A DNA stretch of 64,000 nt from Oceanomicrobium pacificus (GTDB lineage Bacteria; Pseudomonadota; Alphaproteobacteria; Rhodobacterales; Rhodobacteraceae), in NCBI RefSeq assembly GCF_009833495.1, contig NZ_WUWG01000003.1, forward strand, positions 806,001-870,000, written 5' to 3'. This document shows positions 1 through 64,000 of the stretch, in pieces (position 1 is the stretch's first letter; the number at the start of each line of letters is the position of its first letter). The notes below the pieces were generated by a model. The model saw only the letters and a list, made by a program, of their open reading frames with translations. It ran no database searches and had not been told where the DNA came from. Made by a program: the position numbers and the translations under genes.

Positions 1-631
1 CCGCATCATAGGCCGCGCCGGTCCGCGCCAGCATCAGATCGTTCAGAAGCGCATTGCCAGGTCCGGTGTCGAAGGCCAGAAGCGCCTGTGCGGCGGCCGG
101 GTCTTCCACGGCCGGATCGACCCATGTCACATTGGCGACCCCGCCGATATTGACGAAGGCAACGGGCGCGGAACAACCGGCCCACCGCGCGCAGGCGTGA
201 TGGAAGAAGGGTGCGAGCGGCGCGCCCTGCCCGCCGGCGTCCATATCGGCGCTCCGGAAGTCCCAGGCCACGCGGCAGCCGCTGTCGCTTGCCAGTCGCG
301 CGCCATCGCCGATCTGGAAGGTGCGGCCCGTGTCCGGATCATGGCTCAGTGTCTGGCCGTGAAAGCCGACCAGTTGACCGCTCCGCGCCCCGATCGCCTG
401 CAGGGCGTCGAGATGCCGTGCCCGCACCCGCGCCTCGATCTCGGCCAGCAGGTTCGACTGGGGATCGGGCCATTGCCCGAACCCCGAAGCGATGAGCGCC
501 CGGTCATCAGGGTCCAGATCAAGGGTCAGATGGGACCCGAATCCGCCGATCCGCTCGCCATCCGTGTCGAGCAGCGCCACATCTACCGCGTCGAGCGAGG
601 TTCCGCTCATCATGCCGATCACGGTCTGCAT
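1..631 (-). CDS. anmK: Anhydro-N-acetylmuramic acid kinase, 3' part cut by window edge
   Basis: This kinase phosphorylates anhydro-N-acetylmuramic acid and opens its 1,6-anhydro ring, the entry step of cell-wall sugar recycling in the cytoplasm. About 210 N-terminal residues are present. They contain the family signature [12 protein letters not shown] near residue 6, then [20 protein letters not shown] and [11 protein letters not shown], and later FDTGPGNAL. The frame is open to base 1, so the C-terminal part lies outside the window. The ATG at 631 is chosen because AGGA sits about 8 bases upstream and it gives the usual few residues before MSGTS; an ATG at 649 is an alternative. The gene is divergent from tyrS, with about 85 bases between them, as is common in alphaproteobacteria. 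Confidence 0.93.
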
Positions 632-716
632 GCCAATTCCTGCGCCCATGCCCCTTCCCTTCGCTGCTGAGCAAGCTATACATCGCGCCATTGCAACATC
701 CAATGGACCGCACGCG

Positions 717-1964
717 ATGACCTACACGCCCAAGAGCGAATTTCTGCACCAGATGCAGACCCGCGGCTTCATGCAGGACTGTACCGACCTGCAAGGCCTC
801 GACGACGCCCTCATCGAAGGTGTGGTTCCGGGCTATATCGGCTTCGACGCGACGGCAGACAGCCTTCACGTCGGCTCGATGATTCAGATCATGATGCTGC
901 GCTGGCTGCAGAAGACCGGCCACAAGCCGGTCGTGCTGATGGGCGGCGGCACCTCCAAGATCGGCGACCCGTCAGGCAAGGACGAGGCGCGGCAGCTGCT
1001 GACCAACGACCAGATCGGCGAGAATATCAAGGGCATCCGCAAGGTGTTCGACCGGTTCCTGACCTTTGGCGACGGCCCGTCGGATGCGCTGCAGGCCAAC
1101 AATGCCGACTGGCTCGACACGCTGAACTATATCGAGTTCCTGCGCGACTATGGCCGGCATTTCACCATCAACCGGATGCTGACCTTCGACAGCGTACGGC
1201 TGCGGCTCGACCGCGAACAGCCTCTGACATTCCTCGAATTCAACTACATGCTCCTGCAAGCCTATGATTTCATGGAGATGAACCGCCGCTGGGGCGTCGG
1301 GCTGCAGATGGGCGGCTCGGACCAGTGGGGCAATATCGTCAATGGCGTCGACCTGACCCGGCGGATCAACCGCAACACGGTTTTCGGCCTGACGACGCCG
1401 CTGCTGACAAAGTCGGACGGGTCCAAGATGGGCAAATCGGCCAATGGCGCGATCTGGCTCAACGAAGAGCGTCTGTCGAGCTACGAGTTCTGGCAGTTCT
1501 GGCGCAACACGTCGGATGCGGACACGGGCAAGTTCCTGCGGCTCTTCACGGAACTGCCGGTCGATGAATGCAACCGTCTGGGCGCGCTTCAGGGGTCGGA
1601 AATAAACGAGGCGAAGATCATCCTCGCCAACGAAGTCACCGGTCTCGCCCGCGGTCCGGAAGCGGCGCAGGCCGCCGAGGCGACGGCCCGCGAAGTGTTC
1701 GAGAAAGGCGGCATCGGGGACGATCTGCCGACCGTCGCGATCCCGGCGGCCGACCTGTCGGAGGCCGGGATCTCGGTCGTGCAGCTCTTCGTGCGCGCGG
1801 GCCTTGCCAGTTCGGGCAAGGAGGCGAAACGCCTGATCGCCGAAGGCGGCGCGCGCATCGACGACGCACCGGTCACCGATGCGGGCCAGATGATCGGACT
1901 GTCGGATGCGCCGCTGAAACTGTCGGCCGGCAAGAAGCGCCACGCATTGGTGCAGCGCGGCTGA
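717..1964 (+). CDS. tyrS: Tyrosyl-tRNA synthetase
   Basis: A cytoplasmic class I aminoacyl-tRNA synthetase that charges tRNA-Tyr. The 415-residue length is normal for the bacterial enzyme. The HIGH-type motif is HVGS at residues 51-54 and the KMSKS-type motif is KMGKS at residues 237-241. GGSDQWGN of the tyrosine pocket lies between them. A C-terminal S4-like RNA-binding region (about 345-415) contains the pattern [17 protein letters not shown]. The open frame continues upstream, but the ATG at 717 (MTYTPKSEF) gives the family's usual N-terminus. It is divergent from anmK, and the next gene (DUF3179) converges on it 4 bases after the stop. Confidence 0.98.
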
Positions 1965-1968
1965 GCGG

Positions 1969-2949
1969 TCACTCCCCGAGCATCCAGGTGCCATCGGGGT
2001 GGAACGCATGAAACGCAAAGGCAAAGGACGTGTCATGCGGCACGTCCTGTCCGTTTCTGTCGCGCACCCGGATCGATGATATTTCCCGCCCGTCTGAGAT
2101 TCGCGCCGTATCGAGCGCCGAGGCCATCACCCCTTCCCAGCTGAGCGTCAGGCCGGCTTCCTCGATGGTCGCGCCACCCGCCAGGCGGGACAGCGGCCAG
2201 GCGCGGTCCCCCACCACGACGACGCGCGACAGCGGCTCGATCCCGTGCGGCGGCGGGTCGCCGGAATAGAGGAACGGCCGGTTCAGCCCGTCATATCCCG
2301 CATAGGGGTTGCGCCCGTATGGTCGGACGGCGTTCGGCCGCGCCATCACGAGGCCCTCCTTGTTGCGATCACGGAACGCATCGAGGCTTTCCATCCAGCT
2401 TGGCAGGACAGTCAATTCCGCACCGTTGAGCGCCCCGACAATTCCAGTGCCGGTAAATTGCTGCCACCAGCTTTCGGTCTCCCGGTCGAACATGATCATG
2501 TCGGAATTGCGCAGCTTGCCCGACACACCGAATGTCAGCACCTGATCGCCGAGCCGCCGGTCGAAGGTGATCGCCGAATTGCACAAGGGGCAGAAGGTCA
2601 CGGCCACGGGCACGCTGCCTGCCCGGTCATTCACGATCTCATGCCATGTCAGGTAACGCAGCGGATAGGCGCGCGGCACCTCCCCCGGCAGTTCGAGCGC
2701 GATCACCGGTTCGCGGCCGGGAATGTCGGCCTCGGCCACCGGCAGCATCACCGGGTCGTCGATCGCGGGAATGCCGTCGCGCGGCGGCCCGCCGGAGATC
2801 ACTTCGGCAAAGGCAATGGAGGCGCGGCTGAAATCCGTATTCGGCCATTCATTGGTCCAGAAGGCGGGCGGCTCCTCGGCACGGGCTCTATCCGGCGGCA
2901 GGCAGACAAGGGCGGCAGCGAGGGCAAGGCAGAGCGGCAGAAGGCGCAT
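1969..2949 (-). CDS. DUF3179 domain-containing exported protein
   Basis: A 326-residue protein of the DUF3179 family, whose biochemical function is not established. Residues 1-24 form a clear Sec signal peptide (MRLLPLCLALAAALVCL, cleavage near ARAEE). The mature part shows the family pattern: PRAYPLRYLTWHEIVND, then VTFCPLCNSAITFDR with a CxxC pair, and LRNSDMIMFDRETESWWQQ. It is expected in the periplasm. The gene converges on tyrS with almost no spacer. An extended palindrome lies just upstream of its start codon and overlaps the region where a promoter or ribosome binding site should be. Family assignment is firm; role unknown. Confidence 0.9.
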   Translation of the reverse strand: MRLLPLCLALAAALVCLPPDRARAEEPPAFWTNEWPNTDFSRASIAFAEVISGGPPRDGIPAIDDPVMLPVAEADIPGREPVIALELPGEVPRAYPLRYLTWHEIVNDRAGSVPVAVTFCPLCNSAITFDRRLGDQVLTFGVSGKLRNSDMIMFDRETESWWQQFTGTGIVGALNGAELTVLPSWMESLDAFRDRNKEGLVMARPNAVRPYGRNPYAGYDGLNRPFLYSGDPPPHGIEPLSRVVVVGDRAWPLSRLAGGATIEEAGLTLSWEGVMASALDTARISDGREISSIRVRDRNGQDVPHDTSFAFAFHAFHPDGTWMLGE

Positions 2950-2957
2950 TTTCGGTC

Positions 2958-2982
2958 ATCCTGAGGTTGATCAACTCAGGAT
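2958..2982. promoter_or_regulatory. Extended palindrome upstream of the DUF3179 gene
   Basis: ATCCTGA (2958-2964) and TCAGGAT (2976-2982) flank a perfect 10-base palindrome GTTGATCAAC (2966-2975), with one extra G at 2965. It lies 9 bases from the start codon of the DUF3179 gene. This could be an operator or an RNA hairpin covering the leader. No T-run follows on either strand, so a terminator is unlikely. Confidence 0.4.
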
Positions 2983-3034
2983 GGCAGGAGAGTTTGCATC
3001 TGAACAGAGCCGGTCACGCCCATGTGACGGCATG

Positions 3035-3068
3035 AAAAAAGCGGCGCCCCGGGTTCGGGACGCCGCTT
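3035..3068 (-). terminator. Rho-independent terminator of the peptidyl-prolyl isomerase operon
   Basis: Read on the minus strand, GCGGCGTCCCG, a short loop and CGGGGCGCCGC form a GC-rich stem followed by six T. It lies about 25 bases beyond the stop codon of the gene at 3093-3683. Confidence 0.85.
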
Positions 3069-3092
3069 TCGATCAAAGATCGTGGGTCGGGA

Positions 3093-3683
3093 TCAGAGGT
3101 CGCTCTTGATCCAGACTTTCTTCATATAGTCCGGCTTGCCGGTCACCATGCCGTTATTGGCCTGATCGCCGCGCTTGATCGCATCGATCACCGACTGGCC
3201 GCGGATCACCTTGCCGAACACCGTATACTGGCCGTTCAGGAAGGGCGCGTCGTCGAACATGATGAAAAATTGGCTGTTGGCCGAGTTGGGGCTTTGCGAC
3301 CGGGCCATGCCGACCGTGCCCTTCTGATAGGCAATGTCGGAAAACTCCGCCGGCAGGTCGGCCAGTACCGAACCGCCGCGTCCGGCCAGATTGCCGGCAT
3401 AGTCCCCGACATGGCCGAATTCCACATCGCCGGTCTGGGCCATGAACCCGTCGATCACGCGGTGGAAGGCCACCCCGTCATATTCGCCGGACCGCGCCAA
3501 TTTCTTGATCCGCTCCACATGGGCGGGCGCGACATCGGGCAGAAGCTCGATCTCGACCGTGCCTTCGGCTTCACCAGCCACCTCGATGACGAGGATATCC
3601 TCGGCATTCTGGGCAAGTGCCGCCCCGGCCCCGCCGAGCAGCGTGGCCGCTGCCGCCAGTGCGAGAAACCCGCGCCGGATCAT
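3093..3683 (-). CDS. Peptidyl-prolyl cis-trans isomerase, cyclophilin type, exported
   Basis: A cyclophilin that isomerises X-Pro peptide bonds, here probably in the periplasm because residues 1-24 form a signal peptide (MIRRGFLALAAAATLL, then AGAALAQN). The 196-residue protein has the compact bacterial cyclophilin core: VAFHRVIDGFMAQTGD, then GMARSQSPNSANSQFFIMF and NGQYTVFGKV. It is the downstream member of a pair: its ATG overlaps the stop of the cytoplasmic paralogue by 4 bases (ATGA), so the two are translationally coupled. A strong terminator follows it. Gene symbols ppiA/ppiB are not assigned because usage differs between genomes. Confidence 0.95.
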   Translation of the reverse strand: MIRRGFLALAAAATLLGGAGAALAQNAEDILVIEVAGEAEGTVEIELLPDVAPAHVERIKKLARSGEYDGVAFHRVIDGFMAQTGDVEFGHVGDYAGNLAGRGGSVLADLPAEFSDIAYQKGTVGMARSQSPNSANSQFFIMFDDAPFLNGQYTVFGKVIRGQSVIDAIKRGDQANNGMVTGKPDYMKKVWIKSDL

Positions 3684-4195
3684 GCGTCACCTGCGAGCTT
3701 GACCGTAATCATCCGGTCGGGGTCGCTGACCGCGCCATTCGCCGCCTGATTGCCGCGCTTGATTGCGTCCACATGTTCCATGCCGGAGGTCACACGGCCG
3801 AAAACGGTATACTGGCCGTTCAGGAAATGGCCGTCGTCGAACATGATGAAAAATTGGCTGTTGCCCGAATTGGGGTTCTGCGAGCGCGCCATGCCGACGA
3901 CCCCACGGTCAAACGGCAGTTTGGAAAATTCGGCCGGCAGGTCCGGCAGGTCCGAGCCGCCGGTGCCGGCGCGGGCGGGGTTGAACCCCTCTTCCATGTC
4001 GCCATGCTCCACATCGCCGGTCTGAGCCATGAAACCCTCGATCACGCGATGGAAAGCGACATTGTCATATTCGCCGTTCTTCGCCAGATGCTTGATCCGC
4101 TCGACATGTTTGGGCGCCACGTCGGGCAGAAGCTCGACATGGACCGGTCCGTCCTTCAGTTCGATGATCAGCAAATTGTCCTGGTTGTCCGCCAT
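3680..4195 (-). CDS. Peptidyl-prolyl cis-trans isomerase, cyclophilin type, cytoplasmic
   Basis: A 171-residue cyclophilin without a signal peptide, so cytoplasmic. It shows VAFHRVIEGFMAQTGD, the Arg/Gln catalytic region GMARSQNPNSGNSQFFIMF and NGQYTVFGRV. It is clearly paralogous to the exported cyclophilin encoded immediately downstream and overlaps it by 4 bases. The second of two tandem ATGs (4195) is preferred because GGAGG lies 5 bases upstream of it; the first ATG (4198) would leave only 2 bases. coaD lies upstream on the same strand, separated by about 65 bases, in an order common in Rhodobacterales. Confidence 0.95.
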   Translation of the reverse strand: MADNQDNLLIIELKDGPVHVELLPDVAPKHVERIKHLAKNGEYDNVAFHRVIEGFMAQTGDVEHGDMEEGFNPARAGTGGSDLPDLPAEFSKLPFDRGVVGMARSQNPNSGNSQFFIMFDDGHFLNGQYTVFGRVTSGMEHVDAIKRGNQAANGAVSDPDRMITVKLAGDA

Positions 4196-4261
4196 CATGG
4201 CCTCCGCAATGTTCGTTTGCCGAGAACCTAGGCGCTGGGGCCAGCAAGCGAAAGGGCGGGA

Positions 4262-4759
4262 TCAGGTTTTTTGAAGTTTTTCGGCCATTGCGCGGGCAAC
4301 CGCCGGTGGCACGAAAGAGGAAATGTCCCCGTCGAGCCGCGCGATTTCCTTCACCAGCCGCGAGGCAATGGCCTGATGATGCGCGTCCGCCATCAGGAAC
4401 ACCGTCTCGATACTGTCGTCGAGCGCGCGGTTCATGCCGACCATCTGGAATTCATATTCGAAGTCCGACACGGCGCGAAGCCCGCGAATGATGACACTTG
4501 CGCCAACCTCGGACGCACAATCGATGAGCAGGTTCTCGAACGGATGGGCCACGATTTCCACGCCGCTCTGGCGCGAGATGGCGGCGCATTCTGCCTCGAT
4601 CATGGCCACCCGTTCCTCCAGCGAGAAGAGCGGCCCCTTGTCCCGGTTGATCGCCACACCGATCACCAGCCGGTCGACGAGCGAACAGGCCCGGCGGATA
4701 ATGTCCGTGTGCCCGTTGGTCACGGGATCGAAGGTGCCGGGATATAGTCCGATGCGCAT
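4262..4759 (-). CDS. coaD: Pantetheine-phosphate adenylyltransferase
   Basis: Transfers an adenylyl group from ATP to 4'-phosphopantetheine, the penultimate step of coenzyme A synthesis. The 165-residue length is normal. The nucleotidyltransferase signature GTFDPVTNGHTDII is near residue 8, and the later segments VIIRGLRAVSDFEYEF and SSFVPPAVA fit the CoaD family. The ATG at 4759 is chosen because it gives the standard MRIGLYPGTFDP start and has AGGAG upstream; the frame stays open for 13 more codons but that extension is not conserved-looking. It lies upstream of the two cyclophilins on the same strand. Confidence 0.97.
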   Translation of the reverse strand: MRIGLYPGTFDPVTNGHTDIIRRACSLVDRLVIGVAINRDKGPLFSLEERVAMIEAECAAISRQSGVEIVAHPFENLLIDCASEVGASVIIRGLRAVSDFEYEFQMVGMNRALDDSIETVFLMADAHHQAIASRLVKEIARLDGDISSFVPPAVARAMAEKLQKT

Positions 4760-4882
4760 TTTGGGGCACTCCTGTCGCGGTTCGGGCGCACGCAACAATA
4801 TTGCGCCTGTCAGGTCAAGCCCGTCGCGCCCAGGCCGAACGTTCGGGACAACCGGCGCGCCGGACTGTTGCCGCTTTCCCCG

Positions 4883-5317
4883 TCAATGACCCGCGATCAT
4901 GTCCGCGAGCGCGGTGTTTTCCATCTCTATCTCGGAAATCCGCGCCTTGACCGCATCCCCGATGGAAATGACGCCGATCATCTTGCCGCCGTCGATCACC
5001 GGCATGTGGCGGAACCGGCCGCTGGTCATCTTTTCCAGAACCGACAGGACACTGTCCGATTTCTGGCACCCGATGACCGACGGGGTCATCACGGCCTCCA
5101 CCGTATCGTCAAGGCAATCCGGCCCGCGTTTCCCGATCTCGCGCACGATATCGCGTTCCGACAGGATGCCGTCGACGCTCTTTCCATCCTCGGTCACGAT
5201 CAGCGCACCGATCTTTTTCTCGGACAGGATCTTGGCGGCGTCGTGCAGCGCGGCCTTGCGGCTGATGGTCAGGATGTCGTGGTCGGGTTTGGCGGAAAGT
5301 ATTTGGCTAACGATCAT
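4883..5317 (-). CDS. Tandem CBS-domain protein
   Basis: A 144-residue stand-alone protein with two CBS domains (about residues 8-60 and 75-130), which generally bind adenine nucleotides and act as energy sensors. The first contains IGALIVTEDGKSVDGILSERD and the second FRHMPVIDGGKMIGVISIGD. No enzymatic domain is attached, so the partner is unknown. GGAGG lies 6 bases upstream of the ATG at 5317. It sits between coaD and a LysR regulator on the same strand without obvious functional link. Confidence 0.92.
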   Translation of the reverse strand: MIVSQILSAKPDHDILTISRKAALHDAAKILSEKKIGALIVTEDGKSVDGILSERDIVREIGKRGPDCLDDTVEAVMTPSVIGCQKSDSVLSVLEKMTSGRFRHMPVIDGGKMIGVISIGDAVKARISEIEMENTALADMIAGH

Positions 5318-5365
5318 ATCGCCCTCCTCTGACCCTAACAGACTGGCCGCAAAGCGGTGATTCCG

Positions 5366-6280
5366 TCAAGCAAGGCGGGCGAGCCGGGCCAGATCCTCCC
5401 GCATCCCGGTCACCAGATGGGCCGCGGTCTTGGAGATCCGCGCCACCCGCGCATCATCCTGATGCCGGATCAGGTAGAGGCTGCGCGACAGGCTCAACTC
5501 GTCCCGCAGAAGCGGCACCAGCCGGTCGAACCCTTCGGCGACGAAATCGGGCAGGATGCAATAGCCTGCGCCCGCGAGCGCCCAGTTGAGCTGCACGATC
5601 AGGCTGTTGGAGGCCAGCGCCGGTGCCATGTCGCGCCCGATCGAGGCAAAATAGTCGAGCTCCTTGTCGAAGATCATGTCCGGGATATAGCCGATGCCGC
5701 GCTGGGACCGCAGGTCGGACAGGCTGCGCGGGCGCACGCTGTCGGCCCAGTCCCGCGTTGCGTAGAGCCGCAGGCGGTAGCCGCCGATCTTCTGGATCTT
5801 CACCCGCCCGGCCGAGGGCGGCGACAGGGTGATCGCCAGATCGGCTTCGCGCTTCGACAGGCTGAACATCCGCGGCAGCGCGACGATCTGCACCGACAGG
5901 TCGGGATTGTCCCTGTTCAGGTCCGCGCAAACCCGCGGGAGCAGGAAATTCGACACGCCGTCCGGCGCACCGATGCGCACATGGCCGGACAGGCGGTCGG
6001 CATGGCCGCCGACCTCCTCCGACGCGGCCGCGGCGAGCGATTCCATCGACTGGGCATGCGCCAGCAGGTTGCTGCCGGCTTCGGTCAGCGCGTAGCCCTG
6101 CGGAGACCGGTCGAACAGCTTGGCACCGAGTGCGGTTTCCAGCGCCGTGATCCGCCGCCCCACCGTGGCGGGATCGAGCGCAAGCTGCCGCGCGGCCGAC
6201 AGGAGCCTTTGTTGCCGCGCGACCTGAAGGAAGACCCGCAGATCGTCCCATTTCATCTGAGGCTTGCCGGTGACCGCCAT
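5366..6280 (-). CDS. LysR-family transcriptional regulator, divergent from valine-catabolism operon
   Basis: A 304-residue LysR-type regulator. The N-terminal winged helix-turn-helix covers about residues 9-68 (WDDLRVFLQVARQQRLLSAA, then VGRRITALE and LFDRSPQGYALTEAG). The rest is the effector-binding domain, with VRIGAPDGVSNFLLPRV at its start. The ATG at 6280 is preferred because GGAAG lies about 6-10 bases upstream; a second ATG 24 bases inside lacks a good site. It is divergent from mmsA across 168 bases, so regulation of the mmsA operon is inferred from position. The spacer holds a tandem TGCAAAA repeat around 6333-6346 that could be part of the operator. Confidence 0.92.
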   Translation of the reverse strand: MAVTGKPQMKWDDLRVFLQVARQQRLLSAARQLALDPATVGRRITALETALGAKLFDRSPQGYALTEAGSNLLAHAQSMESLAAAASEEVGGHADRLSGHVRIGAPDGVSNFLLPRVCADLNRDNPDLSVQIVALPRMFSLSKREADLAITLSPPSAGRVKIQKIGGYRLRLYATRDWADSVRPRSLSDLRSQRGIGYIPDMIFDKELDYFASIGRDMAPALASNSLIVQLNWALAGAGYCILPDFVAEGFDRLVPLLRDELSLSRSLYLIRHQDDARVARISKTAAHLVTGMREDLARLARLA

Positions 6281-6448
6281 TCCGCACTTCCAGATTTTTT
6301 CCGATACCTGACCGCATTTCTGCGTCAGACCTTGCAAAAATGCAAAACGTCTTTGGTCTTTTTTGGCTGCGCTTTGACCGCCAATCGCTATAGATTGCCG
6401 CCAAACCCGCACCCGCTGTGCGGGTGCACCGACCAAAGGGATTCCGAA

Positions 6449-7948
6449 ATGACCGAACTCACCCATTTCATCGACGGCAAACATGTCAAAGGCACATCGG
6501 GCCGTTTCGCCGATGTGTTCAATCCGGCCACCGGCGAAGTGCAGGCCAAGGTGCCGCTGGCGAGCAAGGCGGAACTGGATGCGGCCGTGGCCTCTGCCAA
6601 AGCCGCGCAGCCGGCATGGGCCCGCGTAAACCCGCAGCGCCGCGCCCGCGTGATGATGAAGTTCGTCGAACTCCTGCACCGCGACATGGACAAGCTTGCC
6701 GAGGCGCTCAGCCGCGAGCATGGCAAGACCCTGCCCGACGCCAAGGGCGACGTGATCCGCGGTCTGGAAGTCGCGGAATTCTGCATCGGCGCGCCGCATC
6801 TCCTGAAGGGCGAGTTCACCGACAGCGCCGGCCCGGGCATCGACATGTATTCGCTGCGCCAGCCGATCGGCGTGGCCGCGGGCATCACGCCCTTCAACTT
6901 CCCCGCCATGATCCCGATGTGGAAATTCTGCCCCGCGATCGTCTGCGGCAACGCCTTCATCCTGAAGCCGTCCGAGCGCGACCCGTCGGTGCCGCTGATG
7001 CTGGCCGAACTGATGCAGGAAGCCGGTCTGCCCGACGGCATTCTGCAGGTCGTCAACGGTGACAAGGAAAGCGTCGACGCGATCCTCGACAACGAGGATA
7101 TCGGCGCCGTCGGCTTCGTCGGCTCCACGCCGATCGCCGAATATATCTACGGGCGCGGCTGCGCGAACGGGAAACGCGTGCAGTGTTTCGGCGGCGCGAA
7201 GAACCACATGATCATCATGCCCGATGCGGATATGGACCAGGCCGTCGACGCGCTTGTGGGCGCGGGCTATGGCGCTGCCGGCGAACGCTGCATGGCGATC
7301 TCGGTCGCCGTGCCTGTCGGTGACGAGACCGCCGACCGGCTGATCGAAAAACTGGCGCCGCGGGTCGAGGCGTTGAAAATCGGGCCCTACACGGCCGGCG
7401 ACGATGTCGATTTCGGCCCCGTTGTCACGGCGGATGCCAAGACGAAGATCCTCGGCCTTGTCGACAGCGGTGTCGAACAGGGTGCGAAGCTCGTTGTCGA
7501 CGGGCGCGACTTCAAGATGCAGGGCTACGAGAACGGCAACTTCGTGGGCGCCTGCCTCTTCGATCGCGTCACCACCGACATGGACATCTACAAGACCGAG
7601 ATTTTCGGCCCCGTCCTGTCCACCGTGCGCGCGCAGAGCTATGAGGAAGCGCTCGGTTACGCGATGGACCATGAATATGGCAACGGCACCGCGATCTTCA
7701 CCCGTGACGGTGACACGGCGCGCGATTTCGCCAACCGGATCAATATCGGGATGGTCGGCGTCAACGTGCCGATCCCGGTGCCGCTCGCATACCACACGTT
7801 CGGCGGCTGGAAGAAATCGGCCTTCGGCGACCTGAACCAGCACGGCCCGGACGCGTTCCGTTTCTACACGCGCACCAAGACCGTGACCGCCCGCTGGCCG
7901 TCCGGCACCAAGGAAGGCGCGGCCTTCTCCATCCCCGTGATGGACTGA
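6449..7948 (+). CDS. mmsA: CoA-acylating methylmalonate-semialdehyde dehydrogenase
   Basis: Oxidises methylmalonate semialdehyde (valine branch) or malonate semialdehyde to propionyl-CoA or acetyl-CoA with NAD+ and CoA. The 499-residue protein is an aldehyde dehydrogenase superfamily member: GVAAGITPFNFPAMIP region, GFVGSTPIAEYIY nucleotide-binding segment, and the nucleophile Cys281 in AGERCMAISV. The sequence FGGAKNHMIIMPDAD is typical of MmsA. The ATG at 6449 starts MTELTHFIDGKHVKG, the usual N-terminus. It is the first gene of a four-gene operon for the lower valine pathway and is divergent from a LysR regulator. Confidence 0.97.
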   Translation: MTELTHFIDGKHVKGTSGRFADVFNPATGEVQAKVPLASKAELDAAVASAKAAQPAWARVNPQRRARVMMKFVELLHRDMDKLAEALSREHGKTLPDAKGDVIRGLEVAEFCIGAPHLLKGEFTDSAGPGIDMYSLRQPIGVAAGITPFNFPAMIPMWKFCPAIVCGNAFILKPSERDPSVPLMLAELMQEAGLPDGILQVVNGDKESVDAILDNEDIGAVGFVGSTPIAEYIYGRGCANGKRVQCFGGAKNHMIIMPDADMDQAVDALVGAGYGAAGERCMAISVAVPVGDETADRLIEKLAPRVEALKIGPYTAGDDVDFGPVVTADAKTKILGLVDSGVEQGAKLVVDGRDFKMQGYENGNFVGACLFDRVTTDMDIYKTEIFGPVLSTVRAQSYEEALGYAMDHEYGNGTAIFTRDGDTARDFANRINIGMVGVNVPIPVPLAYHTFGGWKKSAFGDLNQHGPDAFRFYTRTKTVTARWPSGTKEGAAFSIPVMD

Positions 7949-8021
7949 CGCAGACGCGTGAAAACTGGCCGGGGGCGGCATGCCCGCCCCTGACCACCCG
8001 ATCTGCCGGAGGGAGGACCGG

Positions 8022-9173
8022 ATGGATTTCGCACTCAGCGACGAACAGCAGATGATCTTCGACATGGCGCGCGATTTCGGCACCGACCGGATCGCGCCCT
8101 ATGCTGCGGATTGGGAAACGGAGGGCAGTATTCCGCGGGATGTGCTGCAAGCTGCCGCCGAACTCGGGTTCGCGGCGATGTATGTCAGCGAAGAGGATGG
8201 CGGCACCGGACTCAGCCGGCTCGACGCCACGCTGGTCTTCGAGGCACTGGCGATGGCCTGCCCGTCCGTGGCCGCTTTCATCTCGATCCACAATATGTGC
8301 GCGAACATGATCGCGAAGAACGGCAGCGACGCATTGAAGGCGCGCATACTGCCGAAACTCGTCGCGATGGAGGCGATCGTCTCCTACTGCCTGACCGAAC
8401 CCGGATCAGGGTCGGACGCGGCAGCGCTGCGCACACGGGCCGAACGCACCAATGCGGGCTACCGGCTGACCGGCACCAAGGCGTTCATTTCCGGCGGCGG
8501 GTTTTCCGACCTTTATCTGGTCATGGCGCGCACCGGCGCTGAGGGCCCGAAGGGCATCTCCTCGATCCTCGTGGAAGACGGTACGCCGGGCCTCAGCTTC
8601 GGGGCGCCTGAGCGCAAGATGGGCTGGAAGAGCCAGCCGACCGCGCAGGTCCAGTTCGACGGCTGCGAGGTGGCGGCAGACAATCTGATCGGCGAGGAAG
8701 GGCGCGGTTTCACCTATGCGATGCAGGGGCTGGACGGTGGGCGGCTCAACATCGCCGCGGCGGCCCTCGGCGGCGCGCAATCCGCGCTCGACATCGCACT
8801 GCGCTACACGGGCGAGCGCGAGGCTTTCGGCCGCACCATCGACCAGTTCCAGGCGCTCCAGTTCCGGCTGGCCGACATGGAGACAGAGTTGCAGGCCGCA
8901 CGCACCTTCCTTCGGCAGGCTGCGTGGAAGCTCGACACTGCCGCGCCCGATGCAACGAAATTCTGCGCCATGGCCAAACGGTTCGTGACCGACACGTCCT
9001 TCCGCATCGCCAATGACGCGCTGCAACTGCTCGGCGGCTACGGCTATCTGGCCGACTATGGCGTGGAAAAGATCGTCCGCGACCTGCGGGTGCACCAGAT
9101 CCTCGAAGGCACGAACGAGATCATGCGGCTCATCACCGCCCGCGCGCTTCTGGCCGAGCGCGACCGGGGCTGA
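8022..9173 (+). CDS. Acyl-CoA dehydrogenase, probably isobutyryl-CoA dehydrogenase
   Basis: A 383-residue FAD-dependent acyl-CoA dehydrogenase. It shows YCLTEPGSGSDAAALRT (flavin and substrate contacts), the C-terminal LLGGYGYLADYGVEKI and the catalytic glutamate in ILEGTNEIMRLI. The assignment to isobutyryl-CoA (conversion to methacrylyl-CoA) is inferred from its position between mmsA and 3-hydroxyisobutyryl-CoA hydrolase. The ATG at 8022 has GGAGG about 8 bases upstream. It is followed by the next gene after 3 bases. A crotonase enoyl-CoA hydratase for the next step is not in this cluster and must be supplied from elsewhere. Confidence 0.95.
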   Translation: MDFALSDEQQMIFDMARDFGTDRIAPYAADWETEGSIPRDVLQAAAELGFAAMYVSEEDGGTGLSRLDATLVFEALAMACPSVAAFISIHNMCANMIAKNGSDALKARILPKLVAMEAIVSYCLTEPGSGSDAAALRTRAERTNAGYRLTGTKAFISGGGFSDLYLVMARTGAEGPKGISSILVEDGTPGLSFGAPERKMGWKSQPTAQVQFDGCEVAADNLIGEEGRGFTYAMQGLDGGRLNIAAAALGGAQSALDIALRYTGEREAFGRTIDQFQALQFRLADMETELQAARTFLRQAAWKLDTAAPDATKFCAMAKRFVTDTSFRIANDALQLLGGYGYLADYGVEKIVRDLRVHQILEGTNEIMRLITARALLAERDRG

Positions 9174-9176
9174 TCC

Positions 9177-10202
9177 ATGGGCGATATCCACACACGGATC
9201 GAGGGCGCCTGCGGGCGCATCACCTTGCAGCGGCCGGAGACACTCAACGCCCTGTCGCATCCCATGGTCCTGCAGATCGAGGAGGCGCTCGACGCTTGGG
9301 CCACGGATGACCGGGTGCGGATGGTGCTGGTCGATGCCGAAGGGCCGCGCGCCTTCAGCGCGGGCGGCGACCTGCAATCCATGTACGAGACCGGGCGCAA
9401 GCAGAACTGGGAGTTTGGCCGTCGTTTCTGGCGCGACGAATACCGGCTGAACGCCAAGATCTTCAACTTCTCGAAACCCTATGCTGCGCTGATGCAGGGC
9501 TTCACCATGGGCGGCGGTGTCGGCATTTCCTGCCATGGCAGCCACCGGATCGTGGGCGATACCAGCCGCATCGCCATGCCCGAATGTGCCATTGGGCTGA
9601 TCCCCGATGTGGGCGGCACATTGATCCTTGCCCGCGCACCCGGGCGGCTGGGCGAATATCTCGGCACCACCGGCCAGCGGATGGGGGCCGGCGACGCGAT
9701 CCACGCAGGGTTTGCGGACTATTACATCCCCGAAGCGGACTGGCCCGCACTGACGGCCGAACTTGAGCAGACCGGCGACTGGACCCGGATCGATGCCGCC
9801 GCACGGCCCGTGCCCGACAGTCCGCTCGCCGACGATCAGGCGCGGATCGATGCAAGTTTCGCAGGGGAGACGATCTGGGACATTCTCCGCGCCCTGCCCG
9901 ATGATGGTTGGGGCGACGGTGTGCGCGACCGGCTGGCCGCACAATGCCCGCTCTCCGCCGCCTGTACGGTCGAGCTGGTGCACCGCGCCCGCGCGCTCGA
10001 CCGGATCGACTATGCGCTGCTGCAGGAATACCGGTTCACGTCGCGCTCCGCGTCCGAGGGCGATTTCATCGAAGGTATCCGCGCCGCGATCATCGACAAG
10101 GACGGCCGGCCAAATTGGTCGCCCGCGACGCTGGGCGACCTGACACCTGCCGCCGTGACCCACATGCTGCGCCCGCTCGGCGCGGACGAACTGAAGCTCT
10201 GA
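9177..10202 (+). CDS. 3-hydroxyisobutyryl-CoA hydrolase (crotonase superfamily)
   Basis: A 341-residue crotonase-fold protein of the HIBCH type, which releases 3-hydroxyisobutyrate from its CoA ester. The oxyanion-hole segments are FSAGGDLQSMY and MGGGVGISCHGSHRIV, and the acid residue lies in MPECAIGLIPDVGG, the pattern that separates HIBCH from plain enoyl-CoA hydratases. The long C-terminal part (about 200-341) also fits HIBCH. It starts 3 bases after the acyl-CoA dehydrogenase stop, and mmsB follows after 13 bases, so the three steps are co-expressed. Some genomes label such genes simply as enoyl-CoA hydratase/isomerase. Confidence 0.93.
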   Translation: MGDIHTRIEGACGRITLQRPETLNALSHPMVLQIEEALDAWATDDRVRMVLVDAEGPRAFSAGGDLQSMYETGRKQNWEFGRRFWRDEYRLNAKIFNFSKPYAALMQGFTMGGGVGISCHGSHRIVGDTSRIAMPECAIGLIPDVGGTLILARAPGRLGEYLGTTGQRMGAGDAIHAGFADYYIPEADWPALTAELEQTGDWTRIDAAARPVPDSPLADDQARIDASFAGETIWDILRALPDDGWGDGVRDRLAAQCPLSAACTVELVHRARALDRIDYALLQEYRFTSRSASEGDFIEGIRAAIIDKDGRPNWSPATLGDLTPAAVTHMLRPLGADELKL

Positions 10203-10215
10203 CTGGGAGGACCCG

Positions 10216-11088
10216 ATGCGCATCGGATTTATCGGACTGGGCAACATGGGCGCGCCCATGGCCCGCAACCTTGCCAAGGCCGGACATGAGGTGACCGGCT
10301 TCGACGTGGCCGGTGTCACGGTGGAAGGCGTCGCCACCGCTGACAGTGCCGCAGCGGCCGCTGAGGGGGCCGAGGCCGTGATCACCATGCTGCCCGACGG
10401 GCAGATCCTGCGCGCGGTCTATGACCAGATCGTGCCGGCCGGCACGGCCGGAGCCTGTTTCATCGACTGTTCCACCGTCGATGTGGACAGCGCGCGCCAC
10501 GCTGCCGCACAGGCCGAGGCCGCGGGTCTTCTGGCCGTTGACGCGCCCGTGTCGGGCGGCATCGGCGGGGCGGAGGCCGGGACCCTCACCTTCATGGCGG
10601 GCGGCAGCGAAGCGGCATTTGCAGCTGCAGAGCCGCTCTTCGACATCATGGGGCAGAAGGCGGTGCATTGCGGGCCGGCGGGCAACGGGCAGGCCGCGAA
10701 AATCTGCAACAACATGATCCTTGGCGTGACGATGATCGCCACCTGCGAGGCGTTCGCGCTCGCCGACAAGCTCGGGCTCGACCGGCAGAAGATGTTCGAT
10801 GTCGTGTCCACCTCCTCGGGCTATTCCTGGACGATGAATGCCTATTGCCCGGCACCGGGCGTCGGGCCGAAAAGCCCGGCGGACAATGACTACACGCCCG
10901 GATTTGCCGCCGAGTTGATGCTGAAGGACCTGCGACTGGCGCAGGTTGCGGCGGAAACGGTGGACGCGGACACGCCCATGGGCACCGCTGCGGCGGCGCT
11001 CTACAGGCTCTTTGTCGAGGATGAAGACGGGCTGGGGCGCGACTTCAGCGCCATGCTTCCGCGGTTCGAGGCGCGCGGTCGCGGCTGA
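10216..11088 (+). CDS. mmsB: 3-hydroxyisobutyrate dehydrogenase
   Basis: Oxidises 3-hydroxyisobutyrate to methylmalonate semialdehyde, the substrate of MmsA. The 290-residue protein has the Rossmann motif GFIGLGNMGAPMARNL at residues 4-19, the substrate-binding segment DAPVSGGIGGAEAGTL and the catalytic lysine region GQAAKICNNMI. GGGAGG lies 6 bases upstream of the ATG. It is the last gene of the valine operon, so the cluster encodes dehydrogenation of the acyl-CoA, hydrolysis, and two oxidations that end in propionyl-CoA. Confidence 0.97.
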   Translation: MRIGFIGLGNMGAPMARNLAKAGHEVTGFDVAGVTVEGVATADSAAAAAEGAEAVITMLPDGQILRAVYDQIVPAGTAGACFIDCSTVDVDSARHAAAQAEAAGLLAVDAPVSGGIGGAEAGTLTFMAGGSEAAFAAAEPLFDIMGQKAVHCGPAGNGQAAKICNNMILGVTMIATCEAFALADKLGLDRQKMFDVVSTSSGYSWTMNAYCPAPGVGPKSPADNDYTPGFAAELMLKDLRLAQVAAETVDADTPMGTAAAALYRLFVEDEDGLGRDFSAMLPRFEARGRG

Positions 11089-11191
11089 ATGCTGCCGACG
11101 GGCGGTGCCGGGTCTGGGAACCCTGACGGCCATCGGATAGTTATCCCCCTGACCGCTGCCCGTCACGGGCGCCGCGACAAAGGAGATAAAG

Positions 11192-11524
11192 ATGATGCGA
11201 TCCATACTCGCCCTGTCGGGTCTGGCCCTGACAATGGCCATGGCCGCACCTGCCACTGCCGCCCCGAAAGGCTGCCCGCCGGGACTGGCCAAGAAAGCCG
11301 TGCCCTGCGTTCCGCCGGGACAGGCCAAGAAACTCTACGGTGTCGGCCGCCCGCTGCCCGCAGACACACGCTACGAGCGGATCCGCGACTATGACCGTTA
11401 CGGGGTGCGCCGTCCGGCGCCGGGCGAGATCTACATCCGGCTCGACGATGACCTTCTGCGGGTCGCAGAAGACACGCGCACCGTTCTGGAAATCATCAAC
11501 CTGACCGGCAAGCTGTTGCGCTGA
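11192..11524 (+). CDS. Small exported protein, RcnB-like
   Basis: A 110-residue protein with an N-terminal signal peptide (MMRSILALSGLALTMAMA, cleavage near ATAAP). The mature part has paired CPPGLAKK and CVPPGQAKK segments and then YERIRDYDRYGVRRP and GEIYIRLDDDLLRVAEDT, which resembles the periplasmic RcnB-like family. Function is not established here. AGGAG lies 6 bases upstream of the ATG. It is followed by a strong bidirectional terminator, which separates it from the minus-strand genes to the right. It is about 100 bases after mmsB and probably has its own promoter. Confidence 0.8.
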   Translation: MMRSILALSGLALTMAMAAPATAAPKGCPPGLAKKAVPCVPPGQAKKLYGVGRPLPADTRYERIRDYDRYGVRRPAPGEIYIRLDDDLLRVAEDTRTVLEIINLTGKLLR

Positions 11525-11551
11525 TCGCACTGCCCAGACGACCCGGACATT

Positions 11552-11585
11552 AAAAAAGGCGCCCCGATCGGGGCGCCGTTTTTTT
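11552..11585. terminator. Bidirectional rho-independent terminator
   Basis: A perfect 20-base palindrome (GGCGCCCCGA and its complement, 11558-11577) is flanked by six A on the left and seven T on the right. It can stop both the plus-strand RcnB-like gene and the minus-strand small membrane gene that ends at 11626. Confidence 0.88.
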
Positions 11586-11625
11586 GCTATACCGGCCCGC
11601 CTAAGCTGACCGGCGATCCGCCGGC

Positions 11626-11739
11626 TCACATGATGTAGGACAGCGGCGCGGGATAATTGCCATCCTTGATGTCTTCCTTATGGACACCGAGGAATACGGC
11701 ACATGCACAAAAAGCAACGAAAAGAAGGTTCCAGGCCAT
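11626..11739 (-). CDS. Small membrane protein, 37 residues
   Basis: A short open frame that starts MAWNLLFVAFCACAVFLGVH and ends in a polar tail with PAPLSYIM. Residues 2-18 form one probable membrane span, followed by a charged segment HKEDIKDG. GGAGA lies 6 bases upstream of the ATG at 11739, and the bidirectional terminator at 11552-11585 follows directly. These two signals are the main evidence that it is translated. No family is recognised. It is between a convergent RcnB-like gene and a DUF1993 gene. Confidence 0.6.
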   Translation of the reverse strand: MAWNLLFVAFCACAVFLGVHKEDIKDGNYPAPLSYIM

Positions 11740-11849
11740 GTTTTGTCTCCGTGGGGGCACTCAACTGAACATAGGTCCATCATCGTAATCTCTGTGACGG
11801 AAATCGGGCAGGCTCGGGGCCTTATTGGGGAATGTGCTGCGAAAAAGAC

Positions 11850-12403
11850 TCAGTTTTCGCCATCTTTCACCCAGGAAAATCCCGCCGGATAGCTGTGAAA
11901 TCCGTCGAAATCCGCCTTGCCAACAGGCAATCCCTGCGCGCGCAGGATCGCAAAGCCCTGGCTGAGGTGGAAGATGAAGTTGGGCAGCGCATAGAGCGTC
12001 AGATAGTCCGTCGCATCCTGTTCCAGCGTTGCGAAACCGGCCTCGTGGCGGACGCGGTGCGCGGCGCCATCCGCCATCATCCCGGGCGTGATGCCCGCCA
12101 GATGCGCACGGGCGGCGGCACTTCGCGCGCGCAAGGCCACGCGCGTGTCTGACGGCTCGGGCAGGTCCGGAACGGGACGCCCCGCCACCGGGAACACCGC
12201 CCGCAACGCATATCCCTGCGCGCAGGCGAAATGGCCGTGGGCCTGAAACCCGTCCGGCGCCAGCCGCCGGTCGAGCAGGCAGAGTTCCGACGGGGCAAGC
12301 CCCGCCAGAAGCGCATCCATCCGGTCGAGATAGTGCAGGATCACGGGCACGCTCAGCGCATGGAGCGACACATCCCCCTGCCCTGCATCCGTGCCCGCAC
12401 CAT

Positions 12404-12407
<4 letters not shown>
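11850..12407 (-). CDS. DUF1993 family protein
   Basis: A 185-residue cytoplasmic protein that fits DUF1993 (a DinB-like helical-bundle family of unknown function). The features seen are [19 protein letters not shown] near the start, [26 protein letters not shown] in the middle (shown here as the family core), and [24 protein letters not shown] near the end. Its ATG overlaps the uvrA stop codon by 4 bases, so it is translationally coupled to uvrA. That link is positional; no role in repair is shown. Confidence 0.85.
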
Positions 12408-15262
<2,855 letters not shown>

Positions 15263-15328
15263 GACCCTCGTCCCCGTTCCTTCGGGCGATGTAAGTGCAG
15301 CAGGGCGAACTTACCAGACGCGGGATTA

Positions 15329-15343
15329 GAACAAAAGGTGAAT
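15329..15343 (-). promoter_or_regulatory. LexA-like box upstream of uvrA
   Basis: On the minus strand the sequence is ATTC-ACCTTTT-GTTC. The alphaproteobacterial LexA consensus is the direct repeat GTTC-N7-GTTC, so one base of eight differs. It is placed 67 bases upstream of the uvrA start, where SOS control is expected. The call depends on tolerance of the first-base mismatch. Confidence 0.4.
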
Positions 15344-15361
15344 ACTCGATCACAAGCCCGA

Positions 15362-15937
15362 TTATTTGGCCATGATCGACGCGACATAGTTCTTGGTTTC
15401 CGCATAGGGCGGAATGCCGCCGTATTTTTCCACTGCCTCGGGACCGGCATTGTAGGCCGCCAGCGCCAGCTTCCAGTCCCGGAACCGCAGGAACTGGGTG
15501 CGCAGGTAGCGGGCGCCGCCTTCGAGATTCTCGTTCGGGTCATGCGGGTCGACACCAAGCGCGCGCGCCGTCATCGGCATGAGCTGCGCCAGCCCGATTG
15601 CGCCCTTGTGCGACACGGCGGTCGGGTTGAAGCCCGATTCCTGTTTCACCAGCCGCACGAACAGGTCTTCGGGGATCCCGTGCTTCTGCGCGGCGGCCCG
15701 GGCCGCATCCCTGTAGGGCCCGGTATCGAAATTGCGGGCGAACTTGTCGGCCGTGTCGTCGGAAAAGGCGGACGGGCGGCCATACTGGCGGGCGAGTTTG
15801 CCGTCGAGCAGCTTGGAATGGATTTTGGACAGGCCCCGCGCCCCGTTGGCCTTGGTCGAAAAACTTTGTGCCTGAACCCCGCCGGCAAGCGCCAGCGACA
15901 GGCCGAGACTGATCCAGAAAGCAGGCTGAAATCGCAT
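15362..15937 (-). CDS. Lytic transglycosylase, SLT domain
   Basis: Cleaves the MurNAc-GlcNAc bond of peptidoglycan with formation of a 1,6-anhydro end. The 191-residue protein has a signal peptide ([20 protein letters not shown], cleavage near VQAQS). The SLT domain covers about residues 85-190: the catalytic glutamate is in [12 protein letters not shown], followed by [29 protein letters not shown] and [13 protein letters not shown]. The products of such enzymes feed the recycling pathway of AnmK at the left edge of the window. It stands alone between uvrA and the divergent ssb gene. Confidence 0.95.
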
Positions 15938-16107
15938 GATAGAAACACCCTGGTGGCCACATATACATCGCGACAGTCCGGCCAATGTAGCCAAAGGGAA
16001 CGGCGCTGGCAATTTTAACCGGTGGGAAACCTGTGACGGCCCTACTGGTGCGCACGCGCCGGGAAGGTTAACGTCCGGCAAACGGATTCGGACGCAAGGA
16101 GAAAAAG

Positions 16108-16614
16108 ATGGCCGGCAGCGTGAACAAGGTGATCCTGATCGGGAACCTCGGAGCCGACCCGGAGGTGCGGACGTTCCAGAATGGCGGGCGGGTGTGCAAC
16201 CTGCGCATCGCCACCTCGGAAACATGGCGCGATCGCAATACGGGCGAGCGGCAGGAACGCACCCAGTGGCACAGCGTCGCGATCTTCTCCGAGCCGCTGG
16301 CGAAAGTGGCTGAGCAGTATCTGCGCAAGGGCTCGAAAGTCTATATCGAAGGCCAGCTGGAAACCCGCAAATGGCAGGACCAGAGCGGTCAGGACCGCTA
16401 TTCGACCGAGGTTGTGCTGCGCCCCTATCGCTCGGAACTGACCATGCTCGACGGTCGCGGCGAAGGTGGCGGCGGTGGCGGAAGCTACGGTGGCGGCAGT
16501 GATTTCGGCGGCGGCCAGGGCGGTGGCTATGGCGGCGGGTCGCAGGGCGGAAGCCAGGGCGGCAATCAAGGCGGCGGTGGCGGCGGCGGTTTCGACGACG
16601 AAATCCCGTTCTGA
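16108..16614 (+). CDS. ssb: Single-stranded DNA-binding protein
   Basis: Binds single-stranded DNA in replication, repair and recombination. The 168-residue protein has an OB fold at residues 1-115 ([16 protein letters not shown], then [20 protein letters not shown] and [15 protein letters not shown]). A disordered glycine-rich linker follows, and the acidic tail ends in DDEIPF, the partner-docking tip. AAGGAG lies about 8 bases upstream of the ATG. It is divergent from the lytic transglycosylase; a terminator follows. The glycine linker is unusually pure in Gly, Ser and Gln. Confidence 0.98.
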
Positions 16615-16645
16615 GACGGCTGCGGCAGACCAAATGATTGCGGAA

Positions 16646-16668
16646 GGGCGGCGCAGGCCGCCCTTTTT
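16646..16668 (+). terminator. Terminator after ssb
   Basis: GGGCGGC (16646-16652), loop GCAG, GCCGCCC (16657-16663), then five T. It lies 31 bases after the ssb stop and separates it from the convergent usg gene. Confidence 0.88.
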
Positions 16669-16676
16669 CGTGGCCC

Positions 16677-16943
16677 CTACTGGATCAGGATTTCCCCATC
16701 CACCTTGCGCCATTCGCCGGGCGCGATCAGGCGGCGGTGCACGAAGCGCACCCGTTCCAGCGGTCCGTCGAGTTTTTCCTGCCAGAAGGCGATGAATTTC
16801 TTCAGCTCCGGAAACTCCGGCGCCAGATCGTAATGCTGCCATGTAAAGGTCTGGAGGAGCGACCGCGCGTCGGGCATCCGGTATAGATATTCCGCCGTCG
16901 TCAGCCCGTAACCGTTCAGCATCATTTCAGTGTCTTTGCTCAT
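16677..16943 (-). CDS. usg: Usg family protein
   Basis: An 88-residue protein of the alphaproteobacterial Usg family, with no established function. The recognisable pattern is [18 protein letters not shown], then [22 protein letters not shown] shown here only in part, and [11 protein letters not shown] at the end. Its start at 16943 is preceded by GGAGA-type bases (GGGAGAGCAGCA). It converges on ssb and is divergent from gyrA. Confidence 0.88.
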
Positions 16944-17146
16944 TGCTGCTCTCCCTTCTCCGAGGTTGACGGGAAAAGTCTGCAGCCAAGTCCGTGATCA
17001 GGCAAGGTTTTCCGAACCATTCACAATGATTTCAGCATGTTATCACTCACCCTTCACGGCTGATAACAAGCACCGGTGCCCCCGATGGCCCGACAAAAGC
17101 CCGCCGACGGCCCGAATCCGCCCCGCAACCGCCGGGCAAAGCCCGA

Positions 17147-17176
17147 TTGCAGACCTATATGGTTCTGTCCTATAAA
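17147..17176 (+). promoter_or_regulatory. Candidate sigma-70 promoter of gyrA
   Basis: TTGCAG at 17147-17152 is followed after 17 bases by CTATAA (17170-17175). The GTG start of gyrA lies about 45 bases further on. A 7-base inverted repeat GTTATCA / TGATAAC with a 15-base spacer lies upstream at 17039-17067 and could be a regulatory site. Confidence 0.4.
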
Positions 17177-17219
17177 CTGACCCACAATATTTTGTAACTT
17201 CGAGCAGGTCAGCGATCCC

Positions 17220-19985
17220 GTGAGCGACGATATCGAAACGCCCGAGGGCGCGGACGGCACACCGCCCGAGCGCCCCGCCCATTCCGGACCGAGCATCACG
17301 ATCGAGGAGGAGATGAAAAGCTCCTATCTCGACTATGCGATGAGCGTGATCGTCAGCCGTGCGATCCCCGATCTGCGCGACGGGCTGAAGCCGGTGCACC
17401 GGCGCATCCTCTATGCGATGCACGAGACCGGAAACACGGCGGACAAATCCTACCGCAAATCGGCCCGTCCGGTCGGTGATGTGATGGGTAAATACCACCC
17501 CCATGGCGACAGCGCGATCTATGACGCGCTGGTGCGTATGGCGCAGGATTTCTCCATGTCCCTGCCGCTGCTCGACGGTCAGGGCAATTTCGGCTCGATG
17601 GACGGCGATGCGCCGGCCGCCATGCGCTACACGGAAGTCCGGATGGACAAGCCGGCCGACGCGCTTCTGGCGGATATCGAGAAGGAAACGGTCGATTTCC
17701 AGGACAATTACGACGGCAAGGACCAGGAGCCTGTCGTCCTGCCGGCGCGCTTCCCCAACATGCTCGTCAACGGTGCGGGCGGGATCGCGGTCGGCATGGC
17801 CACGAACATTCCGCCGCACAATCTGGGCGAGGTGATCGACGCCACGCAGGCGCTCATCGAACAGCCCGATCTCGACAGCACCCAGTTGATGGACTACATC
17901 CCTGCCCCCGATTTCCCCACCGGAGGGATCATCCTGGGGCGGTCGGGCGCGCGGAAAGCCTACACCGAGGGACGCGGCTCGGTCATCATCCGGGCCCGGT
18001 CCACGGTGGAGGAGATCCGCAAGGACCGCTACGCGATCGTCGTCACCGAGATCCCTTATCAGGTGAACAAGGCGACCATGATCGAGAAGATCGCGGAACT
18101 GGCCCGCGACAAGAAGATCGAGGGCATTGCCCATGTGCAGGACGAAAGCGACCGGTTCGGCGTCCGCGTCGTGATCGAATTGCGGCGCGATGCAACCGCA
18201 GAGGTCGTGCTGAACCAGCTGTACCGTTTCACGCCCCTGCAGACCTCGTTTGGCTGCAACATGCTGGCGCTCAATGGCGGCCGGCCCGAACAGCTCGACC
18301 TGCGCAAGTTCCTGACGAGCTTCATCGCCTTCCGCGAGGAAGTGGTCGCGCGGCGCACGGCCTTCGATCTGCGCAAGGCGCGCGAGCGCAGCCATGTGCT
18401 CTGCGGTCTGGCGGTCGCCGTGTCCAATGTCGATGAGGTCGTGGCCACGATCCGCGCCTCCGCCGATCCGGCAGAGGCGCGGGAGAAGCTCATGACCCGC
18501 CGCTGGCCGGCGGCGGACATTGCCGAATATATCAAGCTGATCGACGATCCGAGCCACACGATGAACGAGGACGGGAGCTACAACCTGTCCGAGACACAGG
18601 CCCGCGCCATCCTCGACCTGCGGCTCCAGCGCCTGACCGCGATGGGCGTCAAGGAAGTGACGGACGAGTTGCAGGAACTGGCCGGCAAGATTGCCGACTA
18701 TCTCGACATCCTGCGCTCGCGCGAGCGGATCATGGCCATCATCTCGGCCGAACTGGCCGAGGTGCGGGAGAAATTCGCCGTGCCCCGCCGGACCGACATT
18801 GTCGAATGGTCCGGCGACATGGAGGACGAGGACCTGATCGAGAAGGAGGACATGGTCGTCACCGTGACCTCCGGCGGCTACATCAAGCGCACGCCGCTGG
18901 CCGATTTCCGGTCTCAGCGCCGGGGCGGCAAGGGTCTGTCGGGGATGGCCACCAAGGAAGAGGATGTGGTCACCACGCTCTTCGTGGCCAACACCCACAC
19001 CCAGCTTCTGTTCTTCACCACGGACGGGATGGTCTACAAGCTGAAGACCTGGCGCCTGCCGCAGGGCGGCCGCACCGCCAAGGGCAAGGCCATCGTCAAC
19101 ATCCTGCCGATCCCGGCCGGCGTCTCCATCGCGGCGATCATGCCCGTCGATGTAGACGAAAAGGATTGGGGCGACCTGCAGATCGTCTTCGCAACGTCGG
19201 CGGGCACGGTGCGCCGCAACCGGTTGTCGGACTTCACCAACGTCATGCGCAACGGCAAGATCGCGATGAAGTTCGAGGATGACCATGCGGAGACGCGGCT
19301 CATCAACGCGCGCATCTGTTCGGAAAATGACGATGTGATGCTGGTGACCCGCAACGGCCGCGCGATCCGCTTCCCGTCGACCGACGTGCGCGTCTTCAAC
19401 TCGCGCGCATCCGTTGGCGTTCGCGGCATCCGTCTGGCCGAGGGGGACGAGGTCGTCTCGATGGCCGTCATCCGCCACTTCGTCGCCACGCCGGAAGAAC
19501 GCGCCGCCTATCTGAAGATGCGCCGTGCGGTCGCCGGTCTGGACGACGAGGCCGAGGCCGAAGCCGACGAAGAGGCGCAGCCGGGCACCATTTCGCCGGA
19601 ACGCTATGCGGAAATGTCCGCGGCCGAGGACCTGATCCTGACGATCACCTCCGGCGGGGCCGGCAAGACCTCGTCGAGCCACGACTATCCGGTGCGTGGA
19701 CGCGGCGGTCAGGGCGTAGCCGCAATGGACCGCGCGCAACGCGGCGGGCCACTCGTCGCCTGTTTCCCGGTGGAGACCGACGACCAGATCATGCTCGTCA
19801 CCTCGACCGGACAGGCCATCCGCTGCCCGGTCGACGGGATCTCCTTCCGTTCGCGCGGTGCCGGCGGCGTCAAGGTCTTCGACACGGCCAAGGGCGAGGA
19901 GGTCGTCTCGGTGGCCTGGATTGCCGATCAGGGCGATGCCGAGGGGCTGGAGACGCCCGACGACCTGCCCGGCGGCGACGACTGA
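17220..19985 (+). CDS. gyrA: DNA gyrase subunit A
   Basis: The DNA-cleaving and rejoining subunit of gyrase, which introduces negative supercoils with GyrB. It is 921 residues long. The catalytic tyrosine is Tyr137 in AMRYTEV. The quinolone-resistance region reads [12 protein letters not shown] with Ser98 and Asp102, the wild-type residues that match Ser83 and Asp87 of E. coli. Six C-terminal beta-pinwheel repeats follow, and the GyrA-box is QRRGGKG. A short insert rich in Glu and Ala lies near residues 770-790. The start is GTG at 17220; upstream SD complementarity is weak (AGGT). A terminator-like hairpin follows. Confidence 0.98.
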
Positions 19986-20014
19986 CACACGCTGCCCTGC
20001 TGCACAATTTGATC

Positions 20015-20044
20015 GGGCCGCCCCTCGGGCGGCCCTTTCCTTTC
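20015..20044 (+). terminator. Terminator after gyrA
   Basis: GGGCCGCC (20015-20022), loop CCTCG, GGCGGCCC (20028-20035), then TTTCCTTTC. The stem is strong but the T-run is interrupted, so termination may be partial. Confidence 0.65.
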
Positions 20045-20070
20045 GGCCCGCGCTGGCCTACATGGGCGCC

Positions 20071-21423
20071 ATGAGCAAGATAGATCCCATTCACATCATC
20101 GGCGGCGGCATGGCCGGGTCGGAAGCGGCCTGGCAGGCGGCCAACATGGGCGTGCCCGTCATCCTTCACGAGATGCGCCCGACGGTGAAAACCTTTGCCC
20201 ACCAGACCGACGGGCTGGCGGAACTGGTCTGTTCCAACAGTTTCCGGTCCGACGATGACAGTCAGAACGCGGTCGGCCTTCTGCATTGGGAAATGCGCGC
20301 GGCCGACGGGTTGATCATGGCCAAGGGGGACAAACATGCACTGCCGGCGGGCGGTGCGCTCGCCGTTGACCGCGACGCGTTCAGCCAGGATGTGACCGAG
20401 ACGCTCCTGTCCCACCCGCTCGTCACGCTTGAGCGCGGCGAGGTCGCCGGCCTGCCCCCTGAAGAATGGGACAATGTGATCGTCGCGACCGGCCCGCTCA
20501 CCTCCACCGCGCTGGCCGAGGCTGTCGCCGCGCGGACGGGTGAAGGTTCGCTCGCCTTCTTCGACGCGATCGCCCCCATCGTCTATGCCGACAGCGTGGA
20601 CATGTCGAAAGCCTGGTTCCAGTCGCGCTATGACAAGGGCGAGACGGAGGAAGAGCGCAAGGCCTACCTCAACTGCCCGATGGACCGCGACCAGTATGAG
20701 GCGTTCATCGACGCGCTGCTGGCCGCCGACAAGACCGAGTTCAAGGACTGGGAAGAGAACACGCCCTATTTCGACGGGTGCCTGCCGATCGAGGTGATGG
20801 CCGCACGCGGGCGCGAAACCCTGCGCTTCGGGCCGATGAAGCCCGTCGGGCTGACCAACCCGCATGCACCGGACGTGAAGGCGCACGCGATCGTGCAGTT
20901 GCGGCGCGACAATGCGCTCGGCACGCTCTTCAACATTGTCGGCTTCCAGACCAAGATGAAATACGGCGCGCAGAAAGAGGTGTTCCGGATGATCCCGGGG
21001 CTGGAGGATGCGGAATTTGCCCGTCTGGGCGGCATCCACCGCAACACGTTCCTCAACAGCCCGCGCCTGCTCGACGACCGGCTCCGCCTGCAGTCCGATC
21101 CGCGCTTGCGCTTTGCCGGACAGATCAGCGGCGTGGAAGGCTATGTGGAAAGTGCCGCGATGGGTCTGCTTGCCGGGCGCATGGCCGCAGCCGCCCGGCT
21201 CGGCCGCGACCTGCCGCCGCCGCCGCCGACCACGGCGATGGGCGCGCTCGTGACCCACATCACCGGCGGTGCGGACGCCAAGACCTTCCAGCCGATGAAT
21301 GTCAATTTCGGCCTCTTCCCGCCTGTCGAGGGCGTCCGTGGCGGCCGCCGCAAACGGGCGGAGCGCTACAAGGCCTATACCGATCGCGCAAAGGCGGATT
21401 TCGGGGCATGGCTGGCCACGTAG
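20071..21423 (+). CDS. trmFO: Methylenetetrahydrofolate-tRNA-(uracil-5-)-methyltransferase
   Basis: A flavoprotein that makes 5-methyluridine at position 54 of tRNA with methylene-tetrahydrofolate as carbon donor. The 450-residue protein starts with the FAD-binding motif [16 protein letters not shown] (residues 8-23). Typical later segments are [46 protein letters not shown] (in part), and [18 protein letters not shown]. An ATG at 20062 is an equally possible start; neither has a strong ribosome binding site. The next gene, gluQRS, starts inside its last codons (16-base overlap), so both tRNA-modification genes are coupled. Confidence 0.96.
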
Positions 21424-22292
21424 AACGGTTTGCCCCCTCGCCCACCGGGCCGCTGCATCTGGGACATGCCTATTCTGCCTGTCTCGCCCATGATGCGGCG
21501 CGCGCGGCAGGCGGGCGGTTCCTTCTGCGGCTGGAGGATATCGACCGGAGCCGGTCTCGGCCTGAATGGGCCGGTTTGATCGAGACCGATCTGCGCTGGC
21601 TCGGCCTCAGCTGGAACGGACCGGTTCTGCGGCAGAGCGACAGGCTGCCAGCCTACCAATCCGCCCTCGCCCGGTTGGCGGGGATGGGATTGATCTATGC
21701 CTGCACCTGTTCGCGGCGGGACATCGCCGCAGCGCTTGACGCGCCGCAGGAAGGCGTTCCCCGTCTGGGTCCCGACGGGCAGGTCTATCCCGGCACCTGC
21801 CGGTCCTCGGCGTCCCGTCCACGCAGCGCCGCGGATCTCGATGCCCTGCCGGACACGGCCGCATTGCGGCTCGACATGGGTGCCGCGGTCGCCCGATTGG
21901 GCACCCTGCCCGCCTTCACCGAATTGGATGCAGGACCGGGCGGGCAGACCGGAAGAATCGATCTGGACGCGGCGTGGCGCGTATCAAACTGCGGCGACAT
22001 CGTGATCGCGCGGCGCGGCTGGGGCACTTCCTACCATCTGGCCGTGGTGGTCGATGATGCCGCGCAGGGCGTAACCCATGTTACGCGCGGGCGCGATCTG
22101 TTCGAGGCGACGGCAATCCATGTCGTCCTGCAGGCGCTTCTCGAGCTGCCGACGCCGGTCTACCGCCACCATCGGCTGATCCGCGATGCGGCGGGCAAAC
22201 GGTTGGCAAAGCGGGACGATGCCCGCGCGATCCGGCTCTACCGCGACGCGGGACATACGCCCGCCGAGGTCCGCGCCATGGTCGGGCTCTAG
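21408..22292 (+). CDS. gluQRS: Glutamyl-Q tRNA(Asp) synthetase
   Basis: A shortened relative of glutamyl-tRNA synthetase that attaches glutamate to the queuosine base of tRNA-Asp. The 294-residue protein has the catalytic core only and no anticodon-binding domain. The HIGH-type motif is in [18 protein letters not shown] (in part) and the KMSK-like motif is [10 protein letters not shown]. Cysteines for zinc lie in [10 protein letters not shown] with a further Cys in YPGTCRS. The start at 21408 overlaps the end of trmFO. Its stop overlaps the stop of the convergent hisI gene by 4 bases. Confidence 0.94.
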
Positions 22293-22651
22293 TCGATCGG
22301 ATCGGCGGTGATCCGTTCCGCCCCATCCTCGACCAATGTGTAGAAACAGCTGCGGCGATGCGTATGGCAGGCCGCACCGGTCTGGTCCACGATCAGCAGC
22401 AGGCAATCCCGGTCGCAGTCGATCCGGAACTCCACCAGCCGCTGCACATGGCCCGACGTGTCTCCTTTGCGCCAGAAGCTCTGTCGGGAGCGCGACCAGT
22501 AGGTGACGATGCCGCCATCCAGCGTGCGCGCGATGCTCTCGGCGTTCATCCACGCCATCATCAGCACCTCGCCATTGGCATGGTCCTGCGCGATGGCGGG
22601 GATCAGGCCGGCCTCATTATAGGTGAGCGTTGCGGGGTCGAATTCTGCCAT
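22289..22651 (-). CDS. hisI: Phosphoribosyl-AMP cyclohydrolase
   Basis: Opens the purine ring of phosphoribosyl-AMP, the third step of histidine synthesis. The 120-residue protein is the stand-alone form without the HisE domain. It contains [33 protein letters not shown] (in part) and the metal-binding cysteines in DCDRDCLLL and [11 protein letters not shown]. The ATG at 22651 gives the normal length; the frame stays open upstream for 37 codons. It converges on gluQRS with overlapping stop codons and is divergent from the NifU-like gene. Confidence 0.96.
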
Positions 22652-22736
22652 GCCTCTCCTCCGTGCGCCGGTCCCTTTTCCTCGGCGCGCTTTGGCCCTA
22701 TCTATTGGGAAACCGGACAAAAGCAAAGGCTGTCCC

Positions 22737-23192
22737 ATGGGTGGCGAAAGCGATCTCATCAAACTTTATTCGGCGCGCATTCTGGAACTGGCGGCCAGCA
22801 TCCCGCTGACCGAACCGATCACCGCACCTGACGGCGAAGCCCGCAAACGTTCACCGCTCTGCGGTTCCACCGTGTCCGCCGCGCTGACGCTCGATCCGGA
22901 CGGGCACATCGAGACATTCGCGCAGGATGTGAAAGCCTGCGCATTGGGTCAGGCCTCGGCCTCGATCCTCGGCCGATCCGTCATCGGGCAGGATCGCGAC
23001 GCGATTGCGCAAGCCCGGGACGAATTGCGGGCCATGCTGAAGGACGACGGGCCGGTGCCCGCCGCCCCGTTCGACGGGTATGAAGTGCTGATCCCGGCGC
23101 GCGACTACAAGAACAGGCATGCGTCAATCCTGCTCAGCCTTGACGCGACACTGGCGGCCTTCGATGCCGCATTGGCTGACGCTCACGCCTGA
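22737..23192 (+). CDS. NifU-like iron-sulfur cluster scaffold family protein
   Basis: A 151-residue protein of the IscU/NifU N-terminal superfamily. Two of the expected cysteines are visible in [15 protein letters not shown] and [14 protein letters not shown]; the third position is not a clear Cys. The last third ([17 protein letters not shown]) is typical of a group often annotated as iron-sulfur cluster assembly scaffold. Whether it holds a cluster is not known. It is divergent from hisI by 85 bases. The ATG at 22737 is preferred over upstream in-frame starts, which would run into the hisI region. Confidence 0.8.
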
Positions 23193-23228
23193 CGCAACCA
23201 GCGCGACCACGCCCCAAAAAATACACTG

Positions 23229-23266
23229 AAAAAGAAAAAGACCGCGCTCCCCCCGAAGCGCGGTCT
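23229..23266 (-). terminator. Terminator of the 39-residue membrane gene
   Basis: On the minus strand AGACCGCGCT, an 8-base loop and AGCGCGGTCT form a 10-bp stem, followed by a T-rich run (TTTTTCTTTTTC). It lies downstream of the small gene at 23412-23531. Confidence 0.8.
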
Positions 23267-23411
23267 GAGTTGGCGTTCCGTCTCGGTCAGATCGGGCCCG
23301 GGTTGAGGCGGGGCCGGATCGGCATTGGCTGGCGAAGCCGGTAAGGCGGGTCGGGACAGGCAGGTCCGAAACCCAAGGCAGGCCGAAGACAGTCCGCAGG
23401 CAAGATCGCGG

Positions 23412-23531
23412 TCAGAGCAATCCGGGCAGAGACAAACCGGCCAGCACGACGATCACCAGGGCAGACAGGCCGATCATATCCTCGAGGAAGGCGGCACCCT
23501 GCGGGTCGGTCATCTTGCGAAAGCGGGTCAT
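23412..23531 (-). CDS. Small membrane protein, 39 residues
   Basis: A short open frame that begins MTRFRKMTDPQGAAFLED and then has one hydrophobic span of about 18 residues (MIGLSALVIVVLAGLSL) ending in PGLL. The charged N-terminus suggests it stays in the cytoplasm. GGAG lies about 8 bases upstream of the ATG at 23531, and a strong minus-strand terminator follows at 23229-23266. These signals support translation. No family is recognised. It lies between the NifU-like gene and recG. Confidence 0.6.
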   Translation of the reverse strand: MTRFRKMTDPQGAAFLEDMIGLSALVIVVLAGLSLPGLL

Positions 23532-23644
23532 GGTTGTTCTCCGTCACTCTTAACCTGTTCCTCTTATGTTCCATAATCGATTCGGATGCAAGAACTTTAT
23601 GAGAACATTATTGGAACATACGGGAACGAATGTGCCGGAACGCC

Positions 23645-25738
23645 CTAGCCCACGGACAGGAGCGCGATCGAACGGTCCTTGTCGAGCAGGTAGAGGAGCA
23701 CCCGCGCCGCCTGCCCGCGCGGGCCGGTCAGGTCCGGATCGCGGCTGAGCAGGAGCCGCGCATCGTCGCGCGCCATTTCCATCAGGCCGGGCTGGGCTTC
23801 CATATCCGCCACACGGAAACGCGGCAGACCGGACTGGGCCACGCCGAGCACATCGCCCGCACCCCGCAGGCGCAAGTCTTCCTCGGCGATCCGGAACCCG
23901 TCCTCGGTTTCGCGCATGATTGACAGGCGGGCCCGCGCTGTGTCCGACAAAGGCTCATCATAGAGAAGCAGGCAGGTCGATTTCTCCGCCCCGCGCCCGA
24001 CTCGGCCGCGCAACTGGTGCAGCTGCGCCAGTCCGAACCCCTGCGCGTCTTCGATGACCATGATCGTCGCCTCCGGCACGTTGACGCCCACCTCGATCAC
24101 GGTGGTTGCCACCAGAAGCTGCGCCCGGCCATCGACGAAATCTGCCATCGCGGCATCCTTGTCCGCGGGCTTCATCTGGCCGTGGACAAGCGCCACGCGC
24201 CCCTCGCCCAGCCGCGCGCGCAACATACGGAACCGCTCCTCGGCTGCGGTTTTCTCCAGCGTCTCGCTCTCTGCGACGAGCGGACAGACCCAGTAGGCCC
24301 GCTGCCCGGCATCGAGCGCCCGTGCCAGCCGGTCGATCACCTCGTCAAGCCGGGCGGCATTGACAAGCGCCGTGTCCACCGGTTTGCGGCCGGGCGGTTT
24401 CTCGTCGAGCACGGAAATGTCCATGTCGCCGAATTGCGCCAGCGTGAGCGAGCGCGGGATCGGCGTCGCCGTCATCACCAGCACATCGGGCGCGACGCCC
24501 TTCGCACCGAGATCCATGCGCTGACGCACGCCGAACCGGTGCTGTTCGTCGATGATGGCAAGGCGCAGGTCCGCGAAGCGCACATCGTCCTGGAAAAGCG
24601 CATGGGTGCCGAGCACGATCTGCGCCGACCCGTCTGCCAATGCGGCCAGTTTCCGGCCACGTACCGCGCCGCTGTCGCGCCCGGTCAGAACCTCGATCCC
24701 GATGCCTGCCGCCGCGGCCAGCGGGGTCAGGGCTTCGAGATGCTGGCGGGCAAGGATTTCCGTCGGCGCCATCATCGCGGCCTGCCCGCCGGCCTCCACG
24801 GCCGTGAGCATTGCGAGCATCGCAACCAGCGTCTTTCCCGACCCTACATCGCCCTGCAAGAGCCGGTTCATCCGCGCAGGCCCCGCCATGTCGGCGCGGA
24901 TCTCCTCCAGCGCGCGGGTCTGCGCGCCGGTCGGACTGTAGGGCAGGCTTTTCAGCACGCGATCCGACAGGATGCCCGACCCGACAGACGGGCGGCCCTT
25001 GGCGCGGCGGATCTTGGTGCGCGCAATCGCGAGCGTCAGCTGGTGGGCGAGAAACTCGTCATAGGCCAGACGCTGCCGCGCCGGTGCGTCTGCCGACAGG
25101 TCCGCCAGACGGTCGGGATGATGGGCGGCACGCACGGCCTCCGCCCACGCAGGCCAGCCCTCGCGCGCGACGATGCTCGGATCGGCCCATTCCTGCGTCT
25201 CAGGCACCCGATCCAGCGCCCCGCCGACCGCCTTTCGCATCTGCTTCTGGCTCAGGCCGGCAGCGAGCGGATAGATCGGCTCGAACCGCGGCAGATCGGC
25301 GGCCTCCTCGGGCGGGAACATATAGTCCGGGTGGATCATCTGGACCTGATGGTCAAAGGCCTCCACCTTGCCGGATACGATCCGTTCGGCGCCCACCGGC
25401 AGTTGCCGCTGCAGCCAGTCCCCGCGGGCATGAAAAAAGACGAGCGGGAAACTGGTCTCGCCATCATCGACCATCACGCGGGTCGGGCGGCCGCGGGCCG
25501 AAGGCGCCTTGTGGGACAGGACAGTGACCTTGAGCGTGGCCACGGCGGGCGGCACGACCTCCGAGATGCCGCCGAGAAGCCGCCGGTCGATCCCCTGCCC
25601 CGGCAGGGTAAAGAGCAGGTCCACCGGCCGGGTCACATGCAGCCCTTCGAGGGCGGCGGCGGATTTCTCGCCGATGCCCGGCAGGCCGGTCAGATCGCCG
25701 AAGAGCGGAAAGAGGATTTCGGGACGGCCTTTGGACAT
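23645..25738 (-). CDS. recG: ATP-dependent DNA helicase RecG
   Basis: A branch-migrating helicase that remodels stalled forks and recombination intermediates. The 697-residue protein starts with the wedge domain and has the SF2 helicase motifs: QGDVGSGKTLVAMLA (Walker A), IDEQHRFGVRQR (DEQH box), TATPIPRSLTLAQFGD and QLRGRVGRGAEKS (motif VI). All are characteristic of RecG. The ATG at 25738 gives MSKGRPEILFPLF. ligA lies 32 bases upstream on the same strand, so the two repair genes probably share a transcript. Confidence 0.98.
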   Translation of the reverse strand: MSKGRPEILFPLFGDLTGLPGIGEKSAAALEGLHVTRPVDLLFTLPGQGIDRRLLGGISEVVPPAVATLKVTVLSHKAPSARGRPTRVMVDDGETSFPLVFFHARGDWLQRQLPVGAERIVSGKVEAFDHQVQMIHPDYMFPPEEAADLPRFEPIYPLAAGLSQKQMRKAVGGALDRVPETQEWADPSIVAREGWPAWAEAVRAAHHPDRLADLSADAPARQRLAYDEFLAHQLTLAIARTKIRRAKGRPSVGSGILSDRVLKSLPYSPTGAQTRALEEIRADMAGPARMNRLLQGDVGSGKTLVAMLAMLTAVEAGGQAAMMAPTEILARQHLEALTPLAAAAGIGIEVLTGRDSGAVRGRKLAALADGSAQIVLGTHALFQDDVRFADLRLAIIDEQHRFGVRQRMDLGAKGVAPDVLVMTATPIPRSLTLAQFGDMDISVLDEKPPGRKPVDTALVNAARLDEVIDRLARALDAGQRAYWVCPLVAESETLEKTAAEERFRMLRARLGEGRVALVHGQMKPADKDAAMADFVDGRAQLLVATTVIEVGVNVPEATIMVIEDAQGFGLAQLHQLRGRVGRGAEKSTCLLLYDEPLSDTARARLSIMRETEDGFRIAEEDLRLRGAGDVLGVAQSGLPRFRVADMEAQPGLMEMARDDARLLLSRDPDLTGPRGQAARVLLYLLDKDRSIALLSVG

Positions 25739-25770
25739 GGGCTCAGTTCAACCCCAGCGCCGCCCTGCGA

Positions 25771-28035
<2,265 letters not shown>

Positions 28036-28743
28036 TCAGGACGCGATCTGGGCGATATCAGCTGCCGGTGCCGGATCGCGCAGCACATAGCCGCGCCCCC
28101 AGACCGTTTCGATATAGTTCGACCCGCCGGTGGCCATGGCGAGTTTCTTGCGCAGCTTGCAGATGAACACATCGATGATCTTCAGTTCCGGTTCATCCAT
28201 TCCGCCATAGAGATGGTTGAGAAACATTTCCTTGGTGAGCGTCGTGCCCTTGCGCAGGGACAGCAGTTCCAGCATCTGGTATTCCTTGCCGGTCAGATGC
28301 ACCGGCTCCCCGCCGACATCCACGGTTTTCGCATCGAGATTGACGCGGATCGGACCGGTTTCGATGATCGAATGGGCGTGACCCTTGGAACGCCGCACGA
28401 TCGCATGGATGCGCGCCACCAGTTCGTCGAGGTTGAAGGGCTTGGTCAGATAATCATCCGCGCCCGATCCGAACCCTTTCATCTTGCTGTCACTATCGTC
28501 CGAGCCCGACAGGATCAGCACCGGCGTATCCACCTTCGACATGCGCAGCTGGCGCAGAACCTCGTGTCCGCTCATGTCCGGCAGGTTCAGGTCGAGAAGG
28601 ATGATGTCATAGTCATAGATCTTCGCCAGATCGACCCCTTCCTCCCCCTGATCGGTCGCGTAGACATTCAGTGCGGACTTGCGCAGCATCAGCTCAACAC
28701 TGCGGGCCATGGAGGGATCGTCTTCGATGAGCAGAACACGCAT
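28036..28743 (-). CDS. ctrA: Cell-cycle response regulator CtrA
   Basis: An OmpR-type DNA-binding response regulator that controls the cell cycle in Caulobacter and motility, gene-transfer-agent and related genes in Rhodobacterales. The 235-residue protein has a receiver domain (1-115) with the phospho-acceptor Asp51 in [12 protein letters not shown], and a winged helix domain (about 125-225) with [26 protein letters not shown] and [13 protein letters not shown]. The C-terminal tail ends in alanine-rich residues. The upstream region contains a perfect CtrA box, which suggests autoregulation. The gene for the CtrA inhibitor SciP lies directly upstream on the same strand. Confidence 0.98.
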
Positions 28744-28755
28744 GCCGGGACTCCG

Positions 28756-28808
28756 TTAACTGTTCGGGGTCAAAATGGTTAACCCGTTAACGGTTAATCA
28801 TGCCTTAA
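28756..28808 (-). promoter_or_regulatory. CtrA-binding region upstream of ctrA
   Basis: Five TTAA sequences lie at 28756, 28779, 28787, 28794 and 28805. The last two form TTAA-TCATGCC-TTAA, a perfect match to the CtrA consensus TTAA-N7-TTAA, at 51-65 bases from the ctrA start. Another TTAA lies at 28837. This arrangement fits autoregulation as known from Caulobacter; the extra half sites suggest cooperative binding. Confidence 0.7.
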
Positions 28809-28836
28809 AATTGCATCTGTTACCAGTCTACTTTCG

Positions 28837-29148
28837 TTAAAGTTGTCTGAATTGCTGGAGCCGTGTGGCATGGAGCGCTTTTGGCCCATGGTCGGACAGG
28901 AGCCGTTTCCAGCTCTCCAGCTCCTCCGCGCTCAGCCCGTAGCGCTGGCAGGCTTCGGCATCTGTCAGCACCCCCTGATAGATGGCCCGCACCACCTGCA
29001 GCTTGCGGCTGGCCACCCAGCGGCGCGTGTCCCGGCCGGGCAGTTCGGCTGCTGCCCGCTCCCGTGCTGCACGACCCGATGCCCCACGCTGCCCCTCTGC
29101 TGCTCCGCCGGCCTCTCCGGCCCGCAGATTGCCCCTCGATCTGCTCAC
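28837..29148 (-). CDS. sciP: SciP-like CtrA inhibitor (DUF1153)
   Basis: SciP is a small helix-turn-helix protein that binds CtrA and blocks activation of CtrA-dependent promoters. The C-terminal 60 residues match the DUF1153/SciP core: LPGRDTRRWVASRKLQVV, then GVLTDAEACQRYGLSAEELE (in part) and ALHATRLQQFRQL. The N-terminal 45 residues are rich in Arg, Gly and Ala and look disordered. The GTG at 29148 is preferred because AGGAGG lies 5 bases upstream; an ATG six codons earlier (29166) has no site. The neighbouring ctrA places regulator and antagonist in one locus. Confidence 0.85.
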   Translation of the reverse strand: MSRSRGNLRAGEAGGAAEGQRGASGRAARERAAAELPGRDTRRWVASRKLQVVRAIYQGVLTDAEACQRYGLSAEELESWKRLLSDHGPKALHATRLQQFRQL

Positions 29149-29221
29149 CCGCACCTCCTGCTGCACCGCGAATTGCTTGCAAGACTTGGCCGCGGGCCTT
29201 AAAGGGGCGTGAACCGGACCC

Positions 29222-29249
29222 TTGAGACTGATTAGGATTTACCTACATT
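29222..29249 (+). promoter_or_regulatory. Candidate promoter of mnmA
   Basis: TTGAGA (29222-29227), 16 bases, then TACATT (29244-29249), 25 bases before the mnmA start codon. The match to the sigma-70 consensus is moderate. Confidence 0.3.
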
Positions 29250-29273
29250 TCTCTGGATCCCGAGGACAAGACC

Positions 29274-30443
29274 ATGACCGATATCCAGACGCAGCCCGCC
29301 CCGGCCACCAGCGCCCCGGCGAAGAACAGCCTCGGCTTTGCAAAGCCGCCGTCGCAAACCCGCGTGGTCGTCGCCATGTCCGGCGGCGTCGACAGTTCCG
29401 TCGTGGCCGCGCAACTGGCCGAGGAAGGCTATGATGTGGTCGGGGTCACGCTGCAGCTCTACGACCACGGCGCGGCGCTCGCCAAGAAAGGCGCCTGCTG
29501 CGCCGGGCGCGACATTCACGATGCGCGCCGCGTGGCCGAGGAAATGGGCTTTCCGCACTACGTGCTCGACTATGAGAACCGCTTCAAGGAAAGCGTGATA
29601 GACGAGTTTGCAGACGCCTATCTGGCCGGCGCCACACCGGTGCCCTGCATCCGCTGCAACGAGCGGGTGAAATTCCGTGACCTTCTGGAAACCGCGCGCG
29701 ACCTCGACGCCGATTGCATGGCGACGGGCCACTATATCCAGCGGTTCGAGGGCGCCGAGAAGGCGGAACTGCATCAGGCGGCGGACCCGACGCGGGACCA
29801 GAGCTATTTCCTCTTCTCCACCACGCAGGAGCAGCTCGACTATCTGCGCTTCCCGCTGGGCCATCTGGCTTCCAAGGAAGAAACGCGGGCGCTGGCCCGC
29901 CGCTACGGGCTGCCGGTGGCCGACAAGCCCGACAGCCAGGATATCTGTTTCGTGCCGAACGGCTCCTACGCGGCGGTGATCGAGAAGCTGCGCCCCGGCG
30001 CGGCTGATCCGGGCGAAATCGTGCATCTCGACGGGCAAGTATTGGGCCAGCACAAGGGCGTGATCCATTACACGATCGGCCAGCGGCGCGGGCTCGGCAT
30101 TGGCGGCGGCACACCGCTCTTTGTGGTGAAGCTCGACCCCGATGCCCGTCAGGTCATCGTCGGCCCGAAAGAGGCGCTCGCGACGACGACCGTGCCGGTG
30201 AAGGAGATCAACTGGCTCGGCGACACGCCGTTTCAGGAGGCCCCTGCCGGTGGCTGGCCGCTGGAGGTCAAGGTCCGCTCCACCCGCCCGCCGAAAGAGG
30301 CGCGGGTCCACCCGACCGGTCCGGATACGGCGCTCGTGGAACTGCTTGAGCCCGAGGAAGGGATCGCACCGGGGCAGGCCTGCGTCTTCTACGCGCCCGA
30401 AGGGAGCCGCGTCCTTGGCGGCGGCTGGATCCACCGCGGCTGA
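29274..30443 (+). CDS. mnmA: tRNA 2-thiouridylase MnmA
   Basis: Thiolates uridine 34 of tRNA for Lys, Glu and Gln. The 389-residue protein has the PP-loop [20 protein letters not shown] (from about residue 34), the catalytic cysteine in [13 protein letters not shown], and [10 protein letters not shown] with a CxxC pair. The second catalytic cysteine is in [13 protein letters not shown]-terminal barrel starts near [16 protein letters not shown]. The N-terminal 27 residues are a low-complexity extension. The ATG at 29274 has GAGGA upstream. A GC-rich hairpin without a clear T-run follows the stop. Confidence 0.97.
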
Positions 30444-30507
30444 CCGCCGGCCGCGGCCGCGGCAGCGGCCGGGCTTCGCGCCACGGGGGCAAACAGGCCT
30501 TTTGCCC

Positions 30508-30535
30508 TTGCCATTCAGGCCTGAATCTGTATAAC
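30508..30535 (+). promoter_or_regulatory. Candidate promoter of the rpsF operon with palindrome in the spacer
   Basis: TTGCCA (30508-30513), 16 bases, then TATAAC (30530-30535). The spacer holds the perfect palindrome TTCAGGCCTGAA (30514-30525). The rpsF start lies about 100 bases further, which leaves room for a leader RNA. Confidence 0.42.
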
Positions 30536-30578
30536 GCGCCATCCCTTCGAACTCAGAGCAATCGCGTTGCCTCTCGTG

Positions 30579-30604
30579 TGCGGACCGGAGGGGTCATATC
30601 CGCA
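30579..30604 (+). promoter_or_regulatory. Hairpin in the rpsF leader, possible S6:S18 autoregulatory element
   Basis: TGCGGA (30579-30584) pairs with TCCGCA (30599-30604), with a CCG just inside the stem and an inner ACC/GGT pairing. S6:S18 complexes of other bacteria bind a hairpin with a conserved CCG in the rpsF leader. The position, 32 bases before the rpsF start, fits. The match was judged by eye. Confidence 0.32.
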
Positions 30605-30635
30605 TGTTGAAGCGCGCCGGAAAATAGGTGACCAC

Positions 30636-31016
30636 ATGGCTCTCTACGAGCATGTATTTATCGCGCGTCAGGACCTGTCCAACGCGCAGGCCGAAGGCTT
30701 GATCGAGCATTTCGGCCAGGTCCTGAAGGACAATGGCGGGTCCGTTGTCGATCAGGAATATTGGGGCCTCAAGACGATGGCCTACAAGATCAACAAGAAC
30801 CGCAAGGGCCACTATGCCTTCGTCAAGTCGGATGCGCCGACCGACGCGGTTCAGGAAATGGAACGCCTGATGCGCCTGCACGATGACGTGATGCGCGTCA
30901 TGACCATCAAGGTCGACGTTCACGAAGAAGGCCCCTCCGCTGTCGTCCAGGCCAAGAATGCCCGTGACGAGCGCGGTTCGCGCGGCCCCCGCGGCGATCG
31001 CCCGCGGCGCAACTGA
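30636..31016 (+). CDS. rpsF: 30S ribosomal protein S6
   Basis: A 126-residue ribosomal protein of the small-subunit platform, where it pairs with S18. It begins [20 protein letters not shown] and contains [19 protein letters not shown] (in part), the family core. The C-terminal extension after about residue 105 is rich in Arg, Gly and Asp, as in other alphaproteobacteria. The ATG at 30636 is chosen by homology; an in-frame open stretch of 23 codons precedes it. It is the first gene of rpsF-rpsR-rplI. Confidence 0.97.
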
Positions 31017-31034
31017 ACGGAGAGGACCTAGACC

Positions 31035-31262
31035 ATGGCAAACAAACCGTTTTTCCGCCGTCGCAAATCCTGCCCCTTCTCGGGCGAGAATGCGCCGAAA
31101 ATCGACTATAAGGACGTGAAACTCCTGCAGCGCTACATTTCCGAGCGCGGCAAGATCGTCCCGTCCCGTATCACCGCGGTATCCGCCAAGAAACAGCGCG
31201 AACTGGCCAAGGCCATCAAACGCGCCCGTTTCCTGGCCCTGCTGCCCTACGCAGTGAAGTAA
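31035..31262 (+). CDS. rpsR: 30S ribosomal protein S18
   Basis: A 75-residue ribosomal protein that binds next to S6. It contains [20 protein letters not shown] (the N-terminal part), [20 protein letters not shown] and the basic tail [21 protein letters not shown] lies upstream of the ATG. It starts 18 bases after rpsF and ends 10 bases before rplI. Confidence 0.98.
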
Positions 31263-31272
31263 GGAGACGAAG

Positions 31273-31911
31273 ATGGAAGTCGTACTTCTCGAACGCGTCG
31301 CCAAGCTGGGCCAGATGGGCGATGTCGTCTCGGTCAAGCAGGGCTATGCCCGCAATTTCCTGCTGCCGCAGGGCAAGGCGCTGCGCGCCACCCAGGCCAA
31401 CCTGGCCCAGTTCGAGGCCCAGCGGGCCCAACTGGAAGCGCGTAACCTTGAGACCAAGAAAGAGGCCGAGGCGCTCGCCGCCCGTCTCGACGGTCAGAAA
31501 TTCATCGTGATTCGCTCCGCCTCCGACGCCGGCGCGCTTTACGGCTCCGTCACCCCGCGTGACGTGGCCGACGTGGCGACCGAAGACGGGTTCTCGGTGG
31601 ACAAGAAACAGATCCACCTCGATCGCCCGATCAAGGAACTGGGTCTGCACGACATGACCGTGATCCTGCATCCGGAAGTGGACGTCACCATCTCGGTGAA
31701 CGTGGCACGCTCCATGGAGGAAGCCGAGCTTCAGGCCTCCGGTAAGACCATTCAGGAACTGGCCGCTGAAGCCGAGGCCGAAGCCGAATTCGACATTGCC
31801 GAACTGTTCGACGAAGTGGGCGCTGCCGCCCTCGACGAGGACGATCTGGATGTCGCACCGGCTGCCGAAGCGGACGACGCCGACGCCGATGAGGATGACA
31901 CCCAGGCCTGA
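31273..31911 (+). CDS. rplI: 50S ribosomal protein L9
   Basis: A 212-residue large-subunit protein. The N-terminal domain (1-45) contains [20 protein letters not shown] and the signature [17 protein letters not shown]; a long helix then leads to the C-terminal domain with [12 protein letters not shown]. The protein is about 60 residues longer than E. coli L9 because of a highly acidic Ala/Glu/Asp tail (after about residue 158). Such tails occur in Rhodobacterales L9. AAGGAG lies upstream of the ATG. A strong terminator closes the operon. Confidence 0.97.
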
Positions 31912-31937
31912 CGGCCCGCGTGACACCACACATTCAG

Positions 31938-31967
31938 GCCGCGCCGGGCAACCGGCGCGGCTTTTTT
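31938..31967 (+). terminator. Terminator of the rpsF-rpsR-rplI operon
   Basis: GCCGCGCCGG (31938-31947), loop GCAA, CCGGCGCGGC (31952-31961), then six T. A perfect 10-bp stem with a tetraloop. Confidence 0.93.
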
Positions 31968-32053
31968 CTTGCCTATCGCCCCCCGGCTGGGTCACCATCG
32001 CCGCAACCGGTTCGGCCAAGTCGCTGAACGGACGTGACAAAGGGGCTTTGACA

Positions 32054-32437
32054 ATGTTTCGCGTGACCATGCCGCTTCTGGGCGCCACCCTTCTTGCCGC
32101 AGCCTGCACCACGGCCCCGCCCCCGCCGCCGATGGACCAGACGCCCTTTGCCCGCATCACGACCGAGGACGCCTTCCGTGCCAACATGGTCGGCAAGACC
32201 CTGACCTACGGGTCCGGCCGGGTGACGCTCAATGCCGATGGCACCATCACCGGTTCGGTCGACGGCAAGCCATTCGGCGGCACCTGGGAGTTCCGCGACG
32301 GGCTCCTGTGCCGGCAACTCACCGCATTGTCGGGCTTGCGCGCCAGCGATTGCGAGGTCTGGGAGATCTGGGAATATCGCTACCGCGTGACCGAACAGTC
32401 GGGCCGCGGTGCATCGACGATCTACAACGTGCTCTGA
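32054..32437 (+). CDS. Small lipoprotein of unknown function
   Basis: A 127-residue protein with a lipoprotein signal peptide: MFRVTMPLLGATLLAAAC, with the lipobox LAAAC and Cys18 as the lipidation site, followed by a proline-rich TTAPPPPPM segment. The mature part (GKTLTYGSGRVTLNADGTITG, in part, then GGTWEFRDGLLCRQ and DCEVWEIW) looks like a small beta-rich domain found in many Rhodobacterales lipoproteins. No function is known. The start at 32054 is chosen for the signal peptide; the ribosome binding site is weak. It lies between rplI and dnaB. Confidence 0.78.
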   Translation: MFRVTMPLLGATLLAAACTTAPPPPPMDQTPFARITTEDAFRANMVGKTLTYGSGRVTLNADGTITGSVDGKPFGGTWEFRDGLLCRQLTALSGLRASDCEVWEIWEYRYRVTEQSGRGASTIYNVL

Positions 32438-32565
32438 ATCGCAGCGAGACAACGCGCACCGGCGGTCCCCCGCCGGATGCGCAAAAAATCCGCTTGTCCC
32501 CGTTCTTCACATCCTGTGGATAGCTGGTTTTCGGTGTATAAGTTTCACCGGACGGAGCAGTGAGC

Positions 32566-34044
32566 ATGGCAGACGGATCAGGCGGCCTCGACGCCGCCAC
32601 ACAGGCACAACCGCATAATATTGAGGCAGAACAGGCGCTTCTGGGCGCCCTGCTGGTCAATAATGACATTTACGACCGAGTCGCGGGAATCGTTCAGGCC
32701 GAACATTTCTACGAGCCGGTGCATGGACGCATCTTCGAGGTGGCGGCGCGGCGCATCCAGCGCAATGCACTGGCCTCGCCGGTCACGCTGAAAGCTTTTC
32801 TGGAGGATGATCCGGGCCTGCAGGAACTGGGCGGTCCGGCCTATCTGGCCCGGCTGGCCGGTGCCTCCATCTCGACGCTTGCCGCGCGCGACTATGCGCA
32901 GATGGTCTATGACCTCGCCATCCGCCGCGACCTGATCGGCATCGGCCACGAGATCGCCGACCAGGCCAGCCGCGTGGATGTGGAGAACGAGCCGGCGGAA
33001 CAGATCGTCGCGGCGGAACAGCGGCTCTACCAACTTGGCGAAAAAGGCAATGCAGACACGGGCTTCCAGTCGTTTCTGAAAGCTGTGACGGAAGCGGTCG
33101 AAGTGGCCAATGCCGCCTACCAGCGCGATGGCGGGCTGGCGGGCATCTCCACCGGACTGACAGATATGGACAAGAAGCTCGGCGGGCTGCACCCGTCGGA
33201 CCTTCTGATCCTCGCCGGGCGGCCCTCGATGGGCAAGACCTCGCTTGCGACCAACATCGCCTTCAACATCGCCAAAGCTTATGAAAAAGGCACGAAACCC
33301 GACGGGACGCCGGGCGCGGTCAATGGCGGCGTCGTCGGTTTTTACTCGCTGGAAATGTCTGCCGAGCAGCTGGCCGCGCGTATCCTGTCGGAAGCCGCGC
33401 GCGTGCCGTCGGAATCGATCCGCCGCGGCGACATGACGGAGGACGAGTTCCGCCGCTTCGTGCAGGCCGCCAAGGATCTTGAAAGCTGCCCGCTCTATAT
33501 CGACGACACGCCGGCGCTGCCGATCTCCACGCTCGCGGCACGGGCTCGCCGGCTGAAGCGCCAGCACGGGCTCGACGTCTTGATGGTGGACTATCTGCAG
33601 CTTGTCCGGCCGGCCTCGGCCAAGGACAGCCGCGTGAACGAAGTGTCCGAAATCACGCAAGGATTGAAGGCGATCGCCAAGGAACTCAACATCCCGGTGA
33701 TCGCGCTCTCCCAGCTCTCGCGCCAGGTCGAATCGCGCGAGGACAAGCGCCCCCAGCTTTCCGACCTCAGGGAATCAGGCAGCATCGAGCAGGATGCGGA
33801 TGTCGTGATGTTCGTGTTCCGCGAAGAATATTACAAGGAACGCGAGAAACCGGGCGACCACGACATCGAGGGCATGATGAAGTGGCAGGAGGAAATGAGC
33901 CAGCTCCACGGACGCGCCGAGGTGATCATCGGCAAGCAGCGACACGGGCCGATCGGCACGGTCGATCTGGCGTTCGAAGGGCAGTTCACCCGCTTCTCCA
34001 ATCTTGTGCGGGCCTATCAGCAGTCCAGCGGGGAGGGGTTCTGA
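32566..34044 (+). CDS. dnaB: Replicative DNA helicase
   Basis: The ring helicase of the replication fork. The 492-residue protein has the N-terminal DnaG-binding domain (HNIEAEQALLGALLVNNDIY, in part) and the RecA-like C-terminal domain with Walker A LAGRPSMGKTSLATN, FYSLEMSAEQLAARIL, and DVLMVDYLQLVRP. The arginine-finger region is LSQLSRQVESREDKRPQLSD (in part). Two short insertions relative to E. coli DnaB lie near residues 245-260. The ATG at 32566 has GGAG 8 bases upstream; a GTG at 32560 is possible. It is a single gene, followed by 250 bases without another gene. Confidence 0.98.
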   Translation: MADGSGGLDAATQAQPHNIEAEQALLGALLVNNDIYDRVAGIVQAEHFYEPVHGRIFEVAARRIQRNALASPVTLKAFLEDDPGLQELGGPAYLARLAGASISTLAARDYAQMVYDLAIRRDLIGIGHEIADQASRVDVENEPAEQIVAAEQRLYQLGEKGNADTGFQSFLKAVTEAVEVANAAYQRDGGLAGISTGLTDMDKKLGGLHPSDLLILAGRPSMGKTSLATNIAFNIAKAYEKGTKPDGTPGAVNGGVVGFYSLEMSAEQLAARILSEAARVPSESIRRGDMTEDEFRRFVQAAKDLESCPLYIDDTPALPISTLAARARRLKRQHGLDVLMVDYLQLVRPASAKDSRVNEVSEITQGLKAIAKELNIPVIALSQLSRQVESREDKRPQLSDLRESGSIEQDADVVMFVFREEYYKEREKPGDHDIEGMMKWQEEMSQLHGRAEVIIGKQRHGPIGTVDLAFEGQFTRFSNLVRAYQQSSGEGF

Positions 34045-34155
34045 TCAAGACCGCAGCATAGCGGCCGTCAGACCCCGATCCCGGCACACACTATATCTAC
34101 GTCTCACACACTGCCCCGCTCCGCGGTGGCGGTTTCCGATCCGCGCCATGGCGGC

Positions 34156-34184
34156 ACCCGCGCCTGTGCCTGCGGGTCGGTTTT
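34156..34184 (+). terminator. Weak terminator-like hairpin after dnaB
   Basis: ACCCGC (34156-34161) and GCGGGT (34172-34177) form a 6-bp stem with a 10-base loop, followed by CGGTTTT. It lies in the 250-base space between dnaB and the formate dehydrogenase operon; nothing else convincing was seen there. Confidence 0.35.
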
Positions 34185-34295
34185 GTGTCACAATGGTTCG
34201 GGCGGGGATTGCGCCCTGCCCGTATCCCCATGCTAGGCAATGTGAAAGCGGCGGCGGACAGGGCCGGATGCGCGAAAAGTCGGGAGTGATCTTGG

Positions 34296-35981
34296 ATGAA
34301 TAAGGCCGGTGTCTGGAAGTCGGGCCGCGGGCGCGGCCGGGCCCATCCCAAGGGGCGCCCGCTTGAGGATTCCGCTCTGACCGAGGTCCGCGCGCTGCTC
34401 GGCGACCGTCCGCGCCGCCGGGACTTGCTCATCGAACATCTGCACCTGATTCAGGACCGGTTCGGCCACCTGTCGGCCGCGCATTTGCGCGCGCTGGCCG
34501 AAGAGATGCGCCTCTCGCAAGCCGAAGTGCAGGAGGTGGCCTCCTTCTACGCCCATTTCGACATTGTCAAAGAGGGAGAGACCCCGCCCCCGCCGGTTAC
34601 CGTGCGGGTGTGTGACAGCCTTTCCTGCGCGCTTGCCGGATCGGCGGCGCTGCACGATGCGCTCGAAGCCGGCACGGACCCGTCCCAAATCAGGATTGCA
34701 CGCGCGCCCTGCATGGGCCGCTGTGCCGAAGCGCCGGCCGTCGAGGTTGGCCACCGACACGTCGCACCCGCCACGGCCGAACGAGTGCAAAAGGTCATCG
34801 CCGCCGGCGACCTGTCACCGCAGATGCCGGACTACGAGGATCTTGCCGCATACCGTGCGCGTGGCGGCTATGCACGGCTCGCCGCAATGCGTGCGGGCGA
34901 GTTGAAGGCCGATGATCTGGCCGCGGATGTGGAAGATGCGGGGCTCCGGGGCCTTGGCGGCGCTGGTTTTCCCGCCGCGCGGAAATGGCAGTTCGTGCGC
35001 GATGCGCAGGGCCCGCGCTATCTGGCCGTCAACGGCGATGAGGGCGAGCCCGGCACCTTCAAGGACCGCGTCATGCTGGAGGCAACGCCGCATGCATTCC
35101 TCGAAGGGACGTTGCTGGCCGCCGAGGCCATCGGCGCGGACCGCGTCTATATCTACATGCGCGACGAATATCCCGCGATCCTGAAACTGCTCGCCGCGGA
35201 AATCGCCGCGCTGGAACGCGCCGGGCTGGTGTCGCCGGGGTTCATCGACCTGCGGCGCGGCGCCGGCGCCTATATCTGCGGCGAGGAAAGCGCGATGATC
35301 GAGTCGATCGAGGGCAAGCGCGGCCTGCCGCGGCACCGGCCGCCCTATGTCGCGGAGAAGGGCATCTTCGACCGCCCGACCCTCGTCCACAATGTCGAGA
35401 CGCTCTACTGGATCGCGCGCATCGCGCAGGAGGGACCGGAGGTTCTGAACGCGTTTGGACGTAACGGGCGCACCGGATTGCGCGCCTTCTCGGTCAGCGG
35501 GCGGGTTGCGGACCCGGGCGTCAAGCTCGCCCCGGCCGGGATCACCATGGCGGAACTGCTCGACGAATATTGCGGCGGCATGGCCGAGGGCCACCGCTTC
35601 AAGGCCTACCAGCCGGGCGGACCGTCGGCGGGGCTCCTGCCCGCCACGATGGCAGATGTGCCGCTCGATTTCGACACATTGCAGCCCCATGGCACCTTCA
35701 TCGGGTCGGCGGCAATCGTCGTCCTGTCGGATCAGGACAGCGCCGCGGATGCCGCGCGCAACATGCTCGCCTTCTTCGAGAGTGAAAGCTGCGGCCAGTG
35801 CACGCCCTGCCGCGTCGGCTGCGCCAAGGCCGTTCAACTGATGGACGCGCCGGCATGGGACGCAGAAAAGCTGGAGGAACTGGCACAGGCCATGGCGGAT
35901 GCCTCGATCTGCGGGCTGGGACAGGCGGCGCCGAACCCGATCCGGCTGGCGCTGAAACATTTTCCGGAGGAAACGCGATGA
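34296..35981 (+). CDS. fdsB: NAD-linked formate dehydrogenase, fused gamma and beta subunits
   Basis: The electron-transfer and NAD+-reducing part of a soluble molybdenum formate dehydrogenase. The 561-residue protein is a fusion. Residues about 1-160 are NuoE-like with 2Fe-2S cysteines in VCDSLSCALAG and ARAPCMGRCAEAP. Residues about 175-561 are NuoF-like, with the FMN/NADH site in NGDEGEPGTFKDR and GAGAYICGEESAMIESIEG, and the 4Fe-4S motif SCGQCTPCRVG. In Ralstonia-type Fds enzymes these are separate proteins. GGGAG precedes the ATG. The next gene starts within the stop codon (ATGA). Confidence 0.94.
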   Translation: MNKAGVWKSGRGRGRAHPKGRPLEDSALTEVRALLGDRPRRRDLLIEHLHLIQDRFGHLSAAHLRALAEEMRLSQAEVQEVASFYAHFDIVKEGETPPPPVTVRVCDSLSCALAGSAALHDALEAGTDPSQIRIARAPCMGRCAEAPAVEVGHRHVAPATAERVQKVIAAGDLSPQMPDYEDLAAYRARGGYARLAAMRAGELKADDLAADVEDAGLRGLGGAGFPAARKWQFVRDAQGPRYLAVNGDEGEPGTFKDRVMLEATPHAFLEGTLLAAEAIGADRVYIYMRDEYPAILKLLAAEIAALERAGLVSPGFIDLRRGAGAYICGEESAMIESIEGKRGLPRHRPPYVAEKGIFDRPTLVHNVETLYWIARIAQEGPEVLNAFGRNGRTGLRAFSVSGRVADPGVKLAPAGITMAELLDEYCGGMAEGHRFKAYQPGGPSAGLLPATMADVPLDFDTLQPHGTFIGSAAIVVLSDQDSAADAARNMLAFFESESCGQCTPCRVGCAKAVQLMDAPAWDAEKLEELAQAMADASICGLGQAAPNPIRLALKHFPEETR

Positions 35982-36613
35982 CGGACGCTTTCGTGGCCGC
36001 GCTGGTCGGCGTGATCTTCGCGCAGTTGGCGCCCGGGCCGAACCTGCTCGCCGTGGCGGCAGCGGGGCTGGCCGACGGGCGGCGGGCCGCGCTCGGCGTC
36101 GTTTTCGGGGTGGCCACCGGCATTCTTGTCTGGGCGGCGCTTGCCGCCATCGGGCTTGGCGCGGTGATCGCCGCCCTGCCCGCAATGTTCACCGTGCTGA
36201 AACTCGTGGGCGGCGGCTACCTGCTCTGGCTCGGCGCGAAGGCGCTCTGGAGCCTGCGCAGCCCGACCGGCCCGGCGCTCAAGGGCGAGCGCCGCGGCCT
36301 GACGCTGGCGACCGGCTGGCGCCGGGGGATCATCGTGGTGCTGACGAACCCCAAGGCTGCCGTCATGTGGGCTGCGGTCGGCGCGTTCCTCTTCGGTGCG
36401 GGCCTGAACGCGGCGCAGGTCATGGCCTTCGGGCCGCTGGCCGCGCTGACGGCCATTGCCATCTATGGCGGCTACGGGCTTCTCTTTTCCAGCCGTTCGG
36501 TCGGGCGGGGCTATGCCCGCGCGGCCCGTATTTTCGACGCCGGTTTCGGGCTGGCCTTCACCCTGCTCGGCGGCTCGCTCGTCGTTGATGCCCTGCGCCG
36601 GAGCGTGCCATGA
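35978..36613 (+). CDS. LysE/RhtB-family exporter inside the formate dehydrogenase operon
   Basis: A 211-residue inner-membrane protein with about six spans and the LysE family N-terminal pattern FAQLAPGPNLLAVAAAGLAD (in part), followed by GGGYLLWLGAKAL and LTNPKAAVMWAAVGAF. Such proteins export amino acids or related small molecules; the substrate here is unknown. It overlaps the stop of the upstream formate dehydrogenase gene and the start of the downstream one by 4 bases each, so it is fully embedded in the operon. A mechanistic link with formate oxidation is not established. Confidence 0.9.
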   Translation: MTDAFVAALVGVIFAQLAPGPNLLAVAAAGLADGRRAALGVVFGVATGILVWAALAAIGLGAVIAALPAMFTVLKLVGGGYLLWLGAKALWSLRSPTGPALKGERRGLTLATGWRRGIIVVLTNPKAAVMWAAVGAFLFGAGLNAAQVMAFGPLAALTAIAIYGGYGLLFSSRSVGRGYARAARIFDAGFGLAFTLLGGSLVVDALRRSVP

Positions 36614-39372
36614 GCGACCGCATCACCGTCACGCTGGACGGGCGCGAAATCTCGACCACGCCCGGTACGACCATCTGGGACCTGGCCCACGGGCGCGGGC
36701 TGACGCTGCCGCATCTGTGCCACCGGCCCGAACCCGGCTACCGCGCGGACGGCAATTGCCGCGCCTGCATGGTGGAGATTGAGGGCGAGCGGACGCTTGC
36801 GGCCTCCTGTATCCGCGAAGTGGCGGACGGCATGGTCATCCGGACTGACAGCGACCGGGCCCGCGGCGCGCGGCGCACCGTATTGGAACTGCTCGCCGCC
36901 GACCAGCCCGCGCCGGAGGACGCGCATGATGCAGGCAGCCAGATCGACCGGATGATCGCGGAGACGGGCGCGCGCCGCGACGCCTATCCCCCCCGCCCCG
37001 CAGCGGAGGTGCCGCTGCTCGACGCCAGCCATGTCGCGATGCGGGTCAACCTTGATGCCTGCATCCATTGCAACCTGTGCGTTCGGGCCTGCCGCGAGGT
37101 GCAGGTCAATGACGTGATCGGCATGTCCCGCCGCGGGATGGACAGCCGCGTGACCTTCGATCTGGCTGATCCGATGGGCGCCTCCACCTGTGTGGCCTGC
37201 GGCGAATGCGTGCAGGCCTGCCCGACCGGCGCGCTGATGCCCGCAACCATCCTCGATGCGGACGAACGGGGCAGCCGACAGGACAAGGATCGCGAGGTCC
37301 GGTCGGTCTGCCCCTATTGCGGCGTCGGTTGCCAGCTGACCTTCAACATCCGCGACGAGAAGATCGCCTGGGTCGACGGCGCGCCGGGCCCCGCCAACGA
37401 AAACCGGCTCTGCGTGAAGGGCCGTTTCGGCTTCGACTATATCGGCCATCCGCACCGGCTGACGGCGCCGCTCGTGCGGCGCGACGATGCGCCGCCCAAG
37501 GGCCTGAATGTCGATCCGGCGGATCCGATGACCCATTTCCGCGAGGCCAGCTGGGACGAGGCGCTCGACCGCGCCGCAGGCGGGCTGGCAGGCTTGCGGG
37601 ACAGGCATGGCGGGCGCGCGGTCGCGGGTTTCGGGTCGGCCAAATGCTCGAACGAGGAAGCCTATCTGTTCCAGAAGCTGATCCGCTCGGGCTTCGGGCA
37701 CAACAATGTCGACCATTGCACGCGGCTCTGCCACGCCTCGTCCGTGGCCGCCCTGATGGAGAATGTCGGCTCCGGCGCAGTCACCGCCGGGTTCAACGAG
37801 ATCGAGAATGCCGATGTGGCCATCGTGATCGGCGCCAACCCGACCGAGAACCACCCTGTCGCCGCGACCTATTTCAAGCAATTCGCCAAGCGCGGCGGCA
37901 CGCTGATCGTCATGGACCCGCGCGGACAGGGGCTGCGCCGCCATGCCGAACACATGCTGCAATTCCGCCCCGGCAGCGACGTGGCGCTTCTGAACGCGAT
38001 CATGCATGTGATCGTGTCCGAGGGGCTCCACGACCGGCAGTATATTGACGCCTATACCGAGAATTTCGACGCGTTCCGCACCCATCTGGACGGGTTCCCG
38101 CCGGAGAAAATGGCGGATTTGTGCGGGATCGACGCTGAGGAAATCCGCGCGGTGGCGCGCGCCTTTGCCGGTGCGCGGGCGGGCATGATCTTCTGGGGGA
38201 TGGGCGTCAGCCAGCATGTGCATGGCACCGACAATTCGCGCTGCCTGATCTCGCTGGCGCTGCTCTGCGGCCATGTCGGGCGGCCGGGCACCGGGCTGCA
38301 CCCGCTGCGCGGCCAGAACAATGTGCAGGGCGCGTCCGATGCGGGGCTGATCCCGATGTTCCTGCCCGACTACCAGTCCGTGGAACAGGCCGAGTTGCGC
38401 GCGCCTTTCGACACGCTCTGGGGCGGCGCAAATGTCGCGCCCGAACGCGGCCTGACCGTGGTCGAGATCATGGATGCGATCCATGATGGCGATATTCGCG
38501 GCATGTATATTCTGGGCGAGAACCCGGCCATGTCGGACCCCGATGTCGACCATGCGCGCGCGGCGCTGGCGCGGCTCGACCATCTGGTCGTGCAGGACAT
38601 CTTCCTGACAGAGACTGCCAATTATGCCGATGTGATTCTGCCGGCTGCCGCCTGGCCGGAAAAGACGGGCACGGTCACCAACACCAACCGGCAGGTGCAG
38701 ATGGGCAGGCCGGCGGTCGCCCCGCCGGGTCAGGCCCGCCCAGACTGGGAAATCACGGCGGCGCTGGCCAAGCGGCTCGGGCTCGACTGGGCTTGCGACC
38801 ATCCGCGCGACGTGTTTGCCGAGATGAAGCAGGGCATGGCGTCGCTCGACAATATCACCTGGGACCGGCTGGAGGCCGAGGGCGTCGTCACCTACCCGAC
38901 CGAAGGGCCGGACGATCCCGGCCGCTCGATCGTGTTCGGCGACGGGTTCCCGCGCGCGGGCGGACGGGCACGTTTCACACCGGCCGAGGTCACGCCGCCG
39001 GCCGAGGTGCCGGATGCGCGCTTCCCGATGATCCTGATCACCGGACGGCAGCTGGAACATTGGCATACGGGGTCGATGACGCGGCGCACGGCGGTGCTCG
39101 ATGCGCTGGAACCGGAAGCAAATGCCGCGCTCCATCCGCGCACCCTGCGGCGGCTCGGCGTGGAAGCGGGCGGGCGGCTCCGGATCGAGACACGGCGCGG
39201 CGCGATCGAGATCATGGCCCGCGCCGACCGCGCGGTGGCCGAGGACACGGTCTTCGTGCCCTTCGCCTATGTCGAGGCTGCGGCCAACATCCTGACGAAC
39301 CCGGCGCTCGACCCGTTCGGCAAAATCCCGGAGTTCAAATATGCGGCCTGTGCGGTGACGCCAGCGGACTGA
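36610..39372 (+). CDS. fdhF: Formate dehydrogenase alpha subunit, molybdopterin-dependent
   Basis: The catalytic subunit, which oxidises formate to CO2. The 920-residue protein has an N-terminal 2Fe-2S ferredoxin-like domain (HLCHRPEPGYRADGNCRACM, in part), two 4Fe-4S motifs (CIHCNLCVRACREVQ and CVACGECVQACPTGA), another 4Fe-4S motif (CPYCGVGCQLTF), and the molybdopterin domains. The active-site position reads DHCTRLCHASSV, so the metal ligand is cysteine and not selenocysteine. The last third has QLEHWHTGSMTRR and NPALDPFGKIPEFKY. The start overlaps the LysE gene stop. It ends 3 bases before the convergent ureG. Confidence 0.96.
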   Translation: MSDRITVTLDGREISTTPGTTIWDLAHGRGLTLPHLCHRPEPGYRADGNCRACMVEIEGERTLAASCIREVADGMVIRTDSDRARGARRTVLELLAADQPAPEDAHDAGSQIDRMIAETGARRDAYPPRPAAEVPLLDASHVAMRVNLDACIHCNLCVRACREVQVNDVIGMSRRGMDSRVTFDLADPMGASTCVACGECVQACPTGALMPATILDADERGSRQDKDREVRSVCPYCGVGCQLTFNIRDEKIAWVDGAPGPANENRLCVKGRFGFDYIGHPHRLTAPLVRRDDAPPKGLNVDPADPMTHFREASWDEALDRAAGGLAGLRDRHGGRAVAGFGSAKCSNEEAYLFQKLIRSGFGHNNVDHCTRLCHASSVAALMENVGSGAVTAGFNEIENADVAIVIGANPTENHPVAATYFKQFAKRGGTLIVMDPRGQGLRRHAEHMLQFRPGSDVALLNAIMHVIVSEGLHDRQYIDAYTENFDAFRTHLDGFPPEKMADLCGIDAEEIRAVARAFAGARAGMIFWGMGVSQHVHGTDNSRCLISLALLCGHVGRPGTGLHPLRGQNNVQGASDAGLIPMFLPDYQSVEQAELRAPFDTLWGGANVAPERGLTVVEIMDAIHDGDIRGMYILGENPAMSDPDVDHARAALARLDHLVVQDIFLTETANYADVILPAAAWPEKTGTVTNTNRQVQMGRPAVAPPGQARPDWEITAALAKRLGLDWACDHPRDVFAEMKQGMASLDNITWDRLEAEGVVTYPTEGPDDPGRSIVFGDGFPRAGGRARFTPAEVTPPAEVPDARFPMILITGRQLEHWHTGSMTRRTAVLDALEPEANAALHPRTLRRLGVEAGGRLRIETRRGAIEIMARADRAVAEDTVFVPFAYVEAAANILTNPALDPFGKIPEFKYAACAVTPAD

Positions 39373-39375
39373 CGC

Positions 39376-40014
39376 TCATGCGTCGGCCGGTGCGGGGGCC
39401 AGTTGCAACCCGCCATGCCGGATAAGGAACTCGACCACCGGGGCCACGCCCTCGTCATGGCGCAGCGCACAGAAGGCGAAGGGCCGTGTTCCGCGCTGCG
39501 CGGCCGCATCGCGTTTCATCACGTCGAGCGACGCGCCCACATGGGGCGCCAGATCGGTCTTGTTGATGACAAGCAGGTCGGAGCGGGTGATCCCCGGACC
39601 GCCTTTGCGCGGGATTTCTTCCCCGGCGGCCACATCGATCACGTAGAGCGTGATGTCTGCCAGTTCGGGGCTGAACGTGGCCGACAGATTGTCGCCGCCG
39701 CTCTCGATCAGGACGAGGTCGAGATCGGGAAAGGACCGGTTCAGGTCCGCAACCGCCGCCAGATTGATCGATGCATCCTCTCGGATCGCCGTATGCGGGC
39801 AGCCGCCGGTTTCAACACCGCGGATCCGCTCCAGCGGCAGGGCCTGCACCCGCATCAGATGTTCGGCATCCTCCTGCGTGTAGATGTCATTGGTGATGAC
39901 GGCCATCGAGCAGCGGTCGCGCAGGGCGCGGCAGAGCTTTTCGGTCAGTGTCGTCTTGCCCGCGCCGACCGGGCCGCCGATGCCCACGCGCAGCGGGCCG
40001 TTCAGGGAAGTCAT
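39376..40014 (-). CDS. ureG: Urease accessory GTPase UreG
   Basis: A GTPase that delivers nickel to urease. The 212-residue protein has the P-loop [17 protein letters not shown], the metal-binding CPH in [27 protein letters not shown] and the G4 motif [12 protein letters not shown]. It lacks the long N-terminal histidine stretch of some relatives. It is the last gene of the minus-strand block ureD-ureE-ureF-ureG, and its ATG overlaps the ureF stop by 4 bases. The urease structural genes are not in the block. Confidence 0.97.
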
Positions 40015-40667
40015 GTCCGGAAAATCCTTGTCGTCTGTGTTTCATGTCGCAGGGCGGCCAGATCGGCCATGATCGCATGGCCGCCCACATCCGCGAGTGT
40101 CAGGTGGCGGCTCTCCTCCACCAGTGCGTCAATCGGCGCGAAGCGGGCCGCGAGCAGCCGCTGCCCTTCGGTCTGGCCGAGCGGCATGAAGCGCACCGCC
40201 GCCGCGATGAGGGCCGAGATCACGCCATGCAGGTAGAGCCGGCAGGCCGCGTCGCGGTCGACCCCCATACGGGCCGCAGCCGCGCCGACGGCGACGGGAT
40301 AGGGCCAGTCGCCCAGTGCCTTGCCGAGCCTGTCCGGCCAGACTGCGCGCGACGTGGCGGCAAAGGCCGTGCCCTGCGCATCGGTTTCCAACAGCCGCTC
40401 GCGGCCCTGCGCGAAGGCCCGAACCTCCGCCGCCAAAGCGTCGCGCGCGGCAAAATCCGGTGCGGTATGGGCCAGCGTCAGGAAAATCGCATCCGCGCGC
40501 GGGCCGCCGGCCTCCAGAAGCCGGTCAAGCCACCCACCAAGGTCGTCAGCGGAGGTGATCTGTTCCTCCGATATGGCCGTCTCCAGCCCGTGGGAATAGG
40601 CAAAGGCCCCGACCGGATAGCTCGGCGACATCCACGCCGCCAGCAGATGTTCGGACTGCGCGCTCAA
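40011..40667 (-). CDS. ureF: Urease accessory protein UreF
   Basis: Forms the activation complex with UreD and UreG. The 218-residue, mostly helical protein begins with the family pattern [20 protein letters not shown] and contains GRERLLETD and a later [20 protein letters not shown] (in part). The start is a TTG at 40667 that overlaps the ureE stop (TTGA). The only close ATG would remove conserved N-terminal residues, so TTG is preferred; its use is inferred from homology and coupling. Confidence 0.92.
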
Positions 40668-41143
40668 TGGCTGTGCCCGTGGGTGCGACCGGTGCCGTAG
40701 GCACCGCCTTCGGGGTTGAAGGGTGCATCGAGCCGCGTCACCCGCGCGCCCAACTGTTCCAGCATCTCGGCGATCACATGGTCCCAGCGCAACAGGAGCG
40801 ACGTCTCATGGATTTCGCAGGGCAGATGGCGGTTTCCGACATGCCAGGCGCAGCGCACCAGATGCAGCCCGGCCTCGCATTCGGCGCGCATCAGCGGCTC
40901 GGCCTCTGCCGTGACCTGCATCCGCTGGCCGGTGTCGAGCACGAGCACATTGCCGTCCTGCAGCCACGTCACTTCGGGCTGGTCGAGAAGGCAGCGCAAG
41001 CCCCCCTCGCCCGTCAGCACCACGCGGCGGCGGGTCCGGTCGTCATAGGCCAACCGCACGATATCGTCGGGCGTGCCATGCCCGTGATCAAGGATCTCCA
41101 CCACACGGGGCAGTGTCGGTTCGGCGTCAGGTCGGTCGGTCAT
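40664..41143 (-). CDS. ureE: Urease accessory nickel chaperone UreE
   Basis: A dimeric nickel-binding protein that passes Ni to UreG. The 159-residue protein has the N-terminal UreE domain with VRLAYDDRTRRRVVLTG and the C-terminal domain with HLVRCAWHVGNRHLPCEIHE (in part), which contains the central metal-binding histidine region. The short tail ends RTHGHSH, a small His-rich site. The ATG at 41143 is preferred over one at 41149 because AAGGA is 6 bases upstream. It starts 9 bases after the ureD stop, where ureA would usually begin. Confidence 0.94.
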   Translation of the reverse strand: MTDRPDAEPTLPRVVEILDHGHGTPDDIVRLAYDDRTRRRVVLTGEGGLRCLLDQPEVTWLQDGNVLVLDTGQRMQVTAEAEPLMRAECEAGLHLVRCAWHVGNRHLPCEIHETSLLLRWDHVIAEMLEQLGARVTRLDAPFNPEGGAYGTGRTHGHSH

Positions 41144-41152
41144 CGTCATCCT

Positions 41153-42001
41153 TCACATATGCCAGACACGCGGCAGCGGATCGTCCCGCACATGGCCAAG
41201 CGCCGCCAGAAGCCCGCGCCGGAGCGCCTGTCCGTCGCGGGCGAGTATCCTCAGCAGGAGCTTGCCGTCCCAGCCGGACACGCCGCTGGTCAGGCCCTCC
41301 AGCCCGCTGATCGCCGCGCGCAGCCCGTCCGTCCGCGCTTCGGCATCCGGCGTAACCATCAGAACCGTGCCGAGCCCGAGATGGCCCGCCAGCGCGGCCG
41401 GATCGCGCAACGGATCAGACCCGCCGCGCGGCAGGCATAGGTCGAGCCGGTCACGATAGAGCGGTTCACCGTCGCGGCGGATGTGCCAGCGGTCGGACAG
41501 GGCAAGCTTCGCAATCGTCTCGCCCATTGCGGCGCGGCCGAACAGGAAACTTTCCGCCGCCAGAAACCGCGCATCGCCCGCAAGGGTAACGTCCAGTTGC
41601 CGGTCGAGCGCCGCGCCGTCAAAAAGGATCGTTTCCTGCGGCAGCCAGTCGAGCCGTGCGCCTGCCCCGACCGTCAGCCGGTTGCGGACCTGTGCCGCAC
41701 CGCCTGCGCTGCGGTAGATCCGCTCTGCCGTCTGGCTGGTGACCACGAGCGCACCGCCCGGATCGACCTCCGCCGACACATCGAGCCGGTCACCCCCGGT
41801 CAGGCCACCTGCCGTGTTGATGAGCACCGCCTGATCCGGCCCGCCATAGGTGCGGGGGCGCAGGATCTTGGCCGATCCGGCCTGATGCAGACGCCGCAGG
41901 CCCGTGGCCGCTTGCACAATCGCGGCACGCCCGCGCACCCGTTGCAGGGTGACAGGCGGTTGCGGCGTGCCGGGCCGGTCGATGGACAGCGTGTCAGTCA
42001 T
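41153..42001 (-). CDS. ureD: Urease accessory protein UreD
   Basis: Scaffold protein that binds apo-urease and recruits UreF and UreG. The 282-residue protein shows the family segments LINTAGGLTGGDRLDVSAEV (in part), TSQTAERIYRS, LPQETILFDGAALDRQLDV and AESFLFGRAAMGE. The ATG at 42001 is chosen because the preceding open stretch is unlike UreD. In most genomes ureD is followed by ureABC; here ureE follows directly after 9 bases. There is a 145-base space to the upstream dehydrogenase gene. Confidence 0.95.
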   Translation of the reverse strand: MTDTLSIDRPGTPQPPVTLQRVRGRAAIVQAATGLRRLHQAGSAKILRPRTYGGPDQAVLINTAGGLTGGDRLDVSAEVDPGGALVVTSQTAERIYRSAGGAAQVRNRLTVGAGARLDWLPQETILFDGAALDRQLDVTLAGDARFLAAESFLFGRAAMGETIAKLALSDRWHIRRDGEPLYRDRLDLCLPRGGSDPLRDPAALAGHLGLGTVLMVTPDAEARTDGLRAAISGLEGLTSGVSGWDGKLLLRILARDGQALRRGLLAALGHVRDDPLPRVWHM

Positions 42002-42146
42002 TGCAGGACGAGCGTAGCGGGCGGGACGCTCCGCTTCCAGAGCCGCCGGTCCGCTCGCATATGCGGAAGCAGCCGGTTGCACAGCCCGCACGCAGACCGG
42101 CCGGAACTGCCTCAAAAGGCGGCAGATCGAGACCGGGTTTGGCCGG

Positions 42147-43241
42147 TCAGCCGATCGTGTCGAGAAGCACCTGCGTGACCGCGCGCGTGCCCATGTCGCC
42201 GCCGAACTCCATCGGCCGCAGGGCATTTGCCGCAAAACCGGACTCGACCGCTGCCTCGATCCGGGCAGCAGCCGCAGCATAGCCCTTGTGACCACGCGTA
42301 TCGGCCAGATAATCGAGCATCATCGCGCCTGACAGGATCGCCGCGAGCGGATTGGCCTTGTCCTGCCCCATAATGTCGGGGGCGCTGCCATGGGCCGGCT
42401 GGAAGAGGCCGATCGCATCACCGATCTCGCCGCAGGCGGCCATGCCCATGCCGCCGACCAGCCCGCCCGCCAGATCCGACAGAATGTCGCCGAACATGTT
42501 TTCCATGACCAGCGTGTCGAAGGCCCAGGGCTGGCGCACCAGATCGAGCGCCTGCGCATCGACATAGTTGTAGCCGCGCGGCACATCCGGATAGCGGTTC
42601 GCCACCTCGTCGAATATCTGGCGGAAGAAAGCCATGGAGGTGAAGACATTGGCCTTGTCGACGCAGGTCAATTGGCCGGAGCGCCCCTTCTCTGCCCTGC
42701 GCGCGGCAAAGCGAAACGCAAAATCATGAAGTTTTTCAGTCGTTTTACGACTGATCCTCAACGTCTCTCTGACTTCCTCACTGCCGATCACCTCGGCCCG
42801 CCCGTGCACAGCGGCGGAGTAGAAAAGCCCCTCCGTGCTCTCGCGGATGATGACAAGGTCGATGCCGGCGGCCCGCGGATCCGCGAGCCGTTGCGGCGCG
42901 TTGGGATAGGCTTTCACAGGCCGCACGCCGGCATAGAGCTGATAGCGGTCGCGCAAGCGCAGATGCGGGGAGATTTCCGTGCCATCCGCGTGCCGGATCG
43001 CGGGCAAACCAATGGCCCCGAGAAAGATCGCATCCGCTTCGCCGGCCTTTTCCTCGCCCCCCGGTTCGATGTCGTGACCGGTTTCACTATAATAGCCGGC
43101 ACCGGCCCGGACCGGTTGCAGGGTGAGCGGCGCGGCGCCTTCACGGGCGAGAGCGGCCCCGGCCACGGCCAGCGCTGCCCGCGTGACATCAATCCCGATC
43201 CCGTCGCCTTCGATCACCGAAACGGTTGCGCCCTTGCTCAC
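42147..43241 (-). CDS. Isocitrate/isopropylmalate dehydrogenase family protein
   Basis: A 364-residue NAD(P)-dependent beta-hydroxyacid oxidative decarboxylase. It starts VSVIEGDGIGIDVTRAAL and has IIRESTEGLFYSAAVHG, KANVFTSMAFFRQIFDEVAN (in part), the metal site in ENMFGDILSDLAGGLVGG, and PAHGSAPDIMGQDKANP. The substrate (isocitrate, isopropylmalate, tartrate or homoisocitrate type) cannot be decided from sequence alone. The GTG at 43241 gives a normal N-terminus; an in-frame ATG at 43295 would add an unlikely Gly-rich stretch. It is the last clear core gene before the AT-rich island. Confidence 0.88.
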   Translation of the reverse strand: MSKGATVSVIEGDGIGIDVTRAALAVAGAALAREGAAPLTLQPVRAGAGYYSETGHDIEPGGEEKAGEADAIFLGAIGLPAIRHADGTEISPHLRLRDRYQLYAGVRPVKAYPNAPQRLADPRAAGIDLVIIRESTEGLFYSAAVHGRAEVIGSEEVRETLRISRKTTEKLHDFAFRFAARRAEKGRSGQLTCVDKANVFTSMAFFRQIFDEVANRYPDVPRGYNYVDAQALDLVRQPWAFDTLVMENMFGDILSDLAGGLVGGMGMAACGEIGDAIGLFQPAHGSAPDIMGQDKANPLAAILSGAMMLDYLADTRGHKGYAAAAARIEAAVESGFAANALRPMEFGGDMGTRAVTQVLLDTIG

Positions 43242-43297
43242 CTGCCTGCCCCTTTTGCCCTGCGCCAGAGCCACGGACCCGCCGCCGCCGCGCATGT

Positions 43298-43325
43298 TTA
43301 ATGAATGATTTAATGTATGCGTTAA
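43298..43325. promoter_or_regulatory. Three TTAA motifs with 12-base period
   Basis: TTAA occurs at 43298, 43310 and 43322, each separated by 8 bases, and the units share TTAATG(A/T)ATG. The site is 57-84 bases upstream of the dehydrogenase start and at the left edge of the island. CtrA boxes have a 7-base spacer, so this is not a canonical one. It may be a promoter element or an operator. Confidence 0.3.
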
Positions 43326-43475
43326 TTCGTACAACAGCGCAAGCCCATTGCGACAAGGATGGCCGCACCGTGTAAATTTTCGTTGATATGGAAAGCACTG
43401 GCACCCGAGGTCGGAGGGAATTTCGCCTTTGTTTTCAACGGCGGTTCACGATTAACCTTTTAAAACCGCCTCATG

Positions 43476-43694
43476 TCAATTCAATGACTTAGCCCTGACC
43501 GAGATAAACCTTTCTCGGAATCGAACCAGAAATATCCTCAAAAATATCTCTTGATCGTCACCCTCCAATCTCCACCACAGAGCGATCAGTCCCTTTCCTA
43601 AAATTCGCAGGCTTAGATCGTTCAAAGTTTCCCGCCCTTTACTCACGAAACGATGAAGTTCGTCCCCCAATAGGACATACGACCGCGGTTCCAA
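43476..43694 (-). CDS. Doubtful 72-residue open frame
   Basis: The frame begins with a TTG and has no clear ribosome binding site. The predicted product is basic and hydrophobic (SLRILGKGLIALWWRLEGDD, then EIFLRIFLVRFRERF). It resembles no family known to me. The stretch is AT-rich and lies at the island edge, so it may be a gene remnant or noncoding. Nothing else supported was seen between 43326 and 43475. Confidence 0.2.
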   Translation of the reverse strand: MEPRSYVLLGDELHRFVSKGRETLNDLSLRILGKGLIALWWRLEGDDQEIFLRIFLVRFRERFISVRAKSLN

Positions 43695-43759
43695 AATTTT
43701 GTGAATAGAACATAGAGCGGATTATCGTCCCACCAATAAAAAAGACTCCATACTCTTGC

Positions 43760-44227
43760 TCAAATTGCGGTCAGTTCGATGCCCGCAACGCGATACCGGG
43801 CCATGCCGTCGCCAGCTGGGGCGTCCCACTGGAAGGACTGCGAAGCGATGTTCAAGCGGTCATGTTCGGCGCGTGTCACATAGGCTTTTGTCAGCATCTC
43901 CCGGGCGATCCGTTCAGCATGCGCCAAGTCGCGGGCCGGGCCAAGCCGTGTCATGGCGCGACCCCCAGTACGAGGGTCGTGGGCTTCTGGAGCGATGACT
44001 TCGATTACGATCCTCTTGATTGGGATTACATGCTCCACAACCACGTCCGCCGTATCCGCCTGACGAGCGGCCTGGGATGTGAGGGTTACAGCAATCTCGC
44101 GATCGATGCGGGCGATGAACGCTTGCCTCAGTCTGGTAGGTACCCGATTTGAGCCTTTACTAAAAAGGCGACCGCCTGAGGCGACAATAGCACGCCCCTC
44201 CACAATGATATCCCAAGCGTCTTCCAA
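43760..44227 (-). CDS. Hypothetical protein, probably truncated at its N-terminus
   Basis: A 155-residue product from a TTG at 44227. It contains ASGGRLFSKGSNRVPTRLRQ, then DTADVVVEHVIPIKRIVIEV and a middle part with GPARDLAHAERIAREML. The frame is open about 17 codons further upstream to a stop and looks coding there (LRHEALRNGDPILEDAWD), but no acceptable start is found. This suggests a gene that lost its 5' end. No family is recognised. The 260 bases to zorA (44228-44487) hold no other convincing gene; they should include the Zorya promoter. Confidence 0.45.
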   Translation of the reverse strand: MEDAWDIIVEGRAIVASGGRLFSKGSNRVPTRLRQAFIARIDREIAVTLTSQAARQADTADVVVEHVIPIKRIVIEVIAPEAHDPRTGGRAMTRLGPARDLAHAERIAREMLTKAYVTRAEHDRLNIASQSFQWDAPAGDGMARYRVAGIELTAI

Positions 44228-44487
44228 AATCGGATCTCCATTGCGCAGAGCTTCATGCCGTAAGTCAACAGCAGTTCAAGCAAAAATTTACTAAGTCAAA
44301 TCCGTCTTCAACTTTTCTTCGACAGTTTGTACTTCTGTCTAAACAACTTTCAATCGTTAGGGGAGGCATCAAACTCGGCGAGATTATTCTCGAAAGTGAG
44401 CGTGCGCGGTCTTGCAAGTCCAGAAAGAACGCAAATAACATCACCTCACGCATCCGTGCAAATACAAGAACTGTTCAGGAGCATTAA

Positions 44488-46548
44488 GTGCTTAACGAAT
44501 TTGGCGAACAATCCGGCCTCTACCTCAAAGATGGGATAATATTCTTGGCGGAGGCGTTGACCCTGTCGGACAGTCGACCAGGTCAGATTGCGGGGATCTT
44601 GGCGCTAACGACCATTTTTCTTGGAGTTTGGTACCTGCTTCGGACTGGACGTCAACTGAACGCAATACAATTGCTTGACCAAAAGATACGGGCTTACGCT
44701 GACATTCCTTCTTTCGCGAAGGGGCACAGTGAACTCATTTACGAGCTGCGGTCCAGTTTTCCCAAGAAAGGCCCTAGGCATACCGTTTGGGAAGCCTTCG
44801 ACGAGTTTAACGAGACCGTCGTGCGAGATGACATCGACGATGAGCCGACTATCCGAAACTCAATCCGACCGGCCTCCTTTCTCAACGTCGAAGATTTGGG
44901 GTTCGGGCCTGGCTTCTTCCGAATCCTTCCAAACACCCTTGTGTCGGCCGGGCTGCTTCTGACATTCCTAGGTCTTGTCGCGGCACTCCATCAGTTCTCC
45001 CAATCTATCGACGTCAGCGCTGATGGTATGGACGGGGCGATGCGAGATTTCATGCAGATCGCTTCGGCAAAGTTTGTCATGTCTTTGGTAGGACTATTTT
45101 GCTCGATCCTGTTTACATTCCTGCTCCGAACTAGGCAAAACAAGCTCGACGCCGCCCTTCACCGCCTATGTATCGGCATTGAGCGGCGTCTCGTCTTCGT
45201 CAGCCTAGAAGATCTTGGCTTCCGGCAACTCCGCGCTGCCACCGAGCAACGCGAGCACCTGCGCGAGATCGGAATGGGCATGGTTGCCGAACTTCAGAAG
45301 CCGCTCGAGGCCCTACCCGATCGGATCACTGGAGCCATTGCAGACAAAATGGATCCTATCTTCGACCGCGTTACCTCAATGGGAACAAGCAACATGGAAG
45401 GGCTCGTTGGAAATCTGTCGGATCAGCTTTCACACTCCGTCGGGAATGCACTGACACGCGCTAGCGAGTCGCTTGGCGAGGCGACAGATCGGATCGGCCA
45501 AATGGTTGACCGAATGAACGCGACAAACGAACAGGCTGGCGACGGTCTGCGCAGCGCCCTAGACCAAATGGCACAGGCAATCACCAAAATGCGAGAAGAG
45601 GTCGCCACGAGCGGCCGAACCGCTTCTGAAGCGATGAACGAAGGAGCGGACAAGCTTCTGTCGGTCATGAACGAAACCCTTGCTGGCATCCGGGACAATA
45701 CAGGTGAAGGCGCTCAGTCTATGCGCGCGGCTGCGGAGGAGATGCGTACCGCAGCGGAGGGCTTCCGTGATGCACTCGCAAACGCCAGTGAGGAAAGTGG
45801 CAATGCCGCCAGAGAAAGGATGGAACAAAGCAGCGCCGAAGCAGGACAGGCGATCGAAGATGTGGGCAAGTCGCTGCTCGTCAGCTTCAATCAAACTAGT
45901 GCCGAAATTGCCAAGCTCGGCACAGAAATGGGCAGCACGATCGGAGAAGAATTGCTGGGCCGTCTTGAGACAATCAGCCACCGCCTCGAGGCAATGGCCG
46001 AAGCGGTCCAACGTGGAGCTTCAGGCGCACAGAGTGCTGCACAGGGCATGAACTCCAGTGCAGATGCCATCAATGGAGCTTCGGACGGTTTCCGTAACGC
46101 CAGTCAGGACCTTACAGCCGCAGCGGAACCGCTCCGCGCCTCTCATGAACGCATTGAAACTACGCTGCGCCGAGTCGGAGACCTCGTCGAAAGCGTTTCC
46201 GAGACGCTTATGCTAAACTCTGCTTCCGTATCGCAGAATGCTGCGCATGTACTGGAAACGGCACAGACCGCCCTCGGCAATGAGCGGGAGGGAATCCGTC
46301 GCTCGCTTGAAGCCACTGAAGCCACCATGGCCCAACTTTCGAGCGAGGCCGAGAAGCTTGACCAGATCGACGAAATGCTGGGCCGTGCCTTGACGGAATA
46401 CAATGCAAAGCTGGAAGCCGCCCTAGGGTCGGCGCAGGATCATGTAAAAGAGATGAGCGATACGCTGGACCCTGGCCTCCAGACTCTTCGAAGTGTGGTC
46501 GAGCAAGCCGAGGCGTTTCTTCCATCACAGGCACGGGGGCGTGCATGA
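44488..46548 (+). CDS. zorA: Zorya anti-phage motor protein ZorA
   Basis: The MotA/ExbB/TolQ-like stator subunit of Zorya, which with ZorB forms a proton-driven inner-membrane motor that senses phage infection. The 686-residue protein has three probable spans at about 33-52, 149-168 and 194-214. Residues 215-686 form a very long helical tail rich in Ala, Glu, Ser and Met, with repeated heptads that fit the intracellular tail of ZorA. The start is a GTG with CAGGAG upstream. It overlaps zorB by 4 bases (ATGA). Identification rests on this architecture plus the three downstream genes. Confidence 0.9.
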   Translation: MLNEFGEQSGLYLKDGIIFLAEALTLSDSRPGQIAGILALTTIFLGVWYLLRTGRQLNAIQLLDQKIRAYADIPSFAKGHSELIYELRSSFPKKGPRHTVWEAFDEFNETVVRDDIDDEPTIRNSIRPASFLNVEDLGFGPGFFRILPNTLVSAGLLLTFLGLVAALHQFSQSIDVSADGMDGAMRDFMQIASAKFVMSLVGLFCSILFTFLLRTRQNKLDAALHRLCIGIERRLVFVSLEDLGFRQLRAATEQREHLREIGMGMVAELQKPLEALPDRITGAIADKMDPIFDRVTSMGTSNMEGLVGNLSDQLSHSVGNALTRASESLGEATDRIGQMVDRMNATNEQAGDGLRSALDQMAQAITKMREEVATSGRTASEAMNEGADKLLSVMNETLAGIRDNTGEGAQSMRAAAEEMRTAAEGFRDALANASEESGNAARERMEQSSAEAGQAIEDVGKSLLVSFNQTSAEIAKLGTEMGSTIGEELLGRLETISHRLEAMAEAVQRGASGAQSAAQGMNSSADAINGASDGFRNASQDLTAAAEPLRASHERIETTLRRVGDLVESVSETLMLNSASVSQNAAHVLETAQTALGNEREGIRRSLEATEATMAQLSSEAEKLDQIDEMLGRALTEYNAKLEAALGSAQDHVKEMSDTLDPGLQTLRSVVEQAEAFLPSQARGRA

Positions 46549-47828
46549 GGGCGCAAGCAAGGCGGCTCCGGCAAGAGGAAGAAGAAGAAAGCGCTTTCAT
46601 CTCGATGACTGACATGACAGTCGGTTTCCTTTTCATCATGATGATCCTGCTCGCTTTCTTTGCCAGCCAAATGCAGGACTCCGATGTTGTTCCCAGATCC
46701 GAACTAGATCGGATCATTCAGGACCGGGATGCCTGGCAGCAAAAAGCCGAACTTCGTGCGGAGCTCATACTACGTCTCGAGGCCCAAATCGAAGCTTTGA
46801 AACAGCAGCGTAATCAATTGCAGTTGCAGGTCACGAATTTAAACGCCGCGCTCGATATCGAACGGGTAAGGGTGGCCGAATTGGTCTCGGAAATCGATCT
46901 GGCTCGTACTCAGATCGCGGAACTGGAAGAGCGCATTCTGGCGCTTCTTCAACAGATTTCTGCGCTAGACGATTGGCTCGAAGAGTTGGCGCGGCAACGT
47001 GATCAGCTACTAGATCAGGTCAAAAACCTCAAAGTCGCCCTCGATGTCGAACGGGCGCGGGTGACAGAATTGGTCTCTGAACTCGATCTGGCTCGCTCGC
47101 GGATCGTGGAACTGGAAGAGCGCATTCTTGCACTTCTTCAACAGATATCAGAACGGGAAAAAGAGATTGAGGACCTGAGGCGACAACTCGCCGAATTGCA
47201 GCAAATTGACCCCTTGGAAGCATACCTCGCTCAAGTGGCGCAGGCGCGGCGCGAGGTTCTTCAGAGACTTCGCGACGCGATCAAAGTCGATTTTCCCGAT
47301 CTTCAGGTTGAACTCAGCGAAGAATCCGACGCGCTGCGTTTTCAAGGCGAAGGTCTTTTTGCCTCTGGAAGGTCCGATCTGGCAAGGGATCGACGTGGGA
47401 TCGTCGCGCGATTGGCAGAAAGGCTCGACGAAGTGCTACCCTGCTTCACGTTGGGCGAAGCATCGAGGTTCGAAAACGATTGCAATCCCGGCTTCGTCAT
47501 GATCGAGGCAGTGCAGATCGAAGGTCACACCGACGATGTCGGAACAGACCGAATAAACCGAAACCTGTCTGCAGCACGGGCAAACAGCACCTTCTTTGCC
47601 ATGACACAGGCTGCATCAGGAATCATGCAGCATCAGAACCTCAAGAGGCAACCTGTGTTGTCTGTGGCCGCCTACGGACCGGACCGACCTGTTGCTTCGA
47701 ACGAGACGCCGACAGGTCGTGCCACAAACCGCCGGATCGACCTGCGTTTCATCATGGTGACCCCACAGGACACGGACGGGATTGACATTATTCGCGAGGC
47801 GCTGAAAAGCGTCGGAGACCCCCAGTGA
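46545..47828 (+). CDS. zorB: Zorya anti-phage motor protein ZorB
   Basis: The MotB-like partner of ZorA. The 427-residue protein has one membrane span (about 24-44, MTVGFLFIMMILLAFF) with the ion-binding aspartate Asp23 in SMTDMTVG. A coiled-coil stalk (about 50-225) follows, with an internal duplication. The C-terminal OmpA-like peptidoglycan-binding domain (about 265-420) has IEGHTDDVGTDRINRNLSAAR (in part) and GRATNRRIDLRF. The stalk is long compared with typical MotB proteins. The ATG overlaps the zorA stop and the stop overlaps the zorC start. Confidence 0.93.
   Translation: MRAQARRLRQEEEEESAFISMTDMTVGFLFIMMILLAFFASQMQDSDVVPRSELDRIIQDRDAWQQKAELRAELILRLEAQIEALKQQRNQLQLQVTNLNAALDIERVRVAELVSEIDLARTQIAELEERILALLQQISALDDWLEELARQRDQLLDQVKNLKVALDVERARVTELVSELDLARSRIVELEERILALLQQISEREKEIEDLRRQLAELQQIDPLEAYLAQVAQARREVLQRLRDAIKVDFPDLQVELSEESDALRFQGEGLFASGRSDLARDRRGIVARLAERLDEVLPCFTLGEASRFENDCNPGFVMIEAVQIEGHTDDVGTDRINRNLSAARANSTFFAMTQAASGIMQHQNLKRQPVLSVAAYGPDRPVASNETPTGRATNRRIDLRFIMVTPQDTDGIDIIREALKSVGDPQ
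46809..47150 (+). repeat. Tandem duplication in the ZorB stalk, 189-base offset
   Basis: Residues 89-139 (46809-46961) and 152-202 (46998-47150) align without gaps with 38 of 51 identical residues, by hand count. The offset is 63 residues, exactly nine heptads. Both copies share ELVSE and ELEERILALLQQIS. The bases are also similar, so the duplication is fairly recent or under strong constraint. Confidence 0.9.
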
Positions 47829-49180
47829 GCGGAGCAGAACAAACAGCATCTGAAGCCAGGAACCGTGCGACGGCGCGTGCGTTGCTCAGCCGAGGTCAAT
47901 CGTTTCGTGTTCGCGCGCTTCCGTCACTAGAGCAAATCAGGCGCAGAATCTCCAACATCCGGAGCCGATGGCCGAATGCCGTCCGCACGCCAGAGGATCG
48001 CGACCGAGAGACGTTGGCAATGGAGATGTTGCGACGGGTGACTGAGTGGGACTGGAGCAACATCACAACGCAGCGTGTCACCTCGGCCGCAATAGCGGTG
48101 TTCGACGATGATCGACGGTCGCGTCTGGATCTCTCGCCGGTCCGGGAATTCTACTTCACGGAGATCGCGACCCGAGAGCCCGGTGCCTTTCTAGACGGGA
48201 TGGTCGGCGTCTATATCGAAAGCTTCACTCCAGGCGCTGAACACACACAGAACCTTGCGAAAGCTCTGGAGGATCGAAGCGACGAACTTGGCGCACGACA
48301 CCTTAATCTCATAACCGCCCTACCCGAGTTGTTCCGCCCGGAAGCCGTGACATATGCTTTAGCCAGCATCATGCTGGAGGCGGATGACGCTTACGCGCAC
48401 TTGAAGGCCATCGGCCTGAGCAGCCCTCACACGACCGGCTTGGCCAAAGCAGCGCAGAAGACCTTTATTGAACGCCTGGCACCCGATCTCATCAATGCCG
48501 AGGCCCGTCGAAAACTCTTCAACTGGCTGACGCCTGCGAAAGGACCTGTCCTTCAGGCCGGCGCTGGTCCAGCTGTAGAAGCGCTACTGGCTCCATGGCG
48601 CGACCGAAACCCTTCTGACGCAACGCGAAACGAGTTAAGTGAAACAATAATTGCTGCTTGGAATGATCCGCGCCTGTACGCGGGCGGCATCTGGTCGGGT
48701 TTTGACAAAGAGTTACGCGCCGTCCTGCTCCGCTGGCTAACGCATCAAGACATGAAGTTCTTCTGCGACATGGTCACAGCCACGCAGAATAGCCACATGT
48801 GGCCGCCGCGCAGAGATTTCTGGCTGAAGCTATATCAAGACAAACTGATCGATGAGGCCTGGGTCGCTTTTGGCTCCGAGGCGCGGCGATATGCGCGACA
48901 GAACCTCTTGCGAGGAGACAAAACCAACATGAATCACCGTTTCGGACTCCAACTCGATCGCGGTGGGAGCACGTCGCTGCTGATCATGCGAATCGGCAAC
49001 AAAATTGTTGTAGACGGCTGCCACAGCTACAAGACGCACATCTTTCGTGCAGACGACACCAAAGCTCCCAAACTCTATAAAAGCCGATATCATTGCGATG
49101 ACATCATGCGGGCATCGTCGAACTCGAAGCCGCACAATTCCATACCGAGATGGTCGCAGTGGGTCTTGCAGCATGTCTGA
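47825..49180 (+). CDS. zorC: Zorya effector component ZorC (EH-signature)
   Basis: A 451-residue cytoplasmic protein in the position of ZorC of type I Zorya. The C-terminal third shows the expected conserved region: HMWPPRRDFWLKLYQDKLID (in part), AWVAFGSEARRYAR, MRIGNKIVVDGCHSYKTHIF (in part) and a final PRWSQWVLQHV. In Escherichia coli Zorya, ZorC binds DNA and works with ZorD against phage genomes. The start is a GTG at 47825 that overlaps the zorB stop, with GGAGA upstream. The first 150 residues are helical and unremarkable. Confidence 0.85.
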   Translation: MSGAEQTASEARNRATARALLSRGQSFRVRALPSLEQIRRRISNIRSRWPNAVRTPEDRDRETLAMEMLRRVTEWDWSNITTQRVTSAAIAVFDDDRRSRLDLSPVREFYFTEIATREPGAFLDGMVGVYIESFTPGAEHTQNLAKALEDRSDELGARHLNLITALPELFRPEAVTYALASIMLEADDAYAHLKAIGLSSPHTTGLAKAAQKTFIERLAPDLINAEARRKLFNWLTPAKGPVLQAGAGPAVEALLAPWRDRNPSDATRNELSETIIAAWNDPRLYAGGIWSGFDKELRAVLLRWLTHQDMKFFCDMVTATQNSHMWPPRRDFWLKLYQDKLIDEAWVAFGSEARRYARQNLLRGDKTNMNHRFGLQLDRGGSTSLLIMRIGNKIVVDGCHSYKTHIFRADDTKAPKLYKSRYHCDDIMRASSNSKPHNSIPRWSQWVLQHV

Positions 49181-52100
49181 GGAGAAACCTGTCTATAGCG
49201 TCAATGATGACGACATCGAAATCCGATTTCCTCCGACAAGGCAGGGCCTTCTCTCCAGGTTGATGGCAACACCAAAAAACCGGAGCTTCACCGAGCTCGC
49301 GCCTGAAGACCGGGATTTGCTCTTTGCCATTGGCGACCTCCGGGCTTGGGCCGACACTCATATCGATGATGTTTCTGTCGCACCGGATCTACTCCGCATT
49401 TCACACGACGCCGCCGCCAGCCTGTCGGTTCAGGCGGCGGATGCACTTGGTCTTCCACGTACCGTCGACCTATTGCTGAAAACTGACGTAACGGGCGTAC
49501 TTGGCCGACCAGACTTCAAACTTCACTACGAATGGTCACGCAACGGACGCCGCGAGCATCCTAGGCGCCGCGGCTCCGTTTTGCATACTTCCGGCGGTCC
49601 GCGTCGATTGCCTCTTTGGATGAAGCGGGCGTTGGACCTTGCCGATGACTTCGACGCCACCTGCCCGGTCGAGGACCATTGGCGGGCGCTTGCAGAGTTC
49701 CGCCGAGCGATCGAGCCGGAGGACCTGATCGCCCCCGAGATGCCCGCCAACCGCAAGATGGCTCAATTGTCAATGACTGCTTTTTTACGTGGGTTAGAGG
49801 TGCGGATCGCCGACCGGTTCTCCATAGCTCCGGATGCCACATTGGGGCAATTCGAAATCGTACCCTATTCCTCGCAGCGGCTAGACAGTGAAGGCATAAC
49901 CGACGACGAAATCTCTGAACAGCATGCAGAACTTTCCGGCGAAGAGCTTGCCGTTTTCCAGCACCGGTTGCACGCACGTGGCGCTCGCCCTGCCTTTCAA
50001 CTTGGCAACAACTCTTATCTTGTGGTTGACCGAGGTACCGCCCCCGTTCTCGAAGAACTCGCGCGCGCTCAGAAAGCGTCCCGTGAAGAACGACGGGCGT
50101 TCATCGAAAACCCTCGCAGCTTCATCACCAATGCCGTGAACCGACACATGGAGGCCACTGGCGCCTTCGAAGGCCTCGAAGCCGCTGAACAAGAGGAGAT
50201 GGTCGAGGCAATTGCCGGCCCGTCGCTCGTCGAAAGTCGAGAATATTCTGAGCGCGTTACTGGCGTCACCGTTCATAAGCCGCCCACAGAACCAATTGAG
50301 GGGAGCGGAACCACATGGCTGCCAGAAGCCTTTGCGCAACACCTTGTCGAGGCGATTCAAAAGATGCCTGACGGCGAGTTGCAAAGCCTTCGCCAGCAAA
50401 TGGCTGCCGTTCTAGAAAAAGGCGGCGAAACACCGGCCGAAATAAACGGCGAAAGTGTCGAAGTTACCCCAGCTAGGCTAGCCGCCATCGAAGGGGAGAT
50501 AAATCGGCGCGAAAAGCTGAATATGCCAGACCATTCTGATGAGGAACCCGTACAAACGCCCGATGCGGATGGACCAATAATCCTCGACACGCTCAACAAT
50601 TACGAAGAGCTGTCTTGGCAGGCGCAGTTAACGGCCCGGACCCCCGCAATCGCCACAATCCTGCCCGAAGCGATCCGAACGCCTCTTCACCAGCATCAGA
50701 GCAAAAGCTTCAAATGGGCGCTAAATTCATGGCAGGCCGGCTTGCCCGGTATCCTCAACGCCGACGAACAGGGTCTCGGCAAGACGTTGCAGACCATCGC
50801 TTTCCTCACTTGGCTCAAAGAACACATGAAAAAGCCAACAGCAGAATGCCGAGGTCCTATTCTTATCGTGGCGCCGACTTCCCTGCTTCGAAATTGGGAA
50901 CAGGAAGTGGATTCCCACGTAGAGGGTAGAGGCTTCGGCAACCTCATCCGGCTATATGGTGGTTCACTCGGCTCCCAAAAGCGACGGGGCTCACAAGGGA
51001 CGGAAACCCAGTCGGGATTGCCGCAGCTCGATCTTGACTGGCTAGACGAGGCCTTCGAAGACGGGCGCGCGCACCGCTACTGGTTTCTGACGACATACAC
51101 GACGTTAGCAAACTACCAGCACTCCCTAGGTCGTGTTCCGTTTTCGGCGATGGTCATGGACGAGATCCAAAACATCAAAAACCGCACCACGCTCGCGTCC
51201 CGGGCCGTAGAGGCGATGAACGCTGATTTCCGCATCGGCTTGACGGGCACACCGATCGAGAACGCTGCCATCGACCTCTGGACGATCATGGATCGCATTG
51301 CACCCGGATGCCTTGGCTCAGGAACCGATTTCCGAGAACGCTACGCCACGCCAGATGCTGAAAACATGGCCGATCTCCATGACCGCGTGTTCAAGCCGAA
51401 TGAAGGCAAACCACCCCTTGGGCTGCGGCGACTGAAAGATGAGGTTGCCCGCGACCTACCCAAGAAGCGCAGGTACTTGCATCCGCGTCTGATGCCCAAA
51501 ATGCAAGCTGAAGCTTACGATCTTGCCCAGCTTAAACTGGCGAATGGTGGACCAGGCGCGGCTCTCAAAATGCTGCACCACATCCGTTCAGTCTCGGTCC
51601 ATCCCGGAGATGCAGGGGCCAGCTCCCCTGACCAATTCATTGCAAAAAGTGCAAGGCTCGAAGCCGTGATTGATATTCTGCACCGCATCCGAGACGCACG
51701 TGAACGTGTGCTCGTCTTCATCGAACATCGAGACATGCAGTTCCGCTTTGCCGAGATCGTGCGCCACTTGTTCGGCCTCGATCGGATCGACGTGATTAAC
51801 GGCGACACACCGATCCCTAGACGCCAACAGATCGTCAACCAATTCCAGCGACACCTTGACGTCGATGGGGGCTTCGACATGCTGATCCTGGGCCCCAAGG
51901 CAGCAGGCACAGGTCTAACGCTGACTGCGGCTACCCACGTGATTCACCTGTCACGATGGTGGAATCCGGCTGTGGAGGAACAGTGCAATGACCGCGTCCA
52001 CCGCATCGGTCAGGCCCGGCCGGTATCGGTGCATATTCCGATGGCGATCCATCCAGAGCTCGGTGCACAGAGTTTCGATGGCTTGCTTCAGAGCCTAATG

Positions 52101-52301
52101 CAGCGCAAACGCAGATTGGCCGAACAGGCGCTTTGGCCGATGGGGGACAGCAAAGCCGATGTCAAGGGGCTCACCGAGGCCGTGGCTTCTCCACAGCGTG
52201 GACAAACAGGAAAGATTCCCGAGATAATGGTCGAGCAATTTCGACGCGACGGGATTGCGCCTGTTTCACCTGGCTCCGATGGCTCCTACGAACTTCTCTG
52301 A
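49173..52301 (+). CDS. zorD: Zorya effector component ZorD (SNF2-type helicase)
   Basis: A 1042-residue protein. The first 500 residues have no clear domain. The SNF2-type motor covers about 515-1000: motif I NADEQGLGKTLQTIAFL near residue 528, motif II VMDEIQNIKN near 662, LTGTPIENAAIDLW, and motif VI CNDRVHRIGQARPVSVH near 940. In type I Zorya, ZorD degrades or blocks phage DNA after the motor is triggered. The ATG at 49173 overlaps the zorC stop by 8 bases. The stop at 52301 is exactly where a minus-strand phage-gene fragment begins. Confidence 0.92.
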   Translation: MSEEKPVYSVNDDDIEIRFPPTRQGLLSRLMATPKNRSFTELAPEDRDLLFAIGDLRAWADTHIDDVSVAPDLLRISHDAAASLSVQAADALGLPRTVDLLLKTDVTGVLGRPDFKLHYEWSRNGRREHPRRRGSVLHTSGGPRRLPLWMKRALDLADDFDATCPVEDHWRALAEFRRAIEPEDLIAPEMPANRKMAQLSMTAFLRGLEVRIADRFSIAPDATLGQFEIVPYSSQRLDSEGITDDEISEQHAELSGEELAVFQHRLHARGARPAFQLGNNSYLVVDRGTAPVLEELARAQKASREERRAFIENPRSFITNAVNRHMEATGAFEGLEAAEQEEMVEAIAGPSLVESREYSERVTGVTVHKPPTEPIEGSGTTWLPEAFAQHLVEAIQKMPDGELQSLRQQMAAVLEKGGETPAEINGESVEVTPARLAAIEGEINRREKLNMPDHSDEEPVQTPDADGPIILDTLNNYEELSWQAQLTARTPAIATILPEAIRTPLHQHQSKSFKWALNSWQAGLPGILNADEQGLGKTLQTIAFLTWLKEHMKKPTAECRGPILIVAPTSLLRNWEQEVDSHVEGRGFGNLIRLYGGSLGSQKRRGSQGTETQSGLPQLDLDWLDEAFEDGRAHRYWFLTTYTTLANYQHSLGRVPFSAMVMDEIQNIKNRTTLASRAVEAMNADFRIGLTGTPIENAAIDLWTIMDRIAPGCLGSGTDFRERYATPDAENMADLHDRVFKPNEGKPPLGLRRLKDEVARDLPKKRRYLHPRLMPKMQAEAYDLAQLKLANGGPGAALKMLHHIRSVSVHPGDAGASSPDQFIAKSARLEAVIDILHRIRDARERVLVFIEHRDMQFRFAEIVRHLFGLDRIDVINGDTPIPRRQQIVNQFQRHLDVDGGFDMLILGPKAAGTGLTLTAATHVIHLSRWWNPAVEEQCNDRVHRIGQARPVSVHIPMAIHPELGAQSFDGLLQSLMQRKRRLAEQALWPMGDSKADVKGLTEAVASPQRGQTGKIPEIMVEQFRRDGIAPVSPGSDGSYELL

Positions 52302-52976
52302 AATCGACATTCCGCAAATGCTGGTCGATCTCGACAAGCTTGGTCTGGAAGCCACGGACGATATCCCGCTGAGAGACACCCGAGGCCGTCAGTTGCAGAT
52401 GGTTCGACATGATGTTGGCTGCCGGCACAATGACCGACCGGATGACGATGGTGTTCTTCGCCACCGACACACCCGCCTGCCATGCTTTCTCGGCCGTCAC
52501 GAAATGCTTGAATGCATTCTTGCCCAGGAGCGCCGTCATGGTGAGCCGCATATGTTTGCGGGTATCATCCGACAGGCGGCTCGTTCCGGTCCAGGCATCC
52601 CCCACAGACGGGGAGCGATAGCCCAGGGTGCCATGGATCATGTCCCGGCGCACCATGAACGTATCCTCGCCATAACGCTCTTCGATCTTGGCTTTCAGAG
52701 CCCGGGGGATCATTCGCCAATTCTCGGCATAGATCTCGTCGGTCAGGTCCGGATCAGCAATATTCACATATTCCCGGCCACGGCCTGCCTTGATATCCTC
52801 CTCATAGCGCTCGTGCATCCGGCCGAGGAGCTCGTCATTCATCTGAACGGCCAGTTCTTCTTCCACCAGACGACCCGCCCAGGCACCGATTATCTGACCG
52901 AGATGCGTGTTCTTCGGGATGTGTCTGGTGATCTCAGGGTCCAGAGACCGCTCATAGCCCATCAGAGCGCCACGAT
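52302..52976 (-). pseudogene. Internal fragment of a large phage-like protein
   Basis: An open minus-strand frame of about 225 codons looks like coding sequence but has neither a proper start region nor a proper end. It contains THLGQIIGAWAGRLVEEEL, YVNIADPDLTDEIYAENWRM, HGTLGYRSPSVGDAWTG and VIVPAANIMSNHLQLTASG. It reminds me of large virion proteins of N4-like roseophages (virion RNA polymerase type), but that is a weak impression. The frame is stopped upstream (TAA) and at the other end continues into the antisense of zorD, where the similarity to a protein is lost. Both ends seem broken by rearrangement. Confidence 0.6.
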
Positions 52977-53028
52977 CGGTTTACTGAGCTTTCTCAAAGA
53001 CGACCATAATCAACACCTCGCAATTGAA

Positions 53029-53241
53029 ACTGGGAAGGCAGACTTATCACCTGATTTTGGTTTCACGCGGAAGGTGGTGGGGCCCGCGAGGCGAGGCCTC
53101 GAGCCGAACCCGAAGGCGGCGCGGGTCCCACCACCTCGTGCGTGATTTCGAACGGTTCGTCAAAGACCAACTGAACCAGCTGATCCACCTGTTAGGGGCG
53201 GGGTTGCAAGACCCGCAGTAACTGATAGCTGCCTTCCCAGT
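53029..53241 (-). ncRNA. Structured RNA with retron msr-msd architecture, downstream of the RT
   Basis: Read on the minus strand, the element starts with ACTGGGAAGGCAG (53241-53229) and ends with its perfect complement CTGCCTTCCCAGT (53041-53029), like the a1/a2 repeats of retrons; TATCA/TGATA pairing adds 5 bp inside. Near the 5' end is a small hairpin, GCGGG/CCCGC with a 9-base loop (53216-53198), as in msr. Near the 3' end is a long msd-like hairpin: a 6-bp outer stem (53145-53140 with 53068-53063) and a 17-base inner stem with one mismatch (53136-53120 with 53088-53072) and a 31-base loop. It begins 31 bases after the RT stop codon, on the same strand. Confidence 0.7.
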
Positions 53242-53272
53242 GAAGGTAGTTGATCACCCGCCCCCTTCCCGA

Positions 53273-54397
53273 TCAAGTGGAAATCGCGTCGGCAGTCAAG
53301 CGTCTGTACAGTTTATCAGCGTACTCAGGTTCGATTGAACGGGCATACGCAATTAGCCCAGCAATGTGTTTGATCATTGATTGCTCGCTCCTAAATTGCC
53401 TTGCCTCGCTATGTTTTTTGATTCCGATGGATGGATTCGTAATCGCATAGACATGAGTTTCGAGATTGTTTTTGAATCTGCGTGTCAATCTGGGCCGACT
53501 AGTGTCGACGTTCAATCCCAACAGGACCTTGCGGGCGCCCGGAGGTGAGATGGTCGTTTTCCGATTGTTTGGAGAAAGGCCAAACGAACGGATTTCATCA
53601 ACTATGGAGAAAATCAGTTCTTTTGCTTCATGCCGGCTCGACTCCCTTTTGGTAGAGAATGCGAGGTCATCAGCGTAGCGTGTGTAGATCCATCCACGCC
53701 TTATTGCTATTTCCGAAATGGCTTCATCAAGCTCATTGACCGCCAGATTGGCTAACATTGGGCTGCTGGGAGCGCCTTGGGGGAGCACGCCCAAACGTGC
53801 CTTGGATACCTCGAATTGAGCTGTTCCAAAAACTCTTGTACAAATCCGCGCCATCTGGAAGCAAAGCGGTCTAGGGTATCCAAGAGAGGAAAATGTTTCG
53901 AACACCATCAGCTCATTGATGGATTCAAAAAAATTCTTGACGTCTACTTTCAGCAGCCAACGTGCACCGCAGTGCTCCTTTACAGCATTGACGAGGCTTG
54001 ATCCCGGGGCGTAGGCGGTACTGGACGAGTGAGGTTTGCAATTGTTGAGGATCTGTGCGGCGATCCAGCATTGGGTTTTCGAAAGGAGAGGCTCTGGGAC
54101 GCAAATCGTCCTGCGATTTGAAGCTTCGCTCTTAGGCCCTCTTTTCTTTGAAATCGAGAACACTCGATAAGGGTCCTTCTCGCGGTCAACGTAGGAAAGT
54201 AGAAGTCCAATCGGAACATCAACAGTCGCGGCCAAATGCTCGAGTGAAAACAAAACGGGAAGATCCGGCCCTTGAGCCTTGATCCTCCTTGCAATACCCA
54301 ATGCTGGCTCCGCGATCGTTTCAACCTCTCCCTCACGCCTGCATGCTTGCATAAAGGCCGTTGGGCTCCAGGGATTCCGGCGAGACCATCCGGTCAC
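53273..54397 (-). CDS. Retron-like reverse transcriptase
   Basis: A 374-residue reverse transcriptase without maturase or endonuclease domains. The motifs are KVDVKNFFESI (region A), LPQGAPSSPMLANLAV (region B), and YTRYADDLAFS (YADD catalytic box). Before them lies a region with TAYAPGSSLVNAVKEHCGAR, comparable to the retron X region, and after them KVLLGLNVDTSRPRLTRRFK (region Y position, where retrons have VTG). DGR and group II features were not seen. The start is GTG at 54397 with GGGGAG 8 bases upstream, overlapping the upstream gene by 4 bases (GTGA). A retron-like RNA follows. Confidence 0.88.
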   Translation of the reverse strand: MTGWSRRNPWSPTAFMQACRREGEVETIAEPALGIARRIKAQGPDLPVLFSLEHLAATVDVPIGLLLSYVDREKDPYRVFSISKKRGPKSEASNRRTICVPEPLLSKTQCWIAAQILNNCKPHSSSTAYAPGSSLVNAVKEHCGARWLLKVDVKNFFESINELMVFETFSSLGYPRPLCFQMARICTRVFGTAQFEVSKARLGVLPQGAPSSPMLANLAVNELDEAISEIAIRRGWIYTRYADDLAFSTKRESSRHEAKELIFSIVDEIRSFGLSPNNRKTTISPPGARKVLLGLNVDTSRPRLTRRFKNNLETHVYAITNPSIGIKKHSEARQFRSEQSMIKHIAGLIAYARSIEPEYADKLYRRLTADAIST

Positions 54398-55707
54398 TGG
54401 TCATTCTCCCCTAGCGATCCAAGCTTAGGGACGAAATCTGCCGAGGCCTCCTTGAAGTTCGTTCGGGCAACCGACTTCGCATTTCGGTCGAGCTGTGAAA
54501 ACGCAGTCCAAAGCTCTCGAATTTCGTCCCCTTTGTTTGTTGACTGTGGATTCTCGAAATTTAGCTTTGCGCCTTCAATCCTGTTCTCTAAATCCCGAAC
54601 TATCTCAGGGTCGAACAGGAAACCGTTCACCGCGTTTTGGAACCGATTGCGTGTCTCGATCGGGAGATCCACGATCCTACTCGAGATGTATGATCGTATA
54701 GAAATTAATTGCGCATACAGTTCACTCGCTTCCTTGTTAGGCATAGCATTCACAACCAACCGGCCGGCGTCAGCCGTTCTGGCTGCTGACGAGGTATTTC
54801 GTTCGACACGAGATACATTTGATGCAGCTCGTTCGAGAGATTCTGCTAGCTGGATGAAATCCTCCAAGATCTGGGCGTGAGCGCCACCCGAAAAGTTTTC
54901 ACGACGCTGTTTTGATCGCGTTGACTCGGATATCTCCTTCCGAAGTTGGTTGAAAGAAGACTGAACATCCAGATTGTGCTGACTTAGAACCACAATGGCA
55001 TTTGCATGTTCCAGGGAACCTTTAGACAGACCCAACGAATCCGCCAACTCGTTGAACTTGCAGCGCCAATCATAGGTTGATCCATACCCCAGAGGGCAAA
55101 ATTGAAACAAATTTTCAATCAGCCCATAGGATCTCCAGCTTTTCCATGAAGGTGAATCCGATAAGCTTTCTTGGAGGCGCCGTAGCCGATAAGAATCGGT
55201 TCCTACAAGTAGAATTGAACGACATTCCGAGAATCGAACTTCATCCGGCGTCGGCCGATACAGCCAAGAACGTTGGCGTCGGTGTAGGTATTTGAGAACT
55301 CCTGAAAATGCTTCTTCAACAGGTGTCCGGTTTTCGCCCAGTCCGATGCTGCGGGCAAGACCTTCAGCTCGTGTCGAGAATTTCCCACTAGATCTTCGCC
55401 TACACGTATGCCGAAAAATATCGTCAGTAGCGAAATCGCCATCGAAGTAGACACCAACGGGGTTTGGAAAGGCTGTCAGGATGAAAGAAAGCCTGCTGAC
55501 CAAAAATCGCTCCAGGATCTGGGGGTCGGACAAATCAATCTCATCGAGCTCGCCAGCCAATACATCGTAATGCTGTCGGCCGACACCCAGATGCTTCGAG
55601 CGTGAGCGAATCCACTCCCTACCGATTTCGGTTTCCGAAATTCTTGTCTGATAAGTCGTCTTTCTCAGATGAATGGCTCCTTGCCCAACGTTCAATTGAT
55701 ACGTCAA
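54394..55707 (-). CDS. Unknown protein coupled to the retron-like RT, candidate effector
   Basis: A product of up to 437 residues with no family I can name. The N-terminal half is mixed: ISETEIGREWIRSRSKHLG, VSRLSFILTAFPNPVGVYFD, then FSECRSILLVGTDSYRLRRL (in part) and FCPLGYGSTYDWRC. The second half is helical and polar (about 255-437), compatible with coiled coil. No membrane span or signal peptide. A distant relation to phosphoribosyltransferase-like retron partners is conceivable but unsupported. No ATG exists near the start; TTG at 55707, another TTG, or a CTG with AAGGAG upstream are candidates. The stop overlaps the RT start. Confidence 0.72.
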   Translation of the reverse strand: MTYQLNVGQGAIHLRKTTYQTRISETEIGREWIRSRSKHLGVGRQHYDVLAGELDEIDLSDPQILERFLVSRLSFILTAFPNPVGVYFDGDFATDDIFRHTCRRRSSGKFSTRAEGLARSIGLGENRTPVEEAFSGVLKYLHRRQRSWLYRPTPDEVRFSECRSILLVGTDSYRLRRLQESLSDSPSWKSWRSYGLIENLFQFCPLGYGSTYDWRCKFNELADSLGLSKGSLEHANAIVVLSQHNLDVQSSFNQLRKEISESTRSKQRRENFSGGAHAQILEDFIQLAESLERAASNVSRVERNTSSAARTADAGRLVVNAMPNKEASELYAQLISIRSYISSRIVDLPIETRNRFQNAVNGFLFDPEIVRDLENRIEGAKLNFENPQSTNKGDEIRELWTAFSQLDRNAKSVARTNFKEASADFVPKLGSLGENDQ

Positions 55708-55771
55708 TTGCGATTATTCGAGATTTTGATAAATCAAAACAAAAAATTCAATTCAAAAAATAGCCTCTAGC

Positions 55772-55951
55772 ATGGCCCAAATTGCCGAAGTGGCAACAGG
55801 AATGTTTCAATTGGCCATTCATGCCTCAACCGAAAAAATAGGAGGATTGTCTGAAGTTCTCGGTCAGCTAAACAAGGCCCCCTTTACCTCACTCCGAGAT
55901 ATTTATTCACTGCGCTTGCGTAAGCCTATATTTCTTTCGCGGCCAAGTTAG
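55772..55951 (+). CDS. Doubtful 59-residue open frame in the divergent spacer
   Basis: The 490-base space between the minus-strand unknown gene and the next plus-strand gene (55708-56197) has one short frame with plausible composition: it starts MAQIAEVATGMFQLAIHAST, continues KIGGLSEVLGQLNKAPFTSL and ends RPS. No ribosome binding site is visible. An imperfect inverted repeat (ATGGCCCAAATTG with CAATTGGCCAT) overlaps its beginning, and a 7-bp one (AAGCCTA/TAGGCTT, 55922-55956) its end. It could instead be a structured RNA region or promoter DNA. Confidence 0.25.
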   Translation: MAQIAEVATGMFQLAIHASTEKIGGLSEVLGQLNKAPFTSLRDIYSLRLRKPIFLSRPS

Positions 55952-56153
55952 GCTTGAGTTATTTTGCCAACTCTTCTTACTGGAAACACTCCCCTCCACG
56001 GTTCGCACGCCCACTCTGCGGAAATCCCCTACGGGTGGTTTATTGGTACCGACAAATTGCAAAATTAAGTATCCGACCATACATAGAATTGAAAAGTGCC
56101 CTCTGAATATCCAAATCCTCAGAAGCGAATGATAAATCCAATCCATAAAAATG

Positions 56154-56170
56154 AATGTTCTCTGAACATT
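56154..56170. promoter_or_regulatory. Palindrome upstream of the 114-residue gene
   Basis: AATGTTC-TCT-GAACATT, 28 bases before the start at 56198, followed by TTTT. It could be an operator or a weak terminator stem. It does not match the alphaproteobacterial LexA site, which is a direct repeat. Confidence 0.3.
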
Positions 56171-56197
56171 TTTTGAATACGGAAGCAGGGGAAGTTC

Positions 56198-56542
56198 ATG
56201 TTTGCATTTTTTAAATCAAGAACAAAAAGCAAGATTGAAATGGCTTCAAAAATAGCGGCTGAGGAACTCCTTGGCGACGTCTTTCCATACGATGACGTGA
56301 AAGACCATGCATCGCGGCTTGTACTACCCAAGCGTCAAACAGCTGAAATGCTGGCTACGCAAACAGCTCTTTGGTTTTTTAGGAACCCTGGAGACAAGTT
56401 CCCAGATCTGTTTCAGGCACAGATCATAGCCAGGCTATCAGCCTTGGAATGGCATCAAGAAGGCAAGATTCCTAGCACTTTGCTTTTCGCTTTCGAGCAA
56501 TCTCTATATAAAATGTATCATCCAAACAATCGGAGTGAGTAG
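56198..56542 (+). CDS. Hypothetical protein, 114 residues
   Basis: A small soluble protein without a recognised domain. It begins MFAFFKSRTKSKIEMASKIA, then has ELLGDVFPYDDVKDHASRLV and a Phe/Leu-rich helical second half (TQTALWFFRNPGDKF, LLFAFEQSLYKMYH). AGGGGAAG lies about 6 bases upstream of the ATG, so translation is likely. GC content is lower than in the core genome. It stands between the RT cassette and a uracil-DNA-glycosylase-like gene. The 180 bases after it hold no gene. Confidence 0.6.
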   Translation: MFAFFKSRTKSKIEMASKIAAEELLGDVFPYDDVKDHASRLVLPKRQTAEMLATQTALWFFRNPGDKFPDLFQAQIIARLSALEWHQEGKIPSTLLFAFEQSLYKMYHPNNRSE

Positions 56543-56725
56543 ACCCTCGGCAGCTGACATTGCAGATGCCATGGATTTCAATCGTTTGGCCGCTTCAATG
56601 GGCTGTTCCTCAATGGCCACTTCCATGCAGTCAGTCGAACGATTGTGACAAACCGTCATTTCGACCTTTGAGGGTATCCAAACTTATGGGTCCAGCGTTT
56701 TAAAATGGGCAATCGGGAGAGCACC

Positions 56726-57235
56726 ATGGCGTTGCAGCAGTATCTTGATGAACTGCGTCGCCAGAAACCAGACTACACAGTACCGGACTTCGATCCTGAC
56801 GGTCCGCTCGAGCAGGCCGAGGTCATGTTTCTTCTCATGAAAGCTGGGACCAAAGGTGCAGGCGTCAACGGCGTTGTTAGCCTGACGGCAAATGACGATC
56901 AGACGGCTCGCAATATGCGCTCGATCTTCGATGAAATTGGGCTGGGGTATCATGACGTGCTGCTTTGGAACGTCATACCTTGGTATGACGGAAAACGCTC
57001 TGCATCAATTGATGAGGTAGAAGAGGGGCTTGTGGCGCTTGAACAACTCGTATCGCTGCTTCCTCACCTAAAAACCGTTGTCCTCGTGGGCGCTCACGCG
57101 CAGAAAGCTGAACCGATGCTGATGCGCCTTGGATTGCGCGTGCTGACCTCACCACATCCATCGCCGATGGTAAAGAACATCAACCCTGAACAATATGCAG
57201 AGATTGCACCTGTCTGGGCCCAGGCGGTGAAATGA
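56726..57235 (+). CDS. Uracil-DNA glycosylase superfamily protein
   Basis: A 169-residue protein with the UDG fold pattern. The segment ILLWNVIPWYDGK-like motif (VLLWNVIPWY near residue 78) replaces the usual active-site region, VVLVGAHAQKAEPML provides the central strand, and LTSPHPSPMVKN is the C-terminal DNA-contact motif (HPSP). Whether it acts on uracil or on another base is unknown. The ATG at 56726 is chosen because GGGAGA lies 5 bases upstream; a weaker start is 21 bases earlier. A stand-alone UDG-like gene within a defence island may act in nucleic-acid immunity, which is inference. Confidence 0.82.
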   Translation: MALQQYLDELRRQKPDYTVPDFDPDGPLEQAEVMFLLMKAGTKGAGVNGVVSLTANDDQTARNMRSIFDEIGLGYHDVLLWNVIPWYDGKRSASIDEVEEGLVALEQLVSLLPHLKTVVLVGAHAQKAEPMLMRLGLRVLTSPHPSPMVKNINPEQYAEIAPVWAQAVK

Positions 57236-57623
57236 GCGAAGCCCCAAAACTGTTCTGTTGGCCGTCTGAAATCCGGATGCGTGTTGGCAGGACAATCGGG
57301 CCTCAGTAGCCGGCAATTCAGGGCCCCCAATTCATTGGTATCTATTTGCCGAAATTGCGCCATTGCTCCTGACAGCATCGTCCAGCCCGTCTTCAACGCC
57401 TCACCAGCTAGGGAGACCAGCGCAAGGACCTTCTATTCTGACTGGCGAGAAAGCTCAAAAGCCACTTGAACTGGTCACGCTCGATGAGTTTGATGAACTT
57501 GAACCAAACGAACATGTAGCTTCTCACAGCGGAGACGTTGAGGAACTTATCCTCTGCCAATACGGCCTCACCGCAGCCCTTTCCTGCCTACCCTGCTCCA
57601 AATAGTACCTTCGGACCCACCCA
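57236..57623. other. 388-base stretch without a convincing gene
   Basis: A 25-codon frame starts on the UDG-like stop (ATGA at 57232) with MSEAPKLFCWPSEIRMRVG and then stops at 57307-57311; it may be the broken start of a coupled gene. Further on, an open frame to 57605 ends with LVTLDEFDELEPNEHVASHS but has only a TTG start and no ribosome binding site. I regard the stretch as decayed sequence plus the promoter of the methyltransferase operon. Confidence 0.4.
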
Positions 57624-60368
57624 ATGAATCCAGTTGAGATTGAACAGGCCATCAGCGATTTGGCGGAACAGGCTTTCGACCCGTCTGAGTTCCCTTTTGC
57701 ATTTCTGGAATGCTTCGATGGATCGGCCACTGGCTCAAAGAGGCTTCGCAAGGGCACATCCAACAAATCTGATATAGGCGGAGTTCTAAAAGCGGGCAGC
57801 GCGCACATTCTGACCAGTGAGCCGGGAGGCGTGTCCGACGCGCTCGAGACGCTGCGATCCAGCAAAGCTACCCAAACCAAAAGGAACAAGGTCAGGTTCC
57901 TGATCGCCACGGATGGCGAGGAGTTTCAGGCCGAGGATCTGGTTTCCGGAGACACCATCGCCTGCACCTATCAGGACTTCCCTGATCATTTCGGTGTTTT
58001 CCTGCCTCTGGCCGGCATCTCGACGGTCAAACAGATCCGGGAGAGTGCCTTTGACATCAAGGCCACCGGACGCCTGAACCGTCTCTATGTGGAGCTGCTG
58101 AAAGACAATCCCGACTGGGGTACGGCCGATCGCCGCTCGGAAATGAACCATTTCATGGCCCGGTTGATCTTCTGCTTCTTTGCAGAGGATACCGACATTT
58201 TCGCCAGCAACGACCTGTTCACAGGAACGATCGACCGCATGTCGAACCGGGACGGCTCGAACACGCATGAGGTTATTTCAGAAATATTCAGGGCGATGAA
58301 CACCGCTATCGCAGATCGAGCAGGCGCCAACCTGCCTCGTTGGGCCGATGCCTTTCCCTATGTAAATGGCGGGCTGTTCTCAGGCTCCACTGAAGCGCCT
58401 CGCTTCTCCAAGATCGCCCAACGCTATCTCAGCCATATCGGCGGCCTTGACTGGACGAAGATCAATCCGGACATTTTCGGATCGATGATCCAGGCCGTTG
58501 CGGATGAAGGAGAACGTTCTGTCCTGGGCATGCACTACACCTCGGTGCCGAACATCCTGAAGGTGCTGAACCCGCTCTTCCTCGATGACCTGAACGTCGC
58601 GCTGGAAGAGGCCGGCGACAACAGCCGCAAGCTGCTAAACCTGCGCAACCGCATTGCCAAGATCCGGGTGTTCGATCCGGCCTGTGGGTCGGGCAACTTC
58701 CTTGTCATCGCCTACAAGCAGCTGCGTGCGGTTGAGGCCGAGATCAATCGCCGCCGGGGCGAGGCCGATCGCAAGACGGACATCCCTCTGACCAACTTCC
58801 GCGGCATCGAGATCCGGGATTTCTCGGCCGAGATCGCCCGACTGGCGCTGATCATCGCGGAATACCAGTGCGATGTGACCCATCGCGGGCAGAAGGAGGC
58901 TCTGGCCGAGTTCCTGCCGCTGGACAACCAGAACTGGATCACCTGCGGCAATGCCCTGCGGCTTGATTGGTTGTCTATCTGTCCCCCGACAGGCACTGGA
59001 GTGAAGCACAAGGCGGACGATCTGTTTCAGAGCCCGCTGGATCAGGCACAAATCGACTTTGAGAACGAGGGTGGAGAAACCTATATTTGCGGTAATCCCC
59101 CCTACAAAGGCGGTACGGAACAGGATAAAGAGCAGAAAAGCGACATGGCGTCGATATTTTCTGCGGGATTCAAGACATGGAAGTCCTTCGATTATATTCT
59201 AGGATTTTTCCAGAAAGCACGGAGCTTCCTTGATTTTTGTGATGCTCAAGCTGCCTTTGTAACCACTAACTCCATTTGCCAAGGAGAGCAGGTATATAGG
59301 TATTGGCCGCAATGCATATCTGAGGGCATCAAGATCTCATTCGCCGTTACATCTTTCAGGTGGAACAATTTGGCTGCCCACAATGCAGGGGTTACTGTTT
59401 GCATAGTGGGATTGTCTAAAAACCCATCAACGGCGCGGCTGATTGATGGCAAGTTAAACACGATGAGGGAAGTTTCCAACATCAACGCATATCTTGTGGC
59501 GTATCAAGATGTGTACGTTAAAAATGAGACAAAGCCAGTTAATGGCCTATCTCCGGTCGTTAATGGCAATAAGCCTGCCGATGGTGGGGGGCTTATCTTC
59601 GGGTTTGAAGTGGCGTCCGATTTAAGAGATAGCTGCCCGGATGGTGTAGAAGTTATTCGTCCGTTCTACGGCGCACACGATGCCACACATGGGGTTGGCA
59701 GATACTGCTTGTGGGTTAATGAAAAGAATTACCAAGAGCTAAAGAACATCCCCGCCTTCAGACATAGGTTTGAGATTGTCCAAGAAATGCGTGGCAAGAG
59801 TGATAAGGAGCTTACACGCAATGGCGCCAGGACACCATATGCCTTTCAGCAAATAAGGCAGACTGGAAAAGAAGTTGTGTTTCAGATCCCGCGTCATTCG
59901 TCCGAAGTTCGGGATTTTTATCCGGTAGTATCTCTGCCTCCAGGAGCTATCGTCGGAGATGGTGCATTTTCTTTTTACGATCCCCCACTTTGGAACATTG
60001 CGGTATTTGCATCTAAACTGTCGTTAGTCTGGATTGCTGCGGTTTGCGGGAAGATCAAAACGGACTTTAGGTTCTCCAACACACTTGGCTGGAACACCTT
60101 CCCCGTCCCCAAGCTGACCGAGAAAAACCGCGAAGACCTAGCAAGCTGCGCCGAAGACATCCTCCTGGCGCGCGAGGCGCATTTCCCGGCCACCATCGCC
60201 GACCTCTACGATCCCGAAAACATGCCCGCCAACCTCCGCGCCGCCCATGACCGCAACGACGAAACCCTGGAACGTATCTACATCGGCCGCCGCTTCAAGA
60301 ACAATACCGAGCGACTGGAAAAATTGTTCGACATGTACACCAAGATGACGACGAAGGTGCTGACATGA
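57624..60368 (+). CDS. MmeI-like class I DNA methyltransferase without visible nuclease motif
   Basis: A 914-residue N6-adenine-type DNA methyltransferase. The SAM-binding motif FDPACGSGNFLVIAYKQLR (in part) is near residue 351 and the catalytic motif CGNPPYKGG near residue 489. A target-recognition region follows (about 560-830), and the C-terminal segment FRFSNTLGWNTFPVPKLTEK is typical of MmeI-like proteins. The N-terminal region (1-180) has VRFLIATDGEEFQAEDLVSG, the analogue of a segment after the MmeI nuclease, but no ExK-type nuclease core is visible. The start is an ATG with a weak site. The next gene overlaps its stop by 4 bases. Confidence 0.9.
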   Translation: MNPVEIEQAISDLAEQAFDPSEFPFAFLECFDGSATGSKRLRKGTSNKSDIGGVLKAGSAHILTSEPGGVSDALETLRSSKATQTKRNKVRFLIATDGEEFQAEDLVSGDTIACTYQDFPDHFGVFLPLAGISTVKQIRESAFDIKATGRLNRLYVELLKDNPDWGTADRRSEMNHFMARLIFCFFAEDTDIFASNDLFTGTIDRMSNRDGSNTHEVISEIFRAMNTAIADRAGANLPRWADAFPYVNGGLFSGSTEAPRFSKIAQRYLSHIGGLDWTKINPDIFGSMIQAVADEGERSVLGMHYTSVPNILKVLNPLFLDDLNVALEEAGDNSRKLLNLRNRIAKIRVFDPACGSGNFLVIAYKQLRAVEAEINRRRGEADRKTDIPLTNFRGIEIRDFSAEIARLALIIAEYQCDVTHRGQKEALAEFLPLDNQNWITCGNALRLDWLSICPPTGTGVKHKADDLFQSPLDQAQIDFENEGGETYICGNPPYKGGTEQDKEQKSDMASIFSAGFKTWKSFDYILGFFQKARSFLDFCDAQAAFVTTNSICQGEQVYRYWPQCISEGIKISFAVTSFRWNNLAAHNAGVTVCIVGLSKNPSTARLIDGKLNTMREVSNINAYLVAYQDVYVKNETKPVNGLSPVVNGNKPADGGGLIFGFEVASDLRDSCPDGVEVIRPFYGAHDATHGVGRYCLWVNEKNYQELKNIPAFRHRFEIVQEMRGKSDKELTRNGARTPYAFQQIRQTGKEVVFQIPRHSSEVRDFYPVVSLPPGAIVGDGAFSFYDPPLWNIAVFASKLSLVWIAAVCGKIKTDFRFSNTLGWNTFPVPKLTEKNREDLASCAEDILLAREAHFPATIADLYDPENMPANLRAAHDRNDETLERIYIGRRFKNNTERLEKLFDMYTKMTTKVLT

Positions 60369-60985
60369 TTGCGGCGCTCATTGGTCTGGTCGGAGTTGTT
60401 GTTGGCAGCTTGATCGTTGCCGCCAAGGAGACCCTTTCGGCCCGTGCTGAGCGCAAGCGGAACGCCACCTACTCCGCGATGCGCATCGTTTGCGAATTGG
60501 ACCATCTTGTCGAGATTTGTGTGGCCGTGGTCTATGATGACGGAACCGAAATGGGACAACTAGCTGGACGAATGGAAGATGGGCAGGAGTATGCAATCGC
60601 ACAAGTGGATTGTCCGAAAGAGCTTGTTTTCGCAGATGACATTGTCTGGAAAAGCCTAAGCGGAGACTTGATGTATCGCGCGCTTGCTTTGCCCAACCGG
60701 CTCCAACAAGCGAACCGGAACATTTACTATTGGGGTCGGAATGCATCTCTCCCCTATCTACGCGAGTATTTTGAGGCTCGCCAGGAAAGTTATTCAGCGC
60801 TCGGGTTGGAAGCTCTGGCGTTAGCCGACGCTTTTCGACAGAGGTTTGGCATGCCAAATCGGTCCGAGCCCGCCTGGAAAACGGACAGAGATCCTAAGAC
60901 ACTTTTTCAGGAAACTCTGGACTTTCTAGAGCGTTCTTCTGACGCAGCAACCAAGCCGAGATCTTGGGGATCAAAGGACATCTAG
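60365..60985 (+). CDS. Single-span membrane protein of unknown function in the methyltransferase operon
   Basis: A 206-residue protein with one N-terminal span (residues 2-20, IAALIGLVGVVVGSLIVAA) followed by a cytoplasmic helical domain (KETLSARAERKRNATYSAM, then ICVAVVYDDGTEM and YFEARQESYSALGLEALALA). No family is recognised. Its ATG overlaps the methyltransferase stop (ATGA) and the helicase gene starts one base after its stop, so it is an integral operon member. A membrane protein is unusual in a restriction-modification operon and could point to a sensor or an abortive effector. Confidence 0.75.
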   Translation: MIAALIGLVGVVVGSLIVAAKETLSARAERKRNATYSAMRIVCELDHLVEICVAVVYDDGTEMGQLAGRMEDGQEYAIAQVDCPKELVFADDIVWKSLSGDLMYRALALPNRLQQANRNIYYWGRNASLPYLREYFEARQESYSALGLEALALADAFRQRFGMPNRSEPAWKTDRDPKTLFQETLDFLERSSDAATKPRSWGSKDI

Positions 60986-60986
60986 G

Positions 60987-63044
60987 ATGAACAGTTCTCG
61001 ATCCATCCCCTCCGTCTCCGTCACCTATGCCCGCGATGGTAGTTCCACAAAGTCGAACGAACTCGGCATGCGCGCTATGCAGGAACGGGCTTACGAGCGC
61101 AGGGGCGAGCAATATCTCCTGATCAAGTCCCCCCCTGCATCCGGGAAGTCCCGTGCGCTCATGTTCATCGCGCTCGACAAGCTTGAAAACCAAGGGCTCA
61201 AGCAGGCGATCGTGGTGGTGCCGGAAAAATCCATCGGGGCGAGTTTCAACAACGAGCCACTTTCAAAGTTCGGATTCTGGGCCGACTGGTTCGTTGAGCC
61301 AAAATGGAACCTGTGCAACGCGCCGGGCGGGGACGATGGTAAGGTTAGAACCGTTGGCAGATTTCTGGAAGGCCCTGACAAGGTTCTGGTTTGTACTCAT
61401 GCTACCTTCCGGTTCGCCGTCGACAAGTTCGGGATTGACGCGTTCGACGATCGATTGATTGCCGTCGATGAATTCCACCACGTGAGTGCCAATCCGGAAA
61501 ACAAGCTCGGGACGCATCTCGGGCAGTTCATCGCCCGCGACCGTGTCCATATTGTTGCAATGACAGGCAGCTATTTCCGTGGAGATGCTGAAGCCGTATT
61601 GAGCCCAGAGGATGAGGCCAAGTTCGACACCGTCACCTACACCTACTACGAGCAGCTCAATGGCTATGAGCATCTCAAGACACTCGACATCGGTTATTTC
61701 TTCTATACCGGATCCTACGCCGAAGACCTGTTGGCCGTTCTGGATCCGCGAGAGAAGACCATCCTGCATATCCCAAATGTCAATGCACGGGAAAGCACCG
61801 GGGACAAACACAGGGAAGTCGATCATATCATCGACGCCCTTGGAGAGTGGGCCGGCACGGATCCGGCAACCGGGTTCCATCTCGTGAAAACGCCAGACGG
61901 CCGAACGATCAAAGTTGCAGATCTGGTTGATGATGAACCGGCGAAGCGAGAAAAGGTCTCTCGGGCACTGAAAAATCCTGCGGAGAAAAACAATCGGGAT
62001 CATGTCGACCTGATCATAGCGCTTGGCATGGCCAAGGAGGGTTTCGACTGGATCTGGTGTGAGCATGCACTGACAGTCGGATATCGGGCGAGCCTGACCG
62101 AGATCGTTCAGATTATCGGACGGGCTACCCGTGACGCTGTCGGGAAAACCAGAGCGCGCTTTACAAATCTGATCGCCGAACCGGATGCGAGCGAAGGCGC
62201 GGTGACAGAGGCAATCAACGACACCTTGAAAGCCATTGCAGCCAGCCTGCTGATGGAGCAGGTACTCGCTCCGAGATTCAACTTCACCCCCAAGACGCCA
62301 GCTTCAGTTGCCCAGCCCGGGTTCGACTATGGTGACGGAGGCTATGATCCCGAGAAATCCAATGTCGGATTCAACGAGGAAAGCGGTCAGTTCGATATAG
62401 AGATCAAGGGCCTTAAAGAGCCGGGAACCAAGGAGGCCAAACGGATTTGCCAGGAAGATTTGAACGAGGTGATTACTGCATTCGTTCAGGACAAGCCGAC
62501 GGTTGAGCGCGGCCTGTTTGATGAGGAGCTCGTACCTGAGGAACTGACCGTCACGCGAATGGGCAAAATCATCCGCGAAAGATATCCCGACCTTCAGGAC
62601 GACGATGTCGAGGCTGTCAGGCAGCGTGCAGTCGCTGCAATGAACCTGACCCAGCAAGGCAAGAAGACCATTCTGGGTGCGGATGAGGACGAGAAGGAGC
62701 CATCTGCTAACACAGCGCTGATCGACGGCGTGAGGAAGTTTGCCATGGACGTTCGGGACCTCGACATCGACCTCATCGACTCCATCAATCCGTTCGGTGA
62801 AGCCTATTCCATTCTGGCAAAGTCCATGAACGAAGACAGCCTCCGACAGGTCGCATCAGTCATCTCCGCGAAAAGGAGCCCGATCTCACCTGAGGATGCC
62901 ATCACGTGGGCGCGACGGGCCAGTAGGTTCAAGAAGGAGCATGGCCGCCCGCCGTCGCTCATATCCGCTGATCCGTTCGAAAAACTCATGGCCGAGGGAG
63001 CGACAGCTTTCATGCGGTTCAGAAAGGAAGGTCGCTATGAGTGA
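60987..63044 (+). CDS. DExH-box helicase of the methyltransferase operon
   Basis: A 685-residue superfamily 2 helicase. Walker A is SPPASGKSRALMF near residue 48, the DExH box is IAVDEFHHVSAN near residue 160, and motif VI is EIVQIIGRATRDAVGK near residue 374. The last 240 residues are not motor; they include DALTWARR-like ITWARRASRFKKEHGRPPS near the end, a short module that recurs in the next protein. The start follows the previous stop by one base; the stop overlaps the next start by 8 bases. The protein resembles restriction-type translocases in layout. Confidence 0.9.
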   Translation: MNSSRSIPSVSVTYARDGSSTKSNELGMRAMQERAYERRGEQYLLIKSPPASGKSRALMFIALDKLENQGLKQAIVVVPEKSIGASFNNEPLSKFGFWADWFVEPKWNLCNAPGGDDGKVRTVGRFLEGPDKVLVCTHATFRFAVDKFGIDAFDDRLIAVDEFHHVSANPENKLGTHLGQFIARDRVHIVAMTGSYFRGDAEAVLSPEDEAKFDTVTYTYYEQLNGYEHLKTLDIGYFFYTGSYAEDLLAVLDPREKTILHIPNVNARESTGDKHREVDHIIDALGEWAGTDPATGFHLVKTPDGRTIKVADLVDDEPAKREKVSRALKNPAEKNNRDHVDLIIALGMAKEGFDWIWCEHALTVGYRASLTEIVQIIGRATRDAVGKTRARFTNLIAEPDASEGAVTEAINDTLKAIAASLLMEQVLAPRFNFTPKTPASVAQPGFDYGDGGYDPEKSNVGFNEESGQFDIEIKGLKEPGTKEAKRICQEDLNEVITAFVQDKPTVERGLFDEELVPEELTVTRMGKIIRERYPDLQDDDVEAVRQRAVAAMNLTQQGKKTILGADEDEKEPSANTALIDGVRKFAMDVRDLDIDLIDSINPFGEAYSILAKSMNEDSLRQVASVISAKRSPISPEDAITWARRASRFKKEHGRPPSLISADPFEKLMAEGATAFMRFRKEGRYE

Positions 63045-64000
63045 TGAACTCGATGCCCTGGCAGGCGACCTGGCGGAATTTGACGTTCCTGACAAACCTG
63101 TAAAACGCTCGAAAATTGAGGAGCGGGTCATAGCAGGCTTTGAAGATATTCAGCGTTTCTATGAACGGGAAGGCCGCAGACCACGGCATGGCGAAAACCG
63201 CGATATTTTTGAACGTTTGTATGCGGTTCGTCTTGAGCAGCTGGCGTCAAATCCGGAATACCGTGCAATCCTCGATCCAATGGACAAGCACAAGCTCTTG
63301 GATCAGGCCGATGATTCCGCGGACACCTCAGCGTACACTGACCTAGATTCCCTGGCCGATGACCTAGCGGAGTTGGATGATCCAGGGGGTGATCTCTCCC
63401 AACTCAAGCACGTACGAACTTCGGCTGAGAAACGAGCTGCGGAAGAAATTGCCAATCGAGAAATCTGCAAGGATTTCGATAAGTTCAAATCGATCTTCCA
63501 GAATGTGCAGTCCGATCTAGAGACTGGACTGCGTATGACTCGCCCTCCCGAAACCAGTGCAGAAATCGAAGCAGGACGGTTTTACATCCTATCTGGTCAG
63601 AAAGCCTATGTGGCTGAGAAGGGTGAAGCATTCAGACAGGACTATGGTGATTGGGATGCCAGATTGCGGGTCGTGTTTGACAATGGAACGGAGAGCAATT
63701 TGCTGATGCGCTCGCTGCACCGGGCCATGAGCAAGGATCCAACGAGCCGCACCATCAGCGATCCGGTGGCAGGGCCATTGTTTTCAGATTCTTCAATCGA
63801 AGGTGATGAGGCGAGTGGTATCGTTTACGTGCTGCGCAGCAAATCTGAAATACCAGCAGTCGCAGAGAACCGAGATATTCTCCACAAGATTGGAGTGACT
63901 GGCGGCAGCGTCGAAAGGCGGATCGCGAATGCCAGCCAGTATCCCACTTTTCTGATGGCCGAAGTTGAGATCGTATCAACCTACGAGCTCTACAACATCA
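63037..64000 (+). CDS. GIY-YIG (T5orf172-like) nuclease protein, 3' end cut by window edge
   Basis: At least 321 residues; the frame is open to the last base. The N-terminus has an acidic motif LDALAGDLAEFDVPD, a module IQRFYEREGRRPRHGENRD similar to the helicase C-terminus, and a second acidic copy LDSLADDLAELDDPGGD. The GIY-YIG domain starts near residue 260: GIVYVLRSKSEIPAVAENRD, then HKIGVTGGSVERRIANA, the T5orf172 pattern in which GIY and YIG read GIV and KIG. It is probably the nuclease of the operon. The ATG at 63037 overlaps the helicase stop by 8 bases. Confidence 0.88.
   Translation, partial: MSDELDALAGDLAEFDVPDKPVKRSKIEERVIAGFEDIQRFYEREGRRPRHGENRDIFERLYAVRLEQLASNPEYRAILDPMDKHKLLDQADDSADTSAYTDLDSLADDLAELDDPGGDLSQLKHVRTSAEKRAAEEIANREICKDFDKFKSIFQNVQSDLETGLRMTRPPETSAEIEAGRFYILSGQKAYVAEKGEAFRQDYGDWDARLRVVFDNGTESNLLMRSLHRAMSKDPTSRTISDPVAGPLFSDSSIEGDEASGIVYVLRSKSEIPAVAENRDILHKIGVTGGSVERRIANASQYPTFLMAEVEIVSTYELYNI

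Follow-up and report, generated by a model that had tools for sequence, protein, structure and literature searches.

A probable nickel urease encoded at two places in Oceanomicrobium pacificus, with ureDEFG apart from a urea-importer-linked ureABC

An intact ureDEFG block in the window

The window, by which we mean the whole 64,000-nucleotide stretch of Oceanomicrobium pacificus DNA analysed here (contig NZ_WUWG01000003.1, positions 806,001 to 870,000), lies on contig C3 of a genome of 3,255,458 bases in 10 contigs, hereafter G000. At window positions 39376-42001, four urease accessory genes stand on the minus strand in the order ureD, ureE, ureF, ureG, all with intact frames. The block and its immediate neighbours are as follows:

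42147..43247, minus strand: isocitrate/isopropylmalate-type dehydrogenase, upstream of ureD (366 aa as tested; Pfam Iso_dh, 7.9e-76)
41153..42001, minus strand: ureD, urease accessory protein (ORF, 282 aa from the ATG at 42001)
40664..41149, minus strand: ureE, nickel metallochaperone (ORF, 161 aa; alternative start at 41143)
40011..40667, minus strand: ureF, urease accessory protein (ORF, 218 aa; TTG start overlapping the ureE stop)
39376..40014, minus strand: ureG, GTPase (ORF, 212 aa)
36610..39372, plus strand: formate dehydrogenase alpha subunit (920 aa; TIGR01591, 721.4 bits, cut-off 666.25)

A sequence-only reading of this DNA had called the four accessory genes intact. Indeed, each is a full-length ORF that matches its Pfam family above the curated cut-off and also matches a solved homologue: UreD (PF01774, 9.4e-52; 8hcn_D, 6.8e-27), UreE (UreE_C, 6.6e-28, together with UreE_N; 1gmv, 9.5e-16), UreF (PF01730, 4.7e-31; 2wgl, 4.8e-13) and UreG (CobW/HypB/UreG domain, 2.1e-38; 5xkt, 2.9e-82). 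Among the NCBIfam models, UreG reached 312.8 bits with TIGR00101 (cut-off 204.2), UreE fell below the cut-offs of all ten UreE models listed, and neither UreD nor UreF had a match at E 0.001. Aligned to the solved homologues, UreG carries a GPVGAGKT loop and a CPH motif and UreE a GNRH stretch, all of which we take to have their usual roles.

The genes are tightly packed, with 4-base overlaps at both ureE/ureF and ureF/ureG. The ureD stop codon ends at 41153, so the spacing of 9 bases before ureE given in the sequence-only reading holds from the second ATG (41143), but the first ATG (41149) leaves only 3. Upstream of its ATG at 42001, the ureD frame stays open to 42295. A small sigma-70 scan gave nothing promoter-like ahead of ureD, and one terminator-like site versus 1.3 in shuffled sequence. 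In the contiguous alphaproteobacterial cluster, ureDABCEFG, the structural genes ureABC lie between ureD and ureE. Here the two genes are adjacent, as had been noticed, and tblastn with the UreA, UreB and UreC proteins of this same genome returned no match inside the window. On the other side of the block the formate dehydrogenase alpha gene converges on ureG with 3 bases between them, and dnaB lies 5.3 kb from ureG, running towards it. The dehydrogenase gene upstream of ureD falls under every specific NCBIfam cut-off.

Structural genes behind a urea importer on another contig

A search of the whole genome located the missing genes. The urease alpha-subunit N-terminal family has one match in G000, at C1:294247-294600, and intact ureABC occupies C1:292897-295814, directly after urtABCDE. 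In a 20-kb locus around the UreC match (L002), the genes run on the minus strand as follows:

L002 16411-15086, minus strand: urtA, over its NCBIfam cut-off
L002 15057-13402, minus strand: urtB, over its NCBIfam cut-off
L002 13398-12274, minus strand: urtC, over its NCBIfam cut-off
L002 12277-11534, minus strand: urtD, over its NCBIfam cut-off
L002 11532-10837, minus strand: urtE, over its NCBIfam cut-off
L002 10815-10513, minus strand: ureA, over the cut-off of TIGR00193
L002 10330-10487, minus strand: small ORF of about 51 codons between ureA and ureB
L002 10333-10028, minus strand: ureB, over the cut-off of at least one matching NCBIfam model
L002 9627-10028, minus strand: lprI, an LprI-like ORF (PF07007) between ureB and ureC
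L002 9610-7898, minus strand: ureC, over the cut-off of at least one matching NCBIfam model

The five subunits of the urea ABC transporter are thus present in order, and the ureA ATG follows the urtE stop after only 21 bases. UreC aligns over its residues 4-570 with solved urease alpha chains and shares with them the residues that we take to be nickel ligands, as well as the presumed lid histidine. Genome-wide, UreC, UreD, UreE (by UreE_C) and UreF have one match each. All seven genes of a nickel urease system, UreABC plus UreDEFG, are present with intact frames.

Two features of the structural locus deserve mention. The small ORF between ureA and ureB begins with a hydrophobic stretch and contains the histidine-rich motif AHxGAHLHPHG, and similar peptides occur in the ureA-ureB gap of L063, L082, L115, L130, L135, L142, L149 and L151; a peptide of this type was found in 9 of 130 such gaps, L002 included, and two further pattern matches look unrelated. 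The ORF possibly encodes a small urease-linked membrane peptide. An LprI-like gene between ureB and ureC is also found in many rhizobial and some roseobacter clusters.

A probable single urease from two loci

Intact ureABC elsewhere in the genome, taken with the single matches to UreC, UreD, UreE and UreF, points to one complete urease system split in two. We consider it very probable that this is an ordinary nickel urease encoded at two places, urtABCDE-ureABC and ureDEFG. UreA, UreB and UreC would come from the urea-importer locus (urtABCDE-ureA-small ORF-ureB-lprI-ureC), and UreD, UreE, UreF and UreG from the window block, acting in trans. In the established accessory-protein mechanism, nickel is delivered from UreE to UreG and on, with UreF and UreD, to UreABC. 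UreE of the window would pass nickel to the GTPase UreG, which together with UreF and UreD would deliver it to the UreABC apoprotein; urea would enter by UrtABCDE and then be hydrolysed by UreABC. We infer that both loci are expressed, that assembly occurs in trans and that the enzyme is active.

The sequence-only reading had left a choice between structural genes that had moved elsewhere and structural genes that had been deleted, with the accessory set a relic or in the service of another nickel enzyme. The first of these fits the genome. Deletion does not, as ureABC is present, and the accessory ORFs are intact and keep the motifs of their solved homologues. A search for another client, confined to the large-subunit family of NiFe hydrogenase, had no match in G000, with a positive control in 5 of 14 named genomes. 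We therefore set aside both the relic and the other-enzyme readings as very improbable. The one observation in their favour, which also counts against our preferred explanation, is that UreE is more diverged than usual, with a mean identity of 48% to 6 relatives versus 61% among those relatives. UreD has a mean identity of 46% to 9 relatives versus 47% among them. Average identities of this kind do not mark the accessory block as foreign; the UreE value is lower. It had also been said that ureABC elsewhere in the genome with normal urease activity would reduce the arrangement to a simple rearrangement; the first part of that statement, the presence of ureABC elsewhere, is what we find. For annotation, the lesson is that a genome-wide search should come before an orphan accessory block is taken for a relic.

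Rarity of the split in the family and in known systems

To place this arrangement among relatives, we used a sample of 199 genomes of the family, drawn evenly. UreD had matches in 162 of the 199 genomes, UreE in 164 and the UreC family in 167 (165 over the cut-off). Distances were taken among the matches listed, best places only, which gave a UreD-UreC distance for 137 of the 199 genomes and a UreD-UreE distance for 139. Among these listed matches, UreD and UreC lay within 4,885 bases on one contig in 129 of 137 genomes and apart in 8; UreD and UreE lay within 8,486 bases in 125 of 139 and apart in 14, some of them by contig breaks. The 8 UreD-UreC splits comprise three breaks at contig ends (G112, G163 and G196), four genomes in which ureD-ureA-ureB stay together and ureC lies elsewhere (G111, G116, G132 and G181), and G000. 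UreD and UreE closer than 1.2 kb were found in G000 only (1 of 139 among the matches listed), where the match starts are 561 bases apart, the next smallest distance being 2,862. Comparison of synteny agrees: ureA follows ureD at all 80 loci of the best 80 UreD relatives in the named collection, unlike here. No close relative with the same split was found, in a setting where the genus is represented by G000 alone and the named collection may omit G000 itself or genomes near it; in the rest of the family, UreD reaches at best 50% identity. In G132 the three genes sit at three distant places on one 3.3-Mb contig (its C1), with UreD at about 2.01, UreC at about 1.13 and UreE at about 2.52 Mb.

Contig-end breaks account for three of the eight apparent UreD-UreC splits, which raises the question of an assembly artefact in G000 as well. 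Such an artefact is most improbable here: both loci lie far from the ends of their contigs (1.0 and 1.2 Mb), operon-like spacing is kept at the ureD-ureE and urtE-ureA junctions, and the genome is 99.43% complete.

Clusters in which ureDABCEFG is contiguous occur in Rhodobacteraceae and Rhizobiales, some with urtABCDE in front and some without; they consist of the same seven families, and the order of ureDEFG is equal once ureABC is removed. As in G000, ureABC can have the urt genes before it, and many of these clusters hold an LprI-like ORF between ureB and ureC. The difference is that in G000 ureABC and ureDEFG are on different contigs. We infer that the contiguous state is the ancestral one. 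Urease genes are often scattered in cyanobacteria (PMC6737895): in Nostoc PCC7120 ureDAB-ureC and ureEFG form two loci, and in Synechocystis PCC 6803 all urease genes are scattered. As in G000, a complete set is thus spread over several loci, but in the cyanobacteria covered by the excerpt of that paper ureD usually stays with the structural genes, and a clean partition into ABC and DEFG with ABC behind urt is absent from the examples in that excerpt. The sets of G111, G116, G132 and G181 are likewise spread over distant loci, but keep ureD-ureA-ureB together. Bacillus subtilis has a urease without accessory genes, UreC being matched and UreD not in our control searches, whereas G000 has them; structural and accessory genes therefore need be neither neighbours nor both present. 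Titles and the beginnings of abstracts, which are weak evidence of absence, yielded no description of an ABC/DEFG split in Rhodobacteraceae. The ABC/DEFG split is rare in the family, and scattering of ure genes as such has already been seen in relatives and cyanobacteria. With the enzyme genes cleanly apart from all four assembly genes, G000 offers a natural setting for the question of chaperone-client specificity, and for that of independent regulation of the two sets, with urea supply tied to urt and nickel handling placed elsewhere.

A split of this kind could also have arisen if two redundant full clusters, one urt-linked and one dnaB-linked, had once been together in one genome and had then lost complementary halves. 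Both contexts exist in relatives, with urtE directly before ureD on the same strand at 42 of the 80 named loci and dnaB in that place at 19; a few family genomes have two UreD matches; and in G000 ureABC is urt-linked and dnaB is near ureG. However, dnaB runs towards ureG here and diverges from ureD in relatives, and the dnaB-linked loci inspected have, between dnaB and ureD, none of the genes that surround dnaB in the window. UreABC falls outside the urt-linked clusters, and no remnant genes were found at the two sites. Given the mismatch in dnaB orientation and neighbours and the position of UreABC outside the urt-linked group, we regard complementary loss as an unlikely rival.

Possible separate histories of the two halves

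Trees were built from 105 clusters with all seven genes, minus 22 Rhizobium/Rhizobiales rows that were removed ahead of the first trees. The single-gene trees omit L128, a long-branch row, and the careful trees from joined alignments used 32 chosen rows. For comparison, a tree of the housekeeping protein UvrA covered 28 genomes, two partial rows of 30 having been dropped. In the joined UreD-E-F-G tree of 32 rows, G000 groups with G067, G014 and two Amylibacter rows (99/95), apart from a 13-row clade made up mostly of dnaB-linked roseobacter clusters (100/99). The single-gene trees of UreE (96), UreF (96) and, weakly, UreG (82) agree with this grouping, and UreD gives no resolution. In the UvrA tree, which is otherwise poorly resolved, G000, G067, G014 and the Amylibacter genome G108 fall on one side of a 100/99 branch, together with G004 and G148, which are outside the DEFG clade. 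The joined UreA-B-C tree groups G000 first with G126, then with G147 and L082, on a branch (83/89) that is not starred; in the same tree the Amylibacter rows fall inside the dnaB-linked set (98/96) and G014 beside G106 (95/94).

These trees raise the possibility that the two halves have different origins, ureDEFG having been inherited with the lineage and ureABC having been received from, or swapped with, a cluster of roseobacter type and having ended up behind urt, so that the chaperones would serve a partly foreign enzyme. We regard this as possible, though falling short of an even chance. In its favour are the DEFG clade, with the overlapping set picked by UvrA, and the place of G000 in the ABC tree. 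By AU test, holding all five DEFG-clade rows together on UreABC was rejected (p 0.00019), as was placing G000 inside the 13-row dnaB-linked clade on DEFG (p 0.027). However, no starred ABC branch holds G000, and the vertical alternative, G000 together with G067 on UreABC, was not rejected (p 0.10). The five-row rejection is driven at least partly by Amylibacter and G014, and the Amylibacter rows are flagged for an odd letter make-up. Grouping G000 with G126, G147 and L082 on DEFG gave p 3.35e-8, a value that says little about G000, as those three relatives form no clade there. The tested groups were defined with the trees already in view, and the membership of G004 and G148 in the UvrA set also weighs against this reading.

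The case is clearer in the relatives. At the two Amylibacter loci (L045 and L122) and the G014 locus (L142) the clusters are contiguous, and their placement by UreABC conflicts, with good support, with that by UreDEFG, as though the middle part of each cluster had been swapped. Separate histories of UreABC and UreDEFG are thus well supported by the trees in Amylibacter and G014, and only suggested in G000; structural and accessory genes may have been inherited separately in the family. Tentatively, and with more doubt than confidence, ureABC might be viewed as a cassette exchanged between lineages independently of a lineage-following ureDEFG. G000 would then be the extreme case: its two sets lie physically apart as well, and an enzyme of other origin would be matured by accessory proteins inherited with the lineage.

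A putative defence island beside the block

A four-gene run of ZorA, ZorB, ZorC and ZorD, which matches a type I Zorya anti-phage system by PADLOC models, lies about 1.2 kb from the dehydrogenase gene that precedes ureD. An apparent defence island continues at 53273-63044, in which the ORFs at 54394-55707 (minus strand) and 60987-63044 (plus strand) had no PADLOC match and the following features were recognised along with the Zorya-like run:

44488-52301, plus strand: ZorA, ZorB, ZorC, ZorD
53273-54397, minus strand: reverse transcriptase, matching RT_III-A (retron-type) models
57624-60368, plus strand: MmeI-like type IIG restriction enzyme
60365-60985, plus strand: PDC-S67 candidate
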